Of a stretch of DNA of 64,000 nucleotides, positions 1 through 64,000 are shown in pieces. Source of the stretch: Pseudonocardia asaccharolytica DSM 44247 = NBRC 16224 (GTDB lineage Bacteria > Actinomycetota > Actinomycetes > Mycobacteriales > Pseudonocardiaceae); contig NZ_AUII01000002.1 in assembly GCF_000423625.1 (NCBI RefSeq), forward strand, positions 186,001 through 250,000. The letters run 5' to 3'. The notes below the pieces were generated by a model. The model made no database searches and was not told where the DNA came from. It was given only the letters and a program-made list of their open reading frames with translations. The position numbers and the translations under genes are program-made. How positions within the stretch are numbered: the stretch's first letter is position 1; each line of letters begins with the position of its first letter.

Positions 1-1
1 G

Positions 2-1288
2 TCACCCGGTGGCGGGCTCGGTGAAGTCGGGGCGCTCCAGCAGCCAGGAGACGATGAGGCCGGCGATCAATCCCCAGAACGCCGCACCGATGTTCAAGAA
101 CTTGATGTCGGCCACGGTCACCACGAACGTGACCAGTGCCCCCAGGGTGAACCGGCTGCTGAACGCGGTCACGAAGGAGGACTGCAGCACCCGCAGCATC
201 GCCAGCCCTCCGAGCGCGGCGATGAACGCCGGCGGGGTGGCCAGCATCAGCTGGGTGAACAGCGGCGCGAACAGTCCGAACAGGATCGCCAGCAGCCCGC
301 AGACGATGCCGGCGGTGTAGTGGCGCGCCCGCTCCCCCGAGGCCGTCAGCAGGGCGTTCGTCGGCCCGGTCAGGCAGGTCGACACCGCCCCGACCACCGC
401 GGCGAGCAGCGACCACACACCGCAGGCGATGGTGGTCACGTTGACCGGCGCGGCGTGCCCGGCGGCCCTCAGCACCGCCACCCCCTGACCGTTCTGCACC
501 ACCAGAACCGTGATCGTCAGCGGGACGACCAGCTCGACCATCGCCTGCAGCGACCACTGCGGCGCCTGGAAGACCGGTGCGGCGATCCACCCCGTCGCCG
601 TGGGCCCGGGGTTGAAGCGCCCGGACAGCGCCACGGCGACGACTCCCACCAGCAGCGCGCCGATGATCGGCGGCAGCCAGCGACCAAGCGAGGCCCACGC
701 GCTGAGCAGCAGGAACAGCAGCACCATCGGCGCGGCGATGAGTACGTCCCGACCCAGCGCGAGCACCAGTTCGGTGCCGAAGCGCAGGAACACCCCCGCG
801 ACCATCCCCATCACGATCGGCATCGGGATGGCAGCCATCGCCTTGCGGACCCATCCGCTCAGCCCCAGGACGAGGATCAGCAGCCCGGTGGCGAAGAACG
901 CCCCGATGACCTGAGGCCAGCTCAGGTGGGTCAATGCGGGACCGACGAGCACGGTCCCGGGGATCGTCCAGAAGAATGCCAGCGGCTGGCGGTACAGCCA
1001 GCAGGCGAGCACGGTGAGGAAGCCGTTGAGGACGAAGACGCCGAAGATCCAGGACGCGAGCTGCTCCTGGGACAACCCGCCTTGGGTGCCGACCGCGAGG
1101 ATCACCGCCACCGGCCCGGTGGCAGCGAAGATCAGCCCGATCAGCCCGTTGGCGGCGTAGCTCGCGCCGAAGTCCTTGGCCAGGCGATGCAGGCCGGGGG
1201 GAGGTTGAGCGGGACGCTCGATCAGACGAGGTGTGGTCCCCTTGCCAGGAGCGGCGTTCGGCTCGGTGTGCTCGGATTCCATGGTCAC
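2..1288 (-). CDS. benE: Benzoate/H+ symporter, BenE family
   Basis: A 428-residue, strongly hydrophobic protein with roughly eleven to twelve membrane segments, the usual size and layout of BenE benzoate/proton symporters of the inner membrane. The start is GTG at 1288 (MTMESE); an in-frame ATG lies two codons downstream at 1282. The cytoplasmic N-terminus of about 35 residues is rich in Pro and charge, and transmembrane text begins near residue 45 (YAANGLIGLIFAATGP). The stop codon lies at positions 2-4, so the gene is complete. The gene stands alone here; the ring-cleavage dioxygenase at 2.9-3.7 kb suits import of an aromatic acid, but the two are not in one operon. The family call is firm; benzoate as the true substrate is inferred from the family. 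Confidence 0.85.
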   Translation of the reverse strand: MTMESEHTEPNAAPGKGTTPRLIERPAQPPPGLHRLAKDFGASYAANGLIGLIFAATGPVAVILAVGTQGGLSQEQLASWIFGVFVLNGFLTVLACWLYRQPLAFFWTIPGTVLVGPALTHLSWPQVIGAFFATGLLILVLGLSGWVRKAMAAIPMPIVMGMVAGVFLRFGTELVLALGRDVLIAAPMVLLFLLLSAWASLGRWLPPIIGALLVGVVAVALSGRFNPGPTATGWIAAPVFQAPQWSLQAMVELVVPLTITVLVVQNGQGVAVLRAAGHAAPVNVTTIACGVWSLLAAVVGAVSTCLTGPTNALLTASGERARHYTAGIVCGLLAILFGLFAPLFTQLMLATPPAFIAALGGLAMLRVLQSSFVTAFSSRFTLGALVTFVVTVADIKFLNIGAAFWGLIAGLIVSWLLERPDFTEPATG

Positions 1289-1833
1289 CCCTGTTCGCTC
1301 AGCGCCTCACGCTCTCCCGCGCAGAGCTGACGGCGTTCCCGCGGAGGGGCACCGTCGCACCTTCGGGGTGTTCCGCCCAGCCCTCTCGTCGGCTCGGCAA
1401 CGTCGTCGTCGTGCCCCTGGTGGGTGCACCACCAGGGGCTGCCATCGGAGATCCTCAGCCCGTCAGACGTCCCGACAGCTGCTCGACGAGGCGTAGCAGT
1501 GCGGTGTTGTCGAGCACGCCGATGTCCTTGGCTCTCCCGGCCCCGGCCACGGTCGTCAAGGCCGACGAGCAACGGCCAGCGGCATCCGTTCTCAGACCGC
1601 GCCTCTCTCCGTGCGAGCCGGAACAGATGAGCCGCGGCGGCAGCGGGCAGAACGCAGACGAGGCCGAGGGAGACCGCCTTCGGGCAGACCGGCGGGTGGT
1701 GTGGACGGCGCGCGAACTGGCCCGTGAGCTCGCCGTCGGCCTGCCGTGCGCGGCGGCATCGAACTCCGCATTCCTGCCCAGCGAGGACCTCATCGGGGCG
1801 ATGCAGGTCTCCTCGAGAAACGTGCCCCAGAGT
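1289..1833. other. 545 bp without a convincing gene
   Basis: No frame on either strand carries a recognisable protein. A short minus-strand stretch around 1455-1560 reads like a C-terminus (NTALLRLVEQLSGRLTG then stop) and may be the tail of a lost gene. An inverted repeat of about 10 bp (CCCCTGGTGG / CCACCAGGGG) at 1415-1440 could act as a terminator or loop. Confidence 0.3.
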
Positions 1834-2241
1834 TCAAGGGGCGGTGACGCCGACCAGCTCGACGCAGCAGACACCGGTCGCGGTGCGCGCCAGTCGGGTG
1901 TCGGATGTCACGAGGGTGAGTGCACGTTGCTCCGCGAGAGCCACGTACGCCGCGTCATAGCTGCTGATGTTGTCGCGAAGCTGCCACATTCGCGGGAGAA
2001 GCCCGTCGAGCGGTACGTGCTCGACACCCAGGCGCGGTATCCGTGCAACGGCCCACTCCGCGCGGTCGAGGGAGAGTTTTCCGGCAAGGCTCAGCCCGCG
2101 CAGGACCGAGAAGAGCTCGGCCTTCCAGTGTTCGGGAGCCGCCCATGCCGGGTCCCGGGTGAGCACGGTGCGGGCGGCACGTCCACGTTCCCCGTCGTAG
2201 ACGAGCATGTTGGCCAGTGCGGATGCGTCGACGACGATCAC
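1834..2241 (-). CDS. vapC: PIN-domain ribonuclease toxin, VapC type
   Basis: A 135-residue PIN-domain protein, the usual toxin size. The first acidic residue is in MIVVDASALANML (D5), a conserved Glu lies in the WKAELFSVLRG segment (about E42), and the later acidic pair appears in ISSYDAAYVALAEQ and LVTSDTRLA. VapC toxins are Mg2+-dependent RNases that cleave tRNA or rRNA and are neutralised by the partner antitoxin. The ATG at 2241 overlaps the antitoxin stop by 4 nt, so the two are translationally coupled with antitoxin first, as expected. All catalytic positions look intact, so the pair could be functional. Confidence 0.88.
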   Translation of the reverse strand: MIVVDASALANMLVYDGERGRAARTVLTRDPAWAAPEHWKAELFSVLRGLSLAGKLSLDRAEWAVARIPRLGVEHVPLDGLLPRMWQLRDNISSYDAAYVALAEQRALTLVTSDTRLARTATGVCCVELVGVTAP

Positions 2242-2516
2242 ACCGTCCCGCCGGCGCGGCCCGGTGCGGCCGTCCCCTCGGCGCGCTCGGCGCGAAGGAC
2301 GTCGGCGGCGTCCGGTGCATCGTCCCCCACCCCGCCCCCGCGCGCGAGGTCACGCTCGATCTCCGCGATGATCTGCCGGTTGCGGCCGAACGCGGCCTGC
2401 TGTTTGAGGACTCCCAGCAGGAACGCCTGCAGTGATTGCCCTGCGCTGCGGGCTTCCCGCGCCAGGACGTCCTTCACGTCATCGGGAACGTCGCGAATCG
2501 TGATTACTGTCGACAT
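2238..2516 (-). CDS. vapB: Ribbon-helix-helix antitoxin, FitA/VapB type
   Basis: A 92-residue protein whose N-terminus (STVITIRDVPDDVKDVLAR, then SLQAFLLGVLKQQA) is a typical FitA-like ribbon-helix-helix DNA-binding domain for antitoxins paired with PIN toxins. The Asp/Ala/Arg-rich C-terminal half would be the flexible toxin-wrapping segment. It is the first gene of the pair and overlaps the toxin start by 4 nt. It probably represses its own promoter, which lies in the AT-rich stretch just upstream. The start is ATG at 2516. Confidence 0.85.
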   Translation of the reverse strand: MSTVITIRDVPDDVKDVLAREARSAGQSLQAFLLGVLKQQAAFGRNRQIIAEIERDLARGGGVGDDAPDAADVLRAERAEGTAAPGRAGGTV

Positions 2517-2517
2517 G

Positions 2518-2545
2518 CATACATAATGAATTCATTCTGCTGCCT
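2518..2545 (-). promoter_or_regulatory. AT-rich palindromic operator/promoter of the toxin-antitoxin pair
   Basis: Directly upstream of the antitoxin start is an AT-rich island in GC-rich DNA. It contains the 12-bp palindrome AATGAATTCATT (2525-2536) and a possible -10 element (TATGTAT) on the minus strand. Antitoxin RHH domains bind such palindromes, so autoregulation is the likely role. This is inference from position and sequence. Confidence 0.5.
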
Positions 2546-2863
2546 ATTCAAGTTCACGCCGGGTCGGTCGCGGTCAGCATGCCGCGGGTGCCATCTCGGC
2601 CCACCGGGCTGCGGATAGCCACTCGGCACGCAACACGACCAGATCCCGCACCCGTTCGGCCCGAAGGCAGAGCCCGGCCAGGGCCCAGGCGTGCCGACTC
2701 AGCCCTTCGACCGGGCAGTTCGCACGGTCGGCTGACTTCGGCGGTAGGAGACCGCCGCAGCGAGTTCGGCGTCGAGGCTGCAGCAGTCGGAGCACGACCG
2801 TCGGACGACCATGCGTCGAGCGTCGAGATCCACGTCAGACCACTGCAACCGGACGATGGTCGG
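2546..2863. other. 318 bp without a confident gene
   Basis: No protein is recognised. On the minus strand a frame ending at 2574 (ending ERVRDLVVLRAEWLSAARW, then about ten more residues) has coding-like composition and may be the tail of a deleted gene. Confidence 0.25.
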
Positions 2864-3736
2864 TCATCGATTCGTCAGCGGCGCGAGCACGAGATCGAAC
2901 TTGATGCTGGTCCACGGATCATCGAGCGAACGCCCGTCCGGGGCCGTACCCGGCGAGTGCTCCGCGAAGTCGACCACCAGCTCATCCTTGACCCCGAAGA
3001 CGGCGTCGCGGCCCAGGTACGGGTCACCGGCCCGGAAGATGTGCGTCACCAGCGGCCAGTAACCGGGTGCGGTGACCTTGAAGTGCAGGTGCGCCGGGCG
3101 CATCGGACTGCGGCCGGTGGCCGTGAGCAGGTCACCGACCGGGCCGTCGTCCGGAATCGGGTAGGGTGCCGGGCGGACCGACCAGAAGCGGTACTCGCCA
3201 CCCGGCCCGGCGCGCAGCCAACCGCGCCCCGCTGTCCGGTTGCCCTCGTACTGCACATCGTAGAAGCCGTCCTCGTCGGCCTCCCAGACGTCGATCCGCG
3301 CATCGGGGATCGGCTCGCCGGATGTCGATCGCACGGTGCCGGACACCCAGCACGGCCTGCCCTTGGCACCCTGCGCGATGTCGCTGCCGAGCGGGATCTC
3401 CGGTGCGTCGGCGACGAAGAACGGCCCGAACACCGTCGACTCGGTCGCTCCCTCGGTGGCCGGCGCGTTGATGCCGACGGTGAGCATCGACAACCCGAGA
3501 ACGTCGGAGAGCAAGATGAACTCCTGGCGGCGATCGTCGGTGATGTGCCCGACGCGGGTGAGGAACCGGATGCCTGCCTCCCACTCGGCCTGCGTGAGCC
3601 GGACCTCCCGCGCGAACGCGTGTAGATGCCGGGTGAGGCTCTGTATCACCTCGCGCAGCCGGTCGTCCTTCGTCTCAGTGAAGCTCGCGACGACACTGTC
3701 GGTCACCGCCTGCTCGCGCCCGTCCTGCTGGTTCAC
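2864..3736 (-). CDS. Intradiol ring-cleavage dioxygenase, hydroxyquinol 1,2-dioxygenase type
   Basis: A 290-residue catechol/hydroxyquinol 1,2-dioxygenase. These non-haem Fe(III) enzymes open a dihydroxylated ring between the hydroxyls. The N-terminal helical domain (about 1-100) is followed by the beta-sandwich. Iron ligands are visible as Tyr in DEDGFYDVQ, Tyr in PAPYPIPDDGP and the two His of RPAHLHFKV. The start is GTG at 3736, preceded by GGGGAGGAC; the reading frame is open much further upstream, but that part does not look like protein. The start overlaps the end of a maleylacetate-reductase remnant (ATGTGA). That pairing is typical of hydroxyquinol (resorcinol) degradation, so hydroxyquinol is the favoured substrate. 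Catechol cannot be excluded. Confidence 0.85.
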   Translation of the reverse strand: MNQQDGREQAVTDSVVASFTETKDDRLREVIQSLTRHLHAFAREVRLTQAEWEAGIRFLTRVGHITDDRRQEFILLSDVLGLSMLTVGINAPATEGATESTVFGPFFVADAPEIPLGSDIAQGAKGRPCWVSGTVRSTSGEPIPDARIDVWEADEDGFYDVQYEGNRTAGRGWLRAGPGGEYRFWSVRPAPYPIPDDGPVGDLLTATGRSPMRPAHLHFKVTAPGYWPLVTHIFRAGDPYLGRDAVFGVKDELVVDFAEHSPGTAPDGRSLDDPWTSIKFDLVLAPLTNR

Positions 3737-3993
3737 ATGTCCTCCCCGTCCAGGCGGCTCCCACCCAGCCGCCGAAGCGACCCGTCTCCGACGGAAACGG
3801 AGTTGTCCTCCGGCACGGAAGGCTCGGTGAGCGCTGCGACGGTGTCGAGTTGGTCCTCTCGCAAGCCGAGCTCGCGCAATCCGCACGGCACGGCCGGCTC
3901 GTCGGCCAGGGCGCGAAGCTCCGCATCCCGCCTCCGGATCTCGTCGCGGCCCCGTCCACCCTGTCGCGTGGTCGACGACCTGTCCAGCGCCAT
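3733..3993 (-). pseudogene. C-terminal remnant of maleylacetate reductase
   Basis: An open stretch of 86 residues whose second half follows the C-terminus of iron-type maleylacetate reductases (ELRALADEPAVPCGLREL, GLREDQLDTVAALT, then SLRRLGGSRLDGEDM). The N-terminal NAD and metal domains are absent. It ends ATG-TGA, overlapping the dioxygenase GTG start, so the ancestral pair was probably translationally coupled. Maleylacetate reductase follows hydroxyquinol dioxygenase in the pathway, so this loss would break the local pathway unless another copy exists. Confidence 0.6.
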
Positions 3994-4212
3994 CTACGGC
4001 CATGGTCTCGGACGTGCCAGAGTGCCGGAATCGTCGTCTTCGTAGACCAGAGCCGACGAGCCGAGATCGCTTGGCCACGACGCCGTGCGCGTCGAGAGCC
4101 GGAGGGACTGCGAGTCCCGCGCTCCCTCCCAGCGGTCACTGGTGGCGCTGTTCGCGATGGGACGCGAGCCGCCGCGCGAATAAGGCGTTCGACCTCAGGC
4201 AAGGAGGACGCG

Positions 4213-4430
4213 ATGACCACGAAGACCGCCACGAGCCGATCCTGGCGAAGGTGATCTCGCGGGACGGCACCCCGATCGCCTACTGGCGCAGCGGGCAGGG
4301 CCCGGCGTTGATCCTGGTCCACGGCACCACCGCCGACCACACCCGGGTGGAAGACGGTGCTGCCGCTGCTGGATGCGCCGCCGAACCCGGCGCCGCACAG
4401 TGACGAGTCGACCCGTCCTGCTGCGCGGGC
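4213..4430 (+). pseudogene. N-terminal remnant of an alpha/beta hydrolase
   Basis: After a good ribosome binding site (AAGGAGGACGCG) and ATG at 4213, the text of an alpha/beta hydrolase N-terminus appears in a shifted frame: KVISRDGTPIAYWRSGQG, then PALILVHGTTADHTR. It continues after another frameshift near 4350 as WKTVLPLLDA. The oxyanion HG motif is visible but everything after the first strands is missing. At least two frameshifts and a large truncation make it dead. It abuts the truncated flavohemoprotein, suggesting one deletion joined both. Confidence 0.6.
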
Positions 4431-4439
4431 ACCGGCGCG

Positions 4440-5312
4440 GTGTCGAGCATTCCGGGCCCGAAGACCTCGGTGTGGATGCGATCGGTTGGCATCCCCCGCT
4501 CACCAGGACCACCGGGACATCACCCGAATCCAGGGTGAGGTCGCCGGCTGGCGGACCGAGGAGCAGCACGTCGTCGGTGTGCACGTGCTCATGCAGACGG
4601 TCGGAGACCTCCCCGTCGGGAGCGCCGTTCTCGCCGCGCACCCGCCGGACGGTGATCCGCAGCGATCCACGACCGGGCCCCTGGGACAGCGAGTACTGGC
4701 GCGGCTGTCGGCGACCGTCGGGCAGGGTCACCATGACCGAGACGTACTGCCCCGGGCGAAAGTCCGGCACCGGGCCGTCATCGTCGGGCACGAGGGTGAA
4801 CGTTGCCGCGTCGTCGGCGTCGTCGATGCGCTTGGCGACTCGCCATGGCCGCCACGGCTGGGCCGGGTCAATGTCACCCTGCTGGTACAGCCGGGCCTCC
4901 GCGGCGATCAACTGGCAGGCGAGCAGCCAGTACACCTCGTCCCACGCCGCGTGCGCCTCGTCGGTGACCGCCTGCCCCAGCACCTCGCGGACCGCGCCGA
5001 GCAGGTGCCGGCCGACGATCGTGTACTGCTCGGCGGTGATCCCGAGCGACACGTGCTTGTGCGCGATGTGCTTGGCGATCGGGGCGAACGGCGCCTTACG
5101 GTCCCCCAAGAGGTGCTCGGTGAACATCACCACCGCACCGGCCAGTGCCTGGCGCTGCTTGCCGTTGGCTTGTTCCCCTGGTTGAACAGATCCAGCAGTT
5201 CGGGGTGGGCGGCGAACATGGACGGGTAGAACTCAGAAGTGATCTTCACGGCGTGGGCGCGCACCGCGGGCAGCGTCGCGCGCACCACGCCGGCGGAGGA
5301 CTCCGACAGCAC
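4440..5312 (-). pseudogene. hmp: Decayed flavohemoprotein (nitric oxide dioxygenase)
   Basis: The globin domain starts at 5312 (MLSESSAGVVRATLPAVRAH, HPELLDLFNQGN). One missing base near 5160 shifts the frame; the second frame then continues with MFTEHLLGDRKAPFAP, the haem region and the FAD domain (DFRPGQYVSVMVTLPDG, RQYSLSQGPG). The NAD domain begins (DVPVVLVSGG) and then jumps, in another frame, to its last strand (RIHTEVFGPGM). Most of the NAD-binding domain (about 100 residues) has therefore been deleted. Intact Hmp converts NO plus O2 to nitrate. This copy has one frameshift and one internal deletion and cannot be functional. Confidence 0.8.
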
Positions 5313-5404
5313 AGTGTTCTTTCGTATGAGGTCAAGGCCGTTGCCAGCCGATGGCGAGCAGCAACGGGCCGGTCGGGGCCTTTACCAACTCCTGGATCTG
5401 CACC

Positions 5405-5629
5405 TCATCCCGGGGGCGAGGGGCCCGGGACGGGAGGCGGCGGCCCGGGGTCGGGGGCCTTCTCCGCGGCGCCGCGGAACGCCTCGGCAAGCCCCAGCAG
5501 GTGGTTGAGCAGGTCGCCGACGGTGGTCCGGGCGCAGGGCGTGGGCGCGGTGAGCCGGTCGTCCGGGATGCCGTCGAGCAGCCGGGCGAGGCGGGCGGCG
5601 GCGGGTTCGAGGTCTACGGGTGCTGTCAT
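5405..5629 (-). pseudogene. Truncated TIGR03086/DinB-like (maleylpyruvate-isomerase-type N-terminal) protein
   Basis: A 74-residue reading frame whose first 55 residues match the mycothiol-dependent maleylpyruvate isomerase N-terminal fold of actinobacteria (ARLARLLDGIPDDRL, TAPTPCARTTVGDLLNHLLG). Family members run to about 190 residues. Here a Pro-rich tail and a stop follow, so it is probably a 3'-truncated remnant. A second short minus-strand frame (5340-5400, ending GPLLLAIGWQRP) is left unexplained. Confidence 0.5.
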
Positions 5630-5736
5630 GCCAGGAAGGACCGGCGCGGGGGTCGCGACTCATCGGTCCAGGCCGGGCCGCGGCTCCCTGCCCGGCCGTG
5701 AGCCGGGTGCGTCCCGGAGCGGGAACCGGCGAGGGC

Positions 5737-6990
5737 TCAGGACGGATCGGTCAGGAACTCCGCCGCCGCGGCGGCGAGGTGCGCCGGATCGGCCACCCCA
5801 CACAGCTCGCGGGCCGAATGCATCGACAGCACCGGAATACCGACGTCGACGGTCCGGATGCCCAGCCGGGTCGCGACGATCGGGCCGACGGTCGTCCCGC
5901 ACGGCACGGTGTTCTTGCCGACGAAGTACTGGGTCGGCACTCCGGCGGCGCGGCACGCCCGCTGCCACGCTGCGGCGCCCGGAGCGTCGGTGGCGTAGCG
6001 CTGGTTGGCGTTGACCTTCATCGCCGGACCCCGGTTGGGCAGCGAGCGGTGCGTCGGATCGTGGTGGCCGAGGTAGTTGGGATGCGCGGCGTGCGTGACG
6101 TCGACGGACAGGCAGCGCGACGTCGCGAACAGCCGAGCCCGGGCGTCGAAGCCCCCGGCCAGCCGGGTGAGCACCGTCTCCAGCAGCGGGCCCGCCGCCC
6201 CGGTCGCGGTGCCACTGCCGATCTCCTCGTGGTCGAACCCGACGAACACCGGCACCACCGAGGGCTCGCGCGCGGCCGCGTCGAGCAGCGCGGTGATCCC
6301 GGCGTGCGCGGACGCGAGGTTGTCCAGCCGCGGCGCGGCCAGCAGCTCCTTCTCCCCGCCGAGCCGCGCGGGCGGGGTGAGGTCGTGGACGACGAGGTCG
6401 TGCGCGGCGATCTCGTCGGGGTCGACGTCCACCTCGCCGGCCAGGAAGCCGAGCAGGTCGCCGTCCGCGGCGGCGCCGAGACCCCAGATCGGCAGCAGGT
6501 GCTGCTGCGCGTCCAGCCGCAGCCCCTCGTTGTTCACGGATCGGTCGAGGTGGATCGCCAGCTGCGGCACCCGCAGCAGCGGCCGGGCGACGTTCACCAG
6601 CAGCGTCGATCCGTCGTAGCGGACGAGCCGCCCGGCCAGACCGAGGTCGCGGTCGAGCCAGGAGTTCCACAGCGCCCCGCCGTAGACCTCCACGGCGATC
6701 TGCCGCCAGCCGCCTGCCCCGGTATCCGGCAGCGGCTTGACCTTGAGCGTCGGCGAGTCGGTGTGGGCGGCGAAGATCCGCAGCGGCGCCGGCCCGCCGC
6801 GCTGCCACCAGGCGAGCACGGTGCCGTCGCGAACCTGGTAGCGCCCGCCCACACCGGTGTTCCATTCGCCCGTCTCGGGCTGTTCGGCGAACCCGGCAGC
6901 GGTCAACCGGCGTACGGTCTCCGCGACCGCGTGATACGGGGTCGGGCTCGCTGTGATGAACTCCGCGAGATCCAGTGCGAGGTCAGCCAT
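5737..6990 (-). CDS. apeB: M18 family aminopeptidase
   Basis: A 417-residue di-zinc aminopeptidase (aspartyl aminopeptidase family) that trims N-terminal acidic residues from peptides in the cytosol. Metal ligands are visible in order: His in FAAHTDSPTLKV, Asp in APRLDNLAS, the Glu pair in VGFDHEEIGSGT, Asp in CLSVDVTHAAHP and the C-terminal His in VLSMHSARELCG. Length is normal. The start chosen is ATG at 6990, nine nucleotides after GGGGGAGG; an ATG at 6999 is too close to that site. The start codon directly abuts the divergent start of the GMC oxidoreductase at 6991. Confidence 0.88.
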   Translation of the reverse strand: MADLALDLAEFITASPTPYHAVAETVRRLTAAGFAEQPETGEWNTGVGGRYQVRDGTVLAWWQRGGPAPLRIFAAHTDSPTLKVKPLPDTGAGGWRQIAVEVYGGALWNSWLDRDLGLAGRLVRYDGSTLLVNVARPLLRVPQLAIHLDRSVNNEGLRLDAQQHLLPIWGLGAAADGDLLGFLAGEVDVDPDEIAAHDLVVHDLTPPARLGGEKELLAAPRLDNLASAHAGITALLDAAAREPSVVPVFVGFDHEEIGSGTATGAAGPLLETVLTRLAGGFDARARLFATSRCLSVDVTHAAHPNYLGHHDPTHRSLPNRGPAMKVNANQRYATDAPGAAAWQRACRAAGVPTQYFVGKNTVPCGTTVGPIVATRLGIRTVDVGIPVLSMHSARELCGVADPAHLAAAAAEFLTDPS

Positions 6991-8493
6991 ATGAGGCATC
7001 CTCCCCCTGTGCCCGGGCAGCGCTTCGACGTGGTCATCGTGGGTGGTGGTTCCGCGGGTTGCGTGCTGGCGGCGCGGCTGTCGGAGGATCCCGGACGCCG
7101 GGTGCTGCTGCTGGAGGCCGGACCGGCGCCGCGCCGCGTTGCGGACTTTCCATCGGCGGCCCGCGATGTCACCTCGCTCGCCGCGACGGCCGCAGCACAC
7201 GCGCTGAACTGGGCGTATCCGGTCGAGCTGGTCCCGGGTCGGGCCGATGTGGTGGCCCGCGGCCGGATCCTGGGTGGGTCGGGCGCGATCAACGGCGGGT
7301 ACTTCATCCGTGCGACCCCCACCGACGCCGACGGCTGGGGGATTCCCGGCTGGACGTTCGCCGATCTGCTGCCCGCCTACGTCCGGTCCGAGCGCGATCT
7401 GGACCGCACCGGGCCCGGTCACGGCGACCGCGGTCCGATCCCGGTGCGCCGCCCCGCGGACGCTCTGCGCAGCCCGACGACCGACCCGTTCCTCGAGGCC
7501 GCCGCGCGGCTCGGTTTCCCGGCCGAACCGGACAAGAACGCCGGCGGGTCGCCGGGGGCCGGGCCGGTGCCGTCCAACGCCGTTGATGGCCTGCGGGTCA
7601 GCGCCGCGATCGGATACCTGCTGCCGGTGCTCGATCGGCCGAACCTATGCGTGCGCGGCGACACCCCGGTCGTCCGGGTGCTGCTCGACGACGACCGCGC
7701 CGTCGGCGTCGAGACGCAGCGCAGGGTCGTCGAGGCCGGGGAGGTCGTGCTCGCGGCCGGGGCGGTGAACACCCCGCACCTGCTGCTGCTGTCCGGTATC
7801 GGCCCCGCCGACGACCTGCGCGCCGCCGGGATCGAGGTCCGCCACGACCGGCCGGGGGTCGGCCGCAACTGGTCGGACCATCCCGCCGTCTTCGTCGGTT
7901 TCCGCCCGCGGGCGGCCGCTGCGCCGCATCCGCACGCCGTCACGGCGCAGGCGGCGCTGCATCTGGACTCGGGGGCCGACCCCGCCGGCGACCTGGAGAT
8001 CCTGCTGTTCACCCGACCCTTCGTCGACGGCGGGCCGCTGCACCTGATGTGCGCGCTGCAGGCGCCGCGCAGCCGCGGCGTGCTCACCGTGACTTCGCCC
8101 GATCCGGCCGCCCGGCTGCGGATCCGGCAGCGCTACCTGCGCGATGAGGCCGACCGTCGCCGGCTGCGGCATGCCGTGCGCATCGCGGCCGGGCTGCTGC
8201 GCGCCGGGCTCGGCGAGCGCGACGGGCTCGACGGCTGGGTGCTCGGCGTCGATCACCGGCTCGACGGCTGGCTGCGCGAGCGGCTCACGACCTCGGCGCA
8301 TCTGTGCGGCAGCGCGGCCATGGGACCGGCCGGTGATCCCGAGGCGGTCGTCGACGGGCGGCTGCGGGTGCACGGGATCGACGCGCTGCGCGTGGTCGAC
8401 ACCTCCGTGCTGTCGGTGGTGCCCCGCCGCGGCCCCGCGGCCACCGCGATCGCGCTGGGCGAGCGCGCCGCCGCACTAGGTTGGGGAGCTTGA
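6991..8493 (+). CDS. GMC-family flavin oxidoreductase, MftG-like
   Basis: A 500-residue FAD enzyme. The N-terminal dinucleotide motif is VVIVGGGSAGCVLAARL. The second GMC signature is GRILGGSGAINGGYF. The C-terminus carries the active-site region AHLCGSAAMGP and a FAD-contact motif (VVDTSVLSVVP). The GSGAINGGYF context and the GPIPVRR segment resemble MftG, the dehydrogenase that reoxidises mycofactocin, but no other mft genes are present here. The ATG at 6991 abuts the divergent aminopeptidase ATG. The open frame extends far upstream but overlaps that gene. The stop codon lies inside the end of a degenerate TnpB element, so the last few residues may have been altered by insertion. Confidence 0.75.
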   Translation: MRHPPPVPGQRFDVVIVGGGSAGCVLAARLSEDPGRRVLLLEAGPAPRRVADFPSAARDVTSLAATAAAHALNWAYPVELVPGRADVVARGRILGGSGAINGGYFIRATPTDADGWGIPGWTFADLLPAYVRSERDLDRTGPGHGDRGPIPVRRPADALRSPTTDPFLEAAARLGFPAEPDKNAGGSPGAGPVPSNAVDGLRVSAAIGYLLPVLDRPNLCVRGDTPVVRVLLDDDRAVGVETQRRVVEAGEVVLAAGAVNTPHLLLLSGIGPADDLRAAGIEVRHDRPGVGRNWSDHPAVFVGFRPRAAAAPHPHAVTAQAALHLDSGADPAGDLEILLFTRPFVDGGPLHLMCALQAPRSRGVLTVTSPDPAARLRIRQRYLRDEADRRRLRHAVRIAAGLLRAGLGERDGLDGWVLGVDHRLDGWLRERLTTSAHLCGSAAMGPAGDPEAVVDGRLRVHGIDALRVVDTSVLSVVPRRGPAATAIALGERAAALGWGA

Positions 8494-8494
8494 C

Positions 8495-8525
8495 GTCCTC
8501 CCCCGCCCGAAGGCCGGGGATTCCA
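8495..8525 (-). repeat. Right-end hairpin of an IS605/IS1341-like element
   Basis: Read on the minus strand, the sequence after the TnpB stop forms the stem-loop typical of the downstream end of these elements: CCCCGGCC, a TTCG-type loop and GGGCGGGGG, followed by AGGACGTCAA. In TnpB systems this region would also give the 3' part of the guide RNA. It touches the stop codon of the upstream oxidoreductase. Confidence 0.55.
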
Positions 8526-9262
8526 CTACGCGACCGGGGAGGTCACGGATTGAGGTTCGCGATTCGCCGGCGCCCGCAACCGGGTGCCTCCCCGCGCGGT
8601 CACGGCCCGTCCGGCCGCGATGTTCCGCGCCGCGTTCCGGTCGGCGTGGCTCGCGTGTCCGCAGGCGAAGAGAGCTTGGCGCTGGCGACTCTCCGCCGCG
8701 ACATGCCCGCAGACCGAGCAGCGCTGGCTGGTGAACGCGAGGTTGATCTTCTCGACCCGGTCGGGGGCCTTGTCGGCCAGCCGCCGGACCAGGCCGCCCC
8801 ATCCGGCGGCCAGGATGGACCGGTTGAGCCCGGCCTTGGCCCGCACGCTGCGGCCCGGGGTCTCGGCGGTGCCCCGCGCGGAGTGGGTCATGACGGTGAT
8901 CCGCAGGTCCTCCACCCGGATCAGGTCGTAGCGGCGGGCCAGCGCGGTGGAGGTCTGCTCGATCCAGTCGCGGCGCCGGTCGGCCTCCCGGGCGCGCAGC
9001 CGGGCGATGGCCGCGCGGGTGCGGCGCAGCCGCACCCAGCCCACCTTAGGCACCCACACCCGCGACCAGCGGCGGCCCAGCTGCGCGACCCGGCGGGCCT
9101 GCGGCCCGACGATGCGGAAGCCCTCGTGCCGGCCCTTGCGCCGCCAGGTCGGGCGGCCCTGGGTGCCGCCCCGCCAGTTCCGTCGAGCACGTACCGGGCG
9201 TGCATGCAGTGCGCGAGCAGGCCGGCCTCCTGCTCGGAGGTCGGGTACAGGCGGAATCTCAC
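8526..9262 (-). pseudogene. tnpB: Degenerate TnpB-type RNA-guided nuclease / IS605 OrfB
   Basis: Starts at GTG 9262 with a typical N-terminus (MRFRLYPTSEQEAGLLAHCM, HARYVL) and ends with the OrfB zinc-ribbon region. A deletion with frameshift just after HARYVL removes about 60 residues; the next in-family text is GRPTWRRKGRHEGFRIV in another frame. A second deletion joins WVRLRRTR directly to the AAIARLRAREADRR helix and removes the first RuvC Asp. The RuvC Glu (RVEDL) and last Asp (HADRNAARNIA) remain. The second Cys pair of the zinc ribbon has only one Cys (FACGHASHAD). It is inactive, although the terminal structure is preserved. Confidence 0.85.
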
Positions 9263-9357
9263 CGTGTCACCGTTTCACGCCCCACCGACAGTTTCGCGAA
9301 GGGAGGCAGCGCCGTTCCTCCGCCCGCCGAAGCGAGCGGTCTCCCGGCGCAACTCTG

Positions 9358-11406
9358 ATGACCGTGGCGGACAACCCGTTCCTGGCGCCGAGTCCCCTGC
9401 CCTACCAGCTACCCGACTACCGCCGGATCATCGACGAGCACTATCTGCCCGCGTTCGAGCACGGGATGGCGCAGCAGCGCGCCGAGGTCGAGGACATCGC
9501 CGCGAACCCGCAGCCGCCGACGTTCGAGAACACGATCGTGGCCCTGGAGCGCTCCGGACAGGTGCTGACCAGGGTCTCCGCCGTGTTCTTCGGCCGGGCC
9601 AGCGCCCACACGAACTCGGCCATCGAACAACTCCAAGCCGAGATCGCACCGCGGCTGGCCGCGCACCGCGACGCCATCGAGCTCGACCCACGGCTCGTCG
9701 CGCGCATCCGCGACCTGCACGACCGGCGTGACGCGCTCGACCTCGACCCCGAGTCGCTGCGGTTGCTGGAGCGCTACCACCTCGACGCGGTCCGCGCCGG
9801 GGCCGAGCTCGGCGAGGCGGACCAGCAGCGCCTGCGCGCGCTCAACGCCGAGCTGTCGACGCTGTCCACGGTGTTCGGTACCCGATTGCTGGCCGAGATG
9901 AACGATTCGGCCGTGGCGGTCGACGATCCCGCGCGGCTCGACGGTCTGCCGCCCGATGCGATCGCTGGGTTGGCGTCGGCCGCGACGGCTCGCGGGCGCG
10001 ACGGTTACCTGCTCACCCTGGTCCTGCCGACCGGGCAGCCCGCGCTGGCGTCGCTCACCGACCGGGAACTGCGTGCCCGGCTGTTCGACGCCTCGGCCTC
10101 GCGGGGCGCGCGGGGCAACGACAATGACACGCGCGAGCTCGTGCTGCGGCTGGTGGCGCTGCGCGCCGAACGCGCCCGGCTGCTGGGGTTCGCCAACCAC
10201 GCCGAGTATGTGATCGCGGACAGCACGGCGGGATCCGTCGAGAACGTGACGGCGCTGCTGGCCGGGCTGGTCCCGGCGGCGGTGGCGAACGCGGAGACCG
10301 AGGCGGTCGAGCTGCAGGCCGCGGTCGACGCCACCGGGAGCGGACACGAGTTCGCCCCGTGGGACTGGGGGTACTACGCCGAACAGGTCCGCCGCGAGCG
10401 CTACGACCTCGACGTGACCACGTTGCGTCCCTACCTCGAGCTCGATCGGGTGCTGCACGACGGCGTCTTCCATGCCGCCGGGTGGTTGTATGGGCTGCGT
10501 TTCGTCGAGCGCCGCGACCTGCCCATGTACCACGAGGACGTGCGGGTCTGGGAGGTCTTCGACGCCGAGGGCCCGCTCGGGCTGTTCGGCGCCGACCTGT
10601 ATGCCCGCGAGACCAAACGCGGCGGCGCCTGGATGAACGCGCTCGTGGCGCAGGCGCATCTGCTGGGCACACGGCCGGTCGTGATGAACACGCTCAACAT
10701 CGCGAAACCGCCCGCGGGCGAGCCGACGCTGCTGACGTTCGACGAGGTCAGGACGTTGTTCCACGAGTTCGGGCACGCCCTGCACGGGCTGCTGTCCGAT
10801 GTGCGCCATCCCCGATTCTCCGGCACGAACGTGCCGCGCGACTTCGTCGAGTACCCGTCACAGGTCAACGAGATGTGGTCGGTGTGGCCGGAGGTACTGG
10901 CCAACTACGCCCGGCACCACCAGACCGGTGAGCCGATGCCGCCGGAGCTGGTCGAGCGGCTGCTGGGCGCGCGCCGGTACGGCCAGGGCTTCGCGACCCT
11001 GGAATACCTCGCCGCCGCGCTGCTCGATCTGGCCTGGCACAGCCTCGGTGCCGACGACGAGTTCGACGGAGACGATGTCGTGCAGCGCTTCGAGGCCGAA
11101 GCCTTGGCCAAAGCCGGGGTGGCGCTGTCCGTGGTGCCGCCACGCTACCGAAGCACCTACTTCAACCACATCTTCGCCGGTGCCTACAGCGCGGCCTACT
11201 ACTCCTATATCTGGTCGGAGGTCCTCGACGCCGACACGGTCGAGTGGTTCAGGGAGAACGGTGGGTTGCGCCGTGAGCTGGGCGACGCGTTCCGGCGCGC
11301 GCTGCTGGCCAAGGGCGGCAGCGTCGACGGGATGGAGGCCTACCGCGCCTTCCGCGGCCGCGATCCCGAGATCGCCCCGCTGCTGGCCCGCCGCGGCCTC
11401 AGTTGA
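9358..11406 (+). CDS. dcp: M3 family metallopeptidase (peptidyl-dipeptidase Dcp / oligopeptidase A type)
   Basis: A 682-residue zinc oligopeptidase that cuts short peptides in the cytoplasm. The HEXXH motif is in LFHEFGHALHGLLSD (about residues 463-470), and the third ligand Glu lies in DFVEYPSQVNEMWSV. The C-terminal family segment FNHIFAGAYSAAYYSYIWSE is intact. Length matches Dcp/PrlC enzymes. The ATG at 9358 (MTVADNPFL) is chosen because upstream in-frame text overlaps the TnpB remnant and is not protein-like. No operon partner follows; about 500 bp of non-coding DNA comes next. Confidence 0.9.
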   Translation: MTVADNPFLAPSPLPYQLPDYRRIIDEHYLPAFEHGMAQQRAEVEDIAANPQPPTFENTIVALERSGQVLTRVSAVFFGRASAHTNSAIEQLQAEIAPRLAAHRDAIELDPRLVARIRDLHDRRDALDLDPESLRLLERYHLDAVRAGAELGEADQQRLRALNAELSTLSTVFGTRLLAEMNDSAVAVDDPARLDGLPPDAIAGLASAATARGRDGYLLTLVLPTGQPALASLTDRELRARLFDASASRGARGNDNDTRELVLRLVALRAERARLLGFANHAEYVIADSTAGSVENVTALLAGLVPAAVANAETEAVELQAAVDATGSGHEFAPWDWGYYAEQVRRERYDLDVTTLRPYLELDRVLHDGVFHAAGWLYGLRFVERRDLPMYHEDVRVWEVFDAEGPLGLFGADLYARETKRGGAWMNALVAQAHLLGTRPVVMNTLNIAKPPAGEPTLLTFDEVRTLFHEFGHALHGLLSDVRHPRFSGTNVPRDFVEYPSQVNEMWSVWPEVLANYARHHQTGEPMPPELVERLLGARRYGQGFATLEYLAAALLDLAWHSLGADDEFDGDDVVQRFEAEALAKAGVALSVVPPRYRSTYFNHIFAGAYSAAYYSYIWSEVLDADTVEWFRENGGLRRELGDAFRRALLAKGGSVDGMEAYRAFRGRDPEIAPLLARRGLS

Positions 11407-11478
11407 TACTCGCGGGCTGATCCCGGCTCCGGGCCGGCGCCGGTGCCGCATCGTCCAGAATGGATCTGCCAAACCTGT

Positions 11479-11493
11479 TGACAATCGTTTTCA
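11479..11493 (+). promoter_or_regulatory. Candidate Zur/Fur-type box
   Basis: TGACAATCGTTTTCA is a 7-1-7 imperfect palindrome that differs at two positions from the pattern TGAAAATCATTTTCA described for actinobacterial Zur sites. It stands in an unusually AT-rich patch after the M3 peptidase. What it would control is unclear: the next clear gene begins more than 400 bp away. The assignment rests on motif resemblance only. Confidence 0.35.
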
Positions 11494-11919
11494 TGCAGTC
11501 GGATTACAGCTGTGAATTCCAGTCAGGACGGGCGCTGATCTGTGATTTTACGTCCTTGTGGCCAGCCGTTTCCGAGCCCGCTGAGCTGCAGAAACGATCA
11601 TGCTCGCTACATCAAACGGGCTATTGACGTGGCCTGCGTCACCTGACCACACTCGGTGTGGATCCGCATTCGGTTGCAGTGCCGACGGTTGCCAAAGGGG
11701 GCTGGCCGGTTATGGCGACGTATCAGTACCGATGTGCCGTCAACGGGGTCGGAAAATACCATGCCACCGATCTATTCAGCGATCCAGAAATAGCAGCGCC
11801 CCGGCATCGAAAACGTCCTTTCGCCGGTCTTCAGCCGTCGCGGAAATAGGACGCGAGGCCGTCCTGACCGGCCGAGTCCCGGCCGGATGCCGTACTCGTG
11901 ACCAGAGAGGTGGACGTCC
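11494..11919. other. Leader/degenerate region before the amide channel gene
   Basis: No intact gene. Two short plus-strand frames look like protein scraps. One (about 11556-11644) contains two Cys and ends YIKRAIDVACVT. The other starts at ATG 11712 (MATYQYRCAVNGV) and resembles the first half of an FmdB-type zinc ribbon but loses the second Cys pair. FmdB genes are known near formamidases, so this may be an fmdB remnant. A promoter for the downstream operon should also lie here. Confidence 0.3.
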
Positions 11920-12561
11920 ATGGCCAGCGTGGGGCTGCTCTATGTCGGAGCCGTGCTGTTCCTCAACGGAGTAATGCTGCTGGGTTGGGTCGACGCCCGT
12001 GCGGCCGCCCCGCTCAACCTGTTCGTCGGGCTGCTCCAGGTCGTCACCCCTACCTATCTGATCTTCACTGCCCAGGGCGACCCGGCCATCGTCCTCAACG
12101 CCTCCGGGCTGTACCTGTTCGGGTTCACCTACCTCTACGTCGCGTTCAACCTGCTCGCCGACCTGGACAGCACCGGCGTCGGCTACTTCTCCGCCTTCGT
12201 CGCCGTCTGCGCGCTGGCGTACTCCGGGCTGAACTTCTTCCAGGTGGGTGACAACGCCTTCGGGGTGATCTGGCTGTACTGGGCCTTCCTCTGGTTCCTG
12301 TTCTTCCTGCTGCTGGGTCGCAAGATGGAGCCGATCACCCGCTATACGGGTGCGGTCACCGCGATCCAGGGCTGGGTCACCGGGGCGATCCCGGCGTTCT
12401 TGCTGCTCACCGGACAGTGGGGGCGGGCCGACGCGACGACCGCGATCGCACTGGCCATCTTCGGTGTCGTCGTGTTCGGCGCGCTGTGGATGCGGATGCG
12501 TCCCAGCCAGCTCACCGTCTCGCCCGAAAGCCGTCACACCGTGGCCGAGAGCCACAGCTGA
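11920..12561 (+). CDS. amiS: AmiS/UreI family amide or urea channel
   Basis: A 213-residue integral membrane protein with six predicted hydrophobic segments, the size of AmiS/UreI channels. The N-terminus (MASVGLLYVGAVLFLNGVML) and the WLYWAFLWFLFF segment fit the family, and a hydrophilic tail of about 25 residues follows the last segment. These proteins pass short amides or urea across the cytoplasmic membrane. The formamidase gene begins 128 bp downstream on the same strand, so import of formamide or another small amide for hydrolysis to ammonia is the likely role. Confidence 0.88.
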   Translation: MASVGLLYVGAVLFLNGVMLLGWVDARAAAPLNLFVGLLQVVTPTYLIFTAQGDPAIVLNASGLYLFGFTYLYVAFNLLADLDSTGVGYFSAFVAVCALAYSGLNFFQVGDNAFGVIWLYWAFLWFLFFLLLGRKMEPITRYTGAVTAIQGWVTGAIPAFLLLTGQWGRADATTAIALAIFGVVVFGALWMRMRPSQLTVSPESRHTVAESHS

Positions 12562-12689
12562 CCCCGCCACGGATCCGCAATCTCGCGGACGCGACGCGTC
12601 CGTGACGGCGCCCGGGCCGCGGTGGCCCGGGCGTCCCGAAGACGCGACCGCATCCCGGCGGCCGCGAACGTCGAGTCGAAGGACAGCAA

Positions 12690-13943
12690 ATGCCCGAAGT
12701 CGTGTTCCCGCTCGATTCGAACAAGAAGTTCACCGACCAGCAGATCGTCGGCCACAACCGGTGGCACCCGGATATCCCGGCTCAGGTCCAGGTCAAGCCG
12801 GGCGACGTATTCCGGGTGCACTGCCGGGAATGGTTCGACGGGGCTATCCAGAACGATGACTCCGCCGAGGACATCCTGAACGCGCCGCTGCCGAGCGTGC
12901 ACACGCTGTCCGGGCCGATCGCGGTGGAGGGAGCCCAGCCGGGCGACCTGCTGATCGTGGACATCGTCGACGTGGGGCCGATCCCGCAGGAGGACTCCGG
13001 GCCGCTGGCAGGCCAGGGCTGGGGGTACACCGGCATCTTCGCGAAGCGCAACGGCGGAAGCTTTCTCACCGACCAGTTCCCGGACGCCTACAAGGTGGTC
13101 TGGGACTTCCGCGGTCAGGTCGCCACGTCCCGGCACGTGCCCGGGGTTTCCTTCACCGGCATCGTCCACCCGGGTCTGATGGGCACCGCGCCCTCGGCCG
13201 AACTGCTCCGCACGTGGAACGCCCGCGAGCAGGCGCTCATCGACACCGACCCCGACCGGGTGCCGCCGCTGGCGCTGCCACCCAACCCCGACTCGGCAAT
13301 CCTGGGCAGCCTGGCCGGGGCCGAGTTCGACCGGGTCGCCGCCGAGGCCGCCCGGACGGCGCCGCCGCGGGAGAACGGCGGGAACCAGGACATCAAGAAT
13401 CTGACGAAGGGGTCCCGGATCTTCTACCCGGTCTACGTCGACGGGGCGAAGCTGTCGGTGGGGGACCTGCACTTCTCCCAAGGTGACGGCGAGATCACCT
13501 TCTGCGGCGCGATCGAGATGGGAGGGTTCATCGACCTGCACGTCGACCTGATCAAGGGCGGGATGCAGACCTATGGTGTCGCCGAGAACGCGATCTTCAT
13601 GCCGGGCAACACCGACCCGCAGTACAGCCAGTGGCTGGCGTTCTCCGGCACGTCGGTGACGCTCGACGGCGAGCAGCGCTACCTCGACTCGCATCTGTCC
13701 TACCAGCGGGCCTGTCTGCACGCGATCAACTACCTGACCAAGTTCGGCTACACGCCGGAGCAGGGGTACATGATCCTGGGGGCGGCACCGATCGAGGGCA
13801 GGCTCTCCGGGGTGGTCGACATCCCCAACTCGTGCTCGACGGTCTACATCCCGACCGCGATCTTCGACTTCGATGTCCGCCCCGGACCGGGCGGTCCGCA
13901 CCAGATCGATCCCGGTCAGGGTGTGCCGAAGGCCAGCTTCTGA
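12690..13943 (+). CDS. fmdA: Formamidase (acetamidase/formamidase family)
   Basis: A 417-residue cytosolic amidohydrolase of the FmdA/AmdA family, which splits formamide into formate and ammonia. It begins at ATG 12690 after AAGGACAGCAA with PEVVFPLDSNKKFTDQ and HNRWHPDIP, and has the family segments GQGWGYTGIFAKRNGG, PGVSFTGIVHPGLMG and DLHFSQGDGEITFCGAIEM. Length matches FmdA. It follows the AmiS/UreI-like channel gene and ends 20 bp before a strong palindromic terminator. Formamide is the family substrate; related short amides are possible. Confidence 0.9.
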   Translation: MPEVVFPLDSNKKFTDQQIVGHNRWHPDIPAQVQVKPGDVFRVHCREWFDGAIQNDDSAEDILNAPLPSVHTLSGPIAVEGAQPGDLLIVDIVDVGPIPQEDSGPLAGQGWGYTGIFAKRNGGSFLTDQFPDAYKVVWDFRGQVATSRHVPGVSFTGIVHPGLMGTAPSAELLRTWNAREQALIDTDPDRVPPLALPPNPDSAILGSLAGAEFDRVAAEAARTAPPRENGGNQDIKNLTKGSRIFYPVYVDGAKLSVGDLHFSQGDGEITFCGAIEMGGFIDLHVDLIKGGMQTYGVAENAIFMPGNTDPQYSQWLAFSGTSVTLDGEQRYLDSHLSYQRACLHAINYLTKFGYTPEQGYMILGAAPIEGRLSGVVDIPNSCSTVYIPTAIFDFDVRPGPGGPHQIDPGQGVPKASF

Positions 13944-13962
13944 CCAACCCCTGGCCAGCCGG

Positions 13963-14008
13963 CCTGTGAGTGCGTAACAGTGTTAGAACACTGTTACGCA
14001 CTCACAGG
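13963..14008. terminator. 46-bp perfect palindrome, bidirectional terminator (copy 1)
   Basis: Two perfect 22-nt arms (beginning CCTGTGAGTGCGTAAC) flank a 2-nt AG centre. It sits between the formamidase stop (plus) and the permease stop (minus), where a bidirectional terminator is expected. The same palindrome recurs at 19940-19985 with centre CT, i.e. as its exact reverse complement. Confidence 0.75.
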
Positions 14009-14011
14009 GGG

Positions 14012-15562
14012 TTAGACCTCGTCGAATATCGTCCCCATGTCCGCCCAGTCGGTGGTGCGGAAGCGCCGGATCCAGGTGGCGACCATGGCACCGACCGCGG
14101 CGATCCCGAGGCAGACCCACGGGACGATCGCCACCAGCGCCGGGATGCCGGCTCCCGGGGCGGGTTCGACGAACGAGTAGTACAGGCTGCCGAACACGGC
14201 CAGCGCCCCGACGAGCGCGGCCAGCGCCCCCGCGGTCTGGAAGCCGAGCTTGCCTGTACGGGTGCCGTGGGTGACCCCGGCGATACCCAACATCAGGTAC
14301 ACCGCCATCACCAGCGGGGTGCCGATGCCGGCCAGGAAGGTGAACACGAACACCCCGCCGGTGATCGGTCCGTCGACGCCGCCGGCCAGCGCGACCTGGG
14401 TCTCCCGGCTGGTCAGCAGCACCGACCCGCCGGCCAGCACCACCCAGACCGCGAGGTCCAGCCCGATCGCCCGCCACGGGGTCTTCCACCGCGGGTGCAA
14501 GGTGCCCAGCCAATGCGGCAGCACCCGCTCCCGCCCCATCGCGAACAGCACCCGCGACACCGCGATGTGCACGCCCAGCGCGCAGAACAGGCTGGCCAGC
14601 GCGGCACACCCCAGCACGACGGCGGCGAACACCGTGTTCGGGGCGACGGCCGCCAGCCCGGCCACCGAGGCGGGCCAGTCGGTCGCAGCCTGCCGCACCC
14701 CGAAGCCGATCGAGGTGGCGTAGGTGACCACCAGGTAGAACAGGCCGGCCACCACGATCGAGCCGACCACGGCCTTGGGGATCACCTGCCGGGGGTTGCG
14801 GGTCTCCTCCGACAGCACCGCGCTCGCCTCGGCGCCGGTGAACGACAGCATCGCGAAGCTCAGCCCGAACAGGATGCCGGTCCATGGCACCCCGGCGGCC
14901 GACGGCCAGAACGCGCCGAGGTCGAGGCTCGCCCCGGCGTCGGCGACCGGTGTGGACCTGTCCAACACGCTGACCGACGGCGACCCGATCGAGATCACCA
15001 CGACAGCGGTGATCAGCAGCGCCGCCATCGTGACGAGCAGGATCGCGAGCTGGGTCCGGGTCGAGACCTGGATGTTGAACATGCTCATCAGCGCGATCAC
15101 GACGAGCCCGGCCAGCGAGAACCAGTACCACTGCGGGCTCGTCCCGGCGAGCAGTTCGACCAGGCTGGCGGTGAAGAAGCCGAAGCCGCACAGCACGGCG
15201 CCGCCCAGGATCAGGAACGCGGCGGCGTAGCACCAGCCACCCAGAAAACCCAGGCCGCGGTTCGCGCCCCGGGTGATGTAGGTGTACATCGACCCGGCCG
15301 AGGACAGCGAGCGGGCGAACTGGGCGACGACCGACCCGACGCACAGCATCGCCAGCGTGCCCAGCAGGTAGGCCAGCGGTGTCGCACCACCTGCCTTGGT
15401 GGAGGCCAGGTAGGTCAGGAACGCTCCCGACATCGCCGGCGCGATCACCGAGAGGCTCTGCGCGATGACGTCGCGCAGACCCAGTGCCTTATGGAATGCC
15501 CGCGTCGGCTCCGGGGCGCCGGATGGGGCGCCGATCGGGGCGGAGCTGGCGTCAGTCGCCAT
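14012..15562 (-). CDS. APC-superfamily amino acid/amine permease
   Basis: A 516-residue permease with about twelve membrane segments. The first segment has the APC signature region (VIAQSLSVIAPAMSGAFLTY), and the LSFTGAEASAVLSEETRNP segment matches the conserved loop after TM6. These are cation-coupled symporters for amino acids or amines. Its start overlaps the end of the copper amine oxidase gene by 11 nt, so the two form an operon. Uptake of the amine substrate of that oxidase is the natural inference. The gene ends against the 46-bp palindrome. Confidence 0.85.
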   Translation of the reverse strand: MATDASSAPIGAPSGAPEPTRAFHKALGLRDVIAQSLSVIAPAMSGAFLTYLASTKAGGATPLAYLLGTLAMLCVGSVVAQFARSLSSAGSMYTYITRGANRGLGFLGGWCYAAAFLILGGAVLCGFGFFTASLVELLAGTSPQWYWFSLAGLVVIALMSMFNIQVSTRTQLAILLVTMAALLITAVVVISIGSPSVSVLDRSTPVADAGASLDLGAFWPSAAGVPWTGILFGLSFAMLSFTGAEASAVLSEETRNPRQVIPKAVVGSIVVAGLFYLVVTYATSIGFGVRQAATDWPASVAGLAAVAPNTVFAAVVLGCAALASLFCALGVHIAVSRVLFAMGRERVLPHWLGTLHPRWKTPWRAIGLDLAVWVVLAGGSVLLTSRETQVALAGGVDGPITGGVFVFTFLAGIGTPLVMAVYLMLGIAGVTHGTRTGKLGFQTAGALAALVGALAVFGSLYYSFVEPAPGAGIPALVAIVPWVCLGIAAVGAMVATWIRRFRTTDWADMGTIFDEV

Positions 15563-17498
15563 CGGAGTCCCCGTTCATGGAGCAATGCCCACCCCGGCTG
15601 GGCGGCACGTCGAGGGCGGGGTTGCGGTCGAAGAACCCGACCGGCTTGAGCGTGAAACCGGTGTAGTCGACCGGCATCACCGGCCAGTCCTCCGGCCGCG
15701 GGAAGTGCGTGGTGCCGAAGCTGTGCCAGACGACGATGTCCTCGCCGTCGACGCTCCGGTCGGCCTGCACCCAGACGGGCAACCCGGCGCCTCCCGGGTT
15801 CTGGTTGACGAAGTCTCCTGCGGGGTAGCGCTGCGCCGGGTCGTACCGGGTCACCCACAGGTGTTTGGTGGCGAAGGTGGCCCTGGCGTGGATGGACGAC
15901 GCGTCGTCGGCCAGCAGCGCGGCCTTGCCCTCGGGAAGCAGCGCGTAGCCGACGGGCTTGCCGAACTGGTTGGTCACCTCCGGGTTGATGATGTGCCAGG
16001 TCCGCACGCGGGACTGGTCGGCGGTGCGCTGCGCGTCGGACTCCCGGCGCAGCCGGGTCCGGGACTGGCGGAACGCATTGCCGCGCGGGTTGTCCGGGCC
16101 CATCGGCATCGGCAGCGCCTCGACCTCCTCGACGGCGTTGCGCACGCCGTCGACGGTCATGTCCAGGCGCGCGGAGAACATGTGCTGGTGGTACGGGGCA
16201 CCCAGCCCCGGCGCGACCTCGGTGGCATACGGTGAACCGCCCTCCGGGTAGGCCGAGGTGAACACGATCCCGGTGGCCTTGACCTCGAGTTGGATCGTGC
16301 CGTCGAGGTAGAGGTACCAGTAGAAGCCGTAGTCGTAGTTGCCGATCGGGGTGAAGAAGGAGAACACCATCCGACGCTGGCGGCGGACCTCGCGGCTGCC
16401 GGTGAACATGTCGGAGTGCTTCCAGAGGACGCCGTAGTCCTCCTCGTGCATGCAGATCGCGTTGCTGATCGTCTGCGGGTTGCCGAGGTCGTCGGCGATC
16501 ACCGTGTCCAGGTAGTGGATCTCGCCGAGGCAGTCACAACCCAGCTGCAACGAGTCGGCATAGCGGGCGAACATGTACTCGCCGCAGTCGAAGTAGTTCT
16601 GCCAGAACCGCACCGGTGACGGGTCGGCGTAGGGCACCACCATCTCGGCCACCGACGCGCGGTAGATGATCGGGCGGCCGTCGAAGCTGATCTGGTGCAG
16701 GGTCAGGCCTTCGCGCTCGTTGAACCCGATCCGCAGGTCCCATTTCTCCCAGCGCACCCGGTTGCCCTCGACGGTGAAGCTGGGCCCCTCGGGCTGGGTG
16801 ATCTCGATCGGCTTCAGGGTGGTGCGCTGCGGGCCGACCTGCTGTGGATCGTCGAAGTTGCCGGGGGTCTGCGGTACCGGCAGCTCCTGATGGTCGATCA
16901 CGCGGGTGACCTGACGGCTGGTCAGGTCGACGTAGGCGACCAGCCCGTCTATCGGGTGCGCCCAGGGGTGGTCGCGTTCGTGGTCCTGCCGGAAGCCGAA
17001 GGCGCGCACGATGCGCCGCCCGATCTCCTCCGGGTAGTCGTAGACGCCGGCCGAGAGCGGCACCGCCCGCACCGAGGCCGGGTCGATCTCGCGGCGGCGC
17101 AGCGCGGCCACCCAGTCGGCGTCGGCGTTGAGGACGTCCTCGATCATCTCGAACTCGGCGTCGATGATCGGGGGCTGACCCTCGCGCGGCGGGTCGATCT
17201 CGCGGCTGCTCAGCACCTCACCGCGGGTCACCGACACGACGTTGTCGGTCGACAGACCGGTTGCCAGATCCAGCAGCACCGCCCGGAATCGGCGGTCCGC
17301 CGGAGCCCCGTCGCGATGGGCGAGCACCTCGGCCTTGGCCGGCTCCTCGTTCGCGAAGAACGCGAATCGCACATTCTGGCCCAGCAGGCCCGCCTCGGCG
17401 AGCACCTCCCTGGCCCGCACCACCTCGGCCTCGGTCGTGAGCTCGAGCGGGTGGGCGACGCCGAGGTCGGTGGCCGCCGGGGTTTCGGCAATGGTCAT
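15552..17498 (-). CDS. Copper-containing primary amine oxidase
   Basis: A 648-residue copper/topaquinone amine oxidase, which turns primary amines plus O2 into aldehyde, ammonia and H2O2. The TPQ precursor Tyr is in FFTPIGNYDYGFYW. The catalytic-base Asp is in NYFDCGEYMFARYAD. The copper ligands are the His-X-His of PYHQHMFSARLDM and a later His in VVWHSFGTTHFPRPEDWP. Length and order are normal for bacterial tyramine/phenethylamine-type oxidases, and no signal peptide is seen. It heads an operon with the APC permease downstream. Divergently, an IclR regulator and a second permease are encoded. Confidence 0.92.
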   Translation of the reverse strand: MTIAETPAATDLGVAHPLELTTEAEVVRAREVLAEAGLLGQNVRFAFFANEEPAKAEVLAHRDGAPADRRFRAVLLDLATGLSTDNVVSVTRGEVLSSREIDPPREGQPPIIDAEFEMIEDVLNADADWVAALRRREIDPASVRAVPLSAGVYDYPEEIGRRIVRAFGFRQDHERDHPWAHPIDGLVAYVDLTSRQVTRVIDHQELPVPQTPGNFDDPQQVGPQRTTLKPIEITQPEGPSFTVEGNRVRWEKWDLRIGFNEREGLTLHQISFDGRPIIYRASVAEMVVPYADPSPVRFWQNYFDCGEYMFARYADSLQLGCDCLGEIHYLDTVIADDLGNPQTISNAICMHEEDYGVLWKHSDMFTGSREVRRQRRMVFSFFTPIGNYDYGFYWYLYLDGTIQLEVKATGIVFTSAYPEGGSPYATEVAPGLGAPYHQHMFSARLDMTVDGVRNAVEEVEALPMPMGPDNPRGNAFRQSRTRLRRESDAQRTADQSRVRTWHIINPEVTNQFGKPVGYALLPEGKAALLADDASSIHARATFATKHLWVTRYDPAQRYPAGDFVNQNPGGAGLPVWVQADRSVDGEDIVVWHSFGTTHFPRPEDWPVMPVDYTGFTLKPVGFFDRNPALDVPPSRGGHCSMNGDSDGD

Positions 17499-17595
17499 GG
17501 CGGGTTCCTCCGTATGCGACGACGGGACTGGTCGCAGACGGTCGCCGCCCGTCCGGGCGAGGTCAAAGGCCGATCATCCGTCACGCGAAAGCGTG

Positions 17596-17642
17596 GTGTG
17601 ATCACTCTCACTACCCGGGAAGACCCGTGTGATTTTTCTCAT
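17596..17642. promoter_or_regulatory. Pair of direct repeats between the amine oxidase and permease genes
   Basis: GTGTGATCACTCTCAC (17596-17611) and GTGTGATTTTTCTCAT (17627-17642) match at GTGTGAT and TCTCA and start 31 bp apart, about three helical turns. They lie in the 215-bp divergent intergenic region. The IclR protein encoded two genes away is a plausible binder. This is inference. Confidence 0.45.
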
Positions 17643-17713
17643 TCGACGCGTGCAGCTGCCGCTGCGCAGCGTAACGGGGTTAACGTGTCCGGCCGACGCG
17701 GGCGCGAGGAGCA

Positions 17714-19186
17714 ATGATGCAGCAGGATTCCGGGCGGATACTGGCCGAGCTGCGCCTGCGGTCCCCCGTTCACGGGCTGGCCCGACGCCACCTCGGCCCG
17801 CTCGACGTGTTCGCCCAGTCGGTCTCTGGTGCAGCGCCCGCCGCCGCCATGTCCGCCACTCCCGTGATCGTCGCCGCGACCGCGGGTCCGGCGACAACAT
17901 GGTCGTTCCTGGTGGCCACGGTCCTGGCGCTGCTCATCGGGACCTGCATCGGCCGGTTCACCCGGCGGATGGCCGCGGCCGGCTCGCTCTACAGCCTCAC
18001 CGCGAAAGGCCTGGGTCCGGGCTGGGCGTTCGGCTGCGGCGTGGCGCTGCTGGTCGGGTACGGCGCGCTGGCGATGGCCGCGCTGGCCGGTGCGGCGATA
18101 TACCTCGACACCCTGATCGTCCGTGCCGGACTCGGAGCGCCGGGTTCGCGGCCGGTGCTGGTGACCGCTGTCTGTGCGCTCGCGATCCTGGCCGTGACCC
18201 TCGCGCTGGTCGGGGTGCGGCTCTCGGCGCGCGTGGTGCTGCTGGTCGAGGCCATCTCGATCTCGTTGATGGTGCTGATCTTCGCCGTGCTGCTCGGCTC
18301 CGAGGGATCGTCCGGCGTCCCGCCGGCCGACGCGGTCCCCGGCCCCGGGCTCGGTGGCATCGCCGCGGGCGTGCTCCCCGCGCTGGCCGCGTTCATCGGG
18401 TTCGAGGCGGCGACCGCGCTCGGGGTCGAGGCGCGCAGGCCGTTCCAGACGATCCCGCGGGCGGTGCAGTGGACCGCGGGGATATCCGGATTGCTCTACC
18501 TGTTCGCCGCCTACACGCAGGTCGTGGGCTTCGCCGATGTCCCGGGCGGGCTGGCGGGGCAGACCGAGCCGGTGCCGCAGCTGGCAGCCGCGCATGGCCG
18601 ACTGTGGTTGTCGGTGCTGCTCGACCTCGGCATCGCGATGTCGTTCTTCGCCTGCGCCCTGGCCACCGGCAGCGCGCTGGTCCGGGTGTTGTTCTCGATG
18701 GCCCGCGACGGCATCGCGCCCGCCGCCTTCGGTGCGACGCACCGCCGCTACCGGACCCCGCACGTCGCGATCGCCGTCGCGCTGCCGATCGCGGCCGGTG
18801 TGCCCGCGCTGCTGCTGGCGCTGGGAATGCCCGCCGGCCGGGTGCTCAGCGAGCTGCTCACCGTGGCGACCGTCGGCTACCTGGTGGCCTATCTACTGGT
18901 CTGCCTGGCCGCGCCGCTGTTCTTGCGCCGCATCGGTGAGCTGACCACGCCGCCGGTCGTGGTGACCGCGGTGATCGTGCCGATCCTGCTTGTGGTGCTG
19001 ATCGCGTTCGTGGTGTCATCGCTGGGACGGCCGCTGCCGATCGTGGCCGGTCTGCTGGTCGTCGTCGGCGCGGTCTGGCTGGTCTGGCTGCGGCTGCGGC
19101 GCCCGGATCGGCTGGCCGGGATCGGTGCGTACGACGAGACCGTCGCGGCCGACGTGTTCGACGAGCGGCAGGTGGGCATCCGGTGA
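17714..19186 (+). CDS. APC-superfamily permease
   Basis: A 490-residue membrane protein with about twelve hydrophobic segments. Family landmarks include VFAQSVSGAAPAAAMSATPV in TM1 and FIGFEAATALGVEARRPFQT around TM6. The start is ATG 17714 (MMQQDSGR). It is divergent from the amine oxidase operon and overlaps the downstream IclR regulator by 4 nt (GTGA). A role in amine or amino acid uptake under that regulator fits the context; the substrate is unknown. It is distinct in sequence from the permease at 14.0-15.6 kb. Confidence 0.83.
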   Translation: MMQQDSGRILAELRLRSPVHGLARRHLGPLDVFAQSVSGAAPAAAMSATPVIVAATAGPATTWSFLVATVLALLIGTCIGRFTRRMAAAGSLYSLTAKGLGPGWAFGCGVALLVGYGALAMAALAGAAIYLDTLIVRAGLGAPGSRPVLVTAVCALAILAVTLALVGVRLSARVVLLVEAISISLMVLIFAVLLGSEGSSGVPPADAVPGPGLGGIAAGVLPALAAFIGFEAATALGVEARRPFQTIPRAVQWTAGISGLLYLFAAYTQVVGFADVPGGLAGQTEPVPQLAAAHGRLWLSVLLDLGIAMSFFACALATGSALVRVLFSMARDGIAPAAFGATHRRYRTPHVAIAVALPIAAGVPALLLALGMPAGRVLSELLTVATVGYLVAYLLVCLAAPLFLRRIGELTTPPVVVTAVIVPILLVVLIAFVVSSLGRPLPIVAGLLVVVGAVWLVWLRLRRPDRLAGIGAYDETVAADVFDERQVGIR

Positions 19187-19935
19187 CGTCGCTCGACCCG
19201 GCGCCGCTGTCCGGGCGCCAGCCCCGCGCGGTGCGCAGCGCGCTCGCCGTGCTGGAGGAGGTCGTCGCATCGGGGTCCGGGGTGACAGCCAAGGAGATCT
19301 CCGCGGCGCTCAAGCTCCCGCAGGCGACGACATACCGGCTGCTCAACCTGCTGGTCGCCGAGGAGTATCTGGTGCGGCTGCCCGACCTGCGCGGATTCGC
19401 GCTCGGCCGCCGCGCCGCCCGGCTGTCGCCAGCAGTCGCCCCGGCCCTGTCGACGGCGGCGCGCACGGTCGTCGACCATCTGCGCGGCATGGTCCGCTGG
19501 GGGGTGCACCTGGCCTCGTTCTCGGCCGGGCAGGTGACCCTCATCGATCCGGACCCGGACCATCCGCCCAGCGACGGCCACGTCCTCGCGCGATACCCGC
19601 AGGTCACCGCGCTGGGCAAGCTACTGCTCGCCGAACAGCCCGACTGGCGGGCCCTGGTGCGGGATCTGCGCCGGTTCACCGAGTTCACCGTGACCAGCGG
19701 GGCGGAACTGTCCGCGCAGCTCGACGGCATCGCCGAGGCGGGGCTGGCCCGGCAGTGCGGGGAGCTGCGCGCGGATCGGGGGTGTCTCGCCGTACCGGTG
19801 CGCGGACCCGGCACCGGGATGCTGGTGGCCGGGCTCGCGCTGTGCGGACCCGCGCACCGGGTGGCCGAGTCGAACGAGGAACTGATCGGCCTGATGCGCG
19901 ACCACGCCGAACGTCTCGCGCCCCTCCTGGCCTGA
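19183..19935 (+). CDS. IclR family transcriptional regulator
   Basis: A 250-residue regulator. An N-terminal winged helix-turn-helix (SALAVLEEVVASGSG, VTAKEISAALKLPQATTYRL) is followed by the IclR effector domain, including the typical TALGKLLLAEQ segment near residue 145. The start is GTG 19183, overlapping the permease stop. IclR proteins bind small acids or amines and control neighbouring catabolic genes, so the permease and the divergent amine oxidase operon are the likely targets. It ends just before the second copy of the 46-bp palindrome. Confidence 0.88.
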   Translation: MTSLDPAPLSGRQPRAVRSALAVLEEVVASGSGVTAKEISAALKLPQATTYRLLNLLVAEEYLVRLPDLRGFALGRRAARLSPAVAPALSTAARTVVDHLRGMVRWGVHLASFSAGQVTLIDPDPDHPPSDGHVLARYPQVTALGKLLLAEQPDWRALVRDLRRFTEFTVTSGAELSAQLDGIAEAGLARQCGELRADRGCLAVPVRGPGTGMLVAGLALCGPAHRVAESNEELIGLMRDHAERLAPLLA

Positions 19936-19939
19936 CGGC

Positions 19940-19985
19940 CCTGTGAGTGCGTAACAGTGTTCTAACACTGTTACGCACTCACAGG
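19940..19985. terminator. 46-bp perfect palindrome, bidirectional terminator (copy 2)
   Basis: Identical arms to the copy at 13963-14008 with centre CT in place of AG. It lies between the IclR gene (plus, ending 19935) and the GH16 gene (minus, ending 20001), again a convergent junction. Confidence 0.75.
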
Positions 19986-20000
19986 GGGTGGGACGGGCGG

Positions 20001-21134
20001 TTATGCGTAGATGCGCATCCAGTCGACGTACATCTCGGACGGCTTCGGGGAGCCACCGTTCGGGAAGTAGTCGAGCTGGATGGTGGGGTGCATCTTGCCG
20101 GGCGGCAGCGTGCTCGGATCGCTGCTGGAGAACCACGGCACACCGTCGATATAGCCGGTGATCCCCTGCGGGGTCCATTCGACGGCGTAGTTGTGCCACT
20201 GCGTGATGTCGAGGGCCTTCTTCGCGTACTTCTGCTGGTTGCTCGAGCCGTAGTGCAGGAAGAACGACACGTCGTTCGACGCGCTGGTCGTCTCGGCGAA
20301 GTCGACCTCGCCGCCCTCCGGCCAGCCCATGTCGGTGGGCCACAGGATCAGCACGGGGTGGTACTGTCGGTCGCCCGCGGGGAACTTCGCGCGCATCTCC
20401 CATTTGCCGTACCGCTGGCCCTCAGCCCAGGCCATGCCGCCGGTCGTGCCGTTCGAGTCGCCCCGGATGACCAGGGACCCGTTCTCGACGCTGATCGCAC
20501 CGGCCGAGCGGCGGCCGTTGCCGGCGTGCCCGGCACCGTCGTACTTGACCCATCTGCCGGAGAGGCCGCCGTTGAACTCGTCGCCACCGACGAGCTTCCA
20601 GCCCTTGACGACGGCCGCCTGGGTTCCCGCGCCGGCCGTTGCCGCGCGCTCGCCGCCCCCGGCGCTCGCGGCGGCGCCGCCGTTCGTGGTCGCGGCGGTG
20701 GGGCGGGGGGTCGCTCGGCTGGTGGCACGCTCCCGGGCCTCGGTCGCCGCGGCGGTTCCCGGCGCGAGGGCGGAGCTGGCGGGCGGGGAGGTTTCCGGTG
20801 CGGTGCTCGCGGCGGTGCTGCTGCCCGGGGCGCTGCTCACGGCGCCGTTGGAGGCCAGCGCGGCGTTGAGCTCGGGGCTGGCCTGGCCGGCCGGCTGGAC
20901 GGCTGTCATGATCGTCGTGGCGAGGACCATGGCGGCCGCGCCGACGGCGAGCGGGGTGAGCTTGCGCAGGGCGGAGCGTCGTGCCGGGGGAGCGGTCTCG
21001 ACCTCGACGTCGGCGGTGGATCCTCGCCGGTGGTGACGGCCGGAGGGCACTGGGGAGCCGTGCTCTGCGGTGATCCGTGCGATCAGCTCGCGGGGGTCGA
21101 GCCGATCATCCGCAGCGGAAGGTTTCCGTCGCAT
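20001..21134 (-). CDS. Membrane-anchored or secreted GH16 family glycoside hydrolase
   Basis: A 377-residue protein. Residues about 1-50 are cytoplasmic and charged. A hydrophobic segment (LAVGAAAMVLATTIMTAV) near 60-80 would act as signal anchor. A long Ala/Ser/Thr/Pro/Gly linker runs to about 165. The remaining domain is GH16: the catalytic ExDxxE motif is GGEVDFAET, with a family segment KWEMRAKFPAGDRQYHPV before it. GH16 enzymes cut beta-1,3/1,4-glucans and related polymers outside the cell. The start is ATG 21134 (MRRKPSAADD); the open frame extends upstream across the promoter and the divergent regulator and is not real there. It ends against a palindromic terminator. Confidence 0.82.
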   Translation of the reverse strand: MRRKPSAADDRLDPRELIARITAEHGSPVPSGRHHRRGSTADVEVETAPPARRSALRKLTPLAVGAAAMVLATTIMTAVQPAGQASPELNAALASNGAVSSAPGSSTAASTAPETSPPASSALAPGTAAATEARERATSRATPRPTAATTNGGAAASAGGGERAATAGAGTQAAVVKGWKLVGGDEFNGGLSGRWVKYDGAGHAGNGRRSAGAISVENGSLVIRGDSNGTTGGMAWAEGQRYGKWEMRAKFPAGDRQYHPVLILWPTDMGWPEGGEVDFAETTSASNDVSFFLHYGSSNQQKYAKKALDITQWHNYAVEWTPQGITGYIDGVPWFSSSDPSTLPPGKMHPTIQLDYFPNGGSPKPSEMYVDWMRIYA

Positions 21135-21173
21135 GACCGGGAACAGTAGGAAGGTCACCAGCCGTGATCGACA

Positions 21174-21292
21174 AACCTGAGAGCCCAGGTTGCGCGCTCT
21201 CGACGAGAGGACATCGCGTGGCGCCGGAAAGCGATCAACCGCCCGTTTAGGTACAGATCGCCCACCGAACGGAGTAGTGCGACTCTCAGGTT
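21174..21292. promoter_or_regulatory. Shared motif in both divergent promoters (GH16 / response regulator)
   Basis: CTCTCAGGTT occurs once in each transcriptional direction: on the minus strand at 21174-21183, 40 bp before the GH16 start, and on the plus strand at 21283-21292, 80 bp before the regulator start. Matching orientation relative to each gene suggests a common sigma factor or activator. Confidence 0.4.
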
Positions 21293-21348
21293 CGACCGTT
21301 CGTCGCGTGCTCACCGCCGGTCGTACCGTTAGCCGATTGTTATTGAGG

Positions 21349-21364
21349 GCTTCTCGCGAGAAGC
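21349..21364. promoter_or_regulatory. 16-bp palindrome next to the response-regulator start
   Basis: GCTTCTCGCGAGAAGC is a perfect palindrome ending 8 bp before the ATG at 21373. It overlaps the only possible ribosome binding site (GAGAAG), so a protein bound here, or the RNA hairpin, could limit translation or transcription. Confidence 0.4.
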
Positions 21365-21372
21365 TTGCGTCG

Positions 21373-22104
21373 ATGCTCCCCGCTGCTCCCCCGGGGGGTG
21401 CGTCCACGGCCGTGCCCACATCTGTGTCGGCGCGCTCGTCCGTGCCCCCGTACGACCACGTCCTGCTGGCGCTGCCCCCGACCGCCGCGTCCGCCTCCGT
21501 GCTGCGCGGCCTCCGCTCCGAAGGGGTGCGGGTCAGCCTGGTCAGCGACGGCATCGGTGTCCTCGATGCCGTGCGCGGCGGCGAACCGGCGCTCGTCGTG
21601 CTCGACGTTGAACTCCCCGGCCCCGATCAGAACGCGGTGCTCGCCGCGCTCCAGGCCGAGGCGCCGAACGTCCCGGTCATCGCGGTGACCCCGCGGGAGC
21701 GCCGGAGCGGCCTGCTCGGCCTGCTGCGTGCCGACCGCGACGACTACCTGCTGCGCCCCTTCGCGATGGACGAGCTGGCGGCGCGCATCCGGCTACGGTT
21801 GCGCCTCGGCGCCGACACGGTCCCGATCGTGCTGCGCCAGGGCGAGGTCGCCGTCGACACCGAGTTCGGTGAAGTGACGGTCGACGGGCGCCCGGTCGCG
21901 TTGTCGCCCACCGAGTTTGCGTTGCTGATGGCGCTGCTCGCCGAACCCGGTGCCGTCGTCTCGCACGCGCGGCTGGCCAGCCAGGTGTGGTCCGAACCCG
22001 CCTCGGCCAACCTCGTGCAGGTCTACATCTCCTATCTCCGGCGGAAGATCGGCCCGGAACGTATTCGAACCGTCCGCGGAGCCGGATACGTTCTCGAGGG
22101 TTGA
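21373..22104 (+). CDS. OmpR/PhoB-type response regulator (orphan)
   Basis: A 243-residue regulator. After a disordered N-terminus of about 25 residues comes a receiver domain (residues 27-130). The phosphoacceptor Asp is likely in PALVVLDVELPGPDQ, but the conserved acidic pair near the first strand is replaced (VLLALPPTAAS) and the Lys near the end is an Arg (DYLLRPFAM). The receiver is therefore atypical and may not be phosphorylated. The C-terminal winged helix is standard (LSPTEFALLMALLAEPG, then VYISYLRRKIG). No histidine kinase is adjacent. It is divergent from the GH16 gene with a shared promoter motif. Confidence 0.82.
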   Translation: MLPAAPPGGASTAVPTSVSARSSVPPYDHVLLALPPTAASASVLRGLRSEGVRVSLVSDGIGVLDAVRGGEPALVVLDVELPGPDQNAVLAALQAEAPNVPVIAVTPRERRSGLLGLLRADRDDYLLRPFAMDELAARIRLRLRLGADTVPIVLRQGEVAVDTEFGEVTVDGRPVALSPTEFALLMALLAEPGAVVSHARLASQVWSEPASANLVQVYISYLRRKIGPERIRTVRGAGYVLEG

Positions 22105-22238
22105 CCGCTCGGAAACGGCCAGGTAACTCTTCCGCCTCTACCGCGTTTTTCGTGCTGCAGTGCCGGGAAACCTGTGCTAACCAGTGCCAACGCGGAGCGT
22201 CACCGGACGCGATCCGATCACAGTCGGGAGGCACAGTA

Positions 22239-22511
22239 ATGATCGGCAGCATTATCGGTGCGATCGTCATCGGATTGATCCTGGGCGTTCTGGCCCGGAT
22301 GATCCTGCCCGGCAAGCAGAACATCCCGGTCTGGCTGACGATCATCGTCGGGATCGTGGCGGCGTACATCGGCACCTGGATCGCCCGCGGGATCGGCATC
22401 GCCGACACCTCTGGAATCGACTGGTGGGAGCACATCATCCAGCTCATCGTGGCGCTCATCGCCATCGGTGCGGTGGCCAGCCTCTACGCGAGGCGCGCCG
22501 TCAAGAGCTGA
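22239..22511 (+). CDS. GlsB/YeaQ/YmgE family small membrane protein
   Basis: A 90-residue protein with three hydrophobic segments (SIIGAIVIGLILGVLARMIL at the N-terminus) of the transglycosylase-associated GlsB/YeaQ family. These are small stress-linked membrane proteins of unknown mechanism. The start is ATG 22239 after GGGAGG with 7-nt spacing. It stands alone, downstream of the response regulator by 134 bp. The family call is good; a precise role is not known. Confidence 0.8.
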   Translation: MIGSIIGAIVIGLILGVLARMILPGKQNIPVWLTIIVGIVAAYIGTWIARGIGIADTSGIDWWEHIIQLIVALIAIGAVASLYARRAVKS

Positions 22512-22574
22512 CTCGCGGCACGATGCGGCCCGGGCTGGTGGTCACCGGTCCGGGCCGTCGCACGTCCGGACCGA

Positions 22575-23627
22575 TCAGCCGGTGAACGCGGTGGCTGCCG
22601 CGAGCAGCAGGTCGTTCTCCTCGGGGGTGCTGACCGTGATCCGCACCCCCTCCGGCGCGAACGGCCGCACGATCAGCTTGTGCTCCAGGCAGTGCGCCGC
22701 GAAGTCCGCGGTCTTCGCGCCCAGCGCGACCCACACGAAGTTCGACTGCGTGGGCGGGACGGTGTAGCCCGCGGCGATCAGTGCGTCGCGCACCCGCGTC
22801 CGCTCGCCGACGATCTCCGCGCACGAGGCCAGCAGCTCGTCCTTCGCCTCGAGCGCGGCGATCGCGCCGGCCTGGGCGACCGAACTGATGCTGAACGGCG
22901 AACACACCTTGCGCAGCGCCTGCGCCACGTCCGCCGCGGCCACGGCGTAGCCCACCCGCAGCCCGGCCAGCCGGTAGGCCTTGGAGAAGGTCCGCAGGAC
23001 GACCAGGTTCGGGTGGGCGTCGACCATGCTGAGTCCGTCGACGACGTCCGGATCGGTGACGTACTCGTGGTAGGCCTCGTCCAGTGCGACCAGCACATCG
23101 GGCCCCATGGCGGCGAGGAAGCGCTCGAACTCGGCGCGGCCCACCGCCGTCCCGGTCGGGTTGTTCGGGCTGCACACCATGATCAGCCGCGTGTTCGGGG
23201 TGACCGCGGCGGCCATCGCGTCGAGGTCGTGCCGGAAGTCCTCGGTGAGCGGCACTGTCTGGGCGGTGGCGGCGCCGATCTGCGTCACGATCGGGTAGGC
23301 CTCGAACGAGCGCCAGGCGAACAGCACCTCGTCGCTCGGCTCCCGGCAGGTGATCTGGACGAGCTGCTGGCACAGGCTGACCGAGCCGCAACCGACCGCG
23401 ATCCGGTCCGCGTCGACGTCGAGCGCGCCGGCCAGTCGCGCCGTGAGCGCGCTGACCGCGAGATCGGGGTAGCGGTTGCCCCCCGCGGCCGCCTCGGCGA
23501 TGGCGGCGAGCACCGCGGGCGGCGGCGGCATGGGCACCTCGTTGCTGGCCAGCTTGATCGCGCCCGGGATGGCGCGACCTGGCACATAGGCCGGCAGGCT
23601 GTCAAGGTCGGCGCGGATCAGGCTCAT
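22575..23627 (-). CDS. pat: Histidinol-phosphate / aromatic amino acid aminotransferase
   Basis: A 350-residue PLP aminotransferase of the HisC subgroup. The start (MSLIRADLDSLPAYVPGR) and length resemble the mycobacterial Pat/HisC2 type, which transaminates phenylpyruvate. The PLP-binding Lys is in LRTFSKAYRLAGLRVG; the Asn and Asp contacts are in CSPNNPTGTAVG and VALDEAYHEYV, and the C-terminal substrate Arg is in EGVRITVST. It works in the cytosol on histidinol phosphate or aromatic 2-oxo acids; no his genes are nearby, which favours the aromatic role. It is divergent from the hydrolase at 23685. Confidence 0.82.
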   Translation of the reverse strand: MSLIRADLDSLPAYVPGRAIPGAIKLASNEVPMPPPPAVLAAIAEAAAGGNRYPDLAVSALTARLAGALDVDADRIAVGCGSVSLCQQLVQITCREPSDEVLFAWRSFEAYPIVTQIGAATAQTVPLTEDFRHDLDAMAAAVTPNTRLIMVCSPNNPTGTAVGRAEFERFLAAMGPDVLVALDEAYHEYVTDPDVVDGLSMVDAHPNLVVLRTFSKAYRLAGLRVGYAVAAADVAQALRKVCSPFSISSVAQAGAIAALEAKDELLASCAEIVGERTRVRDALIAAGYTVPPTQSNFVWVALGAKTADFAAHCLEHKLIVRPFAPEGVRITVSTPEENDLLLAAATAFTG

Positions 23628-23684
23628 GCCGTTCACCGTAGACCGGGTCTGTACAGCGTCGTCGAGCGTGCGACGCTTGGGGGT

Positions 23685-24389
23685 ATGACCGAGATCCGAA
23701 CGGAGACCGTACCCCTGGTCGACGGCAGCGACCTGCGGCTGACCGTGGCGGAACCGGTCGGTTCGGTACGCGGCGGCATCGTCGTCCTGCATGAGGCTCG
23801 CGGGGTCACCGCCAGTGTGCGTGACCTGGTGGCAGGCATCGCCGCCGACGGCTGGATCGCCGTCGCGCCACACCTCTACCATCGCGACGGTGCCGACGAG
23901 CTCGACCCGGCCGACACCGACGAGCAGGTACAGAACCAGATCGACCGCCTCGACGGCGAGCAGGTCATGGCCGACACCGATACGGCGTTCGGCTGGCTGG
24001 CCGAACACGACATCACCCCCGATCGGATGGGTGTGGTCGGTTTCGACCTCGGCGGATCGGTGGCCCTGCTCGTCGCGGCGAAACGCACCTTGGGTGCCGC
24101 CGTCACGGTGGCGGGCGGCGGGATCAGCTCGCCGCTGTCCGAGGGCCTGCCCTCGCTGGTGGAGGCGGCGCCGGGTTTGACGTGCCCGTGGCTGGGGATC
24201 TACGGCCGGCCCTCCGACGGAGCAGGCGATCCCGAGATGGAGCGGCTGCGCGTGGCGGCCGCGTCGTCGGAGGTCGCGACGGACCTGGTGACGTATCCGC
24301 ACTCCGGGTACCGCTTCGACGCCGATCCGGACGCCTCCGCCGACGCCTGGCAGCGCATGCTCAACTGGTTCGACTCGCACCTGCGGTAG
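23685..24389 (+). CDS. Dienelactone hydrolase-like protein with altered active site
   Basis: A 234-residue alpha/beta hydrolase of the dienelactone hydrolase family (VVLHEARGVTASVRDLVAGI is the family signature region). The nucleophile elbow, normally GxCxGG, reads VVGFDLGGSVAL, with Asp in place of Cys. The usual catalytic His near the end (AGHxF) reads HSGYRFD, with Tyr there and a His three residues earlier. It may use another chemistry or be non-catalytic. The start is ATG 23685 after GGGGG. Its neighbour downstream, acetoacetyl-CoA synthetase, begins 40 bp later on the same strand. Confidence 0.75.
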   Translation: MTEIRTETVPLVDGSDLRLTVAEPVGSVRGGIVVLHEARGVTASVRDLVAGIAADGWIAVAPHLYHRDGADELDPADTDEQVQNQIDRLDGEQVMADTDTAFGWLAEHDITPDRMGVVGFDLGGSVALLVAAKRTLGAAVTVAGGGISSPLSEGLPSLVEAAPGLTCPWLGIYGRPSDGAGDPEMERLRVAAASSEVATDLVTYPHSGYRFDADPDASADAWQRMLNWFDSHLR

Positions 24390-24429
24390 ATCTCCGCCCC
24401 GGCCTGGCGCGCCGAGGTTCGGGCGGGGG

Positions 24430-26406
24430 ATGCTGCCGGGTATGTCAACCGGAACCCCCGACGTTCTCTGGACTCCCGACCCCGACCAGGTCGAGCAGAC
24501 GGCCATCGCCGAGTTCACCCGCTGGGTGCGCGAGCACCGCAGCATCGACGCACCCGACTATGCGGCGCTACACGCCTGGTCGGTCCGCGACATCGAGGGT
24601 TTCTGGTCGGCGGCGGCGGAGTTCCTCGGGGTCCGCTTCCACGAAGCGCCGACCGCCACGCTGGGGGCGCCGTCGATGCCCGGAGCGGAGTGGTTCCCCG
24701 GGGCGACGCTGAACTACGCTGAGCACGCGCTCACCCCGGGACCGGGCCGCGAGGACGCCGACATCGCGCTCGTGTTCGTCCGCGAAGACGGGGTCGAGCG
24801 CAACGTCCTCCATGCCGAGCTGCGTGAGCTGGTCGGCCGGGCGCGGGCCGGGTTGGTGCGTCTCGGCGTCGGGCGCGGCGACCGGGTGGTGGCGCTGGCG
24901 CCGAACTCGCCCGAGACGCTGGTGATGTTCCTGGCCGCGGCCAGCCTCGGCGCGGTGTGGTCGTCGTGCTCCCCGGACTTCGGTGTCCGCGCCGTGCACG
25001 ACCGGTTCGCCCAGATCGAGCCCTCGGTACTACTCGCCGTCGACGGCTACCTCTACGGCGGCAAGCGGTTCGACATCCGGCCCACCGTGGCCACGCTGCA
25101 GCAGCAGCTGCCGACGCTGCGCGCGACCGTCCTGGTCTCCTTCCTCGGTGAGGAGGGCCTGGACCAGACCCTGCCGTGGACGGAGTTCACTGCCGAGCCC
25201 GGACCGCTGGAGTTCGAGCCGGTGCCGTTCGACCACCCGCTGTGGGTGCTGTACTCCTCGGGCACCACGGGCCTGCCCAAGGGCATCGTGCACGGACACG
25301 GCGGCATCGTGCTCGAGCACATGAAGGCGCTGCGGCTGCAGTTCGATCTGGGGCCCGGCGAGCGGTTCTTCTGGTTCACCACGACCGGCTGGATGATGTG
25401 GAACCTGCTCATCGGCGGGCTGCTGGTCGGGTCGACCATCGTGCTGTTCGACGGCAACCCCGGCCACCCCGACCTCAGGGCGCTGTGGCGGCTCGCCGCC
25501 GCGCACCGGATGAGTGTCCTCGGTACCTCGGCGCCGTTCATCCAGGCATGTCTGAAGGCGGGTCTGCGCCCGCGCGACGAGTTCGACCTCTCGACGCTGC
25601 GGGCGATCGGCTCGACCGGGGCGCCGCTGTCGGTGGAGGGCTTCCGCTGGATCGGCGACGCCGTCGGGGAACACATCCAGATCTGCTCGGTGTCGGGGGG
25701 AACGGATCTGTGCGCGGCGTTCGTCGGGTCGGCCCCGACGGTGCCGGTGTGGCTGGGTGAGATCTCGTGCGCCGCGCTGGGGGCGGCGGTGGTCTCCTAC
25801 GACGAGAAGGGCCACGAGCTGCTCGACGAGGTCGGCGAGCTCGTGGTGACCAAACCGATGCCGTCGATGCCGGTGTCGTTCTGGAACGACCCGGACGGCT
25901 CCCGGCTGCGGGAGGCCTACTTCGAGGACTTCCCCGGGGTGTGGCGGCACGGGGACTGGGTGCGGCTGACCCCGCGCGGCTCGTACGTGATATATGGCAG
26001 ATCGGACTCGACGCTCAACCGCGGCGGGGTCCGGATGGGCACCGCGGACTTCTACGCGGTCGTCGAGGGATTCGAGCAGGTGGTCGACTCGCTGGTGATC
26101 GACACCACCGAGCTGGGTGCCCGTGACGAGGGCGCGCTGCTGTGCTTCCTGGTGCTCGCGCCGGGTGCTGCCGTGGCGGACGTGGAGCCCGGGCTGCGCA
26201 AGGCACTGCGCTCAGAGCTGTCGCCCCGGCACGTTCCCGACCGGTTCATCGTCGTCGACGCCGTCCCGCGCACCCTCAACGGCAAGAAGTGCGAGGTCCC
26301 GGTCAAGAAGATCCTCGCGGGCGTGGCCCCGGACAAGGCGGTGAGCCGGGGCGCGCTGCAGAACCCCGACGCGCTTGTCCCCTTTCTCGACCTGGCGAAA
26401 TCCTGA
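24430..26406 (+). CDS. Acetoacetyl-CoA synthetase (acetoacetate--CoA ligase)
   Basis: A 658-residue (or 654 from ATG 24442) ANL-family ligase that activates acetoacetate with ATP and CoA. The N-terminal AACS/ACS cap ([18 protein letters not shown]) is present. The AMP-binding P-loop is [19 protein letters not shown]. The substrate pocket and A8 region ([20 protein letters not shown]) and the A10 Lys ([13 protein letters not shown]) are intact. The length and C-terminal PVKKILAG text are typical of AACS rather than acetyl-CoA synthetase. It allows use of acetoacetate for lipid or polyhydroxyalkanoate metabolism. It is followed by tRNA genes. Confidence 0.88.
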
Positions 26407-26489
26407 TCATGGGCGCCGGAGGCGGGCCGCTTTGAACCCGTCTCCGGGCGCTGTGTACTCTTACCCCTGCTGGAGGCCGAGAGGCCCCG

Positions 26490-26578
26490 GGAGGCTTCGC
26501 CTAGTCTGGTCTATGGCGCCGCACTGCTAATGCGGTTTGGGGTCACCCCCATCCCGGGTTCAAATCCCGGAGCCTCCG
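26490..26578 (+). tRNA. tRNA-Ser (anticodon GCU)
   Basis: Acceptor arms GGAGGCT (26490-26496) and AGCCTCC (26571-26577) pair fully, with discriminator G and no encoded CCA. The anticodon stem CCGCA/TGCGG holds the loop CTGCTAA, giving anticodon GCT. The long variable arm (GGGGTCACCCCC region) and the T-arm TTCAAAT confirm a serine tRNA. Confidence 0.93.
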
Positions 26579-26632
26579 CGCTGGTGTGGCCGACTTCCGG
26601 GTCGGCAGGCGCCGGATACAACTGAAGAGCAC

Positions 26633-26705
26633 GCGCCCGTAGCTCAACGGATAGAGCATCTGACTACGGATCAGAAGGTTAGGGGTTCGAATCCCTTCGG
26701 GCGCA
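26633..26705 (+). tRNA. tRNA-Arg (anticodon ACG)
   Basis: A 73-nt tRNA. Acceptor arms GCGCCCG and CGGGCGC pair, with discriminator A. The anticodon stem TCTGA/TCAGA holds the loop CTACGGA, giving ACG, the usual wobble-edited arginine tRNA for CGN codons. The T-arm is GGGTTCGAATCCC. Integrase and toxin-antitoxin remnants follow at once, so its 3' end was probably an attachment site. Confidence 0.94.
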
Positions 26706-26799
26706 CTACCTCTGAACAGGCGAAACGCTTCGCGCCGGTGATCTCCGCTCAGCTTCGTGGAATCAATCGTGGTGCGAACCGCTACGCTGATCACTCATG

Positions 26800-27160
26800 A
26801 CGACCTCCGCGTCCCGCATCGCCCGCGCGGCGCGCTGCGAGTGTCGGTCTACGCCGGGGTTGATCCGCTGACCGAGTGCCGGCACTACCTCCGCGAGACC
26901 GTGCCGGCCGGCCCGCGCGCCGCCGCCGAGGCACAGAAGATTCCGCGCCGTCTCGCGGGGCAGGTAGACGAGCGGCGGAACCCGCGCACCAAGGCGACCG
27001 TCGACCAACTGCTCAACCGACACTTCGAGCTGCTCGACATCGAGCGCGACACCGTGGAGAACTACCGGCGTCTGGCCCGTCTGCACATCCGGCCGCTGAT
27101 CGGCGGGCAGAAGATCGGCGCGCTGGACGCCGACGTGTTCGACACCGGCCCCGGTGAGGA
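26800..27160 (+). pseudogene. int: N-terminal remnant of a tyrosine integrase
   Basis: The frame around 26835-27155 reads as the start and core-binding domain of an actinobacterial phage/ICE integrase: LRVSVYAGVDPLTECRHYLR, AGQVDERRNPRTKATVDQLL, LHIRPLIGGQKIGALDADVF. The N-terminal residues are frameshifted and the whole catalytic domain (Arg, His, Tyr box) is missing. It lies 95 bp after tRNA-Arg, the classical place for an integrase beside its attachment site. It is the relic of an integrated element. Confidence 0.7.
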
Positions 27161-27232
27161 CTGGCTCGGCGAGTTCGAACTCGAGGTGCGCGATCCCGCA
27201 GACCCGGATCGCGGTCGGCGATGTCATCCACG

Positions 27233-27453
27233 ATGCACGAACGCACCGTGCTCCCACCGGACGAGATCGAGCCCCTGACCAAGCTGCTCGCGGCGATGCG
27301 CGTCGAGCCCGGGCACGCGGCCCTGGTCGGCCCGGACAACATCAGGTGGGAGCTGCCCGCACTCGGCGCCGAGAGCACCTGGACGCGCTGGTCGACGAGG
27401 CGGGCAAGCACGATCTCTACGAGGCGACCGACACGCCGCGGCCCACTCGGTAG
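27233..27453 (+). pseudogene. Remnant of an excisionase-type antitoxin
   Basis: The first part (MHERTVLPPDEIEPLTKLLA, ALVGPDNIRWELP) matches the N-terminus of helix-turn-helix antitoxins that precede PIN toxins in actinobacteria. The C-terminus (HLDALVDEAGKHDLYEATDT) appears in a different frame only about 40 bp later. The whole DNA-binding HTH of about 70 residues is deleted, with a frameshift at the join. Confidence 0.55.
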
Positions 27454-27465
27454 GAAGGTTCGGTC

Positions 27466-27640
27466 GTTGGCGTTCCCGGCGTTCCTCGACACGTGCGTGC
27501 TGTTCCCGCAGTACCTCACCGACACCCTGCTGGCGCAGGCCGACGCCGGCACCTTCCGCCCGCTGTGGTCGCGCGACGTGCTCGAGGAACTCGGCCAGGC
27601 CCTCGAGCACGAGACGCGGATGACCGCCCGCGACCGAGCG
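27466..27640 (+). pseudogene. N-terminal remnant of a PIN-domain toxin
   Basis: Begins LAFPAFLDTCVLFPQYLTDT (TTG start) and continues through TFRPLWSRDVLEELGQALEH, the first third of a PIN toxin with the first catalytic Asp (LDTCVLFP). After about residue 55 the family text ends and the frame becomes Arg/Ala-rich. The remaining acidic residues are missing. It was the partner of the antitoxin remnant just upstream. DNA from 27641 to 27890 shows no gene. Confidence 0.6.
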
Positions 27641-27890
27641 CGCGGCGGTCTGGCCCGACCAGCTTGTCGACGAGCATCTGCTGACCGCGCAGCAGCGGAC
27701 GCGGACTGCGCCGCGCCGAGCTCGCCGGCAGGCGGGGCGTGCGGGTGCGGGGGCCGACAGCTCGGCTCGGCCGCGCCGTGGAGGGTCACCCCCGAGCGCT
27801 CGTACCGTTCGCGCCGGGCTGGGTTTCCGGTCGATGTGGCGGAGCACCTCCGGACATACCCAGGAGCGGGTCGACTGCGGTAGCGGTGCC

Positions 27891-29417
27891 TTACGGCGTG
27901 TACTGCTTGATGAGCTCCCGGCGCATGATCTTTCCGGTGGAGGTCTTGGGCAGGTCGTCGACGAAGCGGACCAGCCGCGGGCGCTTGTAGGCGGCCAGCG
28001 AGCGCCCGGCGAACGCGATCAGCTCCTCCTCCGTGGCTGTCGCACCGGCCGCGAGTACCACGTAGGCGCAGGCCAGCTCGCCCTTGACCGAGTCGGGCAC
28101 CGGGCCGGCGGCGACCATCGCCACGGCGGGGTGCGCGGCGAGCACCCGCTCGATCTCCGCGGGGTAGACGTTGTAGCCGCCGGTGATGATCATGTCCTTG
28201 CGGCGGTCGACGACGAACACGTGCCCGGTGTCGGTCATGGTGGCGATGTCGCCGGTGTGCAGCCAGCCGTCGGGCTCGATGGTCTCGGCCGTCGCCTGCG
28301 GGTTGCCGTGGTAGCCGAGCATGACGATCGGGCCGCGCACCATCAGCTCGCCGGGCTCGCCGCGGGGCGCGTCGCGGCGCACGTCGGCCAGGTCGGCGAC
28401 GCGCACCTCGACCCCGGGCAGCGCCACCCCGATCGAGCCGGGCACCGGCGGGGCGTGCAGCGCGTGGGTGGTGCCCAGCCCGGCGAGCTCGGTCATGCCC
28501 CACAGCTCGATCAGCGGCGCGCCGGAGCGCTCCTGCCAGCCCCGGATGGTCGAGAGCGGGATGGTCTGGCCGCCGACGGTGCACCGGGTCAGCGAGGACA
28601 GCTCGGCGGTCTCCAGCGCGGGCTCGGCGAGCATCGCGGCGTACATGGCGGGCACGCCCTCGAACATCGTCGCGGCGTGCTCGCCGATCAGCCGCAGCGC
28701 CTCGGCGGGAGCAAACCGCTCCATCAACACCACGGTGCCACCGACCAGGAACGTGCCGTTGATCACGACATTGCCGTAGACGTGCGGCGCGGGCAGCGCC
28801 GTGACGACCACGTCCGCCGAGGTGCGCCCGTGCATCGTGGCCGTGAGCGCACAGTTGAGCAGCACGGCGCGGTGGCTTTGGATCGCGCCCTTGGGATGCC
28901 CGGTGGTGCCGGAGGTGTAGCCGATGGTCGACGGCGCCGCCGGGTCCGGCGCGACCTGCGGGACGGGACCGTCGGCGGCCAGCAGGTCGGCGAACCCGAC
29001 CGCGCCCTCGGGAGGCTCACCGAAGGCGACCACGAGGCCCAGGCCGGGCACGTCGCGGGTCAGTGCCACCACCCCGGCGGCCTGCTCGGCGCTGGTGAAC
29101 ACCGCGGCGGCGGCGCAGTCGCGCAGCACGAACGCCAGCTCCTCCGGGGTGAGCATGACGTTGACCGGGTTGACCACCGCACCGGCCTTGAGCGCGCCGT
29201 GATAGGCGACGACCCACTCCCAGCGGTTCTGCGCGTACAGCGACACCGGGCGGCCCGGGCGCACGCCGCGGGCGGCCAGCGCCGCGGCCACCCGGTCGCT
29301 CGCGGCGTCCAGCTCCCGGAACGAGAGCGTGCGGGCCGCGGTGACCAGGGCGACCTTGTCGCCGAACCGCTCCGCCGCATGCGGCAGGATTCCTCCGGGC
29401 GAGACCATGTCATCCAT
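27891..29417 (-). CDS. AMP-dependent acyl-CoA ligase (fatty-acid/aryl type)
   Basis: A 508-residue ANL superfamily ligase. The P-loop is IGYTSGTTGHPKGAIQ; other motifs are LIELWGMTELAGLGTT, GWLHTGDIATMTDTGHVFVV, DRRKDMIITGGYNVYP and the C-terminal catalytic Lys in KTSTGKIMRREL. It converts a carboxylic acid to acyl-CoA through an acyl-AMP; the acid cannot be read from sequence. The start is ATG 29417, six nt after GAGGAGG. It is divergent from the phosphotransferase/BMC gene set and shares its intergenic region, which carries one of three copies of the locus palindrome. It may therefore be part of that pathway. Confidence 0.87.
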   Translation of the reverse strand: MDDMVSPGGILPHAAERFGDKVALVTAARTLSFRELDAASDRVAAALAARGVRPGRPVSLYAQNRWEWVVAYHGALKAGAVVNPVNVMLTPEELAFVLRDCAAAAVFTSAEQAAGVVALTRDVPGLGLVVAFGEPPEGAVGFADLLAADGPVPQVAPDPAAPSTIGYTSGTTGHPKGAIQSHRAVLLNCALTATMHGRTSADVVVTALPAPHVYGNVVINGTFLVGGTVVLMERFAPAEALRLIGEHAATMFEGVPAMYAAMLAEPALETAELSSLTRCTVGGQTIPLSTIRGWQERSGAPLIELWGMTELAGLGTTHALHAPPVPGSIGVALPGVEVRVADLADVRRDAPRGEPGELMVRGPIVMLGYHGNPQATAETIEPDGWLHTGDIATMTDTGHVFVVDRRKDMIITGGYNVYPAEIERVLAAHPAVAMVAAGPVPDSVKGELACAYVVLAAGATATEEELIAFAGRSLAAYKRPRLVRFVDDLPKTSTGKIMRRELIKQYTP

Positions 29418-29497
29418 CTCGCACCTCCTCAGTGCCACGAGTGTGCTCGATGCCACAAGTCTCGCGTCCGGCGCCGCGCGGTGCCGCTATCCGGCCC

Positions 29498-29524
29498 GGA
29501 CAAGACGGTCCGGCAGTTTTGTCC
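29498..29524. promoter_or_regulatory. BMC-locus palindrome, site 1
   Basis: GGACAAGAC, 9 nt, GTTTTGTCC: nine-base arms with one mismatch. The core is GACAA-N15-TTGTC at 29499-29523. It lies between the ligase (80 bp away) and the swivelling-domain gene (130 bp away). The same core geometry occurs at 36898-36922 and, with one change, at 45677-45701. Confidence 0.6.
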
Positions 29525-29654
29525 GAGCCATCCATCGGCGAGAGTGGTGCACCACGGCACTGTGACGTTCGCAACGCCGGGCGCCGGCGACCACGGATGC
29601 GGCGGACCGATGCTCCGCCGGCAGGACACGACCCACCAGTTCAAGGAGGAACCC

Positions 29655-30074
29655 ATGGCCGAAGTGCTGGCAGAAGGCTACAACGTCTTCGACACCAGCA
29701 AGTCCCCCAGCGGTACGGTCAAGTACCTGTTCTCGCCGGCGGACGTGATCAGCCTGATCCAGTCCGGGAAGCTCGCCGAGCACATCCTGCTGGTGCGCGG
29801 CGGCACCACGACCTTCCTCGCGCCGGCCCTGAGCATGGGCGCCATCGGCGTGATCACGATGTCCGGCGCGCCGGAGTCGCACCTGGGGATTCTCTCGCGC
29901 GAGTTTCAGACGCCCTGCGTCATGACCGCCTACCTCACTGACAGCGAGTCCCGCTACGTCGTCGGCGACACCGACGAAGCCCATTTCGAGGAGATCGCGA
30001 AGGCCCTCGACGGCCGGCGGGTTCGGCTCGACTGCACCGACCACGAGGTCGGACGCGTCGTCGCCGACGACTGA
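29655..30074 (+). CDS. Free-standing PEP-utilising-enzyme swivelling (phosphohistidine) domain protein
   Basis: A 139-residue protein. Residues about 25-105 resemble the mobile phosphohistidine domain of PEP synthase and pyruvate phosphate dikinase. The text VITMSGAPESHLGILSREFQ corresponds to the TxGGxTSHAAIVARE motif, with His76 at the phosphoacceptor position. In the large enzymes this domain swings between the ATP-grasp and substrate sites; here it is a separate protein. The start is ATG 29655 after AAGGAGGA. It heads a four-gene set with the 477-residue protein, the winged-helix protein and the dikinase-like protein. It probably carries phosphate for that complex; this is inference. Confidence 0.7.
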   Translation: MAEVLAEGYNVFDTSKSPSGTVKYLFSPADVISLIQSGKLAEHILLVRGGTTTFLAPALSMGAIGVITMSGAPESHLGILSREFQTPCVMTAYLTDSESRYVVGDTDEAHFEEIAKALDGRRVRLDCTDHEVGRVVADD

Positions 30075-30123
30075 GACCGGCCCCGATCCCATCCCGAGGC
30101 GCAGACAAGGAGAGAAGACCGAC

Positions 30124-31557
30124 GTGACGACCACCGAGGGCAAGCGCGCGACCTACAAGCAGCGGTACTCCGAAGGCGACGACGGCCTCCGCTTCCAGGA
30201 GCTCACCTACACCGGCAACTTCGTCGGCATGGAGCCCGTCACCGATGGGATCAAGGGTGACAAGATGATGAAGGCGCGCGCCAAGAGCGGCGTGCTGGAG
30301 CGGGTGTCGAGGGAGGACGTCCTCCGCGATCAGTTCACCATCGACGAGCTCAACGACCTGAACAACTACCTGGCCTGGAACATCTGGGATGTGCTCGTCA
30401 TGCGCGCCACGGAGGGCGTCAGCGGCATGATCCCGCGCCAGGAGTACGAGATCCTGGCCTTCATGCATGAGTTCTACCGGTGGCCGGAGATCCTGCGCAT
30501 GACCACCGACGAGGTCGGCGGCGGTCAGGGGATCATGGACATCGGGGCGACGGCGCGGCGCGAGATCGGTACCAAGGTCAACGCCGTGCACGACTGGTGC
30601 ATCGGGGCCGTCGGCTTCGGCATGGGTCGCTGCGGCTTGCTCGCCCTCGAGGCGATCAAGCCCGACGACTACATCGAGGAGTCGAACGAAATCCTCAAAT
30701 TCATGCAGCGGGTGCTGTGGGGCAAGCGCCAGGACGGGTACATCCTCAACTCCCAGGACCGCTACCGCTGCCGGATCCACGAGCCCGACTTCATCGCGCA
30801 GCTCACTCCGCAGCTCGAGGCGCTCGAGGCAGGCAGCCCGAAGCACAGCGCGTTCACACAATTCAACGCGGCCGCTGAGCTGCTGTCCTTCCTCGACCAC
30901 TACGACTGCCGACTCGGCCTGGGCGACACCGGCCCCTATGAGCTGCCGGACGGGCAGCTGCTTATCCTGCGGGATCTGTTCGTCAACGAGGAGGTCTTCC
31001 ACTGGAGCGATGTGTGCGAGGACGCCGGCCTTCCGCACTGCTACACGCTCGCGCTCGTGATCGACCCGGAGAAGATGGGGCTGGAGGAGATCCGGGTCAA
31101 TGACATCTCTACCACGTTCACCCGGCCGAAGAACTACATCGAGGCCATCACGGCCGGCGCGGTCTTCGTCCGCGAGAAGTGGAACACCCCGATGGGCGAG
31201 GTGTACCCGGTCAAGATCGACGACCTCGCCGAGCACCTCGGCCGCGTGCAGACCGCCACGCTGAAGCTGTACACCAAGACGTCGAAGATGTGCCGCCGGG
31301 ACCTCATCTGGAACGGGCAGTACGTCTACTACGTGGACATGATCCTCCCGCACCTGCGGCTGGCCGGCACCTACGACAAGGCGTGCCGCGACTACGACCT
31401 GTGGGAGATCGACCAGCGGATCGCCAACTACTACTACGACATCACCAAGCGCGGCTTCGCTCAGGAGACGGTGCCCAGCAAGATCTTCTCGGGCGCTGGC
31501 TACCTGCCCTTCTCCGACAACGCTGACCGCCGCCGCTCGAAGTACCGCTGGCTGTAG
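30124..31557 (+). CDS. Unrecognised 477-residue protein of the dikinase-like gene set
   Basis: I do not recognise the family. It is soluble, acidic to neutral, with many aromatic and charged residues and no signal peptide or membrane segment. Notable stretches are GFGMGRCGLLALEAIKPDDY, a His/Asp/Cys-containing HDWCIGAVGFG, FLDHYDCRLGLGDTGPYELP, and a Tyr-rich C-terminal part (NGQYVYYVDMILPHLR, RIANYYYDITKRGF). The start is GTG 30124 after AAGGAGAG. It lies 49 bp after the swivelling-domain gene and 104 bp before the winged-helix gene. It could be the catalytic or substrate-binding subunit of a multi-component phosphotransferase. That role is inferred only from the neighbours. Confidence 0.8.
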   Translation: MTTTEGKRATYKQRYSEGDDGLRFQELTYTGNFVGMEPVTDGIKGDKMMKARAKSGVLERVSREDVLRDQFTIDELNDLNNYLAWNIWDVLVMRATEGVSGMIPRQEYEILAFMHEFYRWPEILRMTTDEVGGGQGIMDIGATARREIGTKVNAVHDWCIGAVGFGMGRCGLLALEAIKPDDYIEESNEILKFMQRVLWGKRQDGYILNSQDRYRCRIHEPDFIAQLTPQLEALEAGSPKHSAFTQFNAAAELLSFLDHYDCRLGLGDTGPYELPDGQLLILRDLFVNEEVFHWSDVCEDAGLPHCYTLALVIDPEKMGLEEIRVNDISTTFTRPKNYIEAITAGAVFVREKWNTPMGEVYPVKIDDLAEHLGRVQTATLKLYTKTSKMCRRDLIWNGQYVYYVDMILPHLRLAGTYDKACRDYDLWEIDQRIANYYYDITKRGFAQETVPSKIFSGAGYLPFSDNADRRRSKYRWL

Positions 31558-31661
31558 GCGCCTCGCCGGCTTCGCCGCGGACTGACTGACCCAAAGCCGG
31601 CCCCGACGGGCGGCGCGGCAGGCCCCGTCGCGCCGCCCGTCCCCGTTCGAAGGACTCTCAT

Positions 31662-32282
31662 GTGACAGCGCTTTCCCTGAGCAGGATGGACTACGACGTG
31701 CTGAACGTCGTGGTGCTGAAGAAGATGGCGACGGCCGACGCCGTAACGGCGGTCTCGGGTGTGGACCCGACGGTCGTTTCGGACGTCCTCGCCGCTCTCG
31801 CCGACCACGGCCTGGTGGTCGTCGCCGGCGGCTCGGCGCTGCCCACCGACGGAGCCGAGTCCGCCCTGGCGGCCACGGCCGCCGACCGGTACGCGGCGCT
31901 GCGCGACGACGACGCCGTTGCCGGATTGGTCGACCGCTTCGAGACCACGAACGCGCAGTTCCTCACCGCCATGTCGTCCTGGCAGCAGGTCGATATGGGT
32001 GGCCGCAAGGTGGCCAACGACCACTCCGCTCCGGACTACGACGCGAAGGTCATCGACCGGCTGCACAAGCTGGTGACGCGGCTGGGCCCGCTGTTCGAGG
32101 CGCTGGCCGGGCACGACCCGCGGTTCGCCCGCTATCCCGAGCGGTTCGATGCCGTGCTCGCCGCGATCGACGCCGGGGACCACGACCTGGTCTCGTCCCC
32201 GACCCGCGACTCGGTGCACAACATCTGGTTCGAGTTCCACGAGGACCTGCTGCGCACCCTCGGCCGGGAACGAACCGAATGA
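31662..32282 (+). CDS. Winged-helix/helical accessory protein of the dikinase-like set
   Basis: A 206-residue protein. Residues about 10-65 look like a winged helix (YDVLNVVVLKKMATADAV, then VDPTVVSDVLAALADHGLVV), similar to small HTH domains attached to some actinobacterial pyruvate-phosphate-dikinase-like proteins. The rest is helical, with WQQVDMGGRKVANDHSAPDY in the middle. It starts at GTG 31662 and ends ATGA over the dikinase-like start, so the two are translationally coupled. More likely an assembly or substrate-binding partner than a classical transcription factor, but a regulatory role cannot be excluded. Confidence 0.72.
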   Translation: MTALSLSRMDYDVLNVVVLKKMATADAVTAVSGVDPTVVSDVLAALADHGLVVVAGGSALPTDGAESALAATAADRYAALRDDDAVAGLVDRFETTNAQFLTAMSSWQQVDMGGRKVANDHSAPDYDAKVIDRLHKLVTRLGPLFEALAGHDPRFARYPERFDAVLAAIDAGDHDLVSSPTRDSVHNIWFEFHEDLLRTLGRERTE

Positions 32283-34801
32283 GCAGCCCCACCGTGGCGA
32301 CGACGGGTCCCGGCGGCACCGCTGACGCCGGCTACACCCGGGTCTTCGCCGAGGCGGATCCCTCCGACGTCGACTGGCTCGGCGGCAAGGGCGCCGGCCT
32401 GGCGCGGATGACGCAGCAGGGCCTGCGGGTACCCCCCGGCTACGTCATCGGAACCGGAGCCTGCCGTCGCTACCTGGAGGAGGGGACGCTGCCGGCCGGC
32501 CTCGCCGACGAGGTCCTCGCCCGGCTGGCCGACTTGGAGCGCGCCGCCGGCAAGATGTTCGGCGGCGGCCCGGTGCCGCTGCTGCTCTCGGTGCGATCCG
32601 GGGCGCCGATCTCCATGCCGGGGATGATGGACACGATCCTCAACCTCGGTCTGGACCGCGCCGCCGCGCTCGCCATGGCGGAGGCGACGGGCGATGCGCG
32701 CTTCGTCGCCGACCTGGTCGCCCGGTTCCACGCGATGTACGCAGAGACCGTGTTGGGCGCGATGGACCGCGGCGAGGGGATCGACGAGCTGGTCGCCGGG
32801 GTCGCCCCCGCCGACGATCCCGGCGCCGTCTACGACCGGATCTGGGACGCCTGCCAACGCGCGTTGGCCGACGACACCTGCGATGCGGTCCCCGACGACC
32901 CGCGTGCCCAGCTGCTCGGCGCGGTCGAGGCGGTTTTCCGCTCGTGGAACACGCGCCGGGCCCGCACCTACCGCGACCACCACAAGATCCCGCACGACAT
33001 CGGCACCGCCGTCGTAGTACAGGCGATGGTGTTCGGCAACCTGTCCGCGGACTCCGGGTCCGGCGTGGTGTTCACGCGCGACCCCGTCACCGGGGAACCG
33101 GGCCTGTTCGGCGAGTACCTCGCCCACAGCCAGGGCGAGGATGTTGTCGCGGGCACCCGCACGCCCGACCCGATCGCCGAGGCGCTCGACCCGGCGGTGC
33201 TCGACGAGCTGGGAACGACATGCTCCGAGCTGGAGCGCAGCCAGGGTGACGTCCTCGACATCGAGTTCACCGTCGAGCGGTCGGTCCTGTACTTCCTGCA
33301 GGTGCGCAGCGCGAAACGCACGCCGGAGGCGGCGGTCCGGATCGCCGCCGATTTCCTGCACGAGGGAACGGCACCGGCCGTGGCGACGCGCCACGTCTCG
33401 CCCGCGCACGTCCGGCAGGTGCAGCGGCCCGGATTCGATCCCGGGGAGGTCGACCGCGCCCGCTCGGGCGACCGGCTGCTCACGACCGGAATCGGCGCCT
33501 GCCCCGGCCAGGTCGGCGGCGCGCTCGTGCTGGACTCCGACCGCGCCAAGGCCGCCGCCGACGCCGGAGGCGAGGTGATCCTGGCCAGGCCGGTCACCAG
33601 CCCCGCGGACCTCCACGGCATGATCGCGTCCCGCGGCATCGTCACCGCGACCGGCGGGTCGACCAGCCACGCCGCTGTCGTCGCCCGCGCGTTGGGCACC
33701 GTCTGCGTGGTCGGCGCGGGGGAGATCCGCGTCGACGAGGCGTCCCGCACACTCGCCGTCGGTGATCGGACGCTGAGGGAGGGGGACGAGGTCTCGCTGG
33801 ACGGATCGACGGGTGAGCTGTTCGCCGGGCGGTTCCCGACGGCCACGCCCGCGGCCGCGACCGACGCCCTCGCCGCGCTGCTGGCGGCCGCCACGTCGGC
33901 GAGCGGTTGCGAGGTGCTCAGCCGAGTCACCCTGCCCGCCGACGTCGCCGAGGCGATGGCCGCCGGCGCCGCCGGCCTGGTGACCGCCGTCGACGACGTC
34001 CTCGCCGCCACCGGGCACCTCGACGGCCTGGTCGAGGGGTTGCTCGGTCAGGGAGCGGGTGCGGACGGCTTCGGCGGAATCGCGGCCCTGGTGGAGGCCG
34101 AGTTCGCCCCGCTGCTGGCGGCCGCCGGCGACGTGGAGGTCGGCGTGCGCGCGATCGACCTCGTCGCCGACGAGGCCCGCGAGTTGCTGCAGCAGACCGC
34201 GGTCACCACCCGGCACCCGGAGCTCTCGGTCCCGCTCGGGCGGCCGGAGCTGGTACGGGCGCAACTCGAGGGCCTGCGGCGGGCACTGCGGGAGTCCGGG
34301 TCCGGGGCCCGCATCCATCTCGCCGTCCGACACGTCAGCGACCCCGCCGAGGCGCGGGCACTGCACGCCCTCGCCGAGCAGGTCGGGCCGGAGATCGCCG
34401 TCGGCACATACCTGACCAGCCCGCGCGCCGCGCACGGCGCGGTGGACATCGCCGCGGTCAGCGACGTCGTCTGGCTCGAGGTGCGCACGCTGCAGGCTGC
34501 GATGTTCGGCATCCCCGCCCGCCAGCTGCTCACCGCCGAGCCGCTGGACGGTTATCTGCGCCGCGGTTTGCTGAGCTGTGACCCGCGCACCACGCTGGAT
34601 CCGTCGGTCCAGCGCCTGCTGCAGGGCGTCGCCGAGGCGACCGACCGATCCGGCGACAAGGTCGGGATGCGGCTGTCCGGCGAGGTCTCCGAGACCGCGG
34701 CAGCGCAGCTGTACGCGCTCGGCTTCCGCCGGTTCGCGGTGGACGCCGCGGAGACTCGCCCTCTCATCCTCGCGCTGGGCAAGGCCGGGCTCGCCCGCTG
34801 A
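32279..34801 (+). CDS. Pyruvate phosphate dikinase-like protein with diverged C-terminal barrel
   Basis: An 840-residue protein in the order of PPDK. The ATP-grasp domain (residues about 20-345) has LGGKGAGLARMTQQGLRVPP, LLLSVRSGAPISMPGMMDTI, GVVFTRDPVTGEPGLFGEYL and DVLDIEFTVERSVLYFLQVR. The swivelling domain carries His464 in TATGGSTSHAAVVARALG. The C-terminal region (about 520-840) should be the PEP/pyruvate barrel, yet lacks the usual GLCRTEHMF, TNDLTQ and CGE signatures; SGE stands where CGE is expected. ATP-driven phosphorylation of the His seems possible, but pyruvate need not be the acceptor. It overlaps the upstream gene by 4 nt and converges on a HAD phosphatase gene. Confidence 0.85.
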   Translation: MSSPTVATTGPGGTADAGYTRVFAEADPSDVDWLGGKGAGLARMTQQGLRVPPGYVIGTGACRRYLEEGTLPAGLADEVLARLADLERAAGKMFGGGPVPLLLSVRSGAPISMPGMMDTILNLGLDRAAALAMAEATGDARFVADLVARFHAMYAETVLGAMDRGEGIDELVAGVAPADDPGAVYDRIWDACQRALADDTCDAVPDDPRAQLLGAVEAVFRSWNTRRARTYRDHHKIPHDIGTAVVVQAMVFGNLSADSGSGVVFTRDPVTGEPGLFGEYLAHSQGEDVVAGTRTPDPIAEALDPAVLDELGTTCSELERSQGDVLDIEFTVERSVLYFLQVRSAKRTPEAAVRIAADFLHEGTAPAVATRHVSPAHVRQVQRPGFDPGEVDRARSGDRLLTTGIGACPGQVGGALVLDSDRAKAAADAGGEVILARPVTSPADLHGMIASRGIVTATGGSTSHAAVVARALGTVCVVGAGEIRVDEASRTLAVGDRTLREGDEVSLDGSTGELFAGRFPTATPAAATDALAALLAAATSASGCEVLSRVTLPADVAEAMAAGAAGLVTAVDDVLAATGHLDGLVEGLLGQGAGADGFGGIAALVEAEFAPLLAAAGDVEVGVRAIDLVADEARELLQQTAVTTRHPELSVPLGRPELVRAQLEGLRRALRESGSGARIHLAVRHVSDPAEARALHALAEQVGPEIAVGTYLTSPRAAHGAVDIAAVSDVVWLEVRTLQAAMFGIPARQLLTAEPLDGYLRRGLLSCDPRTTLDPSVQRLLQGVAEATDRSGDKVGMRLSGEVSETAAAQLYALGFRRFAVDAAETRPLILALGKAGLAR

Positions 34802-34830
34802 CCGCCACGTGGGAACCAGCACCGGCGGGC

Positions 34831-35814
34831 TCATCCACGACGGCACACCCGCCGGATCGCGGCCACGAGCTCGTCCTCCGCGGTAGCGCCCGGTCGTCCT
34901 GCCGTGGCCGCCCCGGACGGTGCCGGCCTCGGGAGCCGCACGCCGGCCATTCGCCTCCGGTTGCGGCGCACCGCCGCTGCGGCCGCCACCCCACCGTCGG
35001 CGCTCGCGGTACCGGCCGGCGCGCCGCCGCAGCCGCATCCGCAGTCCGACGTCGGCTCCGCGAGCTCCCTCGGCACCACACATGCACCGTCCGGTGGACG
35101 AGCGGCGGCGTCACCCAGTAGATACGGAGCGATCTCCTGGGGCCACAGCGCGACGAACTCGGCGCCGGCGGCGGTGAGCTCCTCGACCGTGTGCATGCCC
35201 CAGGCCACGCCAATGACGCGGATGCCTACCTCCAACGCGTCCCGCACGTCGCCCGCGGTGTCGGTGACCAGGACGGTGCTCGCCCCGTCGAGCTCCACCT
35301 GTCGGCCGGCCTCGTCGTAGTCGGCGCTGCACCGGCGTCCGAAGCCGCTGCCCCCGTCCGCGAGGAACGCGCGCATGGCAGTGCGCTTGTCCGGCGTCAC
35401 GTCTCCACCGAAGACGTGCGCGAAGCAGAACGCCAACGCGTTCGATTCCAGGACCCGGCGCAGCACCTGGGTCGCATTCGAGGACATCACGGCGAGGGTG
35501 CAGTCAGCGGCGAGTCGGCGCACGACGTCGCCCACCCCGGGGACCAGGGGCGGGGTGTACTCGTCGCGCAGCAGCTGCAGGAAGGCTTCCTTGACCTCGT
35601 CGGCGTGCGCCTCGTCGCGGCACAGCTTCCGGATCGAGGCGTAGACGTTGCCCTGGAACAGGCCGAAGTACTGCTCCGGCCGGTCGACCCCGAGCCCGAA
35701 CCGTCTGCTGACCTTCTCGAAGATCTCCCACGACGCCACACGGGTCTGCACCAGCGTGCCGTCGAGGTCGAAGATCACCGCCCGGACCGGCGGCCGGGCC
35801 TGCACCGGGATCAT
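34831..35814 (-). CDS. HAD-superfamily phosphatase with Cys-rich C-terminal tail
   Basis: A 327-residue protein. Residues 1-235 form a phosphoglycolate-phosphatase-like HAD domain: motif I VIFDLDGTLVQTR, motif II TLAVMSSNATQ, the motif III Lys in DVTPDKRTAMRAF, and motif IV TVLVTDTAGDVRDAL. About 80 extra residues follow and include SDCGCGCGG, a possible metal or thiol site not usual for the family. The start ATG 35814 overlaps the stop of the DUF7064-like gene. The pair is divergent from the BMC shell operon and shares its palindrome-bearing promoter region. Hydrolysis of a phosphorylated intermediate is a reasonable inference. Confidence 0.82.
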   Translation of the reverse strand: MIPVQARPPVRAVIFDLDGTLVQTRVASWEIFEKVSRRFGLGVDRPEQYFGLFQGNVYASIRKLCRDEAHADEVKEAFLQLLRDEYTPPLVPGVGDVVRRLAADCTLAVMSSNATQVLRRVLESNALAFCFAHVFGGDVTPDKRTAMRAFLADGGSGFGRRCSADYDEAGRQVELDGASTVLVTDTAGDVRDALEVGIRVIGVAWGMHTVEELTAAGAEFVALWPQEIAPYLLGDAAARPPDGACVVPRELAEPTSDCGCGCGGAPAGTASADGGVAAAAAVRRNRRRMAGVRLPRPAPSGAATAGRPGATAEDELVAAIRRVCRRG

Positions 35815-36815
35815 CCGCCCGACGACGCGTGCACCCGGTCATAGACCGCCCCGAGCTCGCCGAGCCCGATGAAGTCCATGCACTCGCCGTACCCGAGCAG
35901 GCCGTTCACGCTCCAGCGCAGCAGGCAATTGTGACCGACCGTTCCGGGCCACGCTTGCCAGGGGAAGGTGGTGAGAGCGTCGCCCTCGAGCTCCCAGGTG
36001 CGGTCGGCCGAGTCGGTCACCGAGAGCTGGATCGCCTCGGGGTAGAGACCCCGACGCCAGGTGGTGCCGCCGCCCGCCTTGAGCCCGTAGACCTTGCCGT
36101 GGTCGAGGACGTAGCCATGGGTCATCGTCTGGGCCGACGGCGCCTCCGGGCCGGCCTCGGTGTTGAAGTCGCAGATGACGTGGATCGCCAGGTCGGGCGA
36201 GACGTGCGCGTGCTGCCATGACAGTCGCGATGTCTGGCGTTCGGCACGGATCCCCCAGCTGTGGTCCATCGTGGACACGCAGTCGATGGGGGTTGTCGTC
36301 CCGCGCAGGACGATCTCGCCCTCGTAGCGCCCCGTCTGGTCGAAATGTCCGGCGTAGGCGTGGCCCCAGGTCTTGGCCAGATCGCGACCGGCCGCCATCG
36401 GGTCCATGTCCGGATCGTTGATGTCGTAGGGCTCCATCAGCGCCGTGTACCGGAAGTGCAGCTCCAGCCCGGCCGCGGCATCGGAGTAGTCGACGTCCCA
36501 CACCTTGTTGGGTTCGGAGCAGCGAACCTTCAGGCCGTTGGCCAGTTCGTAGTCGAGCAGGTTCGACGGTTTCGGCACCACCAGGTGCTCCCAGGCGTCC
36601 CAGTAGTCCGCGGCCCACGGCACGGTGACGCGCCGGGAGTTGACCGACACCGTCGAGCCGACGACGCCGAGCGGTTCGCGGAACAGCCCGTAGACACCGA
36701 TGTTCATCGGCCGATCGGTGTCCTGCCCGGCGTACAGGCCGAAGTAGTTGGTCTCGGCCCACAGCGGGTCGCTGCTGGTCGGGGGATGGAACTGCGCGTC
36801 CTCGGGACGGATCAC
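35811..36815 (-). CDS. DUF7064/DUF7065-like protein of unknown function
   Basis: A 334-residue soluble protein rich in Trp, Tyr, His and Asp, resembling DUF7064/7065 (AttH/lipocalin-like beta-rich) proteins of actinobacterial lipid and steroid clusters. Landmarks are SSDPLWAETNYFGLYAG near the start, CVSTMDHSWGIRAERQTSRL in the centre and LLRWSVNGLLGYGECMDF near the end. The start is GTG 36815, spaced well after GAGGAGG; the longer open frame upstream covers the promoter and is not real. It precedes the HAD gene with a 4-nt overlap and is divergent from the BMC-P gene. Binding or isomerisation of a hydrophobic substrate is possible; function unknown. Confidence 0.75.
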   Translation of the reverse strand: MIRPEDAQFHPPTSSDPLWAETNYFGLYAGQDTDRPMNIGVYGLFREPLGVVGSTVSVNSRRVTVPWAADYWDAWEHLVVPKPSNLLDYELANGLKVRCSEPNKVWDVDYSDAAAGLELHFRYTALMEPYDINDPDMDPMAAGRDLAKTWGHAYAGHFDQTGRYEGEIVLRGTTTPIDCVSTMDHSWGIRAERQTSRLSWQHAHVSPDLAIHVICDFNTEAGPEAPSAQTMTHGYVLDHGKVYGLKAGGGTTWRRGLYPEAIQLSVTDSADRTWELEGDALTTFPWQAWPGTVGHNCLLRWSVNGLLGYGECMDFIGLGELGAVYDRVHASSGG

Positions 36816-36896
36816 CGGTGGACCTCCTCGCGTGTCGGGCGCGGCCGGTGTTCTGTGAGCGTGTCCGCTCCGCATCGCACCGGCCAGTGCGTCCGC

Positions 36897-36923
36897 AGAC
36901 AACGGCATATCGCGACGTTGTCT
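36897..36923. promoter_or_regulatory. BMC-locus palindrome, site 2
   Basis: AGACAACG, 11 nt, CGTTGTCT: perfect 8-base arms; the GACAA-N15-TTGTC core is 36898-36922. It lies between the DUF7064-like gene (82 bp) and the BMC-P gene (73 bp), so it could control both directions. Upstream flank GTCCGCAGA is shared with site 3. Confidence 0.65.
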
Positions 36924-36995
36924 CTCTCGGATAACGCAGCGCGATTCTGCCCGCCCTACTGTTCCGGCCCAGCGGACCGATGGAGGTGACCGGGC

Positions 36996-37289
36996 ATGCA
37001 GCTGGCCAAGGTGCTCGGCCAGGTCGTCTCGACCGCCAAGGAACCCGGTCTCGCCCGGTTCACGCTGTTGCTGGTACAGGACGCCTCCGGCGCCGATCCC
37101 GAGCGGACGAGCGGGGCCGCCTACGTCGCGGTCGACCTCGTCGGTGCGGGCGTCGGTGAGGTGGTCCTCGTGACCACCGGCGGCGCTGCCCGGGTCGCGG
37201 CCGGCGCCGACACCCCGACCGACAGGGCCGTCGTCGCCATCGCCGACACAGTGGTGCGGTCCGGCTCGGTCGCTTACCAGAAGACGTGA
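36996..37289 (+). CDS. BMC-P pentameric shell protein (EutN/CcmL family)
   Basis: A 97-residue protein of the EutN/CcmL family. The N-terminus [15 protein letters not shown] is the family signature, followed by a beta-barrel core ([30 protein letters not shown]) and the [15 protein letters not shown] segment near the C-terminus. Pentamers of this protein cap the vertices of the polyhedral shell. The start is ATG 36996 after GGAGG. It heads the shell/enzyme operon on the plus strand; the BMC-H gene follows after 86 bp. Confidence 0.92.
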
Positions 37290-37375
37290 CCGCCGCGACG
37301 GCGACCACGACTCCACCCGTCCCGGCTCGGCCGGGAACCCCCGGCACTCGAGGACGAGACCACATGGAGGACGAC

Positions 37376-37702
37376 ATGGCTGCAACCACCGCAGGCGGGA
37401 ACGGGGCGCCGGCGCTCCGCGGTGCCCTGGGTCTGATCGAGACGAAGGGCCTGGTCGGGGCTGTCGAGGCCGCCGACGCGATGGTGAAGGCCGCCAACGT
37501 GCAGATCGTCGGCCACCGCGAGATCGGCGGCGGCCTGGTGACGGTGATGGTGCGTGGCGACGTCGGGGCGGTGAAGGCCGCGACGGACGCCGGAGCGGTT
37601 GCGGCGGGGAAGGCCGGAGAGGTTGTCTCGGTGCACGTCATCCCGCGCCCGCACGACGAGACCGAGAGCATCCTGGCGGCCCTCACCCAACCGAAGGGCT
37701 GA
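37376..37702 (+). CDS. BMC-H hexameric shell protein (PduA/EutM family), copy 1
   Basis: A 108-residue shell protein with an N-terminal extension of about 18 residues before the BMC domain ([53 protein letters not shown]). Hexamers tile the facets of the compartment. The central-pore loop reads EIGGGLV, small and neutral like PduA, and would pass small polar metabolites. The ATG at 37376 is preferred: GGAGG at 37366-37370 lies just upstream. An ATG at 37364 is less likely. It is a close paralogue of the BMC-H at 45.3-45.6 kb, which has a different pore loop. Confidence 0.93.
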
Positions 37703-37785
37703 CTCGGGCCGGGTCACTGGGTCGACGCTGTCCGCCGACCCGCGCCGGCCCCTGTCCGTCCGCCCCGTTCCCATCGAGGTGAGAG

Positions 37786-39186
37786 ATGACCGCCGCCATT
37801 GATACCGCTCTGGACGCCGATCTCGCCGCGCTCGCCGACGTGCGGGCCAAGGCGCGCGCCGCCCGCCGCGCTTTCGAGGCACTCGAGGGCACCGACCAGG
37901 AGACGCTCGACCGGTACGTGCGCGCGATGGCACTGGCCGGCACGAAGGCCGCCGAGGAGCTCGCCCGGCTGGCCGTCGACGAGACCGGATACGGCGTCTA
38001 CGAGCACAAGATCTACAAGAACCGTTACAACACCGGGTTCGTCGCGAAGTGGATGCTGGAGCGTCGCGCCGTCGGAGTGCTGTGGGTCGACGACGCCGCC
38101 CGGGTCACCGCTGTGGGCGCACCGATGGGTGTGATCGGGAGCATCATCCCGGTCACCAACCCGACCTCGACCACCCTGTTCAAGAGCCTGGCCGCGGTGA
38201 AGTCGGGCAACGCGATCGTGCACGCGCCGCATCCCCGCGCCGCCCGATGCACGCTGCGGACCGCAGAGATCATGGCTGACGCGGCGGTCTCCGCCGGCGC
38301 GCCCGAGGACCTGGTCTCCTGCCTCGTTGAGCCGACGCTGCCGTCCACGCAGGAGCTGATGCGGCGCGCGGAGGTCGCGCTGGTGCTCGCGACGGGCGGG
38401 CCTGGGATGGTGCGGGCGGCCTACTCCAGCGGGAAGCCGACGATCGCGGTCGGGGCCGGCAACGTCCCCGCGTACGTGGGAGAGAGCGTCCCGGACGCCG
38501 CCGAGGCCGCCGAGATGATCATCGCCTCGAAGTCGTTCGACAACGGCACCGCGTGCGTCGCCGAGCAGTCGGTCGTGGTCGTCGACGCGGTCGCGCCGGC
38601 ATTCCTCGCGGCGTTCGAGGCCAGAGGGGCCTATTGGCTGGACGCGGCCCAGCAGGACGCGCTGGTCCGGGTGCTGTTCGACGAGCGCGGGGCCCTGCGC
38701 CCGGGCGCGGTCGGGCAGTCCGCGGTGCGGCTGGCCGAGCTTTCCGGCTTCACCGTCCCCTCGACGACCCGCGTGCTCGCGGCGGAGTTGCACTCGGTGG
38801 GCGTGGAGACCCCGCTGTCGCGCGAGATCCTCGGACCGGTCCTCTCGGTCTACAGCGCCCGCGACGCCGCGGAGGGGCTGCGGCGTTGCCGCGAGATCCT
38901 CGCCCTCGACGGGGAGGGGCACACCACCGCCGTGCACGCCGCCGACCCGGAGGAGATCGCCCCGTTCGGGACGCTGCCCGCCGGCCGGATCGTGATCAAC
39001 ACCCCGGCGCTGTTCGGCGGGATGGGCTACTCCACCGAGGTCGACCCGTCCTTCCAGCTCGGGACGGGTACGTGGAGCGGATCCATTTGCTCCGACAACG
39101 TCACTCCGCTGCATCTGATCAACATCAAGCGCATTGCGCACGAGGTCCGGCCCTGGCGGACCGTCTACGACCCGGTGGAGCTCTAG
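37786..39186 (+). CDS. CoA-acylating aldehyde dehydrogenase of the microcompartment (EutE/PduP-like)
   Basis: A 466-residue NAD-dependent aldehyde dehydrogenase. The catalytic Cys257 is in SFDNGTACVAEQSVVV, the context of CoA-acylating enzymes such as EutE and AdhE. Other motifs are GVIGSIIPVTNPTSTTLFKS and PTIAVGAGNVPAYV. It converts an aldehyde, NAD+ and CoA to acyl-CoA and NADH inside the shell; the aldehyde chain is unknown. The first 30 residues form an Ala/Arg-rich helix that could serve as an encapsulation peptide (inference). It follows BMC-H by 83 bp, with GAGGTGAGAG before ATG 37786, and abuts the EutJ-like gene. Confidence 0.92.
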   Translation: MTAAIDTALDADLAALADVRAKARAARRAFEALEGTDQETLDRYVRAMALAGTKAAEELARLAVDETGYGVYEHKIYKNRYNTGFVAKWMLERRAVGVLWVDDAARVTAVGAPMGVIGSIIPVTNPTSTTLFKSLAAVKSGNAIVHAPHPRAARCTLRTAEIMADAAVSAGAPEDLVSCLVEPTLPSTQELMRRAEVALVLATGGPGMVRAAYSSGKPTIAVGAGNVPAYVGESVPDAAEAAEMIIASKSFDNGTACVAEQSVVVVDAVAPAFLAAFEARGAYWLDAAQQDALVRVLFDERGALRPGAVGQSAVRLAELSGFTVPSTTRVLAAELHSVGVETPLSREILGPVLSVYSARDAAEGLRRCREILALDGEGHTTAVHAADPEEIAPFGTLPAGRIVINTPALFGGMGYSTEVDPSFQLGTGTWSGSICSDNVTPLHLINIKRIAHEVRPWRTVYDPVEL

Positions 39187-40002
39187 GTGACGGCCCTGGC
39201 CTGCGATCCGCGGGAGCTGCTCGCGGCGGCGGCCCGGATCGGAGCCGAACCCCCCGACGCCGTGGTCGGCCCGCTGCGGGTCGGTGTCGACCTGGGCACG
39301 GCCAGCTGCGTGCTCGTGGTCCTCGACGCCGAGGACCGGCCCGTATGGGTGGAGGCCCATCCGTCAGGGGCACTGCGCGACGGCGTCGTCGTGGACTTCG
39401 CCCGAGCCGTCGAAACCGTCGGCCGGCTCAAGGCGGCCGCGGAGCGGGCGCTCGACGTCGAGCTGACGGCCGCGACCACCGCGTATCCGCCGTGCATCCC
39501 GGTGAAGGACGCGCGGGCGTGCACCTACGTCTGTGAGTCGGCGGGCTTCGCCGATGTCGTACTCGTTGACGAGGTCTCCGCCGCGCAGCGCACGCTCGGG
39601 GTGCGTGACGGCGTCGTCGTCGATGTCGGGGGCGGCTCCACCGGCGTCGGCGTGTTCCGCGACGGCGAGCTCGTCCAGCTCGACGACCGGGCCGGCGGTG
39701 GGCATCACCTCGATCTTATGCTGGCCGGGGCGCTGGGCATCCCGCTGGAGGAGGCCGAGCCGTACAAGCGCGCGCACCCGCGCGAGGCGTTCCCGATACT
39801 GGTGCCGGGGCTGCAGCGCGTCGCGGAGAACGTGCGCGCCCTCACCCGGGGTGCCGAAGACCTGCCGCTGCACCTCGCGGGCGGCGCCCTGATGATCGCC
39901 GGCGCGGGTGACGTGCTGGCCAGGTACCTGGAGCGGCCCGTCGTGACCTATCCGCACGCCCTGTTGATCACACCCGTCGGGATCGCGAGGGCGGCCTCAT
40001 GA
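39187..40002 (+). CDS. eutJ: EutJ-like actin-fold chaperone
   Basis: A 271-residue ASKHA-fold protein like EutJ of ethanolamine compartments. The phosphate-1 motif is RVGVDLGTASCVLVVLD, phosphate-2 is VVVDVGGGSTGVGVFRDGE, and an adenosine motif lies in LAGGALMIAGAG. EutJ is thought to act as a chaperone or reactivase for compartment proteins; its exact role is not settled. GTG 39187 directly follows the aldehyde dehydrogenase stop, and the end overlaps the BMC-T gene by 4 nt. Confidence 0.86.
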   Translation: MTALACDPRELLAAAARIGAEPPDAVVGPLRVGVDLGTASCVLVVLDAEDRPVWVEAHPSGALRDGVVVDFARAVETVGRLKAAAERALDVELTAATTAYPPCIPVKDARACTYVCESAGFADVVLVDEVSAAQRTLGVRDGVVVDVGGGSTGVGVFRDGELVQLDDRAGGGHHLDLMLAGALGIPLEEAEPYKRAHPREAFPILVPGLQRVAENVRALTRGAEDLPLHLAGGALMIAGAGDVLARYLERPVVTYPHALLITPVGIARAAS

Positions 40003-40628
40003 GCGGCCCGACCCTGCGCACCTACGCGTTCGTCGACCGGATGCAGCCGCAGTGCGCTGCGCATATCGCGGCCACCAGCCCCGGCGACGTCCCGCTGGCC
40101 GGCATGGCAGAGCTCTACATCGAGATGGCTCCCGGGAACGAGGTCTTCCGGGCCGCCGACATCGCGCTCAAGACGGCGGGCGTGCGCCCGGCGCTACAGA
40201 TCATCGAGCGCGAGTTCGGGCTGCTCGAGATCCACTCCGAGCAACAGGCCGAGGTGCTGGCCTCCGGCCAGGCGATCTTGGACGAGCTCGGCATGACCGA
40301 GGCCGACCGGCTCAAACCGGTGATCGCCTCTACCCAGTTCATCACCAATGTGCACCCGTATCAGGCCCAGCTGCTCAACAAGTGGCGCAAGGGCTCGATG
40401 CTCATGCCGGGGCAGAGCCTGTTCGTGATGGAGGTCGCGCCTGCGGCCTACATCTCGATCGGCGCGAACGAGGCGGAGAAGGCCGCGAACATCACCGTCA
40501 TCGAGCTGCGCGCCGTCGGGCGCTTCGGGCGGATGTTCCTGTCCGGCAGCGAGAGCGAGGTGCAGACCGCGCGCGACGCCGCCGTCGCCGCACTGGAATC
40601 GATGCACGGACGGGAGGAGCGGCGATGA
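39999..40628 (+). CDS. BMC-T tandem-domain trimeric shell protein
   Basis: A 209-residue protein with two BMC domains in tandem, forming pseudohexameric trimers. Domain 1 covers about residues 5-100 (GMAELYIEMAPGNEVFRAAD, LLEIHSEQQAEVLASGQA). Domain 2 covers about 105-205 (AAYISIGANEAEKAANITVI, FLSGSESEVQTARDAAVAAL). Such proteins often have large gated pores for cofactors or bulky substrates. It is coupled to EutJ upstream and to the malate-dehydrogenase-like gene downstream by ATGA overlaps. Confidence 0.88.
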   Translation: MSGPTLRTYAFVDRMQPQCAAHIAATSPGDVPLAGMAELYIEMAPGNEVFRAADIALKTAGVRPALQIIEREFGLLEIHSEQQAEVLASGQAILDELGMTEADRLKPVIASTQFITNVHPYQAQLLNKWRKGSMLMPGQSLFVMEVAPAAYISIGANEAEKAANITVIELRAVGRFGRMFLSGSESEVQTARDAAVAALESMHGREERR

Positions 40629-41968
40629 CGGTGTTCGGCGCCTCCGATGTGGACGCGGCCATCGGCGGACGGCTGCACGTCGGCCCCCGTGACCTCGTCA
40701 CCCCGCTCGCGCGGGAGCGGGCCCGGGAGCTCGAGGTGGAGATCGTGGTCGGCCCCGCCCCGGCTGCGAACGAGCCGGCGGCGCCGGTGCCGGACCGCCC
40801 GACGTCCTCGGTCCCGCAGCCGACCGCGCCACCCGCGCCGGCGGCCTCGGTGCCGCCGCCTGGGCCGCCCGCACGCTCGCCGCGACCGTCCCCGACCTCG
40901 CCGATCCCGCGGGTGGCCCCCCGCCCGGCCGGATCCCGCCTGGCCCCGGCGCCGCTACGACCGCCGTCGGGTGCGCTCTACCGCAGGGGCGCACCGCTCG
41001 CCGCCGCGGTGCGGCTGAGCGGGGACTCCACACCCTCCGGGCGGGTCGTCGTGGTCGGTGCGGGCCACGTCGGCATGGTGGCGGCGATGCGGCTGGCCGA
41101 CGCCGATGTGTTCGACGAGGTCGTCCTGGTCGACATCGACGAGGGCCGCGCCGCCGGCATCGCCGTCGACCTCGTGCACACCGCCGCGCTCGGCGGGTTC
41201 GCGACGAGGGTGCGCGGAGTCGGCACCGTCGAGGCCGCCGGACCCGCCGACTACGTGATCATCACCGCGGGGCAGCCGCGCCAGCCGGGGATGAGCCGCT
41301 CCGATCTGATCAGCACGAATGCCGAGATCGTCGGCGACGTGGCCCGGCGGGTCGCGGACACCTCACCCGGCGCCGTGATCGTCGTCGTGACCAACCCGCT
41401 CGACGAGATGACCCAGCACGCCTGGCGGGCGAGCGGCTTCCCGGCCGAGCGAGTGCTGGGTATGGCCGGTGTGCTGGACACCGCCCGGTTCCAGGCGCTC
41501 GTCGCGCTCACCGGGGCCGCCCGGGCCGACCGGGTGCAGGCGTGGGCGCTCGGCAGCCACGGCGAGGAGATGGTCATCCCGCTGTCGCAGGCCACCGCCG
41601 ACGATCGCCCGCTCACCGACCTCGTAGCCGGTCCGGAGCTCGCCGCGATCGTCGACCGGGCGCGCGGCTCGGGCGCAGAGGTCGTCGGGCTGCTGAAGTC
41701 CGGCAGCGCCTTCTTCGCGCCGGGGCGGTCGGCCGCTCGCATGGTGCTCGCGATGGCCGCCGACTCCGGCGAGGTCATGCCTGCCGCGGTGCTCGCCGAC
41801 GGCACCTACGGCATACGCGACGTCTACGTCGGGCTCCCGGCCCGGCTGGGGCGCGGCGGCGTGCGCGAGATCGTTGAAATCGACCTGCGCGCGGACGAGC
41901 TCGCCGCGCTACGCGAGGCGGCCGACCGCATTCGCGAGCGTCTCGCGGCGCTCGCCGAAGTGGCGTAG
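40625..41968 (+). CDS. Malate/lactate dehydrogenase-like protein with EutQ-like N-terminus and Pro-rich linker
   Basis: A 447-residue fusion. Residues 1-42 (VFGASDVDAAIGGRLHVG, LVTPLARERARELEVEIVVG) resemble the N-terminal segment of EutQ/EutT, a module seen in BMC proteins. Residues about 43-120 are a Pro/Ala/Ser/Arg linker. From 140 on is a malate/lactate dehydrogenase: VVVVGAGHVGMVAAMRLADA, the substrate loop GQPRQPGMSRSDL with Arg at the malate position, VTNPLDEMTQ, and the catalytic His in GSHGEEMVIPL. It would reoxidise NADH made by the aldehyde dehydrogenase, with the N-terminus targeting it to the shell. That role is inferred. The start overlaps BMC-T by 4 nt. Confidence 0.85.
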   Translation: MTVFGASDVDAAIGGRLHVGPRDLVTPLARERARELEVEIVVGPAPAANEPAAPVPDRPTSSVPQPTAPPAPAASVPPPGPPARSPRPSPTSPIPRVAPRPAGSRLAPAPLRPPSGALYRRGAPLAAAVRLSGDSTPSGRVVVVGAGHVGMVAAMRLADADVFDEVVLVDIDEGRAAGIAVDLVHTAALGGFATRVRGVGTVEAAGPADYVIITAGQPRQPGMSRSDLISTNAEIVGDVARRVADTSPGAVIVVVTNPLDEMTQHAWRASGFPAERVLGMAGVLDTARFQALVALTGAARADRVQAWALGSHGEEMVIPLSQATADDRPLTDLVAGPELAAIVDRARGSGAEVVGLLKSGSAFFAPGRSAARMVLAMAADSGEVMPAAVLADGTYGIRDVYVGLPARLGRGGVREIVEIDLRADELAALREAADRIRERLAALAEVA

Positions 41969-41977
41969 GGGGCGGCG

Positions 41978-43012
41978 ATGCGGGCGGTCCTGTTTGCCGC
42001 GGATGGTGCGGTCACCGTCGAATCCGTCGCGGACCCGGCGATGGTCGAGCCGACCGACGCCCTCGTGCGCGTCCGGCGGGCCGCGGTGTGCGGCACGGAC
42101 CTGCACGTCGTCGCGCATCCCGAGCATCTACCTCGGGGTACCGTGCTCGGCCACGAGTACGCCGGTGAGATCGTGGCGGTCGGCGCCGCGGTGCAGGGCC
42201 ACCGGACCGGGGACGTCGTCGTCGGCGCGGACTTCACCGCCTGCGGACGCTGCTGGTGGTGCCGCCGAGGGGATCACTGGGAGTGCGACCGGCGCCAGTT
42301 CTTCGGCACCGGCTCGGCGTTTGGTCCCCCGCTGGCCGGTGCTCAGGCCGAGCTGGTTCGGGTTCCGTTTGCCGACACGGTGCTGCGCGCGGTCCCGCCG
42401 GACGTCCCGTTCGACGCTGCGGTGTTTCTCGGCGACACGCTCGCCACCGGCTACGCCGCCGTCCAGCGGTCCGGCCTGCGCCCGGGGGACAGCGTCGCGG
42501 TGCTCGGCGGCGGCCCCGTCGGCCAGCTCGCGAGCCTCGCCGCGCAGGCGTGCGGGGCGGGCGTGGTCGTCCTCGTCGAGCCGGTGGCGCAGCGGCGGGC
42601 ACTCGCCGCGGCCGAGGGCGCGCTGGCGGCGACCTCGGAGGCGGCCCGCGGCGTGCTCGACCGCGTCACGGACGGGCGCGGCGCGGACGTCGTGGTCGAC
42701 GCCGTCGGAGGTACGCGCGGACTGGACGCCGCGTTTGGGCTCGTCCGCCGGCGCGGCACGATCGTCTCGGTCGGCGTGCCCGCCGGGCCGACCTGGCCGC
42801 TGCCGGTCGAGCGCGCGTTCGCGGAGGAGCTGACCCTGCGCTTCGCGATCGGGGATCTGATGCGCGACGGGGATGCGCTCCTGTCGCTGCTGCGGTCCGG
42901 GATGCTGGATCCCACCGTCCTGGTGACGGACACCGTGCCGCTCGACGACGTTCCCGAGGCGTACCGGGCGATGGCCGAGCGCCGTACGCTCAAGTCCCTG
43001 ATCGCGCTATAG
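41978..43012 (+). CDS. Zinc-dependent medium-chain alcohol dehydrogenase
   Basis: A 344-residue MDR-family dehydrogenase. Catalytic-zinc ligands are in AAVCGTDLHVV and VLGHEYAGEIVAVG. The structural-zinc lobe is ACGRCWWCRRGDHWEC. The NAD(P) motif is VLGGGPVGQLASLAAQ. It interconverts an alcohol with an aldehyde or ketone. Placed 9 bp after the dehydrogenase fusion, it is probably a compartment enzyme that either feeds the aldehyde dehydrogenase or recycles NADH. No clear encapsulation peptide is seen. The PucR regulator follows. Confidence 0.9.
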   Translation: MRAVLFAADGAVTVESVADPAMVEPTDALVRVRRAAVCGTDLHVVAHPEHLPRGTVLGHEYAGEIVAVGAAVQGHRTGDVVVGADFTACGRCWWCRRGDHWECDRRQFFGTGSAFGPPLAGAQAELVRVPFADTVLRAVPPDVPFDAAVFLGDTLATGYAAVQRSGLRPGDSVAVLGGGPVGQLASLAAQACGAGVVVLVEPVAQRRALAAAEGALAATSEAARGVLDRVTDGRGADVVVDAVGGTRGLDAAFGLVRRRGTIVSVGVPAGPTWPLPVERAFAEELTLRFAIGDLMRDGDALLSLLRSGMLDPTVLVTDTVPLDDVPEAYRAMAERRTLKSLIAL

Positions 43013-43026
43013 CGGCGGAGGTGCAG

Positions 43027-45240
43027 TTGACCGCGACGCCCGACGAGCCCCCGAGGGCGGTGCCGGTGCGTGCGCTGTGGAGGCGCGGCGATGCAGCGGC
43101 CGACCTCGCCGACCTGCTCCGGACCCTCCCGTTCGACCTCGACGGGGCCGCCGGGGACCTGGCCGAACGCGCGTGCCGGCTCACCGGCACGCCGATCACG
43201 GTCGCCGCGTGGGCCGGCGACCGGTGGACGGTCCTCGCCGGGCCGCAGGCCGAGCTCACCGGGCTGCCGCCACACGGAACAGATCCCGGGGACCGCGCCG
43301 GCGTGCTCATGGTGGCCGACGGGGGCGTGGCCGTCTGCTGGGATCCGCAGGTCCCGCTCGAACCCGAGTGGCGTACCGCGCTGGGGCAGGCCTGCGCCTG
43401 GCTGTCCCTGTTGATGCTCCGCCGACACTCGGACGCCGAGATCGACGCGGCGACGGCCGAGGCTGCGGCCGTGCAGGACGTCCTGCGCCAGCTGCTATCG
43501 GTGCGCGATCTCGACCAGGTCCTGCACACCGTCGCCGAGCGCACCCTGCGGCTGCTCGACGCCGACATCTGCGGCGTGCTGCTGCGGGAGGGCGACGTCG
43601 TGCGGATGCGCGCGTGCGTCGGCAACCGCGTCGCCGAGACCGCGCGGTTGCGCATGCGTCGCGGCCAAGGCGTCGCCGGGCTGGTCTTCCTCACCGGCGA
43701 GCCGGCGAAGGTCGATTCCTACCTCGAGGACCGGACGATCAGCCAGGACTTCATGTCGTTGGCCGAGCGGGAGGAGACGCTGTCCGCACTCGCCGTGCCG
43801 CTGCGGCTGCAGGGCGAGTTCATCGGCGTCCTCGAGGTGTGGCGGCGACGCCCGTCGCGGTTCACCGAGCGGGACACCCGCCGGATGGTGACCCTCGCCG
43901 ACTTCGCCACCATCGCCATCGACAACGCCCGCCTGCACGACGAGCAGGCCGCCGCCGCCGCCGAGGCCGAGAGCGCCCGAGACGCGCTACAGGGCCAGGT
44001 GGCCGTGCTACGACGCTCCTCACGCCTGCAGCAGACGCTGCTCAGCACCGTGATCGAGGGCGGTGGGCTCCCCGCCGTCGTCCGGGCGGTCGCCACCGAG
44101 CTCGGCGGCGAGGTCGGCGTCTACGCCGGCGACGGTGGCCTCGTCACCGGCCACAGCGGCACTCGGCTGCAAAGCGCGCTGCCGTCGACCGTGCGGACGG
44201 CGCCGGGCGGGGCCGAGCCCGACCTGCGCAACGTCGCGCCGCGCAGCTGGATCCGCCCGATCTACGCGGACGGCGACCGGGTCGGGCACGTCGTCCTACT
44301 TCCCGCCGACCACTCCGACGAGCTCATGGAGGCCGCCTCGGGGCAGGTCGCGATGGCGTGTTCGCTGGCGCTGCTGCGCGAGCGCGCCGCCAGCCGAGCC
44401 CGGGCCGAGGCGATCGAGCAGGTCCTGTGGGACCTGCTGCAGGGGCCGGTCGAGCACCGGCTCGCCGCCCGCACCCGGGCCCAGCAGCTCAACCTGTCGC
44501 TGCTGGGCGGCCTCCGGGTCTTCCACGGCCGGATCGAGAACATCGACGAGCTGGCCGCCGAACACGGCTGGGACACCTCGCACACCGACCGGGTCCGCCG
44601 CGAGGTGCTACGTACCGTCCGATCCTCCGAGGACGGGCGCGGGCTCGCCCTGGCCAGCCTCCGCGGCAACATGCTCGTGGCCATCGCCGCCGACCTCGGA
44701 CGCCCTGAGGTCAAGGACCTGGTGAACGGATTCTCCGCAGCAATCCAACGCGCCCGGCCCGGGCTCAGATTGACGTGGGGCGTCAGCCGCGAGCACCGCG
44801 ACGTCCTCGATCTGCCCATCGCACTCAACGAGGCCCGCACCGCGTCCTCGGCTGCCCGCCGGCTCGGCGGGGAGAACGTGTTCCTGTACGAGGAGCTCGG
44901 CATCGTCCGGCTCCTGCTCGGCTCCGGCGACGACCCCGACCTGCAGACCTTCATCGACGAGGTCACCGGACCACTCCTCGCCTATGACCGCGAGAACGAT
45001 GGCGCCCTGGTGCGAACGCTGCGCGCCTACTTCGACGCCGACTGCTCGCAACGTTTGGCCGCTGAGCGGCTGTTCGTGCACCACAAGACGCTGCGCTACC
45101 GCCTCGAGCGCATCCGCCAGCTCACCGGCCTGGACCTCACGCGACACGAGGACCGCATGCGCGCGGACTTCGCGCTGCGACTCCTGCAGGTCAATCAGGG
45201 CGGGACCGACGAGCCGGGGGAGGAGTACCAGTCCCGCTGA
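43027..45240 (+). CDS. GAF-domain PucR/CdaR-type transcriptional regulator of the BMC locus
   Basis: A protein of about 737 residues. An N-terminal region of unknown fold (1-150) is followed by a GAF domain (LRQLLSVRDLDQVLHTVAER to TLADFATIAIDNARLHDEQ), a short coiled coil, a second sensor-like region, and a C-terminal PucR helix-turn-helix (CSQRLAAERLFVHHKTLRYR). The start is uncertain: TTG 43027 has GGAGG at 5-nt spacing, GTG 43021 overlaps that site. As last gene of the shell operon it is the natural candidate to bind the GACAA-N15-TTGTC palindromes. No stop separates the frame from upstream text inside the alcohol dehydrogenase gene. Confidence 0.85.
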   Translation: MTATPDEPPRAVPVRALWRRGDAAADLADLLRTLPFDLDGAAGDLAERACRLTGTPITVAAWAGDRWTVLAGPQAELTGLPPHGTDPGDRAGVLMVADGGVAVCWDPQVPLEPEWRTALGQACAWLSLLMLRRHSDAEIDAATAEAAAVQDVLRQLLSVRDLDQVLHTVAERTLRLLDADICGVLLREGDVVRMRACVGNRVAETARLRMRRGQGVAGLVFLTGEPAKVDSYLEDRTISQDFMSLAEREETLSALAVPLRLQGEFIGVLEVWRRRPSRFTERDTRRMVTLADFATIAIDNARLHDEQAAAAAEAESARDALQGQVAVLRRSSRLQQTLLSTVIEGGGLPAVVRAVATELGGEVGVYAGDGGLVTGHSGTRLQSALPSTVRTAPGGAEPDLRNVAPRSWIRPIYADGDRVGHVVLLPADHSDELMEAASGQVAMACSLALLRERAASRARAEAIEQVLWDLLQGPVEHRLAARTRAQQLNLSLLGGLRVFHGRIENIDELAAEHGWDTSHTDRVRREVLRTVRSSEDGRGLALASLRGNMLVAIAADLGRPEVKDLVNGFSAAIQRARPGLRLTWGVSREHRDVLDLPIALNEARTASSAARRLGGENVFLYEELGIVRLLLGSGDDPDLQTFIDEVTGPLLAYDRENDGALVRTLRAYFDADCSQRLAAERLFVHHKTLRYRLERIRQLTGLDLTRHEDRMRADFALRLLQVNQGGTDEPGEEYQSR

Positions 45241-45281
45241 GGATGGTCGCTCGGCACCGATGGTTGCTGCGCAACACTCGC

Positions 45282-45584
45282 TCAGGCAGGCGGGGATACC
45301 GCCTGGTCGACCACGGTCTCAGTCTCCCCGTGCGGGCGGGGGATGACGTGGCTGACGTACAGTTCACCGACCTGCCGTGCGGCGGCGGACCCGGCGTCTA
45401 CGGCCGCCTTCACCGCGCCGACGTCCCCGCGGACGAGCACCGACACCTGGCCGTTGCGCAAGGTCCGGTAGCCTTCGAACACAACGTTCGCCGCCTTGAC
45501 CATGGCATCGGCGGCCTCGATCGCACCGACGAGCCCCTTCGTCTCGATCAGACCCAGAGCGCCGCTTCGAGAGCTCTCCGCCAT
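45282..45584 (-). CDS. BMC-H hexameric shell protein, copy 2
   Basis: A 100-residue BMC-H protein, closely similar to the copy at 37.4 kb ([39 protein letters not shown]). Its pore loop reads TLRNGQV instead of EIGGGLV, placing Arg/Asn at the central opening and suggesting different permeability. It is transcribed toward the regulator gene as a single unit. AAGGGGAC precedes ATG 45584. Upstream, at 45677-45701, is the third copy of the locus palindrome, so it probably belongs to the same regulon. Confidence 0.92.
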
Positions 45585-45676
45585 CCTGCAGTCCCCTTCG
45601 TCCGATGCGGCGTCGGCGCCGCGACCTTGCGTGCCGAAACTAGAAGCGGGCGGCGCCGGTGTCCCTGTCGTCCGCA

Positions 45677-45701
45677 GATAAGGGATGGCGCGCGCGTTGT
45701 C
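45677..45701. promoter_or_regulatory. BMC-locus palindrome, site 3
   Basis: GATAA-N15-TTGTC, one base off the core of sites 1 and 2, at the same spacing. It shares the flank GTCCGCAGA with site 2. It is 93 bp upstream of the second BMC-H start. Confidence 0.5.
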
Positions 45702-46555
45702 CGCTGTGCTGCGCGACGCGGCGCCGGCTGGTGCGGATCGCGGACGCCGCCGCACAGCGGGCCGATGGCCTGTCGCCAGCGGGATCGCCGAATCCGCCGC
45801 TGAGTCCTGGTGCGGCCTCTTGACATAGCAGGAGCGCGGAGCATACTGGTTTGGCCTACCGGGCCGGCAAATAGACCCGGTGACCAGCCCGAGGACGCAG
45901 TGGCCTTGACGACTTTAGGGCCGCCTAAGACCTAGCGATCGAAAGATTGCGAAACGTTCTCGGGCCTGGCCTATGTTTGGGGCCGATTTCCCGCTCGAGC
46001 ACACCTGCCTGGGCCCTCCGTCACGCCAGCCCAAGCCGTTCGCCCTGGCCTCGGGCGCTGGTGTCCGGATTGTGCCGGCCCGCCATCGCGAAACCCACTG
46101 TGGAGCGACAGTAGAACGGGTAGAACGACAGTCCGACCGCGCCACGAGAATGACAGCGTGCTGCTCGACGCCGTCGGTCGGGCGTCGAGGGCTCCGAGGA
46201 GGTGCACAGCCTCGTCCCCGGCAAGGCCGTGACCGGCCTCGATCCGTTCCGCTGACGGTAAGGACCGCCGCCGGCCCGACATTGCGCCGGGGCACCGATA
46301 AGCGGGCGAGCCCGGCTGAGCGAGCGCGGGGCCGGCGGCCAAGGCATCGCAAACGAGCGATGGCAGCAGGCCGTGTGAGCAGCGACCCGCGGTGCAGCTA
46401 GGAGCAGCCTCGGGCTGACGGCCGATGGAGTCCGTGCTGCTCCGGATGCTGCCGGGGCTTGGCAGCCGGGTCCGGTGGCCGGGCGGAGCTGGCGGTGCGG
46501 GTCCGCTCCGCCTCGACGCCTCCCGGCCGGCGCGGAGTTCCTCCGTGGCGGCCGC
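45702..46555. other. About 850 bp without an intact gene
   Basis: No reading frame is convincing. A promoter-like pair TTGACA (45820-45825) and CATACT (45842-45847), 16 bp apart, points right, followed by GC-rich dyads around 45855-45885; an untranslated RNA is possible but unproven. Near 46180-46254 a plus-strand frame ending VHSLVPGKAVTGLDPFR then stop looks like the tail of a lost gene. Confidence 0.3.
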
Positions 46556-48014
46556 TCAGGCCCGCACCGCCGTGGGCTGCTCGCCGCCGATGGGTGGCCG
46601 CCTGTCCGTCCAGGGCCGCGCTCGCTCGTACGCCGCGGCCGCGCGGAACACCGACATGTCGTCGAACGTCTTGCCCACGATCTGCAGCCCGGTCGGCACC
46701 CCGGTCTGCGGGCAGAGCCCGCTGGGCACCGAGGCCACCGGCACTGGCTCACCAGGTTGAACGGGTAGGTGAGCAGCCACCCGACGTAGGGGTAGACCGG
46801 TTTGCCGTTGATCTCGAACGTCGGATCGTCGTTGCGGTGATCCGCCTTCACCGAGGGCACGGCGAGCGTGGGGCAGATGAGGATGTCGTAGTCGTCGAGG
46901 ATCGGCGCGAGCTTCTGATACATCTCGAAGCGGGTGCGCTGGACGGCGTAGAAGTCCGGCACGGTGTGCTTCGCGCCCGCCTCGAGGATCTTCACGACGA
47001 ACGGATCGAGCTGGAACCGCCAGCGCTGGTACATGTCCTTGAGCAGCGCCCAGAAGAGCCCTTCCCAGTTCGTCAGCCAGGCGCCCAGGACGCCCTCGTC
47101 CCAGCCCAGATCGACCTCCTCGACGGTGCAGCCCAGCCCGGTGAACGCCTCGGCCGCGGTGCGGGTGTTCTGGCGGACGGTCTCGGCCACTTCGACGTAC
47201 CCGAGGTCCATCGACAGGGCGACCCGCCAGCCGCGGATGTCCTCGAACTGTGTCGGGAGCTTGACCTCGTCGCGCAGCGAGTGTAGACGTCGGCCGGGTG
47301 TGCCCCGGACATCACGTTCTGCATGAGCGCCGCATCGGCCACCGTGCGCGTCATCGGGCCGTAGTGAAGGACAGTTTCGCCCGGGTGCTCGCGATCGGTC
47401 GGGTTGCGCCCGAACGGTGGCTTGTAGCCGAAGATCCCGTTGGCGGAGGCGGGGATGCGGATGGAGCCGCCGCCGTCGGTGCCGTCGGCGATGGTGGTCA
47501 TTCCGGAGGCGACGGCCGCGCCTGCCCCGCCGGACGATCCGCCCGGGCTGTATTCGGTATTCCACGGGTTGCGCGTGATCCCCCACAGCGGGCTGTGCGT
47601 CGCGCCGGAGTGGGCGAACTCCGGCGTGGTCGTGCGCGCGTGCATCACCACCCCGGCCTCGAGCAGCCGCTCCACGGTGGGCGCGGACTGATCCGGCCGG
47701 AAGTCCTGAAACGCGCGCGAGCCGTAGGTCGTGATCGCGCCGGCGACCGAGTGCCAGTCCTTGATCGCGCACGGCACGCCTTCGAGCGGCCGCGCGGCCT
47801 CCGGGGAGTTGGCGTAGGTCTGCTCCGCCTGCCGGGCCTGCTCCATCGCCCGGTCCAAGGAGGTGTGGGTGAAGCAGTTCAGCTGATCGTTCACCTGCCC
47901 GATGCGGTCGATCACCGCTTGCAGGAGTTCGACGGGCGACAGCTCCTTCGCGCGGAAGCCGGCGATCGCCTCGGACGTCGAGATGTAGTGAAGGTCTGAG
48001 TCGGTGTAGTCCAC
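46556..48014 (-). pseudogene. Amidase-signature family hydrolase with two frameshifts
   Basis: Amidase-signature enzyme text runs from ATG 48014 (MDYTDSDLHYISTSEAIAGF) to 46556 but needs three frames. The catalytic Lys (GVPCAIKDWHSV), cis-Ser (SPGGSSGGAGAAVASG) and Ser nucleophile (DGGGSIRIPAS) are intact in the first frame. The frame shifts near 47283, after HPADVY, and again near 46765, after FNLVSQC, continuing as PVASVPSGLCPQ in the third. Each break equals one missing base in a GC-rich run. It is a recent pseudogene or an assembly error. AS amidases hydrolyse amides, nitrile-derived amides or carbamates. It is a single-gene unit beside the BMC locus. Confidence 0.8.
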
Positions 48015-48271
48015 CGCTCCTCCAATCCCCTTGGCGCCGCCAGGGCGGGACCCTGACGTGCGGGCCGCTCGATTGGGTGAACCACGATGCTAGAACCGGG
48101 TGGCGCGGCTTGCACCGGTCAGCTGCGCCATTCCCGCAGCCCGTCCGGCCCGCCCATCTGGTTCGCGAAAGATCAGCCGTGAAAGCACACGGCGATCACG
48201 GACTGGGCCCGCGATCCTTCGGGCGCGCGCGTGGAACCGGGCGAAATCCCGGTCACCGGGGACCGGGGTCG

Positions 48272-48688
48272 TCAGATCGGGGGGATCGGCCGGGTCAGCA
48301 TCATGACCTCGGTGCCGCCCCCCTCGCGGGGCTGGATGCGCAGCTCGAGCATCAGCGCGGCGATCACTTCCAGCCCCCATCCCCTAAACCCCGGGTCGAG
48401 GCGCCGAGGACGCCACCGGCCCCGGTCGCGTACCCAGATCCGCAGCTGTCGCCGGTCGGCTCCGATGGCCTCGCAGTCGACCTCCACGATCCCGCCCACG
48501 GTCACCGAGCGGTACGCGTGCTCCACGACGTTCGTGACCGCCTCGCTGACCGCCAGCGCGATATCGTCGATGGCTCGGCCCGGCCAGCGCATCTCGGTCA
48601 GCCAGCCGCGCAGGTGCGCCCGCACCGCTCTGGGCGCCTCCGGCCGGGCGCTCACCGCCTGCGCACACTCGGTTCGGCCCGGGCACAT
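48272..48688 (-). CDS. RsbW-like anti-sigma factor / serine kinase (HATPase_c_2)
   Basis: A 138-residue GHKL-fold protein. The N-box is DDIALAVSEAVTNVVEHAY with the Mg-binding Asn, then IWVRDRGRW as the G1-like motif and GFRGWGLEVIAALM as G2. Such proteins bind ATP and either phosphorylate an anti-anti-sigma factor or sequester a sigma factor. The start is placed at ATG 48688; the open frame continues 570 bp upstream with low-complexity text that is unlikely to be real. No sigma or antagonist gene is adjacent. Confidence 0.78.
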   Translation of the reverse strand: MCPGRTECAQAVSARPEAPRAVRAHLRGWLTEMRWPGRAIDDIALAVSEAVTNVVEHAYRSVTVGGIVEVDCEAIGADRRQLRIWVRDRGRWRPRRLDPGFRGWGLEVIAALMLELRIQPREGGGTEVMMLTRPIPPI

Positions 48689-49267
48689 GCCGCGGTCATA
48701 CCCGTCCGCCGATCGGCCCAATCGGTCGACCGCCGCTTCCGGGACCCGCCGCGTCTTGCCGCCGGCCCGCCCCGACGGCCTCGCCATGGCCGGGCAGGCC
48801 GCCCTCGGTCGCGCCGCTCGTCCGGCGGCTCGTGCGCCCGGCGGGTTCACGGGGTCGAGGCCGGGTCTGGCCCGCGTCCGAGAACCACCCCCGCCGCGTC
48901 GCGGGAGCAGCCGGTGCTCCCTGCGCCACGACGCGGCGCGGCGGCCGTCGGCGGCCCCCCGGCCCCCGAGCCCTCGCCGGCCGTGCGCGGAGCGCCTCCC
49001 GGCGGCGGGGACGGCCACCCGCCGCCCCCCGGGGAGCGGGCCGACGGCCCTCCGGAGCGGGACGCGGGGCTCGTTCGTCATCGCCGTCTGTTTGGACTGG
49101 CTGGACCACCGAACGCTCGACCGGCACCAAGTCCTCGGGCTATGTGTGCAGAACCTGCTCGACCTCCTCGCCGCGACCGAAGCGGCAGGCGAACCAAACA
49201 CCAGCAGCTGAACACGCTGAACTCGCCCCGCCGGGCCGACGCGCCCCGGCGCATCCACCCCCCGAAG
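48689..49267. other. About 580 bp of GC-skewed DNA, no confident gene
   Basis: Long runs of G or C give open frames in all directions but no recognisable protein. One plus-strand stretch ending at 49211 (LDWLDHRTLDRHQVLGLCVQ, then LLDLLAATEAAGEPNTSS) has protein-like composition without a clear start; it may be a short gene or a remnant. Confidence 0.3.
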
Positions 49268-49283
49268 TCGAACAAGTGTTCTA
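49268..49283 (+). promoter_or_regulatory. LexA/SOS box
   Basis: TCGAACAAGTGTTCTA matches the actinobacterial LexA consensus TCGAAC-N4-GTTCGA at 11 of 12 fixed positions. It ends 2 bp before the ATG at 49286, so LexA would block initiation of an almost leaderless transcript. Confidence 0.65.
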
Positions 49284-49285
49284 GA

Positions 49286-49882
49286 ATGTGTGTCGTGTCG
49301 CCGCGGCCGCTACTCCCCGACGCCGCGCGCCCGGCCCGGGTCGCGGGCCTGGCCGGGCTGCTCTGCGGGCCCGGCCAGATCGTCCGCTTCGGTGCGGGAG
49401 ACATGGCCCGGCTCAGCATCGTGCTGCCCGACCCATCCAGCGCCGCCGCCGTGGTCGCGGCCTGCGCGGAGGCCGGTGTGATCGTCGAGGTCACGACGAC
49501 CGAGAGCGGGGCGACGGCGGTGCGTACCGCGTTCCGGCGTGACCTCACCGCCCTGGCCGCGGCCTGGACTCGCGGGGTGACCAAGGCCGTGCCGGCCGGA
49601 ATGCGGCTCGACGGACCGCTGTTGCGGCTGTGGGCGCTCGCCGCGGGCCGCCCGGATGACTGCGGCGGGTACCTGCTCGCGCTCGACCCGCACGCCCCGG
49701 GAACCCACCGGCCGCTGGTCGCCGCGGCGACCGGGGCGGGCCTCGGACCCGTGCTCCTGGCCCGCCGGCCCGGCCTGCGGATCAGCGGGGCGCGGCGGCT
49801 GCGGCGGCTTGCCGAATTGATCGGGCCGGCGCCCCCGGAACTGCCCGCCGGGCACTGGCCGCGGGGTCGCATCGGCTCGTGA
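49286..49882 (+). CDS. Hypothetical protein under a LexA box
   Basis: A 198-residue soluble protein I cannot assign. It is Ala/Gly/Leu/Arg-rich with mixed alpha/beta character (DMARLSIVLPDPSSAAAVVA, VIVEVTTTESGATAVRTAF), a repeated-looking later half (LRLWALAAGRPDDCGGYLLA, RISGARRLRRLAELIGPAPP) and no membrane segment. The two halves could be duplicated small-domain units, somewhat like LAGLIDADG/WhiA-type folds; this is weak. ATG 49286 follows the SOS box by 2 bp, which is the main clue: expression on DNA damage. The open frame extends upstream but that part is not protein-like. Confidence 0.6.
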   Translation: MCVVSPRPLLPDAARPARVAGLAGLLCGPGQIVRFGAGDMARLSIVLPDPSSAAAVVAACAEAGVIVEVTTTESGATAVRTAFRRDLTALAAAWTRGVTKAVPAGMRLDGPLLRLWALAAGRPDDCGGYLLALDPHAPGTHRPLVAAATGAGLGPVLLARRPGLRISGARRLRRLAELIGPAPPELPAGHWPRGRIGS

Positions 49883-49951
49883 CGGCGGCGGTGACGCTCC
49901 CGACATCGGTACGAGCGCGGTTCGCCCGGTCGGGGGCGAACGTGGCACTGC

Positions 49952-50047
49952 TCACCGCCCGAGCATCTCGGCGCCCAGCGCCAGATCCTCGATGTGGTCG
50001 GCGTGCACATACTGCCGCAGCGTGAAGCTGCTGTCGTGATGCCCGGC
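49952..50047 (-). pseudogene. C-terminal scrap of a tyrosine integrase
   Basis: About 31 residues (AGHHDSSFTLRQYVHADHIE, then DLALGAEMLGR and stop) match the box around the catalytic Tyr of phage integrases (GHxxxxxTLxxYxH). Nothing upstream continues it. It suggests a second vanished integration event on the right side of the BMC locus. Confidence 0.45.
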
Positions 50048-50144
50048 CCATGGGAGCCGGCCACCGTGCCGACCGGCCCAAGAATCGTGAACGGTTCCGC
50101 CACGGTCACCGTCGTGCCTCCTCCTCCACGTGCGCAGCAGAGGG

Positions 50145-50699
50145 TCAGACGCCGACCACCCGCTCCGGCTGCCCGTCGGGAATCCAGCCGAGTCCTCTCT
50201 CCTGTGCGGTGTCGCCGAAGCATGGCCGTGGCTCGTTCGCGGGCGGGAGCGGCGAACAGTGGAAGTGCCACATCTTCCAGATCGGCTGGCCGGTGCCGTC
50301 GTCGCGCTGGTAGAGCTCGGTCGCGCGAAGGCGGAAGGGGTCGTATGCGGCCTCGCCGGCCTCGCCGACCTTCCACGTCTGCGATCCGGTGCCCGACTGC
50401 CCGATCAGCCGGAGCGGGAAGACGCCCTCGCAGGCCAGCCACGCCATGTCGCCCGAGATCGTCAGCCGCATGATCCTGATGTCCGGCATCTGGATGTCGA
50501 GCTGTTCCTGGTACCACTCCCAGAGCCGGGTCTTCTCGTCGATCCCGAAGTAGGGGTGCCCGTTCAGGTTGAACATGAGGTAGCTCATTCCCGACGGAAA
50601 CACGGACTTCATGCGAGGGATGTCGAGTCCGGCGTTGGCCTCCCACCAGTCCTTGTGCAGCTTGAGGATGTCGTTGCGATCGTGTTCGGTGTCCGGCAT
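50145..50699 (-). CDS. SnoaL/NTF2-like protein
   Basis: A 184-residue protein with the cone-like NTF2 fold: an N-terminal helical part (DILKLHKDWWEANAGLDIPR), then alternating strands (RIMRLTISGDMAWLACEGVF, PIWKMWHFHCSPLP). Members act as isomerases, hydratases, small-molecule binding partners or ring-hydroxylating enzyme subunits. It is the last gene of the molybdenum hydroxylase operon, 71 bp after the iron-sulphur subunit, so it may process the hydroxylated product. The ATG at 50699 is chosen by homology-like start MPDTEHDRND. Substrate unknown. Confidence 0.78.
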   Translation of the reverse strand: MPDTEHDRNDILKLHKDWWEANAGLDIPRMKSVFPSGMSYLMFNLNGHPYFGIDEKTRLWEWYQEQLDIQMPDIRIMRLTISGDMAWLACEGVFPLRLIGQSGTGSQTWKVGEAGEAAYDPFRLRATELYQRDDGTGQPIWKMWHFHCSPLPPANEPRPCFGDTAQERGLGWIPDGQPERVVGV

Positions 50700-50770
50700 A
50701 TCTCGTCCTTCCCGTGTGGCGGCTCAGGCCGCCCTCTCGGGTAGCACGGCCTGGGCGCACAGCTGGTCGG

Positions 50771-51247
50771 TCAGGCCCGCAGCTTCTGTGCGGCGTCCAG
50801 GACCGACTTCACGATCGAGTCGTATCCGGTGCAGCGGCAGAGATTGCCCGAGAGACACTCGCGGACCTCCTCGGCGGTCGGCTCCGGATTGGCCTTCAGG
50901 AACTCGGTGGCCGACATCAGCATCCCCGGTGTGCAGAAGCCGCACTGCAGGCCGTGGTTGGCCCAGAAGGCCTCCTGGAGCGGGTTGAGCTCGTCGCCGC
51001 GGGCGAGTCCTTCGACCGTCGTGATGGTGCTGCCGTCCGCCTGGACCGCGAGCACGAGGCACGCCCGCACGGTCCGGCCGTCGACGATGATGGTGCAGGC
51101 GCCGCACACCCCCTGCTCGCAGCCCAGGTGCGTACCGGTGAGCCCGCACCCGTGGCGGATGAAGTCCGCCAGCGTGAGCCGCGGCTCGCAGTCGGCGGTG
51201 TAGGTGTGGCCGTTGATGGTCATCGAGACCGTCAGCTTGTCGCTCAT
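50771..51247 (-). CDS. Molybdenum hydroxylase, 2Fe-2S subunit (set 1)
   Basis: A 158-residue subunit of a xanthine-dehydrogenase-family enzyme. The plant-type ferredoxin cluster is bound by HLGCEQGVCGACTIIVDGR plus a later Cys (VRACLV). The second cluster is bound by LQCGFCTPGM and NLCRCTGYDSI. It passes electrons from the molybdenum centre to FAD. The start overlaps the FAD-subunit stop by 4 nt. All eight cluster Cys are present. Confidence 0.92.
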   Translation of the reverse strand: MSDKLTVSMTINGHTYTADCEPRLTLADFIRHGCGLTGTHLGCEQGVCGACTIIVDGRTVRACLVLAVQADGSTITTVEGLARGDELNPLQEAFWANHGLQCGFCTPGMLMSATEFLKANPEPTAEEVRECLSGNLCRCTGYDSIVKSVLDAAQKLRA

Positions 51248-52119
51248 GATTTCGTCTCGCTTCGCTCGAGCGCGGCCTTCGCGACCCGCTTGACCAGCAA
51301 CTGGGCCATGTCCCGGCGGTAGGACGCCGGCGCGTGGACGTCGTCGGCCGGGTGGATGGCGTCCGCGACGGTTGCCGCCGCGGCCTCGATCGCCTCGGCG
51401 CTCGGTCGGCCGCCGGTGAGCGCGTCCTCCGCGGCATGCAGCCGGACCGGAACCGAGTCCACCCCGCTCACGGCCAGCCGGACCAGGTCGACCGAGCGGT
51501 CCGGGGCGAGATGGACGGCGGCCATGGCGGCCACGATGGCGAAGTCCCCGTGCCGGCGGGCCAGCTCCTCGACGGCGACGCCGGTTCCGCCGGGCAGCCG
51601 CGGCAGCCGGACGCCGATGAGTACCTCGTCGGGTTCCAGCGCCGTGGTGAACGTGGACATGAAGAAGTCCTCGGCCGGAATCGTGCGCACCCCGTTCGGG
51701 CCCTGCACGACCAGCTCGCCGCCCAGCCCGGTGACCAGGGCCGGAAGCTCGGCCGCCGGGTCGGCATGGGCCAGGCTGCCGCCGACGGTCCCGCGGTTGC
51801 GGTTGGTGATGTGGCCGACGTGGCGGAGCACCTCGGGCAGCAGCGGCACCGAGGCGGCGGCCACCGAGCTGGTCTCCACGTCGCGCTGCCGGGTCATCGC
51901 CCCGATCGCGAGCGTGCCGTTGTCCTCGCGGACGTAGTCCAGCTCGCGGACGCGGTTGATGTCGATCAAGATCGACGGGCGGGCCAGCCGGAAGTTCATC
52001 AGCGGAATGAGGCTCTGCCCGCCGGCGAGCACCTTGGCGTCGCTCCCGTGCTCGGTGAGCAGGGCGATCGCCTCCTGGACGTCACCGGCACGGGCGTACT
52101 TGACGGGCGGGGGTTTCAC
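51244..52119 (-). CDS. Molybdenum hydroxylase, FAD subunit (set 1)
   Basis: A 291-residue CoxM/XdhB-type subunit. FAD-binding motifs are LAGGQSLIPLMNFRLARP near residue 32 and GTVGGSLAHADPAAELPALV near residue 105. It takes electrons from the 2Fe-2S subunit and passes them to the final acceptor. It lies between the large subunit and the small subunit of set 1, with 4-nt overlaps on both sides, indicating tight translational coupling. Confidence 0.92.
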   Translation of the reverse strand: MKPPPVKYARAGDVQEAIALLTEHGSDAKVLAGGQSLIPLMNFRLARPSILIDINRVRELDYVREDNGTLAIGAMTRQRDVETSSVAAASVPLLPEVLRHVGHITNRNRGTVGGSLAHADPAAELPALVTGLGGELVVQGPNGVRTIPAEDFFMSTFTTALEPDEVLIGVRLPRLPGGTGVAVEELARRHGDFAIVAAMAAVHLAPDRSVDLVRLAVSGVDSVPVRLHAAEDALTGGRPSAEAIEAAAATVADAIHPADDVHAPASYRRDMAQLLVKRVAKAALERSETKS

Positions 52120-54509
52120 GCCGACCCCTCCTTCCGCGATTGGGCTTCACGAATGAGTTCCAGGAGCCGGGGTGGAGTGCACGGGAAGCGTGTCACCGCG
52201 ACGCCGAGGTCGCTCAGCGCGTCGTCGATGGCGCTGCCGACGAGCGACACCCCGGCGATCGGGCCGGCCTCGCCGACGCCCTTGATGCCGCCCGGGATGT
52301 CCGGGGCCGGGGTCTCCTGGTGGTAGAAGTGGAACGGCGGGATCTCCATCGCGGTGGGCAGCAGGTAGTCCATGAAGCTGGCCGTCTTCAGCTGGCCCTC
52401 CTCGTCGTACACCAGCTCTTCGAGAAGAGCTCCCCCCAACGCCTGGGCCAGCCCGCCCGCGAGCTGGCCGTCGACCAGCATCGGATTGATCACGGTGCCG
52501 CAGTCGTGGGCCTGCAGACAGTCCAGCAGCGACACCGTCCCGGTCTCGCGGTCGACCTCGACGAGCAGGGCGGTGCAGCCGTACGAGGTCGCCATGTTCG
52601 GTGGGTCGAACACGTCGACCTCCTCGAGCGTCGGCGTCTCCCCCTCGGGCAATCTGTTCAGCAGCCGTCGGTAGGCCGCGTCCCCGACGTCGCGGGTGGA
52701 CACCGATCGGCCGGTCGTGCCCTTGACGCTGATCTGGCCATCCTGGATCTGCAGGTCCTCCGGGGAGGCTTCGAGCAGTTCGGCGGCGATTCTGAGGATC
52801 TTCGCACGCAGTCGCTCGCCTGCCCGAAGGATCGCTGCACCCCCGAGCGGTGCGGCTCGGCTGCCGCCCGTGCCGTACCCGGTGTAGGGGCACGAGTCGG
52901 TGTCCCCGGTGATCACGACCACGTCGTCCATCGGGATGCCGAGCGTGTCCGCGGCCAGCTGGGCGTAGATGGTGTGGGTGCCCTGCCCCATGTTGATCTG
53001 GCCGGAGTAGATCGTGACCTTGCCGATGGAGTCCATCCGAACGGTCACCTCGTCGAACCCGGAGTGCGCGAGGCCGACGAGGTTGAGGATCCGGCTCGGC
53101 CCGTAGGCGCTCGGCTCGACGTGGAAGGAGTAGCCGATGCCCACGGAGCGGCCTTCGGCCCGGGCTCGCGCCTGCCGCTCCCGCCACCCCAGCTCGTCGA
53201 TCTTGCTCGTCGCCAGGTCGAGGCAGTCCGCGTAGCGACCGCTGTCGTAGGTGAAGGCGACTCCCGTGAAGAACGGGAACTCCTCGGGCGCGGGGAAGTT
53301 CTTGCGCCGGATCTCGGTCCGGTCCATGCCCAGCTTGCGGGCCGCGAGCTCGATCAGCCGCTCGTGCACGATGTTGCCCTTGGGGACGCCCCAACCGCGG
53401 TAGGAGCCGTATGGCGACCGGTTTGTCATGACGGCCTTCACCGTCACGTCCATGTTGGGGATCTTGTACGGTCCCATGCACGTCAGCACGGATGCCCACG
53501 GCGGCCCGGAGCCGACGGTGCCGAAGGCGCCGCCGAGCACGCCGTACGAGACACCGCGGAGCCCGAGGATGGTCCCGTCGCTGCGCAGGGCCATCTCGAA
53601 GTCGAGGCGCTGGTCTCGCGAGTGCGAGGTCGCGACGAAGCTTTCGGCGCGGTCTTCGATCAGCTTGACCGGGCGGCCGGTGCGTCGGGACAGGACGGCA
53701 GCGATGACCTCTTCGCCGTAGAAGTCGAACTTGTTGCCGAAGCCGCCGCCGAGGTTCGGCGTCCGGACACGGATCTTGTGCACCGGGATCCCGAAGACCT
53801 CCGCCAGCAGGTCGCGAGCCAGGTTGGGGGACTGCGTGGACAGCCAGACATCGAGGCTCCCCGCGAACGTGTCCCAGTTCACGATGCACCCGCGCGGCTC
53901 GAGCGGGCAGCCGAAGGCGCGGCCGTGCCGGAAACTGGCGCTCACCACGAGGTCGGCGGAGGCGAACGCGGCATCGGGATCGCCGGCGGTGTAGGTGAGC
54001 GAGCCACTGACGTTGTCGGGCCAATCGTCGTAGAGCTTGGGCGCGTCGGGTGCCAGCGCCGCGTCGAGGTCGGCCACGACCGGTAGCGGCTCGTAGTCGA
54101 TGTCGATGAGCTCCAGGGCGTCCTCGGCGACGTAGCGGTCGACCGCGACCACCGCCGCGACCGCCTGCCCGACCCAGCGGACTTGGTCGACGGCGAGCGC
54201 GTGCGTCTTGGCGATCCGCTGCTCGGGAATCGGGAACCAGATCACCGGCTGCTGGCCCGCGACGGTGGCGAGGTCCTGTCCGGTGAGGACGTCGAACACG
54301 CCGGGGTGCGCCCGCGCCCGGCTGACGTCGATGTTGGTGATCCGGGCGTGTGCGAGCGGGCTGCGGAGCACCGCCGCCTCGATCATCTTGGGGACCGTGA
54401 CGTCGTCGATGTACTGCCCCCGGCCGGCCAGCAGGCGGGGATCCTCGGTTCGCCTGACGCGCGTGCCGGTGTACTTGGTCTGACTCTCGACGGGTTCGAT
54501 GATGGTCAT
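52116..54509 (-). CDS. Molybdenum hydroxylase, large molybdopterin subunit (set 1)
   Basis: A 797-residue molybdopterin-cytosine-dinucleotide-type subunit. The start is ATG 54509 (MTIIEPVESQTKYTGTRVRR), overlapping the neighbouring large subunit by 4 nt; text further upstream is that gene out of frame. Motifs: VRTPNLGGGFGNKFDFYGEE near the dinucleotide site, PYGSYRGWGVPKGN at the active-site loop, and the catalytic Glu in GIKGVGEAGPIAG. The loop is not the Cys-containing CO dehydrogenase signature, so this is a hydroxylase for an organic substrate (aromatic N-heterocycle, aldehyde or similar), not a CO oxidiser. Confidence 0.9.
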   Translation of the reverse strand: MTIIEPVESQTKYTGTRVRRTEDPRLLAGRGQYIDDVTVPKMIEAAVLRSPLAHARITNIDVSRARAHPGVFDVLTGQDLATVAGQQPVIWFPIPEQRIAKTHALAVDQVRWVGQAVAAVVAVDRYVAEDALELIDIDYEPLPVVADLDAALAPDAPKLYDDWPDNVSGSLTYTAGDPDAAFASADLVVSASFRHGRAFGCPLEPRGCIVNWDTFAGSLDVWLSTQSPNLARDLLAEVFGIPVHKIRVRTPNLGGGFGNKFDFYGEEVIAAVLSRRTGRPVKLIEDRAESFVATSHSRDQRLDFEMALRSDGTILGLRGVSYGVLGGAFGTVGSGPPWASVLTCMGPYKIPNMDVTVKAVMTNRSPYGSYRGWGVPKGNIVHERLIELAARKLGMDRTEIRRKNFPAPEEFPFFTGVAFTYDSGRYADCLDLATSKIDELGWRERQARARAEGRSVGIGYSFHVEPSAYGPSRILNLVGLAHSGFDEVTVRMDSIGKVTIYSGQINMGQGTHTIYAQLAADTLGIPMDDVVVITGDTDSCPYTGYGTGGSRAAPLGGAAILRAGERLRAKILRIAAELLEASPEDLQIQDGQISVKGTTGRSVSTRDVGDAAYRRLLNRLPEGETPTLEEVDVFDPPNMATSYGCTALLVEVDRETGTVSLLDCLQAHDCGTVINPMLVDGQLAGGLAQALGGALLEELVYDEEGQLKTASFMDYLLPTAMEIPPFHFYHQETPAPDIPGGIKGVGEAGPIAGVSLVGSAIDDALSDLGVAVTRFPCTPPRLLELIREAQSRKEGSA

Positions 54510-56827
54510 GGCGCGACCTCCTCGTCGCTCCTCACGTCGCCAGCACTGCCCTGGATCGCCGCGAGCACGTCCTCCGGGATGATCGGGATGTGGTTCAACG
54601 GCGCGCCGATCGCGTCGCTGACCGCGTTGGCGATGACGGCGGCGGGCAGCAGGACCGGGCTTTCGGCCACTCCCTTCGCGCCGAACGGGCCGTCGGGATC
54701 GGGATGCTCGAGCGGGACGAACTCGACGCGCGGGATGTCGGTGGCCAGCGGCAGCCGGTAGCTCTCCAGGGTTCGCTCGCGGTAGCGGCCGTCCTCGCCG
54801 ATCCGCAGGCTCTCGTGCAGGGCGTAGCCGATGCCCTGGGTGACCCCGCCCATCACCTGGCCGTATGTGCCGTCCGGGCTGATCACCCGCCCCACCTCCT
54901 GGGCCACCACGTACCGCAGCACGCGCACGTTGCCGGTGACCGGGTCGATCTCGACCTCGGCGAGGTGCACGTGGTAGGTCGGGGTCGGGAAGGACGGGAA
55001 CATCAGGCCCGTCGCGCAACCCGGGTTGAAGTCCGGGAACGGGGTGACGAACGAGCCGGTGCCCTGCACGGGTCCGACCGTGTTCGTCGCCGCCACCGCC
55101 ACCTCGGCGATCGGGATGCTGTTGCCCGGTACGCCCTTGACCCGAACCGTCCCGTCGGCGACCTCGAGATCGTCCGCGGCCGCCTCGAGCAGCCCGGCCG
55201 CCACACCCCTGAGTTTCTCGACGACCTCGTCCGCGGCGAGCTGGGAGGCCTTGCCGACGATCCGCGTGGTCCGGCTGCCCTGCGATCCCGCGTCGAACCC
55301 GGCCACGTCGGTGTCCGGCATGGTGACGAACACGTCGGTCGGCGGGATGCCCAGCCGCTCGGCGACGATCTGGGTGACGCCCATCGACACCGCGCCGGAC
55401 CCGTTGTCGGTGGCGGCGGTGATCACCGCGACGGTGCCGTCCTCGTGCAGCTTCACGACCGCGGTGCCGGGCATCGGGTTGGTCACCCACCACGCCGCCC
55501 CGATCCCGATGCCCCGGTAGGGGCGCCGGCCGGCCTGCAGCTCCGCCCAGGGCGCGACGGACTCGACGGCGTCGAACCCCTCCCGCAGGATGCCCGCGTC
55601 GGCCAGCACCTGGCCGTTCGGCATCTCCGCGCCGTCGGTGATCAGTTGCTGCAGCCGGTAGTCCCGCCGGTCGAGCCCCAACTCGGTGGCGATGTGGTCC
55701 ATGTGCCGCTCGACCGCGTGGTACAGGTAGGTGCCGTTGACGCCGCGGAACGCGCCGGTCGGGGCGGTGTTGGTGTACATCAGCCGCGAGACGACCCGGG
55801 TCGGCCCGCACCGGTAGACGCCGCGGGCGCAGTGCAGCGCGATGCTGGCCAGCCACGGCATCTCGCCGCTGTAGGCGCCGTTGTCCGCGATCACCTCGAG
55901 CTCGCGGGCGAGGATGTTCCCGTCGGCGTCGACCGCCGAGCGCAGCCGAGTGAGCGCGTTCTCGCGACAGGGGCAGGTCAGGAGGTCCTCGGTGCGGGTG
56001 TTGACCAGCTTGACCGCCGACCCGCCCACGACCTTCGACAGCAGGGCGGCGTAGGGCTCGAGGCTCGCGTCGAGCTTGGCGCCGAACCCGCCGCCGATCG
56101 TGTGCCCGACCACCCGCACCGCCGACGGTCGGACGTCGAGGAACTGGGACACCCGATCGCGCACGTTGTAGGGGAACTGGTGGGCGGTGTGCACGGTGTA
56201 GCGCCCGTCGCGGAAGATGCCGACCGCGCTCTTGGGCTCGATGTAGGCCTGGTACTGGCGCTGGGCGACGAACTCGTCGGAGATCACCCGGTGCGCCCGC
56301 GCGAACGCCTCGTCGACGCCCGGCGGGTCGGCGATGCACTCGGCGGCGATGTTGCCCCGACGCGGGAAGTCGGGGCCGGCGGCCGGGACGTAGCTCTCCC
56401 AGCCCGGATGGACCAGCGGCGAGTCCGGCGCCATCGCCCGGACCAGGTCGACCACGGCCGGCAGCGGCTCGATCTCCAGGACGATCGCCGCGGCCGCCGC
56501 GCGTGCCTGCGCCAGGGTGTCGGCGGCCACGGCGGCGATGGGCTGGCCCTCGTAGCGCACCGCGTCGGTGGCGAACAGCCGCTGGTCCCGCAGCACCCAG
56601 CCCGCGTGGACGTCGGGGGCGTCCGCGGCGGTCAGGACGGCGTGGACCCCGGGCATCGCCGCGGCCGCGGTGGTGTCGAGCCGGGTGATCCGGCCGGCGC
56701 TGACCGGGGAACGCAGCAGCGCGCCCCAGAGCATGCCGGGCTCGGCGTAGTCGACCCCGTAGATCGCCTCGCCGCTGACCTTCGTCTGCCCGTCCGAGCG
56801 GGGCACCCGCTCCCCGATGACCGTCAT
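54506..56827 (-). CDS. Molybdenum hydroxylase, large molybdopterin subunit (set 2)
   Basis: A 773-residue large subunit, xanthine-dehydrogenase-like. It starts at ATG 56827 (MTVIGERVPRSDGQTKVSGE). Motifs: VVGHTIGGGFGAKLDASLEP, PTGAFRGVNGTYLYHAVERH at the active site, GFDAGSQGSRTTRIVGKA, and the catalytic Glu in FGAKGVAESPVLLPA. It is clearly different from the set-1 subunit in sequence, so the two enzymes probably take different substrates or act on successive ring positions. It overlaps its 2Fe-2S partner upstream by 4 nt. Confidence 0.9.
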   Translation of the reverse strand: MTVIGERVPRSDGQTKVSGEAIYGVDYAEPGMLWGALLRSPVSAGRITRLDTTAAAAMPGVHAVLTAADAPDVHAGWVLRDQRLFATDAVRYEGQPIAAVAADTLAQARAAAAAIVLEIEPLPAVVDLVRAMAPDSPLVHPGWESYVPAAGPDFPRRGNIAAECIADPPGVDEAFARAHRVISDEFVAQRQYQAYIEPKSAVGIFRDGRYTVHTAHQFPYNVRDRVSQFLDVRPSAVRVVGHTIGGGFGAKLDASLEPYAALLSKVVGGSAVKLVNTRTEDLLTCPCRENALTRLRSAVDADGNILARELEVIADNGAYSGEMPWLASIALHCARGVYRCGPTRVVSRLMYTNTAPTGAFRGVNGTYLYHAVERHMDHIATELGLDRRDYRLQQLITDGAEMPNGQVLADAGILREGFDAVESVAPWAELQAGRRPYRGIGIGAAWWVTNPMPGTAVVKLHEDGTVAVITAATDNGSGAVSMGVTQIVAERLGIPPTDVFVTMPDTDVAGFDAGSQGSRTTRIVGKASQLAADEVVEKLRGVAAGLLEAAADDLEVADGTVRVKGVPGNSIPIAEVAVAATNTVGPVQGTGSFVTPFPDFNPGCATGLMFPSFPTPTYHVHLAEVEIDPVTGNVRVLRYVVAQEVGRVISPDGTYGQVMGGVTQGIGYALHESLRIGEDGRYRERTLESYRLPLATDIPRVEFVPLEHPDPDGPFGAKGVAESPVLLPAAVIANAVSDAIGAPLNHIPIIPEDVLAAIQGSAGDVRSDEEVAP

Positions 56828-57300
56828 CGCTCGTTCCTCCCGGAGATCGTCGCGGCGACCGCGTCGAGGATCTGGCTGTAGCCCGTGCAGCGGCAGATGT
56901 TTCCCGCGAGCGCGGTCCGTACGTCCTCCTCCGACGGCTTGTCGTCCTCGCGCAGCACGGCGACGAGCGTGGTGATGAAGCCCGGCGTGCAGAACCCGCA
57001 CTGCACGCCCCCGGCCGCGACGAAGGCGGCCTGCAGCTCGCGACCGAGCCCGTCGTGGGTCAATCCCTCGGCTGTCTCCACCCGGCGTCCGGCGGTCGCG
57101 GCCGCGGCGTAGATGCAGGAGTCCACCGGAAGGCCGTCGACCAGGACGGTGCAGGCGCCGCATTCGCCCTCGTTGCAGCCCTCCTTGGTCCCGGTCAGGC
57201 CCAGGCGGTCACGCAGGACGCCGAGCAGGGTCTCCGCGGGGTCGATCTCGACCACCCTCGGTCTGCCGTTGACCGTGAACGTCAGTTCCACCGCACTCAC
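56824..57300 (-). CDS. Molybdenum hydroxylase, 2Fe-2S subunit (set 2)
   Basis: A 158-residue subunit. Cluster I lies in KEGCNEGECGACTVLVDG plus DSCIYA; cluster II in VQCGFCTPGF and NICRCTGYSQI. The GTG at 57300 is preferred because it overlaps the FAD-subunit stop in the GTGA pattern used throughout the operon; an ATG at 57324 is possible. It pairs with the large subunit directly downstream. Confidence 0.92.
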   Translation of the reverse strand: MSAVELTFTVNGRPRVVEIDPAETLLGVLRDRLGLTGTKEGCNEGECGACTVLVDGLPVDSCIYAAAATAGRRVETAEGLTHDGLGRELQAAFVAAGGVQCGFCTPGFITTLVAVLREDDKPSEEDVRTALAGNICRCTGYSQILDAVAATISGRNER

Positions 57301-58169
57301 CCTTCGCCCCCCGGGGAGGTCCATCCCGCTCGCTGCGTGCAGATCGCGGCCGCCCGGTGCAGCAGCCCGGGGATCACCCGGCGCCGGTACTCCGCGGTTC
57401 CCCGCACGTCGTCCACCGGCGTGATGTCACGCAGCACGGCGCTCGCGGCCGCGTCGATCGCGTCCGGTTCGAGCCGGCCGCCGACCAGCGCCGCCTCGGC
57501 CTCGACCGACCGGACCGGGCGGGGCCCGACCGAGGCCAGGGCGATCCTGACCTCGGTCACCGTGCCGCCGCCGTCGAACCGCAGACGCATCGCCAGCCCG
57601 ACGATCGCCACCTCCATCGCGCTGCGCCGGCCGACCTTCAGGTAGACGTCGCCGCTGCCCTCGCCGGGCTGGACCAGGGTGATCTCGGTGAGCAGCTCGT
57701 CGGCTCGGCGCGTCGTCGCCCGCCGGCCGACGATGAACTCGTGCAACGGCAGCGTCCGGGTCGCCGCGGTGCTGCGCAGCGTCACCTCGGCGTCGTGGAC
57801 GAGCAGCGCGGGCAGGGTGTCCGCGGCCGGTGAGGCGTTGCAGATGTTCCCGCCGATCGTGCCGACCACCTGCGTCTGCAGGCCGCCGCAGGTCGCGGCG
57901 GACTCGGCCAGCGCGCGGAACCGCTCGCCCAGCACACCCTTGGCCAGGTCGCGGTGGGTCACCAGCGGGCCGAAGCGAGCTGAGCCGTTGCCCTCGACCC
58001 CTCTCAGTGCGGCGATCTTCTCGATGTGGAGCAGGACCGAGGGAGCGATCTCGCGGCGGGCGAGCTGGATCATCACGTCGGTGCCGCCCGCGAGGACCTG
58101 GCACCGGTCGCCCTCGCTGGAGAGCACCTCGAGGGCTGCGTCGAGGGTCTCGACGGCGCGAAGCTCCAT
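57297..58169 (-). CDS. Molybdenum hydroxylase, FAD subunit (set 2)
   Basis: A 290-residue CoxM/XdhB-type subunit with FAD motifs VLAGGTDVMIQLARREIAPS and GTIGGNICNASPAADTLPAL. The family C-terminal domain follows (TEVRIALASVGPRPVRSVEA). The start is ATG 58169 after GGAGG-like GAAAGGAGGCGCC. It opens the run of six molybdenum hydroxylase genes and lies 21 bp after the HyuA-like gene. Confidence 0.91.
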   Translation of the reverse strand: MELRAVETLDAALEVLSSEGDRCQVLAGGTDVMIQLARREIAPSVLLHIEKIAALRGVEGNGSARFGPLVTHRDLAKGVLGERFRALAESAATCGGLQTQVVGTIGGNICNASPAADTLPALLVHDAEVTLRSTAATRTLPLHEFIVGRRATTRRADELLTEITLVQPGEGSGDVYLKVGRRSAMEVAIVGLAMRLRFDGGGTVTEVRIALASVGPRPVRSVEAEAALVGGRLEPDAIDAAASAVLRDITPVDDVRGTAEYRRRVIPGLLHRAAAICTQRAGWTSPGGEG

Positions 58170-58190
58170 GGCGCCTCCTTTCGCAGTTGG

Positions 58191-59756
58191 TCAATGCGTC
58201 TTCAGCGGCCCGGCCGCCTTGACGCGGACGCGGGCGACCGGGTCGGTGAGGTACGCCAGCGGCACTTCCTCGATCTCGACCACCTCCACGTGCGCGGGGT
58301 CGGCGCCGGCGCGGATCGCCTCGTCGCGGGCCAGCCGCACGGCCTCGGCGATGGCCTCGTCACGGCCCTCCTTGCCGTAGGCGAACACACGGTCGAGCTC
58401 ACCGGACACCGAGGCTATGGCCGCGCCGATCGCGTTGGCGACGTCGTGGTTCTCGGGGCGGTGGACACCGGCGACCCCGGCCAGCGTCTCGGGGATCAAC
58501 CCGCTGCCGCCGCCGACGGCGATCAGGGGGAGTTCGCGACCGGACGTCTTCACCCGGTCGACCGCATCCTCGATCCGCACATCGCAGGCGGCGATGGCCC
58601 GCTGCAGCAGGTCTTCGCGACCGGCCGTCCGGCGCGCGTCGCCGATCCCGCTGCCGCGCCCGGAGGCCACAATCGCATCGGTGAGGGTCGGAACCGCTCC
58701 GCCGAACACCAGCGCCTCGGTCGTCAGCCGGTAGCCGACGCTGCCCGGACCGAGCGCCACCGTGCCATCGGACTCGCTGACGATCGTGCCGCCGCCGATC
58801 GCCAGCGACACCAGATCCGGCATCCGGAAGTTCGTCCGCACTCCGCCGATCTCCACGGCGGTCGACGACTCCCGCGGGAAGCCCGCGCTGAGGATCCCGA
58901 TGTCGGTCGATGTCCCACCGACGTCGACGACCAGAGCGTCCGTCGCGCCGGTCAGGTAGCTGGCGCCACGCATGCTGTTGGTCGGTCCGCTACCGATGGT
59001 CAGGATGGGGTACCGGCGGACGTAGTCCAGGCTCATCAGGGTGCCGTCGTTCTGCGCGATGTACGCCTCGGCGGTGACGCCGTTGGCGGTCATCGCGTTG
59101 TTCAGGCCGGCGGTGACCCGGCCCGCGACCGCGACCAGCGCGGCGTTGAGGACGCAGGCGTTCTCCCGCTCCAGCAGGCCGAGGGAGCCGATCTCGTGGC
59201 TGAGCGACACGGGGACGTCGCCGAGCACCTCGCGGACCAGCTCCTCGACCCGATACTCCTGGTCGGACAACACCGGAGAGAAGACCCCGGAGATCGCGAC
59301 CGCCTCGGCCTGTTCGGAGACGCTGTCGAGGAATCGGCGCACGGCGTCCTCGTCGAGTGGCACGATCGGCTCGCCGGTCATCTCGACCCCGCCGTCGACG
59401 ATCGTCCCCCCACACGAGATCGCGGCCTTCAGGTCCACGGGCCAGTTCGACAGCGGGGGGATGGAGTGCGTCGCCGGACCGCCGAGCCGGATCGCGGCGA
59501 CCCGGTTGAGGTTGCGCCGCTCGAGGATCGCGTTGGTGGCGTGCGTCGTCCCCAGCATGACGTGGCTGACCTTCGCTGCGGCCCCGTCCTGCTGTTCGAG
59601 GACGAACTGGAGCGCCGTCAGGATCCCCGTGGTCACGTCGGGGGTGGTGGGGTGCTTGACCTTCGCCAGCAGCCGGTCCTGGGCATCGATGATGACGGCG
59701 TCGGTGTTGGTGCCGCCGACGTCGATTCCGACCCGCAGTCCGCCGCCCTCACGCAT
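58191..59756 (-). CDS. Hydantoinase/oxoprolinase A-like protein (HyuA family)
   Basis: A 521-residue ASKHA-fold protein of the N-methylhydantoinase A / 5-oxoprolinase N-terminal family. ATP motifs are LRVGIDVGGTNTDAVII at the start and ATDALVVDVGGTSTDIGIL in the middle; a further Gly motif is PLIAVGGGSGLIPETLAG. Such enzymes open cyclic imides or amides with ATP, or act with acetone-carboxylase-like partners. No HyuB partner is present; the DUF917 gene upstream, overlapping by 8 nt, is a common companion. A ring-opening step after hydroxylation is a sensible inference. Confidence 0.88.
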   Translation of the reverse strand: MREGGGLRVGIDVGGTNTDAVIIDAQDRLLAKVKHPTTPDVTTGILTALQFVLEQQDGAAAKVSHVMLGTTHATNAILERRNLNRVAAIRLGGPATHSIPPLSNWPVDLKAAISCGGTIVDGGVEMTGEPIVPLDEDAVRRFLDSVSEQAEAVAISGVFSPVLSDQEYRVEELVREVLGDVPVSLSHEIGSLGLLERENACVLNAALVAVAGRVTAGLNNAMTANGVTAEAYIAQNDGTLMSLDYVRRYPILTIGSGPTNSMRGASYLTGATDALVVDVGGTSTDIGILSAGFPRESSTAVEIGGVRTNFRMPDLVSLAIGGGTIVSESDGTVALGPGSVGYRLTTEALVFGGAVPTLTDAIVASGRGSGIGDARRTAGREDLLQRAIAACDVRIEDAVDRVKTSGRELPLIAVGGGSGLIPETLAGVAGVHRPENHDVANAIGAAIASVSGELDRVFAYGKEGRDEAIAEAVRLARDEAIRAGADPAHVEVVEIEEVPLAYLTDPVARVRVKAAGPLKTH

Positions 59757-60825
59757 GCCGGTCCGCCACGGAGAGGAAGTCGAAGTCGTAGCCGAACGCC
59801 CGGGGCCCGACCGCCCGGAGGCCCTCCGCGGTGGTCCACACCGGCGGTGACGGGAACGCGACGATCTGGATGCGCTGCCCGTATCGCGTCCCCTCGGTCA
59901 CGATTCCGTGCCCGGTGTGGATGTCGAGCAGCGTGATGATGTCCGGGACGGTCGCCAGGGGCTCGCCGTCCTCGAGCACGACGAGGTTCTCGTTCTGGAA
60001 CTCCAGCCGAAACAGTCGTCCCTTGTCGGTGCCGAGGCCCTCGATCAGGGCGGAGCCGCGGACGAATCCGCCGCTGGTGCGGCGCTCGATGTCGACCACC
60101 TTGCCCTGCCCCAGGCGCACCACCGGGGCGACCCGCACGATCGAGTCGATGGGGTCGCCGCCGCCGCGCCGGATCGTCTCCCCCATCCGGATCGCCTTGC
60201 TCACGGTCCCGGCAATGGCCGGGCGGCGGGCCTGACCGACGCTCATCGGGTAGAGCCCGCCGCAGGCCGACCCCCCGAGCGAGGCGACGCAGTTGCGGAC
60301 GAGCTTCTCCAACCAGATGTTGTCGCGCGTGTTGAACACGACGGTCTGCATCCGCTCGTCGGTGATCACCGCGGGTGAACCCGACATCCCGTACAGGTGC
60401 GGCGTGAGCATCTGCAGCTCGGGGAAGGCCCGCCCCATGAAGTCCGCGTCCAGCAGCGGCAGACCTGCGTAGGCGGCCCACGCCACCGGCAGGACGCCGT
60501 TGATGCCGCCCATCTCGAACGGCATCACGGCGGTGACCGGTCGACCGAACATACGCTCGTAGGTCTCCCGGATGGCGCGCCCCTCGGCGCCGTTGGGGAT
60601 CTTCTCCACCATGACGGTCGGGGCCCCGATCATGCCGCAAGGCATGATCAGGTCGTCGTCGTCGAACGCATCGAGCGACCTGATCTCGACCGGACCGAAC
60701 TCACGGATCGCCTCCATCGCCATCTGCTCGCCGATCCGCGGGTCGCCGCCGCCGCCCCCGGCGAACACCGTGCAGCCCAGCGCGAGCGCGGGCAGGTTGC
60801 CCAGGTCGATGTGCAACGTCGTCAT
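59749..60825 (-). CDS. DUF917 family protein
   Basis: A 358-residue DUF917 protein, a family usually encoded beside HyuA-like hydantoinase genes and probably part of the same enzyme or its ATP-coupled partner. Landmarks: ALALGCTVFAGGGGGDPRIG at the N-terminus, DDDDLIMPCGMIGAPTVMVE, and MPFEMGGINGVLPVAWAAYA in the middle. No membrane segment. It overlaps the HyuA-like gene and follows the LLM oxidoreductase by 40 bp. Biochemical function is not established for the family. Confidence 0.85.
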   Translation of the reverse strand: MTTLHIDLGNLPALALGCTVFAGGGGGDPRIGEQMAMEAIREFGPVEIRSLDAFDDDDLIMPCGMIGAPTVMVEKIPNGAEGRAIRETYERMFGRPVTAVMPFEMGGINGVLPVAWAAYAGLPLLDADFMGRAFPELQMLTPHLYGMSGSPAVITDERMQTVVFNTRDNIWLEKLVRNCVASLGGSACGGLYPMSVGQARRPAIAGTVSKAIRMGETIRRGGGDPIDSIVRVAPVVRLGQGKVVDIERRTSGGFVRGSALIEGLGTDKGRLFRLEFQNENLVVLEDGEPLATVPDIITLLDIHTGHGIVTEGTRYGQRIQIVAFPSPPVWTTAEGLRAVGPRAFGYDFDFLSVADRHA

Positions 60826-60865
60826 CCCCTCGCGACCGGGACGTCCGCGGTTCGGCGCGCGTCCA

Positions 60866-61864
60866 TCACCGGTTCAGCCTCGGCAACACGTCGCCGGCGA
60901 TCAGCTTGAGCTGGCTCTCCGCGGACTCGGCGGGCTGCGGGGAGAGGATCACGCTGTCCGCCCCGGCCGCCCAGTACTGCTCGATCCTGGCCGCCGCCTC
61001 GTCGGGGGTGCCGGAGATGGCCAGCACGTCGACCCAGTCGTCGGGCATGCCGTCCAGCAGCGCCTCGTAGCCGCCCGCGGCGATCAGCTCCGCGACCATG
61101 TCGTTGATGCCGATGACGCCGGTGAGCGGCGTCGGCCCGACCGCGTTGAGGTAGAAGGCCAGCGACTGTCGCACCGCGGTCCTGGCCCGGGCGCGGTCGT
61201 GGTCGACGGCGGTCAGTACAAAGGTCGGCACGCTGAACGAGCCGCTGCGGCCGGCCTGACTCATGCCCCGCAGCCCGAGCGAGCGCGCCCAGCTCACGTA
61301 CTCGGTCGGCGCCAGCACGGACAGGACGTTCCCGTCGGCGATCCGGCCGGCCAGCTCGCAGCCCTTCTCGCCGATCACCCCGAGGTAGAGCGGAACGTTC
61401 GCGAGCGGCGGGTGGAACAGGGCGACGTCGCGGAGCGTGAAGTAGGTCCCCTCCGAGGTCTGCGGTTCCCGGGTCGTGAGGAGCGTGCGGATCGCGGTGA
61501 CCGCCTCCTCGAGCGCGCGCATCGGTGATCGCGGCGCCAACCCCATCTGCTGCACCCAGGCCGGAACACCGTGGCCGATACCCGACAGGAACCGCCCCGG
61601 GAACGCCCGACCCAGCGAGGCGATCTCCATCGCCGCCACCGCGGGGTGGCGAGCGACGCAGGAGACCACCCCGAGGCCGACCCGGATCCGCTCCGTGGCG
61701 GCGAGAGCCTGCCCGACCCCGGTGAAGCCGCCGTAGAAGAAGTAGTCCTCGGCCAGCCAGATCTCGTCGAAGCCGAGCTCCTCGCACAGCCTGGCCAGCT
61801 CGGGCAGGCGCTCGGGCGGGGTGGTGCTGATCAGCAGGATGCCGAGTCGGTGATCGTTCGCCAC
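60866..61864 (-). CDS. LLM-class flavin-dependent oxidoreductase
   Basis: A 332-residue luciferase-like monooxygenase-fold protein (F420 or FMN). Recognisable text: RLGILLISTTPPERLPELAR, CEELGFDEIWLAEDYFFYGG, LGVVSCVARHPAVAAMEIAS and FLSGIGHGVPAWVQQMGL. It heads the ten-gene catabolic operon and is divergent from the PucR regulator. Members oxidise or reduce a wide set of substrates including nitrogen heterocycles and alkanesulphonates; the cofactor choice is not clear from sequence. Confidence 0.85.
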   Translation of the reverse strand: MANDHRLGILLISTTPPERLPELARLCEELGFDEIWLAEDYFFYGGFTGVGQALAATERIRVGLGVVSCVARHPAVAAMEIASLGRAFPGRFLSGIGHGVPAWVQQMGLAPRSPMRALEEAVTAIRTLLTTREPQTSEGTYFTLRDVALFHPPLANVPLYLGVIGEKGCELAGRIADGNVLSVLAPTEYVSWARSLGLRGMSQAGRSGSFSVPTFVLTAVDHDRARARTAVRQSLAFYLNAVGPTPLTGVIGINDMVAELIAAGGYEALLDGMPDDWVDVLAISGTPDEAAARIEQYWAAGADSVILSPQPAESAESQLKLIAGDVLPRLNR

Positions 61865-61994
61865 GAGGCCCCCTTCACGTCCTGCCGTCGACTCCCGAGC
61901 CCGGGCCGAAACCCGATCCCGCGCCGGGTTCGTCGGTCACCGTGACGCAGGTCACGTTAATGAGGCGGGACCCGAGGAGCCATGGGCATCCTGC

Positions 61995-62030
61995 ACAACA
62001 TTCGGGTGTTGATTGTCTTGTTGGCACAAT
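61995..62030. promoter_or_regulatory. Palindromic elements upstream of the PucR gene
   Basis: Two adjacent dyads: CAACA-TTCGGG-TGTTG (61996-62011) and ATTGT-N9-ACAAT (62012-62030), within 50 bp of the PucR start and in the divergent region with the LLM operon. They could be binding sites for that regulator. Inference from position. Confidence 0.4.
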
Positions 62031-62042
62031 GCACAGTGAGGC

Positions 62043-63587
62043 ATGGAGACGCTGACGGTCGCGGCCGTGCTCACGGAACTGGAGCGGCGTCACCCCGGAC
62101 TCGTCGAGCTCATGGCCGGGTCGCCCGACCGGGAGATCCGGGCCGTCTGGCTGGCCGAGGACCTCGCGGAGGTCGGTGACGCTCCCGAGCAGGCACTCGT
62201 CCTCCTGGGCCGGGCCGCATCACGGCACGCCCAGGGGTACAAGCTCGACGTCGCCCTGCGCCGGCTCGGCAATGTCACCGGTCTCGTCCTGCAGACCGGC
62301 GCGCCACGACCTTCGCTCAGCGCTCTCGCCCTGGCGCGGCGCGAGGAACTGGTACTGGTCCGGCTGACGAGGTCCTCGGACGTCACCGAGCTGCTCACCA
62401 CCATCGTCCGGATGCTCGACGTCCAGCTCCCCACGTTGCTCGAGCGGGCGATCCGCGTCTGTCAGGAGGTCGACCGGATCGAGGCCGAGGGCTGCGGCGA
62501 CGACGATCTGCTGCGGCGATCCGGAGCGGCCGATCTGTTCGGCCTGACGCTGGGCGACCGCGACCCCGGGCTGGTCGGCATCCCGGCCGTGATGACGGAC
62601 GCGGACGGCCCGTGGCTGCAGCGGGTCCCGACCACCACCTCCGAGGACTCCCTCGCTCAGCTGTCCATGTGGCGGCTGTCGGCCGCGATGACGAAGCGCT
62701 CCATCGAGACCGACCGGGCCGAGCAGCTGTCGATGCTGTCGGCAGGCGAGCTGGTGAACCAGCTGCTCGACAGCGGCGACGAGGACAGCGGCCCCCTGCT
62801 GCGCCGGGCAGCGGACATCGGCATCCACGTCGAGGCGTGGAACCAGGTCGTCAACGTGGAGTTCACGAATCTCCTGGGCATGGTGCAGGGCGACGCGGTC
62901 GCTGCCTACCACCACACCCAGACCCTCGGTCGCGTCGCCGCGCAGACGGCGGCGCGTCAGGAGGGGTGCTGGTCCATGGCACCCCGAGCCGGCGGTGTTC
63001 TCCTGCTCCGGACCGGGAACCACCCCGACGGGCCGACCGGGTTGCGGCGGCTGCGCTCGGGTGTGCAGACGGTGCTCGACCGGATCGCCGAGTCCGTTCC
63101 CGGCCTGCACGTCCTGTGCGGCATCGGTGGCTCGCACGAGGGCCTGCAGGGTCTGCGCGCCTCCAAGGCCGAGGCGGACTCGGCCCTGCAGAGCGCCCGG
63201 CTGCGCGGCGCCTTCAACCAGCCCATCCTGTTCGACGCGCCCGGCCTGAGCCGGCTCCTGGTGGAGTGGTATTCCTCCAGCTCGGTGCGCGAGAGCATCG
63301 AGGACCTGCTCTCCCCGCTGGCTGTCTTCGGGGCGAACAAGAAGCTGGAGTACACCGCCACGCTACGGGTCTATCTGGAGTCCAACCGCTCCGTAAGCCG
63401 AGCCGCGCAGCAACTCTATCTGCACCGCAACACGGTCGCGTACCGGATAAGGAAGGTGCTCGCTGTGCTCGAGGTCGACCTCGACGATCCCCACCAATTC
63501 CTCGCCCTCTACCTCGCCTGCTATGCGCAGTCGATGCCGCACAGCTCCAGAGGCTCCCAACATCGCGTCGCCCAGTCCCCGGCATAA
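62043..63587 (+). CDS. PucR/CdaR-type transcriptional regulator
   Basis: A 514-residue regulator. The N-terminal 150 residues form a PucR-like sensor region (VAAVLTELERRHPGLVELMA). A central GGDEF-like domain typical of the family precedes the C-terminal helix-turn-helix (SVSRAAQQLYLHRNTVAYRI, RKVLAVLEVDLDDPHQ). PucR proteins often activate purine, allantoin or aromatic catabolism in response to pathway metabolites. It is divergent from the molybdenum hydroxylase operon, its probable target. The start is ATG 62043. Confidence 0.87.
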   Translation: METLTVAAVLTELERRHPGLVELMAGSPDREIRAVWLAEDLAEVGDAPEQALVLLGRAASRHAQGYKLDVALRRLGNVTGLVLQTGAPRPSLSALALARREELVLVRLTRSSDVTELLTTIVRMLDVQLPTLLERAIRVCQEVDRIEAEGCGDDDLLRRSGAADLFGLTLGDRDPGLVGIPAVMTDADGPWLQRVPTTTSEDSLAQLSMWRLSAAMTKRSIETDRAEQLSMLSAGELVNQLLDSGDEDSGPLLRRAADIGIHVEAWNQVVNVEFTNLLGMVQGDAVAAYHHTQTLGRVAAQTAARQEGCWSMAPRAGGVLLLRTGNHPDGPTGLRRLRSGVQTVLDRIAESVPGLHVLCGIGGSHEGLQGLRASKAEADSALQSARLRGAFNQPILFDAPGLSRLLVEWYSSSSVRESIEDLLSPLAVFGANKKLEYTATLRVYLESNRSVSRAAQQLYLHRNTVAYRIRKVLAVLEVDLDDPHQFLALYLACYAQSMPHSSRGSQHRVAQSPA

Positions 63588-63648
63588 ACCCCGGGCGGGC
63601 CACGTTGCACCAGCAACAGTTGAGAGTTGAACGACCGGAGGTGCAGGG

Positions 63649-64000
63649 ATGCAGTTCGGGATCTTCTCCGTCGGTGACGTCACGCCCGACCCGACAACCG
63701 GCCGCGCGCCGAGCGAGGCCGAGCGCATCCAGGCGATGGTCGCGATCGCGACGGCGGCCGAGGAGGTCGGGCTGGACGTGTTCGCGACCGGCGAGCACCA
63801 CAACCCGCCGTTCGTGCCGTCCTCGCCGACCACGCTGCTCGGCTACCTCGCCGCACGCACGGAACGGCTGCTGCTGTCCACGGCGACCACACTGATCACC
63901 ACCAACGACCCCGTGAAGATCGCCGAGGACTACGCGATGCTGCAGCACCTCGCCGACGGGCGCGTCGACCTGATGCTGGGCCGGGGCAACACCGGGCCGG
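63649..64000 (+). CDS. LLM-class flavin-dependent oxidoreductase (cut by window end)
   Basis: The first 117 residues of a luciferase-like monooxygenase family protein: MQFGIFSVGDVTPDPTTGRA, AAEEVGLDVFATGEHHNPPF, and the TIM-barrel segment YAMLQHLADGRVDLMLGRGN. GTG-rich leader with GGAGGTGCAGGG before ATG 63649. It follows the PucR gene on the same strand by 61 bp. The rest lies outside the window. Confidence 0.85.
   Translation, partial: MQFGIFSVGDVTPDPTTGRAPSEAERIQAMVAIATAAEEVGLDVFATGEHHNPPFVPSSPTTLLGYLAARTERLLLSTATTLITTNDPVKIAEDYAMLQHLADGRVDLMLGRGNTGP

Follow-up and report, generated by a model that had tools for sequence, protein, structure and literature searches.

A EutQ/EutT-like N-terminal module on a malate-dehydrogenase-like enzyme as a candidate shell-docking domain in a microcompartment locus of Pseudonocardia asaccharolytica

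We analyzed a gene on the forward strand (40625-41968, +) of a 64,000-nucleotide stretch of the genome of Pseudonocardia asaccharolytica (in the following: the window, to which coordinates refer unless another locus is named), which encodes an LDH-like malate dehydrogenase of 447 amino acids, with the translation as described earlier, that carries a small N-terminal module. From our analyses we conclude that the protein is probably a luminal NAD-dependent enzyme of a MIC1-type microcompartment, which is tethered to the inner face of the shell by its module and recycles NADH. In this model, a 42-residue docking domain homologous to H1/H2 of EutQ would bind the inner shell face, most likely where the CcmP-like BMC-T protein and a BMC-H protein meet, similar to EutQ H1/H2 at EutL/EutM, and the long linker would let the enzyme hang from the shell. 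The aldehyde and alcohol dehydrogenases would make NADH, which the malate dehydrogenase would use to convert oxaloacetate, or a comparable 2-oxo acid, to malate and so restore NAD+. The model builds on the homology and conservation of the module, the catalytic residues of the enzyme, its membership in the locus and the adjacency of its gene to a BMC-T gene, all of which were observed here.

The module comprises residues 1-42 (40625-40750, +). When the module family of the dehydrogenase was aligned by hhalign against the N-termini of five EutT and three EutQ proteins, the profile comparison was significant for both (EutT: E = 2.3e-7, score 34.3; EutQ: E = 2e-6, score 30.8). The N-termini of EutQ and EutT matched each other with E = 2e-6 and are thus no closer to one another than the dehydrogenase module is to either. 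The best of 300 column shuffles each reached scores of 14.0 (EutT comparison) and 16.4 (EutQ comparison), i.e. none came near the real ones, and the likeness to EutQ and EutT noted in the preliminary description is stronger than first stated; the module is, however, not confined to these two proteins and the present enzyme. T26, P27 and A29 of the T-P-x-A motif are invariant across 14 module sequences, and omega values of 0.20-0.47 indicate purifying selection on the module, compared to 0.64-1.35 in linker residues 43-111. AlphaFold2 modeled the module with confidence (mean pLDDT 87.5) as a small fold with a beta-alpha-beta-beta-alpha-beta layout and helices at residues 6-11 and 27-36. As a mixed alpha/beta mini-domain, the modeled module would therefore not represent a classical helical encapsulation peptide. 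No Pfam model covering the module was found; the NCBIfam model TIGR02536 seemingly carries it at its C-terminus. A permuted peripheral-subunit-binding (E3_binding) fold was considered and rejected, since the Pfam match was weak (E = 0.08) and no such chain was among the Foldseek matches listed, and structural matches to eIF5B (Z ≤ 4.8) and Cas1 (about 4) were weak and uninformative.

The module is followed by a linker (residues 43-138) that consists of 30% proline and 20% alanine. Its first part, residues 43-111 (40751-40957, +), evolves nearly neutrally, differs greatly in length between orthologues and showed pLDDT values of about 25-33 in the full-length AlphaFold2 model, which was poor overall (mean pLDDT 53, 6 sequences) and was used for secondary structure and low linker confidence only. 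For this part, the disordered Pro-rich linker proposed before was borne out. Residues 112-126 (40958-41002, +) form a constrained block that had been overlooked: the motif RPPSGALYRRGAPLA was found in 11 of 13 members, with a related LxRRSPRW stretch in the two divergent ones, and its omega of 0.04-0.38 shows that it is conserved like the enzyme and the module. A tRNA-Thr predicted by ARAGORN (40774-40870, -) falls in the GC-rich coding sequence of the linker and is probably a false positive.

The module was retained in all 12 other members found, which belong to Actinomycetota and one betaproteobacterium and are each located within a microcompartment locus. Seven of them were recovered by whole-protein searches (Actinomycetospora, Kineosporia, three Pseudonocardia contigs and plasmids of Rhodococcus oxybenzonivorans and Methylibium petroleiphilum PM1), and five more were found through the module profile itself. 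The check for a microcompartment malate dehydrogenase devoid of the module thus comprises the former seven orthologues, obtained with queries and patterns mostly from the dehydrogenase domain, and 7/7 carry the module. The preliminary description had made its targeting claim depend on this presence, and the claim withstood the comparison. The start codon lies at the same position in the orthologues, and in the window the ATG shares bases with the stop codon of the preceding BMC-T gene (ATGA). A relative from the same genus (G122, loci L024/L054) retained module, linker and motif and lost the catalytic part, from which we conclude that the enzyme activity is not essential everywhere. In R. oxybenzonivorans (L015:14546-15888), module and linker form one ORF and the dehydrogenase the next ORF in another frame, which represents either a natural split or a frameshift. 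The genome of P. asaccharolytica contains a single copy of the module, the one studied here.

The surrounding locus shows a gene order that is kept across Actinomycetota. On the reverse strand, it comprises a HAD phosphatase (34831-35814, -; PF13419) and a DUF7064/DUF7065 protein (35811-36815, -; profile match and synteny), which is conserved in the locus. These are followed on the forward strand by a EutN/CcmL vertex protein (36996-37289, +; PF03319), a BMC-H shell protein (37376-37702, +; PF00936, with a start possibly at 37364 according to orthologues), an acylating-type aldehyde dehydrogenase (AldDH; 37786-39186, +; TIGR02518), the MreB-like EutJ (39187-40002, +; NCBIfam EutJ above cut-off), a BMC-T shell protein of the CcmP-like, double-stacked type (39999-40628, +; PF00936, CcmP model NF053796 below cut-off), whose gene overlaps the start of the dehydrogenase gene, the dehydrogenase itself, a zinc-type alcohol dehydrogenase (41978-43012, +; PF08240/PF00107) and a PucR/GAF-type regulator of uncertain start (43021-45240, +; PF13556, PF01590). 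The order extends into the betaproteobacterium, there without a detected regulator match. A second BMC-H gene lies at 45282-45584 (-; PF00936), and two adjacent BMC-H genes on another contig of the same genome (C1:434372-434930, L058) mark a second, different microcompartment locus. The disordered-looking C-terminal tail of the HAD phosphatase is conserved in 10 loci and ends in an encapsulation-peptide-like helix, EDELVAAIRRVCRRG, which suggests that this protein is probably a luminal enzyme. Upstream, profile matches and synteny delineate a set of genes (29655-34801, +) for a protein with a PEP-utilising mobile domain, a PPDK-like dikinase and two proteins of 206 and 477 aa, the latter matched by no Pfam or NCBIfam model. 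This set also lies beside the locus elsewhere, complete in the Rhodococcus plasmid pRB98 and only in part in PM1, with a truncated gene for the 477-aa protein, and is a candidate substrate-activating set for the compartment. No PTAC-like gene scored convincingly within the window, which we counted, together with the presence of the acylating-type AldDH, in favor of an NADH-recycling luminal enzyme.

The dehydrogenase domain spans residues 139-447 (41039-41968, +), with Pfam matches of Ldh_1_N and Ldh_1_C to residues 140-441 (E = 9e-37 and 5e-20); a match to EutQ/cupin (PF06249) was not found by Pfam, the C-terminal domain being Ldh_1. It passed the NCBIfam model PRK06223 'malate dehydrogenase' (318 bits, cut-off 283), and its best PDB matches are the bacterial malate dehydrogenases 3nep, 1gv0 and 1guy. 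The NAD-type D170, the substrate-specificity residue R219 (R102 in LDH numbering), as well as R225, D285, R288 and H312 are in place, and all intact members retained the catalytic and specificity residues. With catalytic, specificity and NAD-type residues all present, we expect the enzyme to be active and of the oxaloacetate type. The use of oxaloacetate is read from a single specificity residue, and both the substrate and the reaction direction are given here as predictions. Elsewhere, the same genome encodes another Ldh_1 protein of distant relationship, which is presumably the housekeeping malate dehydrogenase; we took this separate protein as a further argument for the luminal NADH recycler. 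In vivo, the compartment enzyme could instead reduce a different carbonyl compound produced inside the compartment and thus not act as a malate dehydrogenase. Such a role would agree with the score against the bacterial equivalog model TIGR01763, which stayed below the cut-off (294.6 bits vs 351.85), and with the His motif, which reads GSHGxEM instead of the GGHGDTM of solved relatives. The specificity position, however, is occupied in every intact member by Arg, as in malate dehydrogenases, while Gln would be expected in a lactate dehydrogenase, and we regard the other substrate as rather unlikely, even if the lactate/malate dehydrogenase of PVM loci was predicted to fulfil the alcohol-dehydrogenase function of its compartment in the main text of Axen et al. 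2014 (PMC4207490).

A profile of 14 module sequences, run on 396 actinobacterial genomes (E 1e-4), gave matches in 18 of them, including EutQ, EutT and a divergent malate dehydrogenase. The module was also found at the C-terminus of PduL and of proteins of about 160 aa, and as free-standing proteins of 86-132 aa that lack an enzyme domain, some of which consist of module and helices, like EutQ 1-99 without the cupin. Shell proteins are encoded in 20/20 loci of usable length fetched around the module-profile matches. Profile matches in Pseudonocardiaceae with E values of 0.002-0.009 (L027-L030) lay in frames of polyketide synthases or in unrelated ones, and we regard them as chance matches. On one contig of 6.6 kb (L065, G508:C21), on which no shell protein was seen, a EutT-like module lies N-terminal on a fragment of a TPP-type dehydrogenase E1 alpha subunit (4803-5399, -; with an ambiguous base inside), adjoined by a class II aldolase-like frame. 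A different compartment locus (L057, G206; 5494-12324) combines a glutamine-synthetase-like gene with a module-bearing malate dehydrogenase and harbors a free-standing module protein 2.5 kb beyond the latter. Besides, residues 6-92 of E. coli EutQ (L009:10303-11004) match the N-terminus of the EutA model NF007991 (E = 1.6e-9), hinting at EutQ-N/EutA fusions.

In all fetched loci with a recognized CcmP-like BMC-T, a module gene lies directly downstream of a BMC-T gene. In 13 of these loci the gene that follows is that of the dehydrogenase, while in 3 it encodes a free-standing adaptor and in 2 a protein of about 160 aa with C-terminal module; the loci were chosen by module or dehydrogenase, not by BMC-T, and are related, i.e. 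they do not represent 18 independent events. The boundaries of the two genes overlap in the window, in L012-L014 and in L057. In the Eut system, EutL is a BMC-T and EutM a BMC-H protein. In Salmonella, residues 9-41 of EutQ (H1/H2) were described in 2025 as the shell-binding part, which contacts the shell at the EutM/EutL interface, whereas H3/H4 hold cargo, and EutQ 1-99 alone sends sfGFP to the Eut compartment (PMC12487888). The shell-binding part of EutQ places a shell-binding reading of the module on better ground, and together with the adjacency of module genes to BMC-T genes the position of the EutQ contact provides the strongest indirect argument for docking near BMC-T. From this we infer that the module binds the shell and localizes the enzyme there.

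A different arrangement would result if the module bound other cargo, e.g. AldDH, and the protein served as a core-assembly hub rather than as a shell anchor, in which case the conserved linker motif may provide the shell or cargo contact. Indeed, the AldDH of the window lacks a C-terminal encapsulation peptide: TIGR02518 matched only up to position 449 of 488 and the aligned ends agree. The peptide is also missing in two orthologous loci, whereas relatives from Listeria and Cetobacterium have one. The conservation of the linker motif, which is as strong as that of the module, and the relative with module, linker and motif that lacks a complete dehydrogenase could be explained in the same way. 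However, it is BMC-T and not AldDH that consistently adjoins the module genes, and in EutQ the homologous H1/H2 binds the shell while cargo is held by H3/H4 (PMC12487888), so that we judge a hub to be quite improbable. The module might also be a small ligand-binding or regulatory domain that EutQ, EutT and this enzyme have in common and that plays no part in targeting. Such a domain would agree with the mini-domain fold predicted for the module and with the fact that EutT and EutQ are enzymes, but appears most improbable, since the module is also carried by PduL at its C-terminus and by proteins of about 86-132 aa that have no enzyme domain, and since EutQ 1-99 alone targeted a reporter (PMC12487888). 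Returning to the shell-docked NADH recycler, we counted against it that EutT carries the module, too, and that the G122 relative has no catalytic part. As a hypothesis, its linker motif might help the malate dehydrogenase to gather the untagged AldDH.

Whether the H1/H2 unit of EutQ serves microcompartments in general as a portable domain for docking to the shell, with BMC-T as its usual partner, is in our view an evenly balanced question. Such a unit would be used N-terminally (EutQ, EutT, malate dehydrogenases), C-terminally (PduL and others) and in free-standing shell-to-cargo adaptors, and would constitute a second targeting code alongside amphipathic encapsulation peptides. Cargo attachment to microcompartment shells is only partly understood, and short amphipathic helices are missing from some luminal enzymes; a docking domain recurring across compartment types would account for some of these. 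It would further aid the annotation of proteins of unknown function and offer another tag with which engineers could load shells. In the case of MIC1, it would also point to the malate dehydrogenase as the shell-attached NADH recycler and a possible organizer of the tagless AldDH. A malate dehydrogenase in a compartment is known in kind; the recurrent docking module, the linker motif and the adjacency to BMC-T are not described in the open literature, which, with few subscription papers, was the scope of our search.

Regarding known systems, the statement of the preliminary description that MDH-like proteins are not usual core enzymes could not be upheld, since the main text of Axen et al. 2014 already lists, for PVM and MIC1 loci, genes with Pfam domains of lactate/malate dehydrogenases, proposed for NAD+ regeneration (PMC4207490), and the compartment enzyme is therefore not unprecedented. 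PVM loci likewise combine an Ldh_1 enzyme with a metabolosome and the same proposed function. By the gene content given in that main text, the present locus matches the MIC1 type: both comprise AldDH, a lactate/malate dehydrogenase, a zinc dehydrogenase, a phosphatase and an MreB-like protein, and both are without PTAC and without an assigned signature enzyme. For MIC1, the main text of that study makes no mention of the N-terminal module, of the motif in the linker, of the peptide lacking from AldDH or of the PPDK-like neighbors. With EutQ, the protein shares a homologous H1/H2-like module followed by a flexible linker and a gene located in a shell-protein operon. They differ in that EutQ carries a cupin and the present protein a dehydrogenase, that the cargo-binding H3/H4 of EutQ have no recognizable counterpart in the module-bearing dehydrogenase, which we counted against the docking model, and that the partner shell proteins are EutL/EutM in Eut compartments, whereas here a BMC-T of the double-stacked, CcmP-like type is encoded nearby. 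Classical encapsulation peptides are amphipathic helices of 15-20 residues; like these, the module is a terminal unit on a flexible linker, but it comprises a folded domain of 42 residues instead of a short amphipathic helix.
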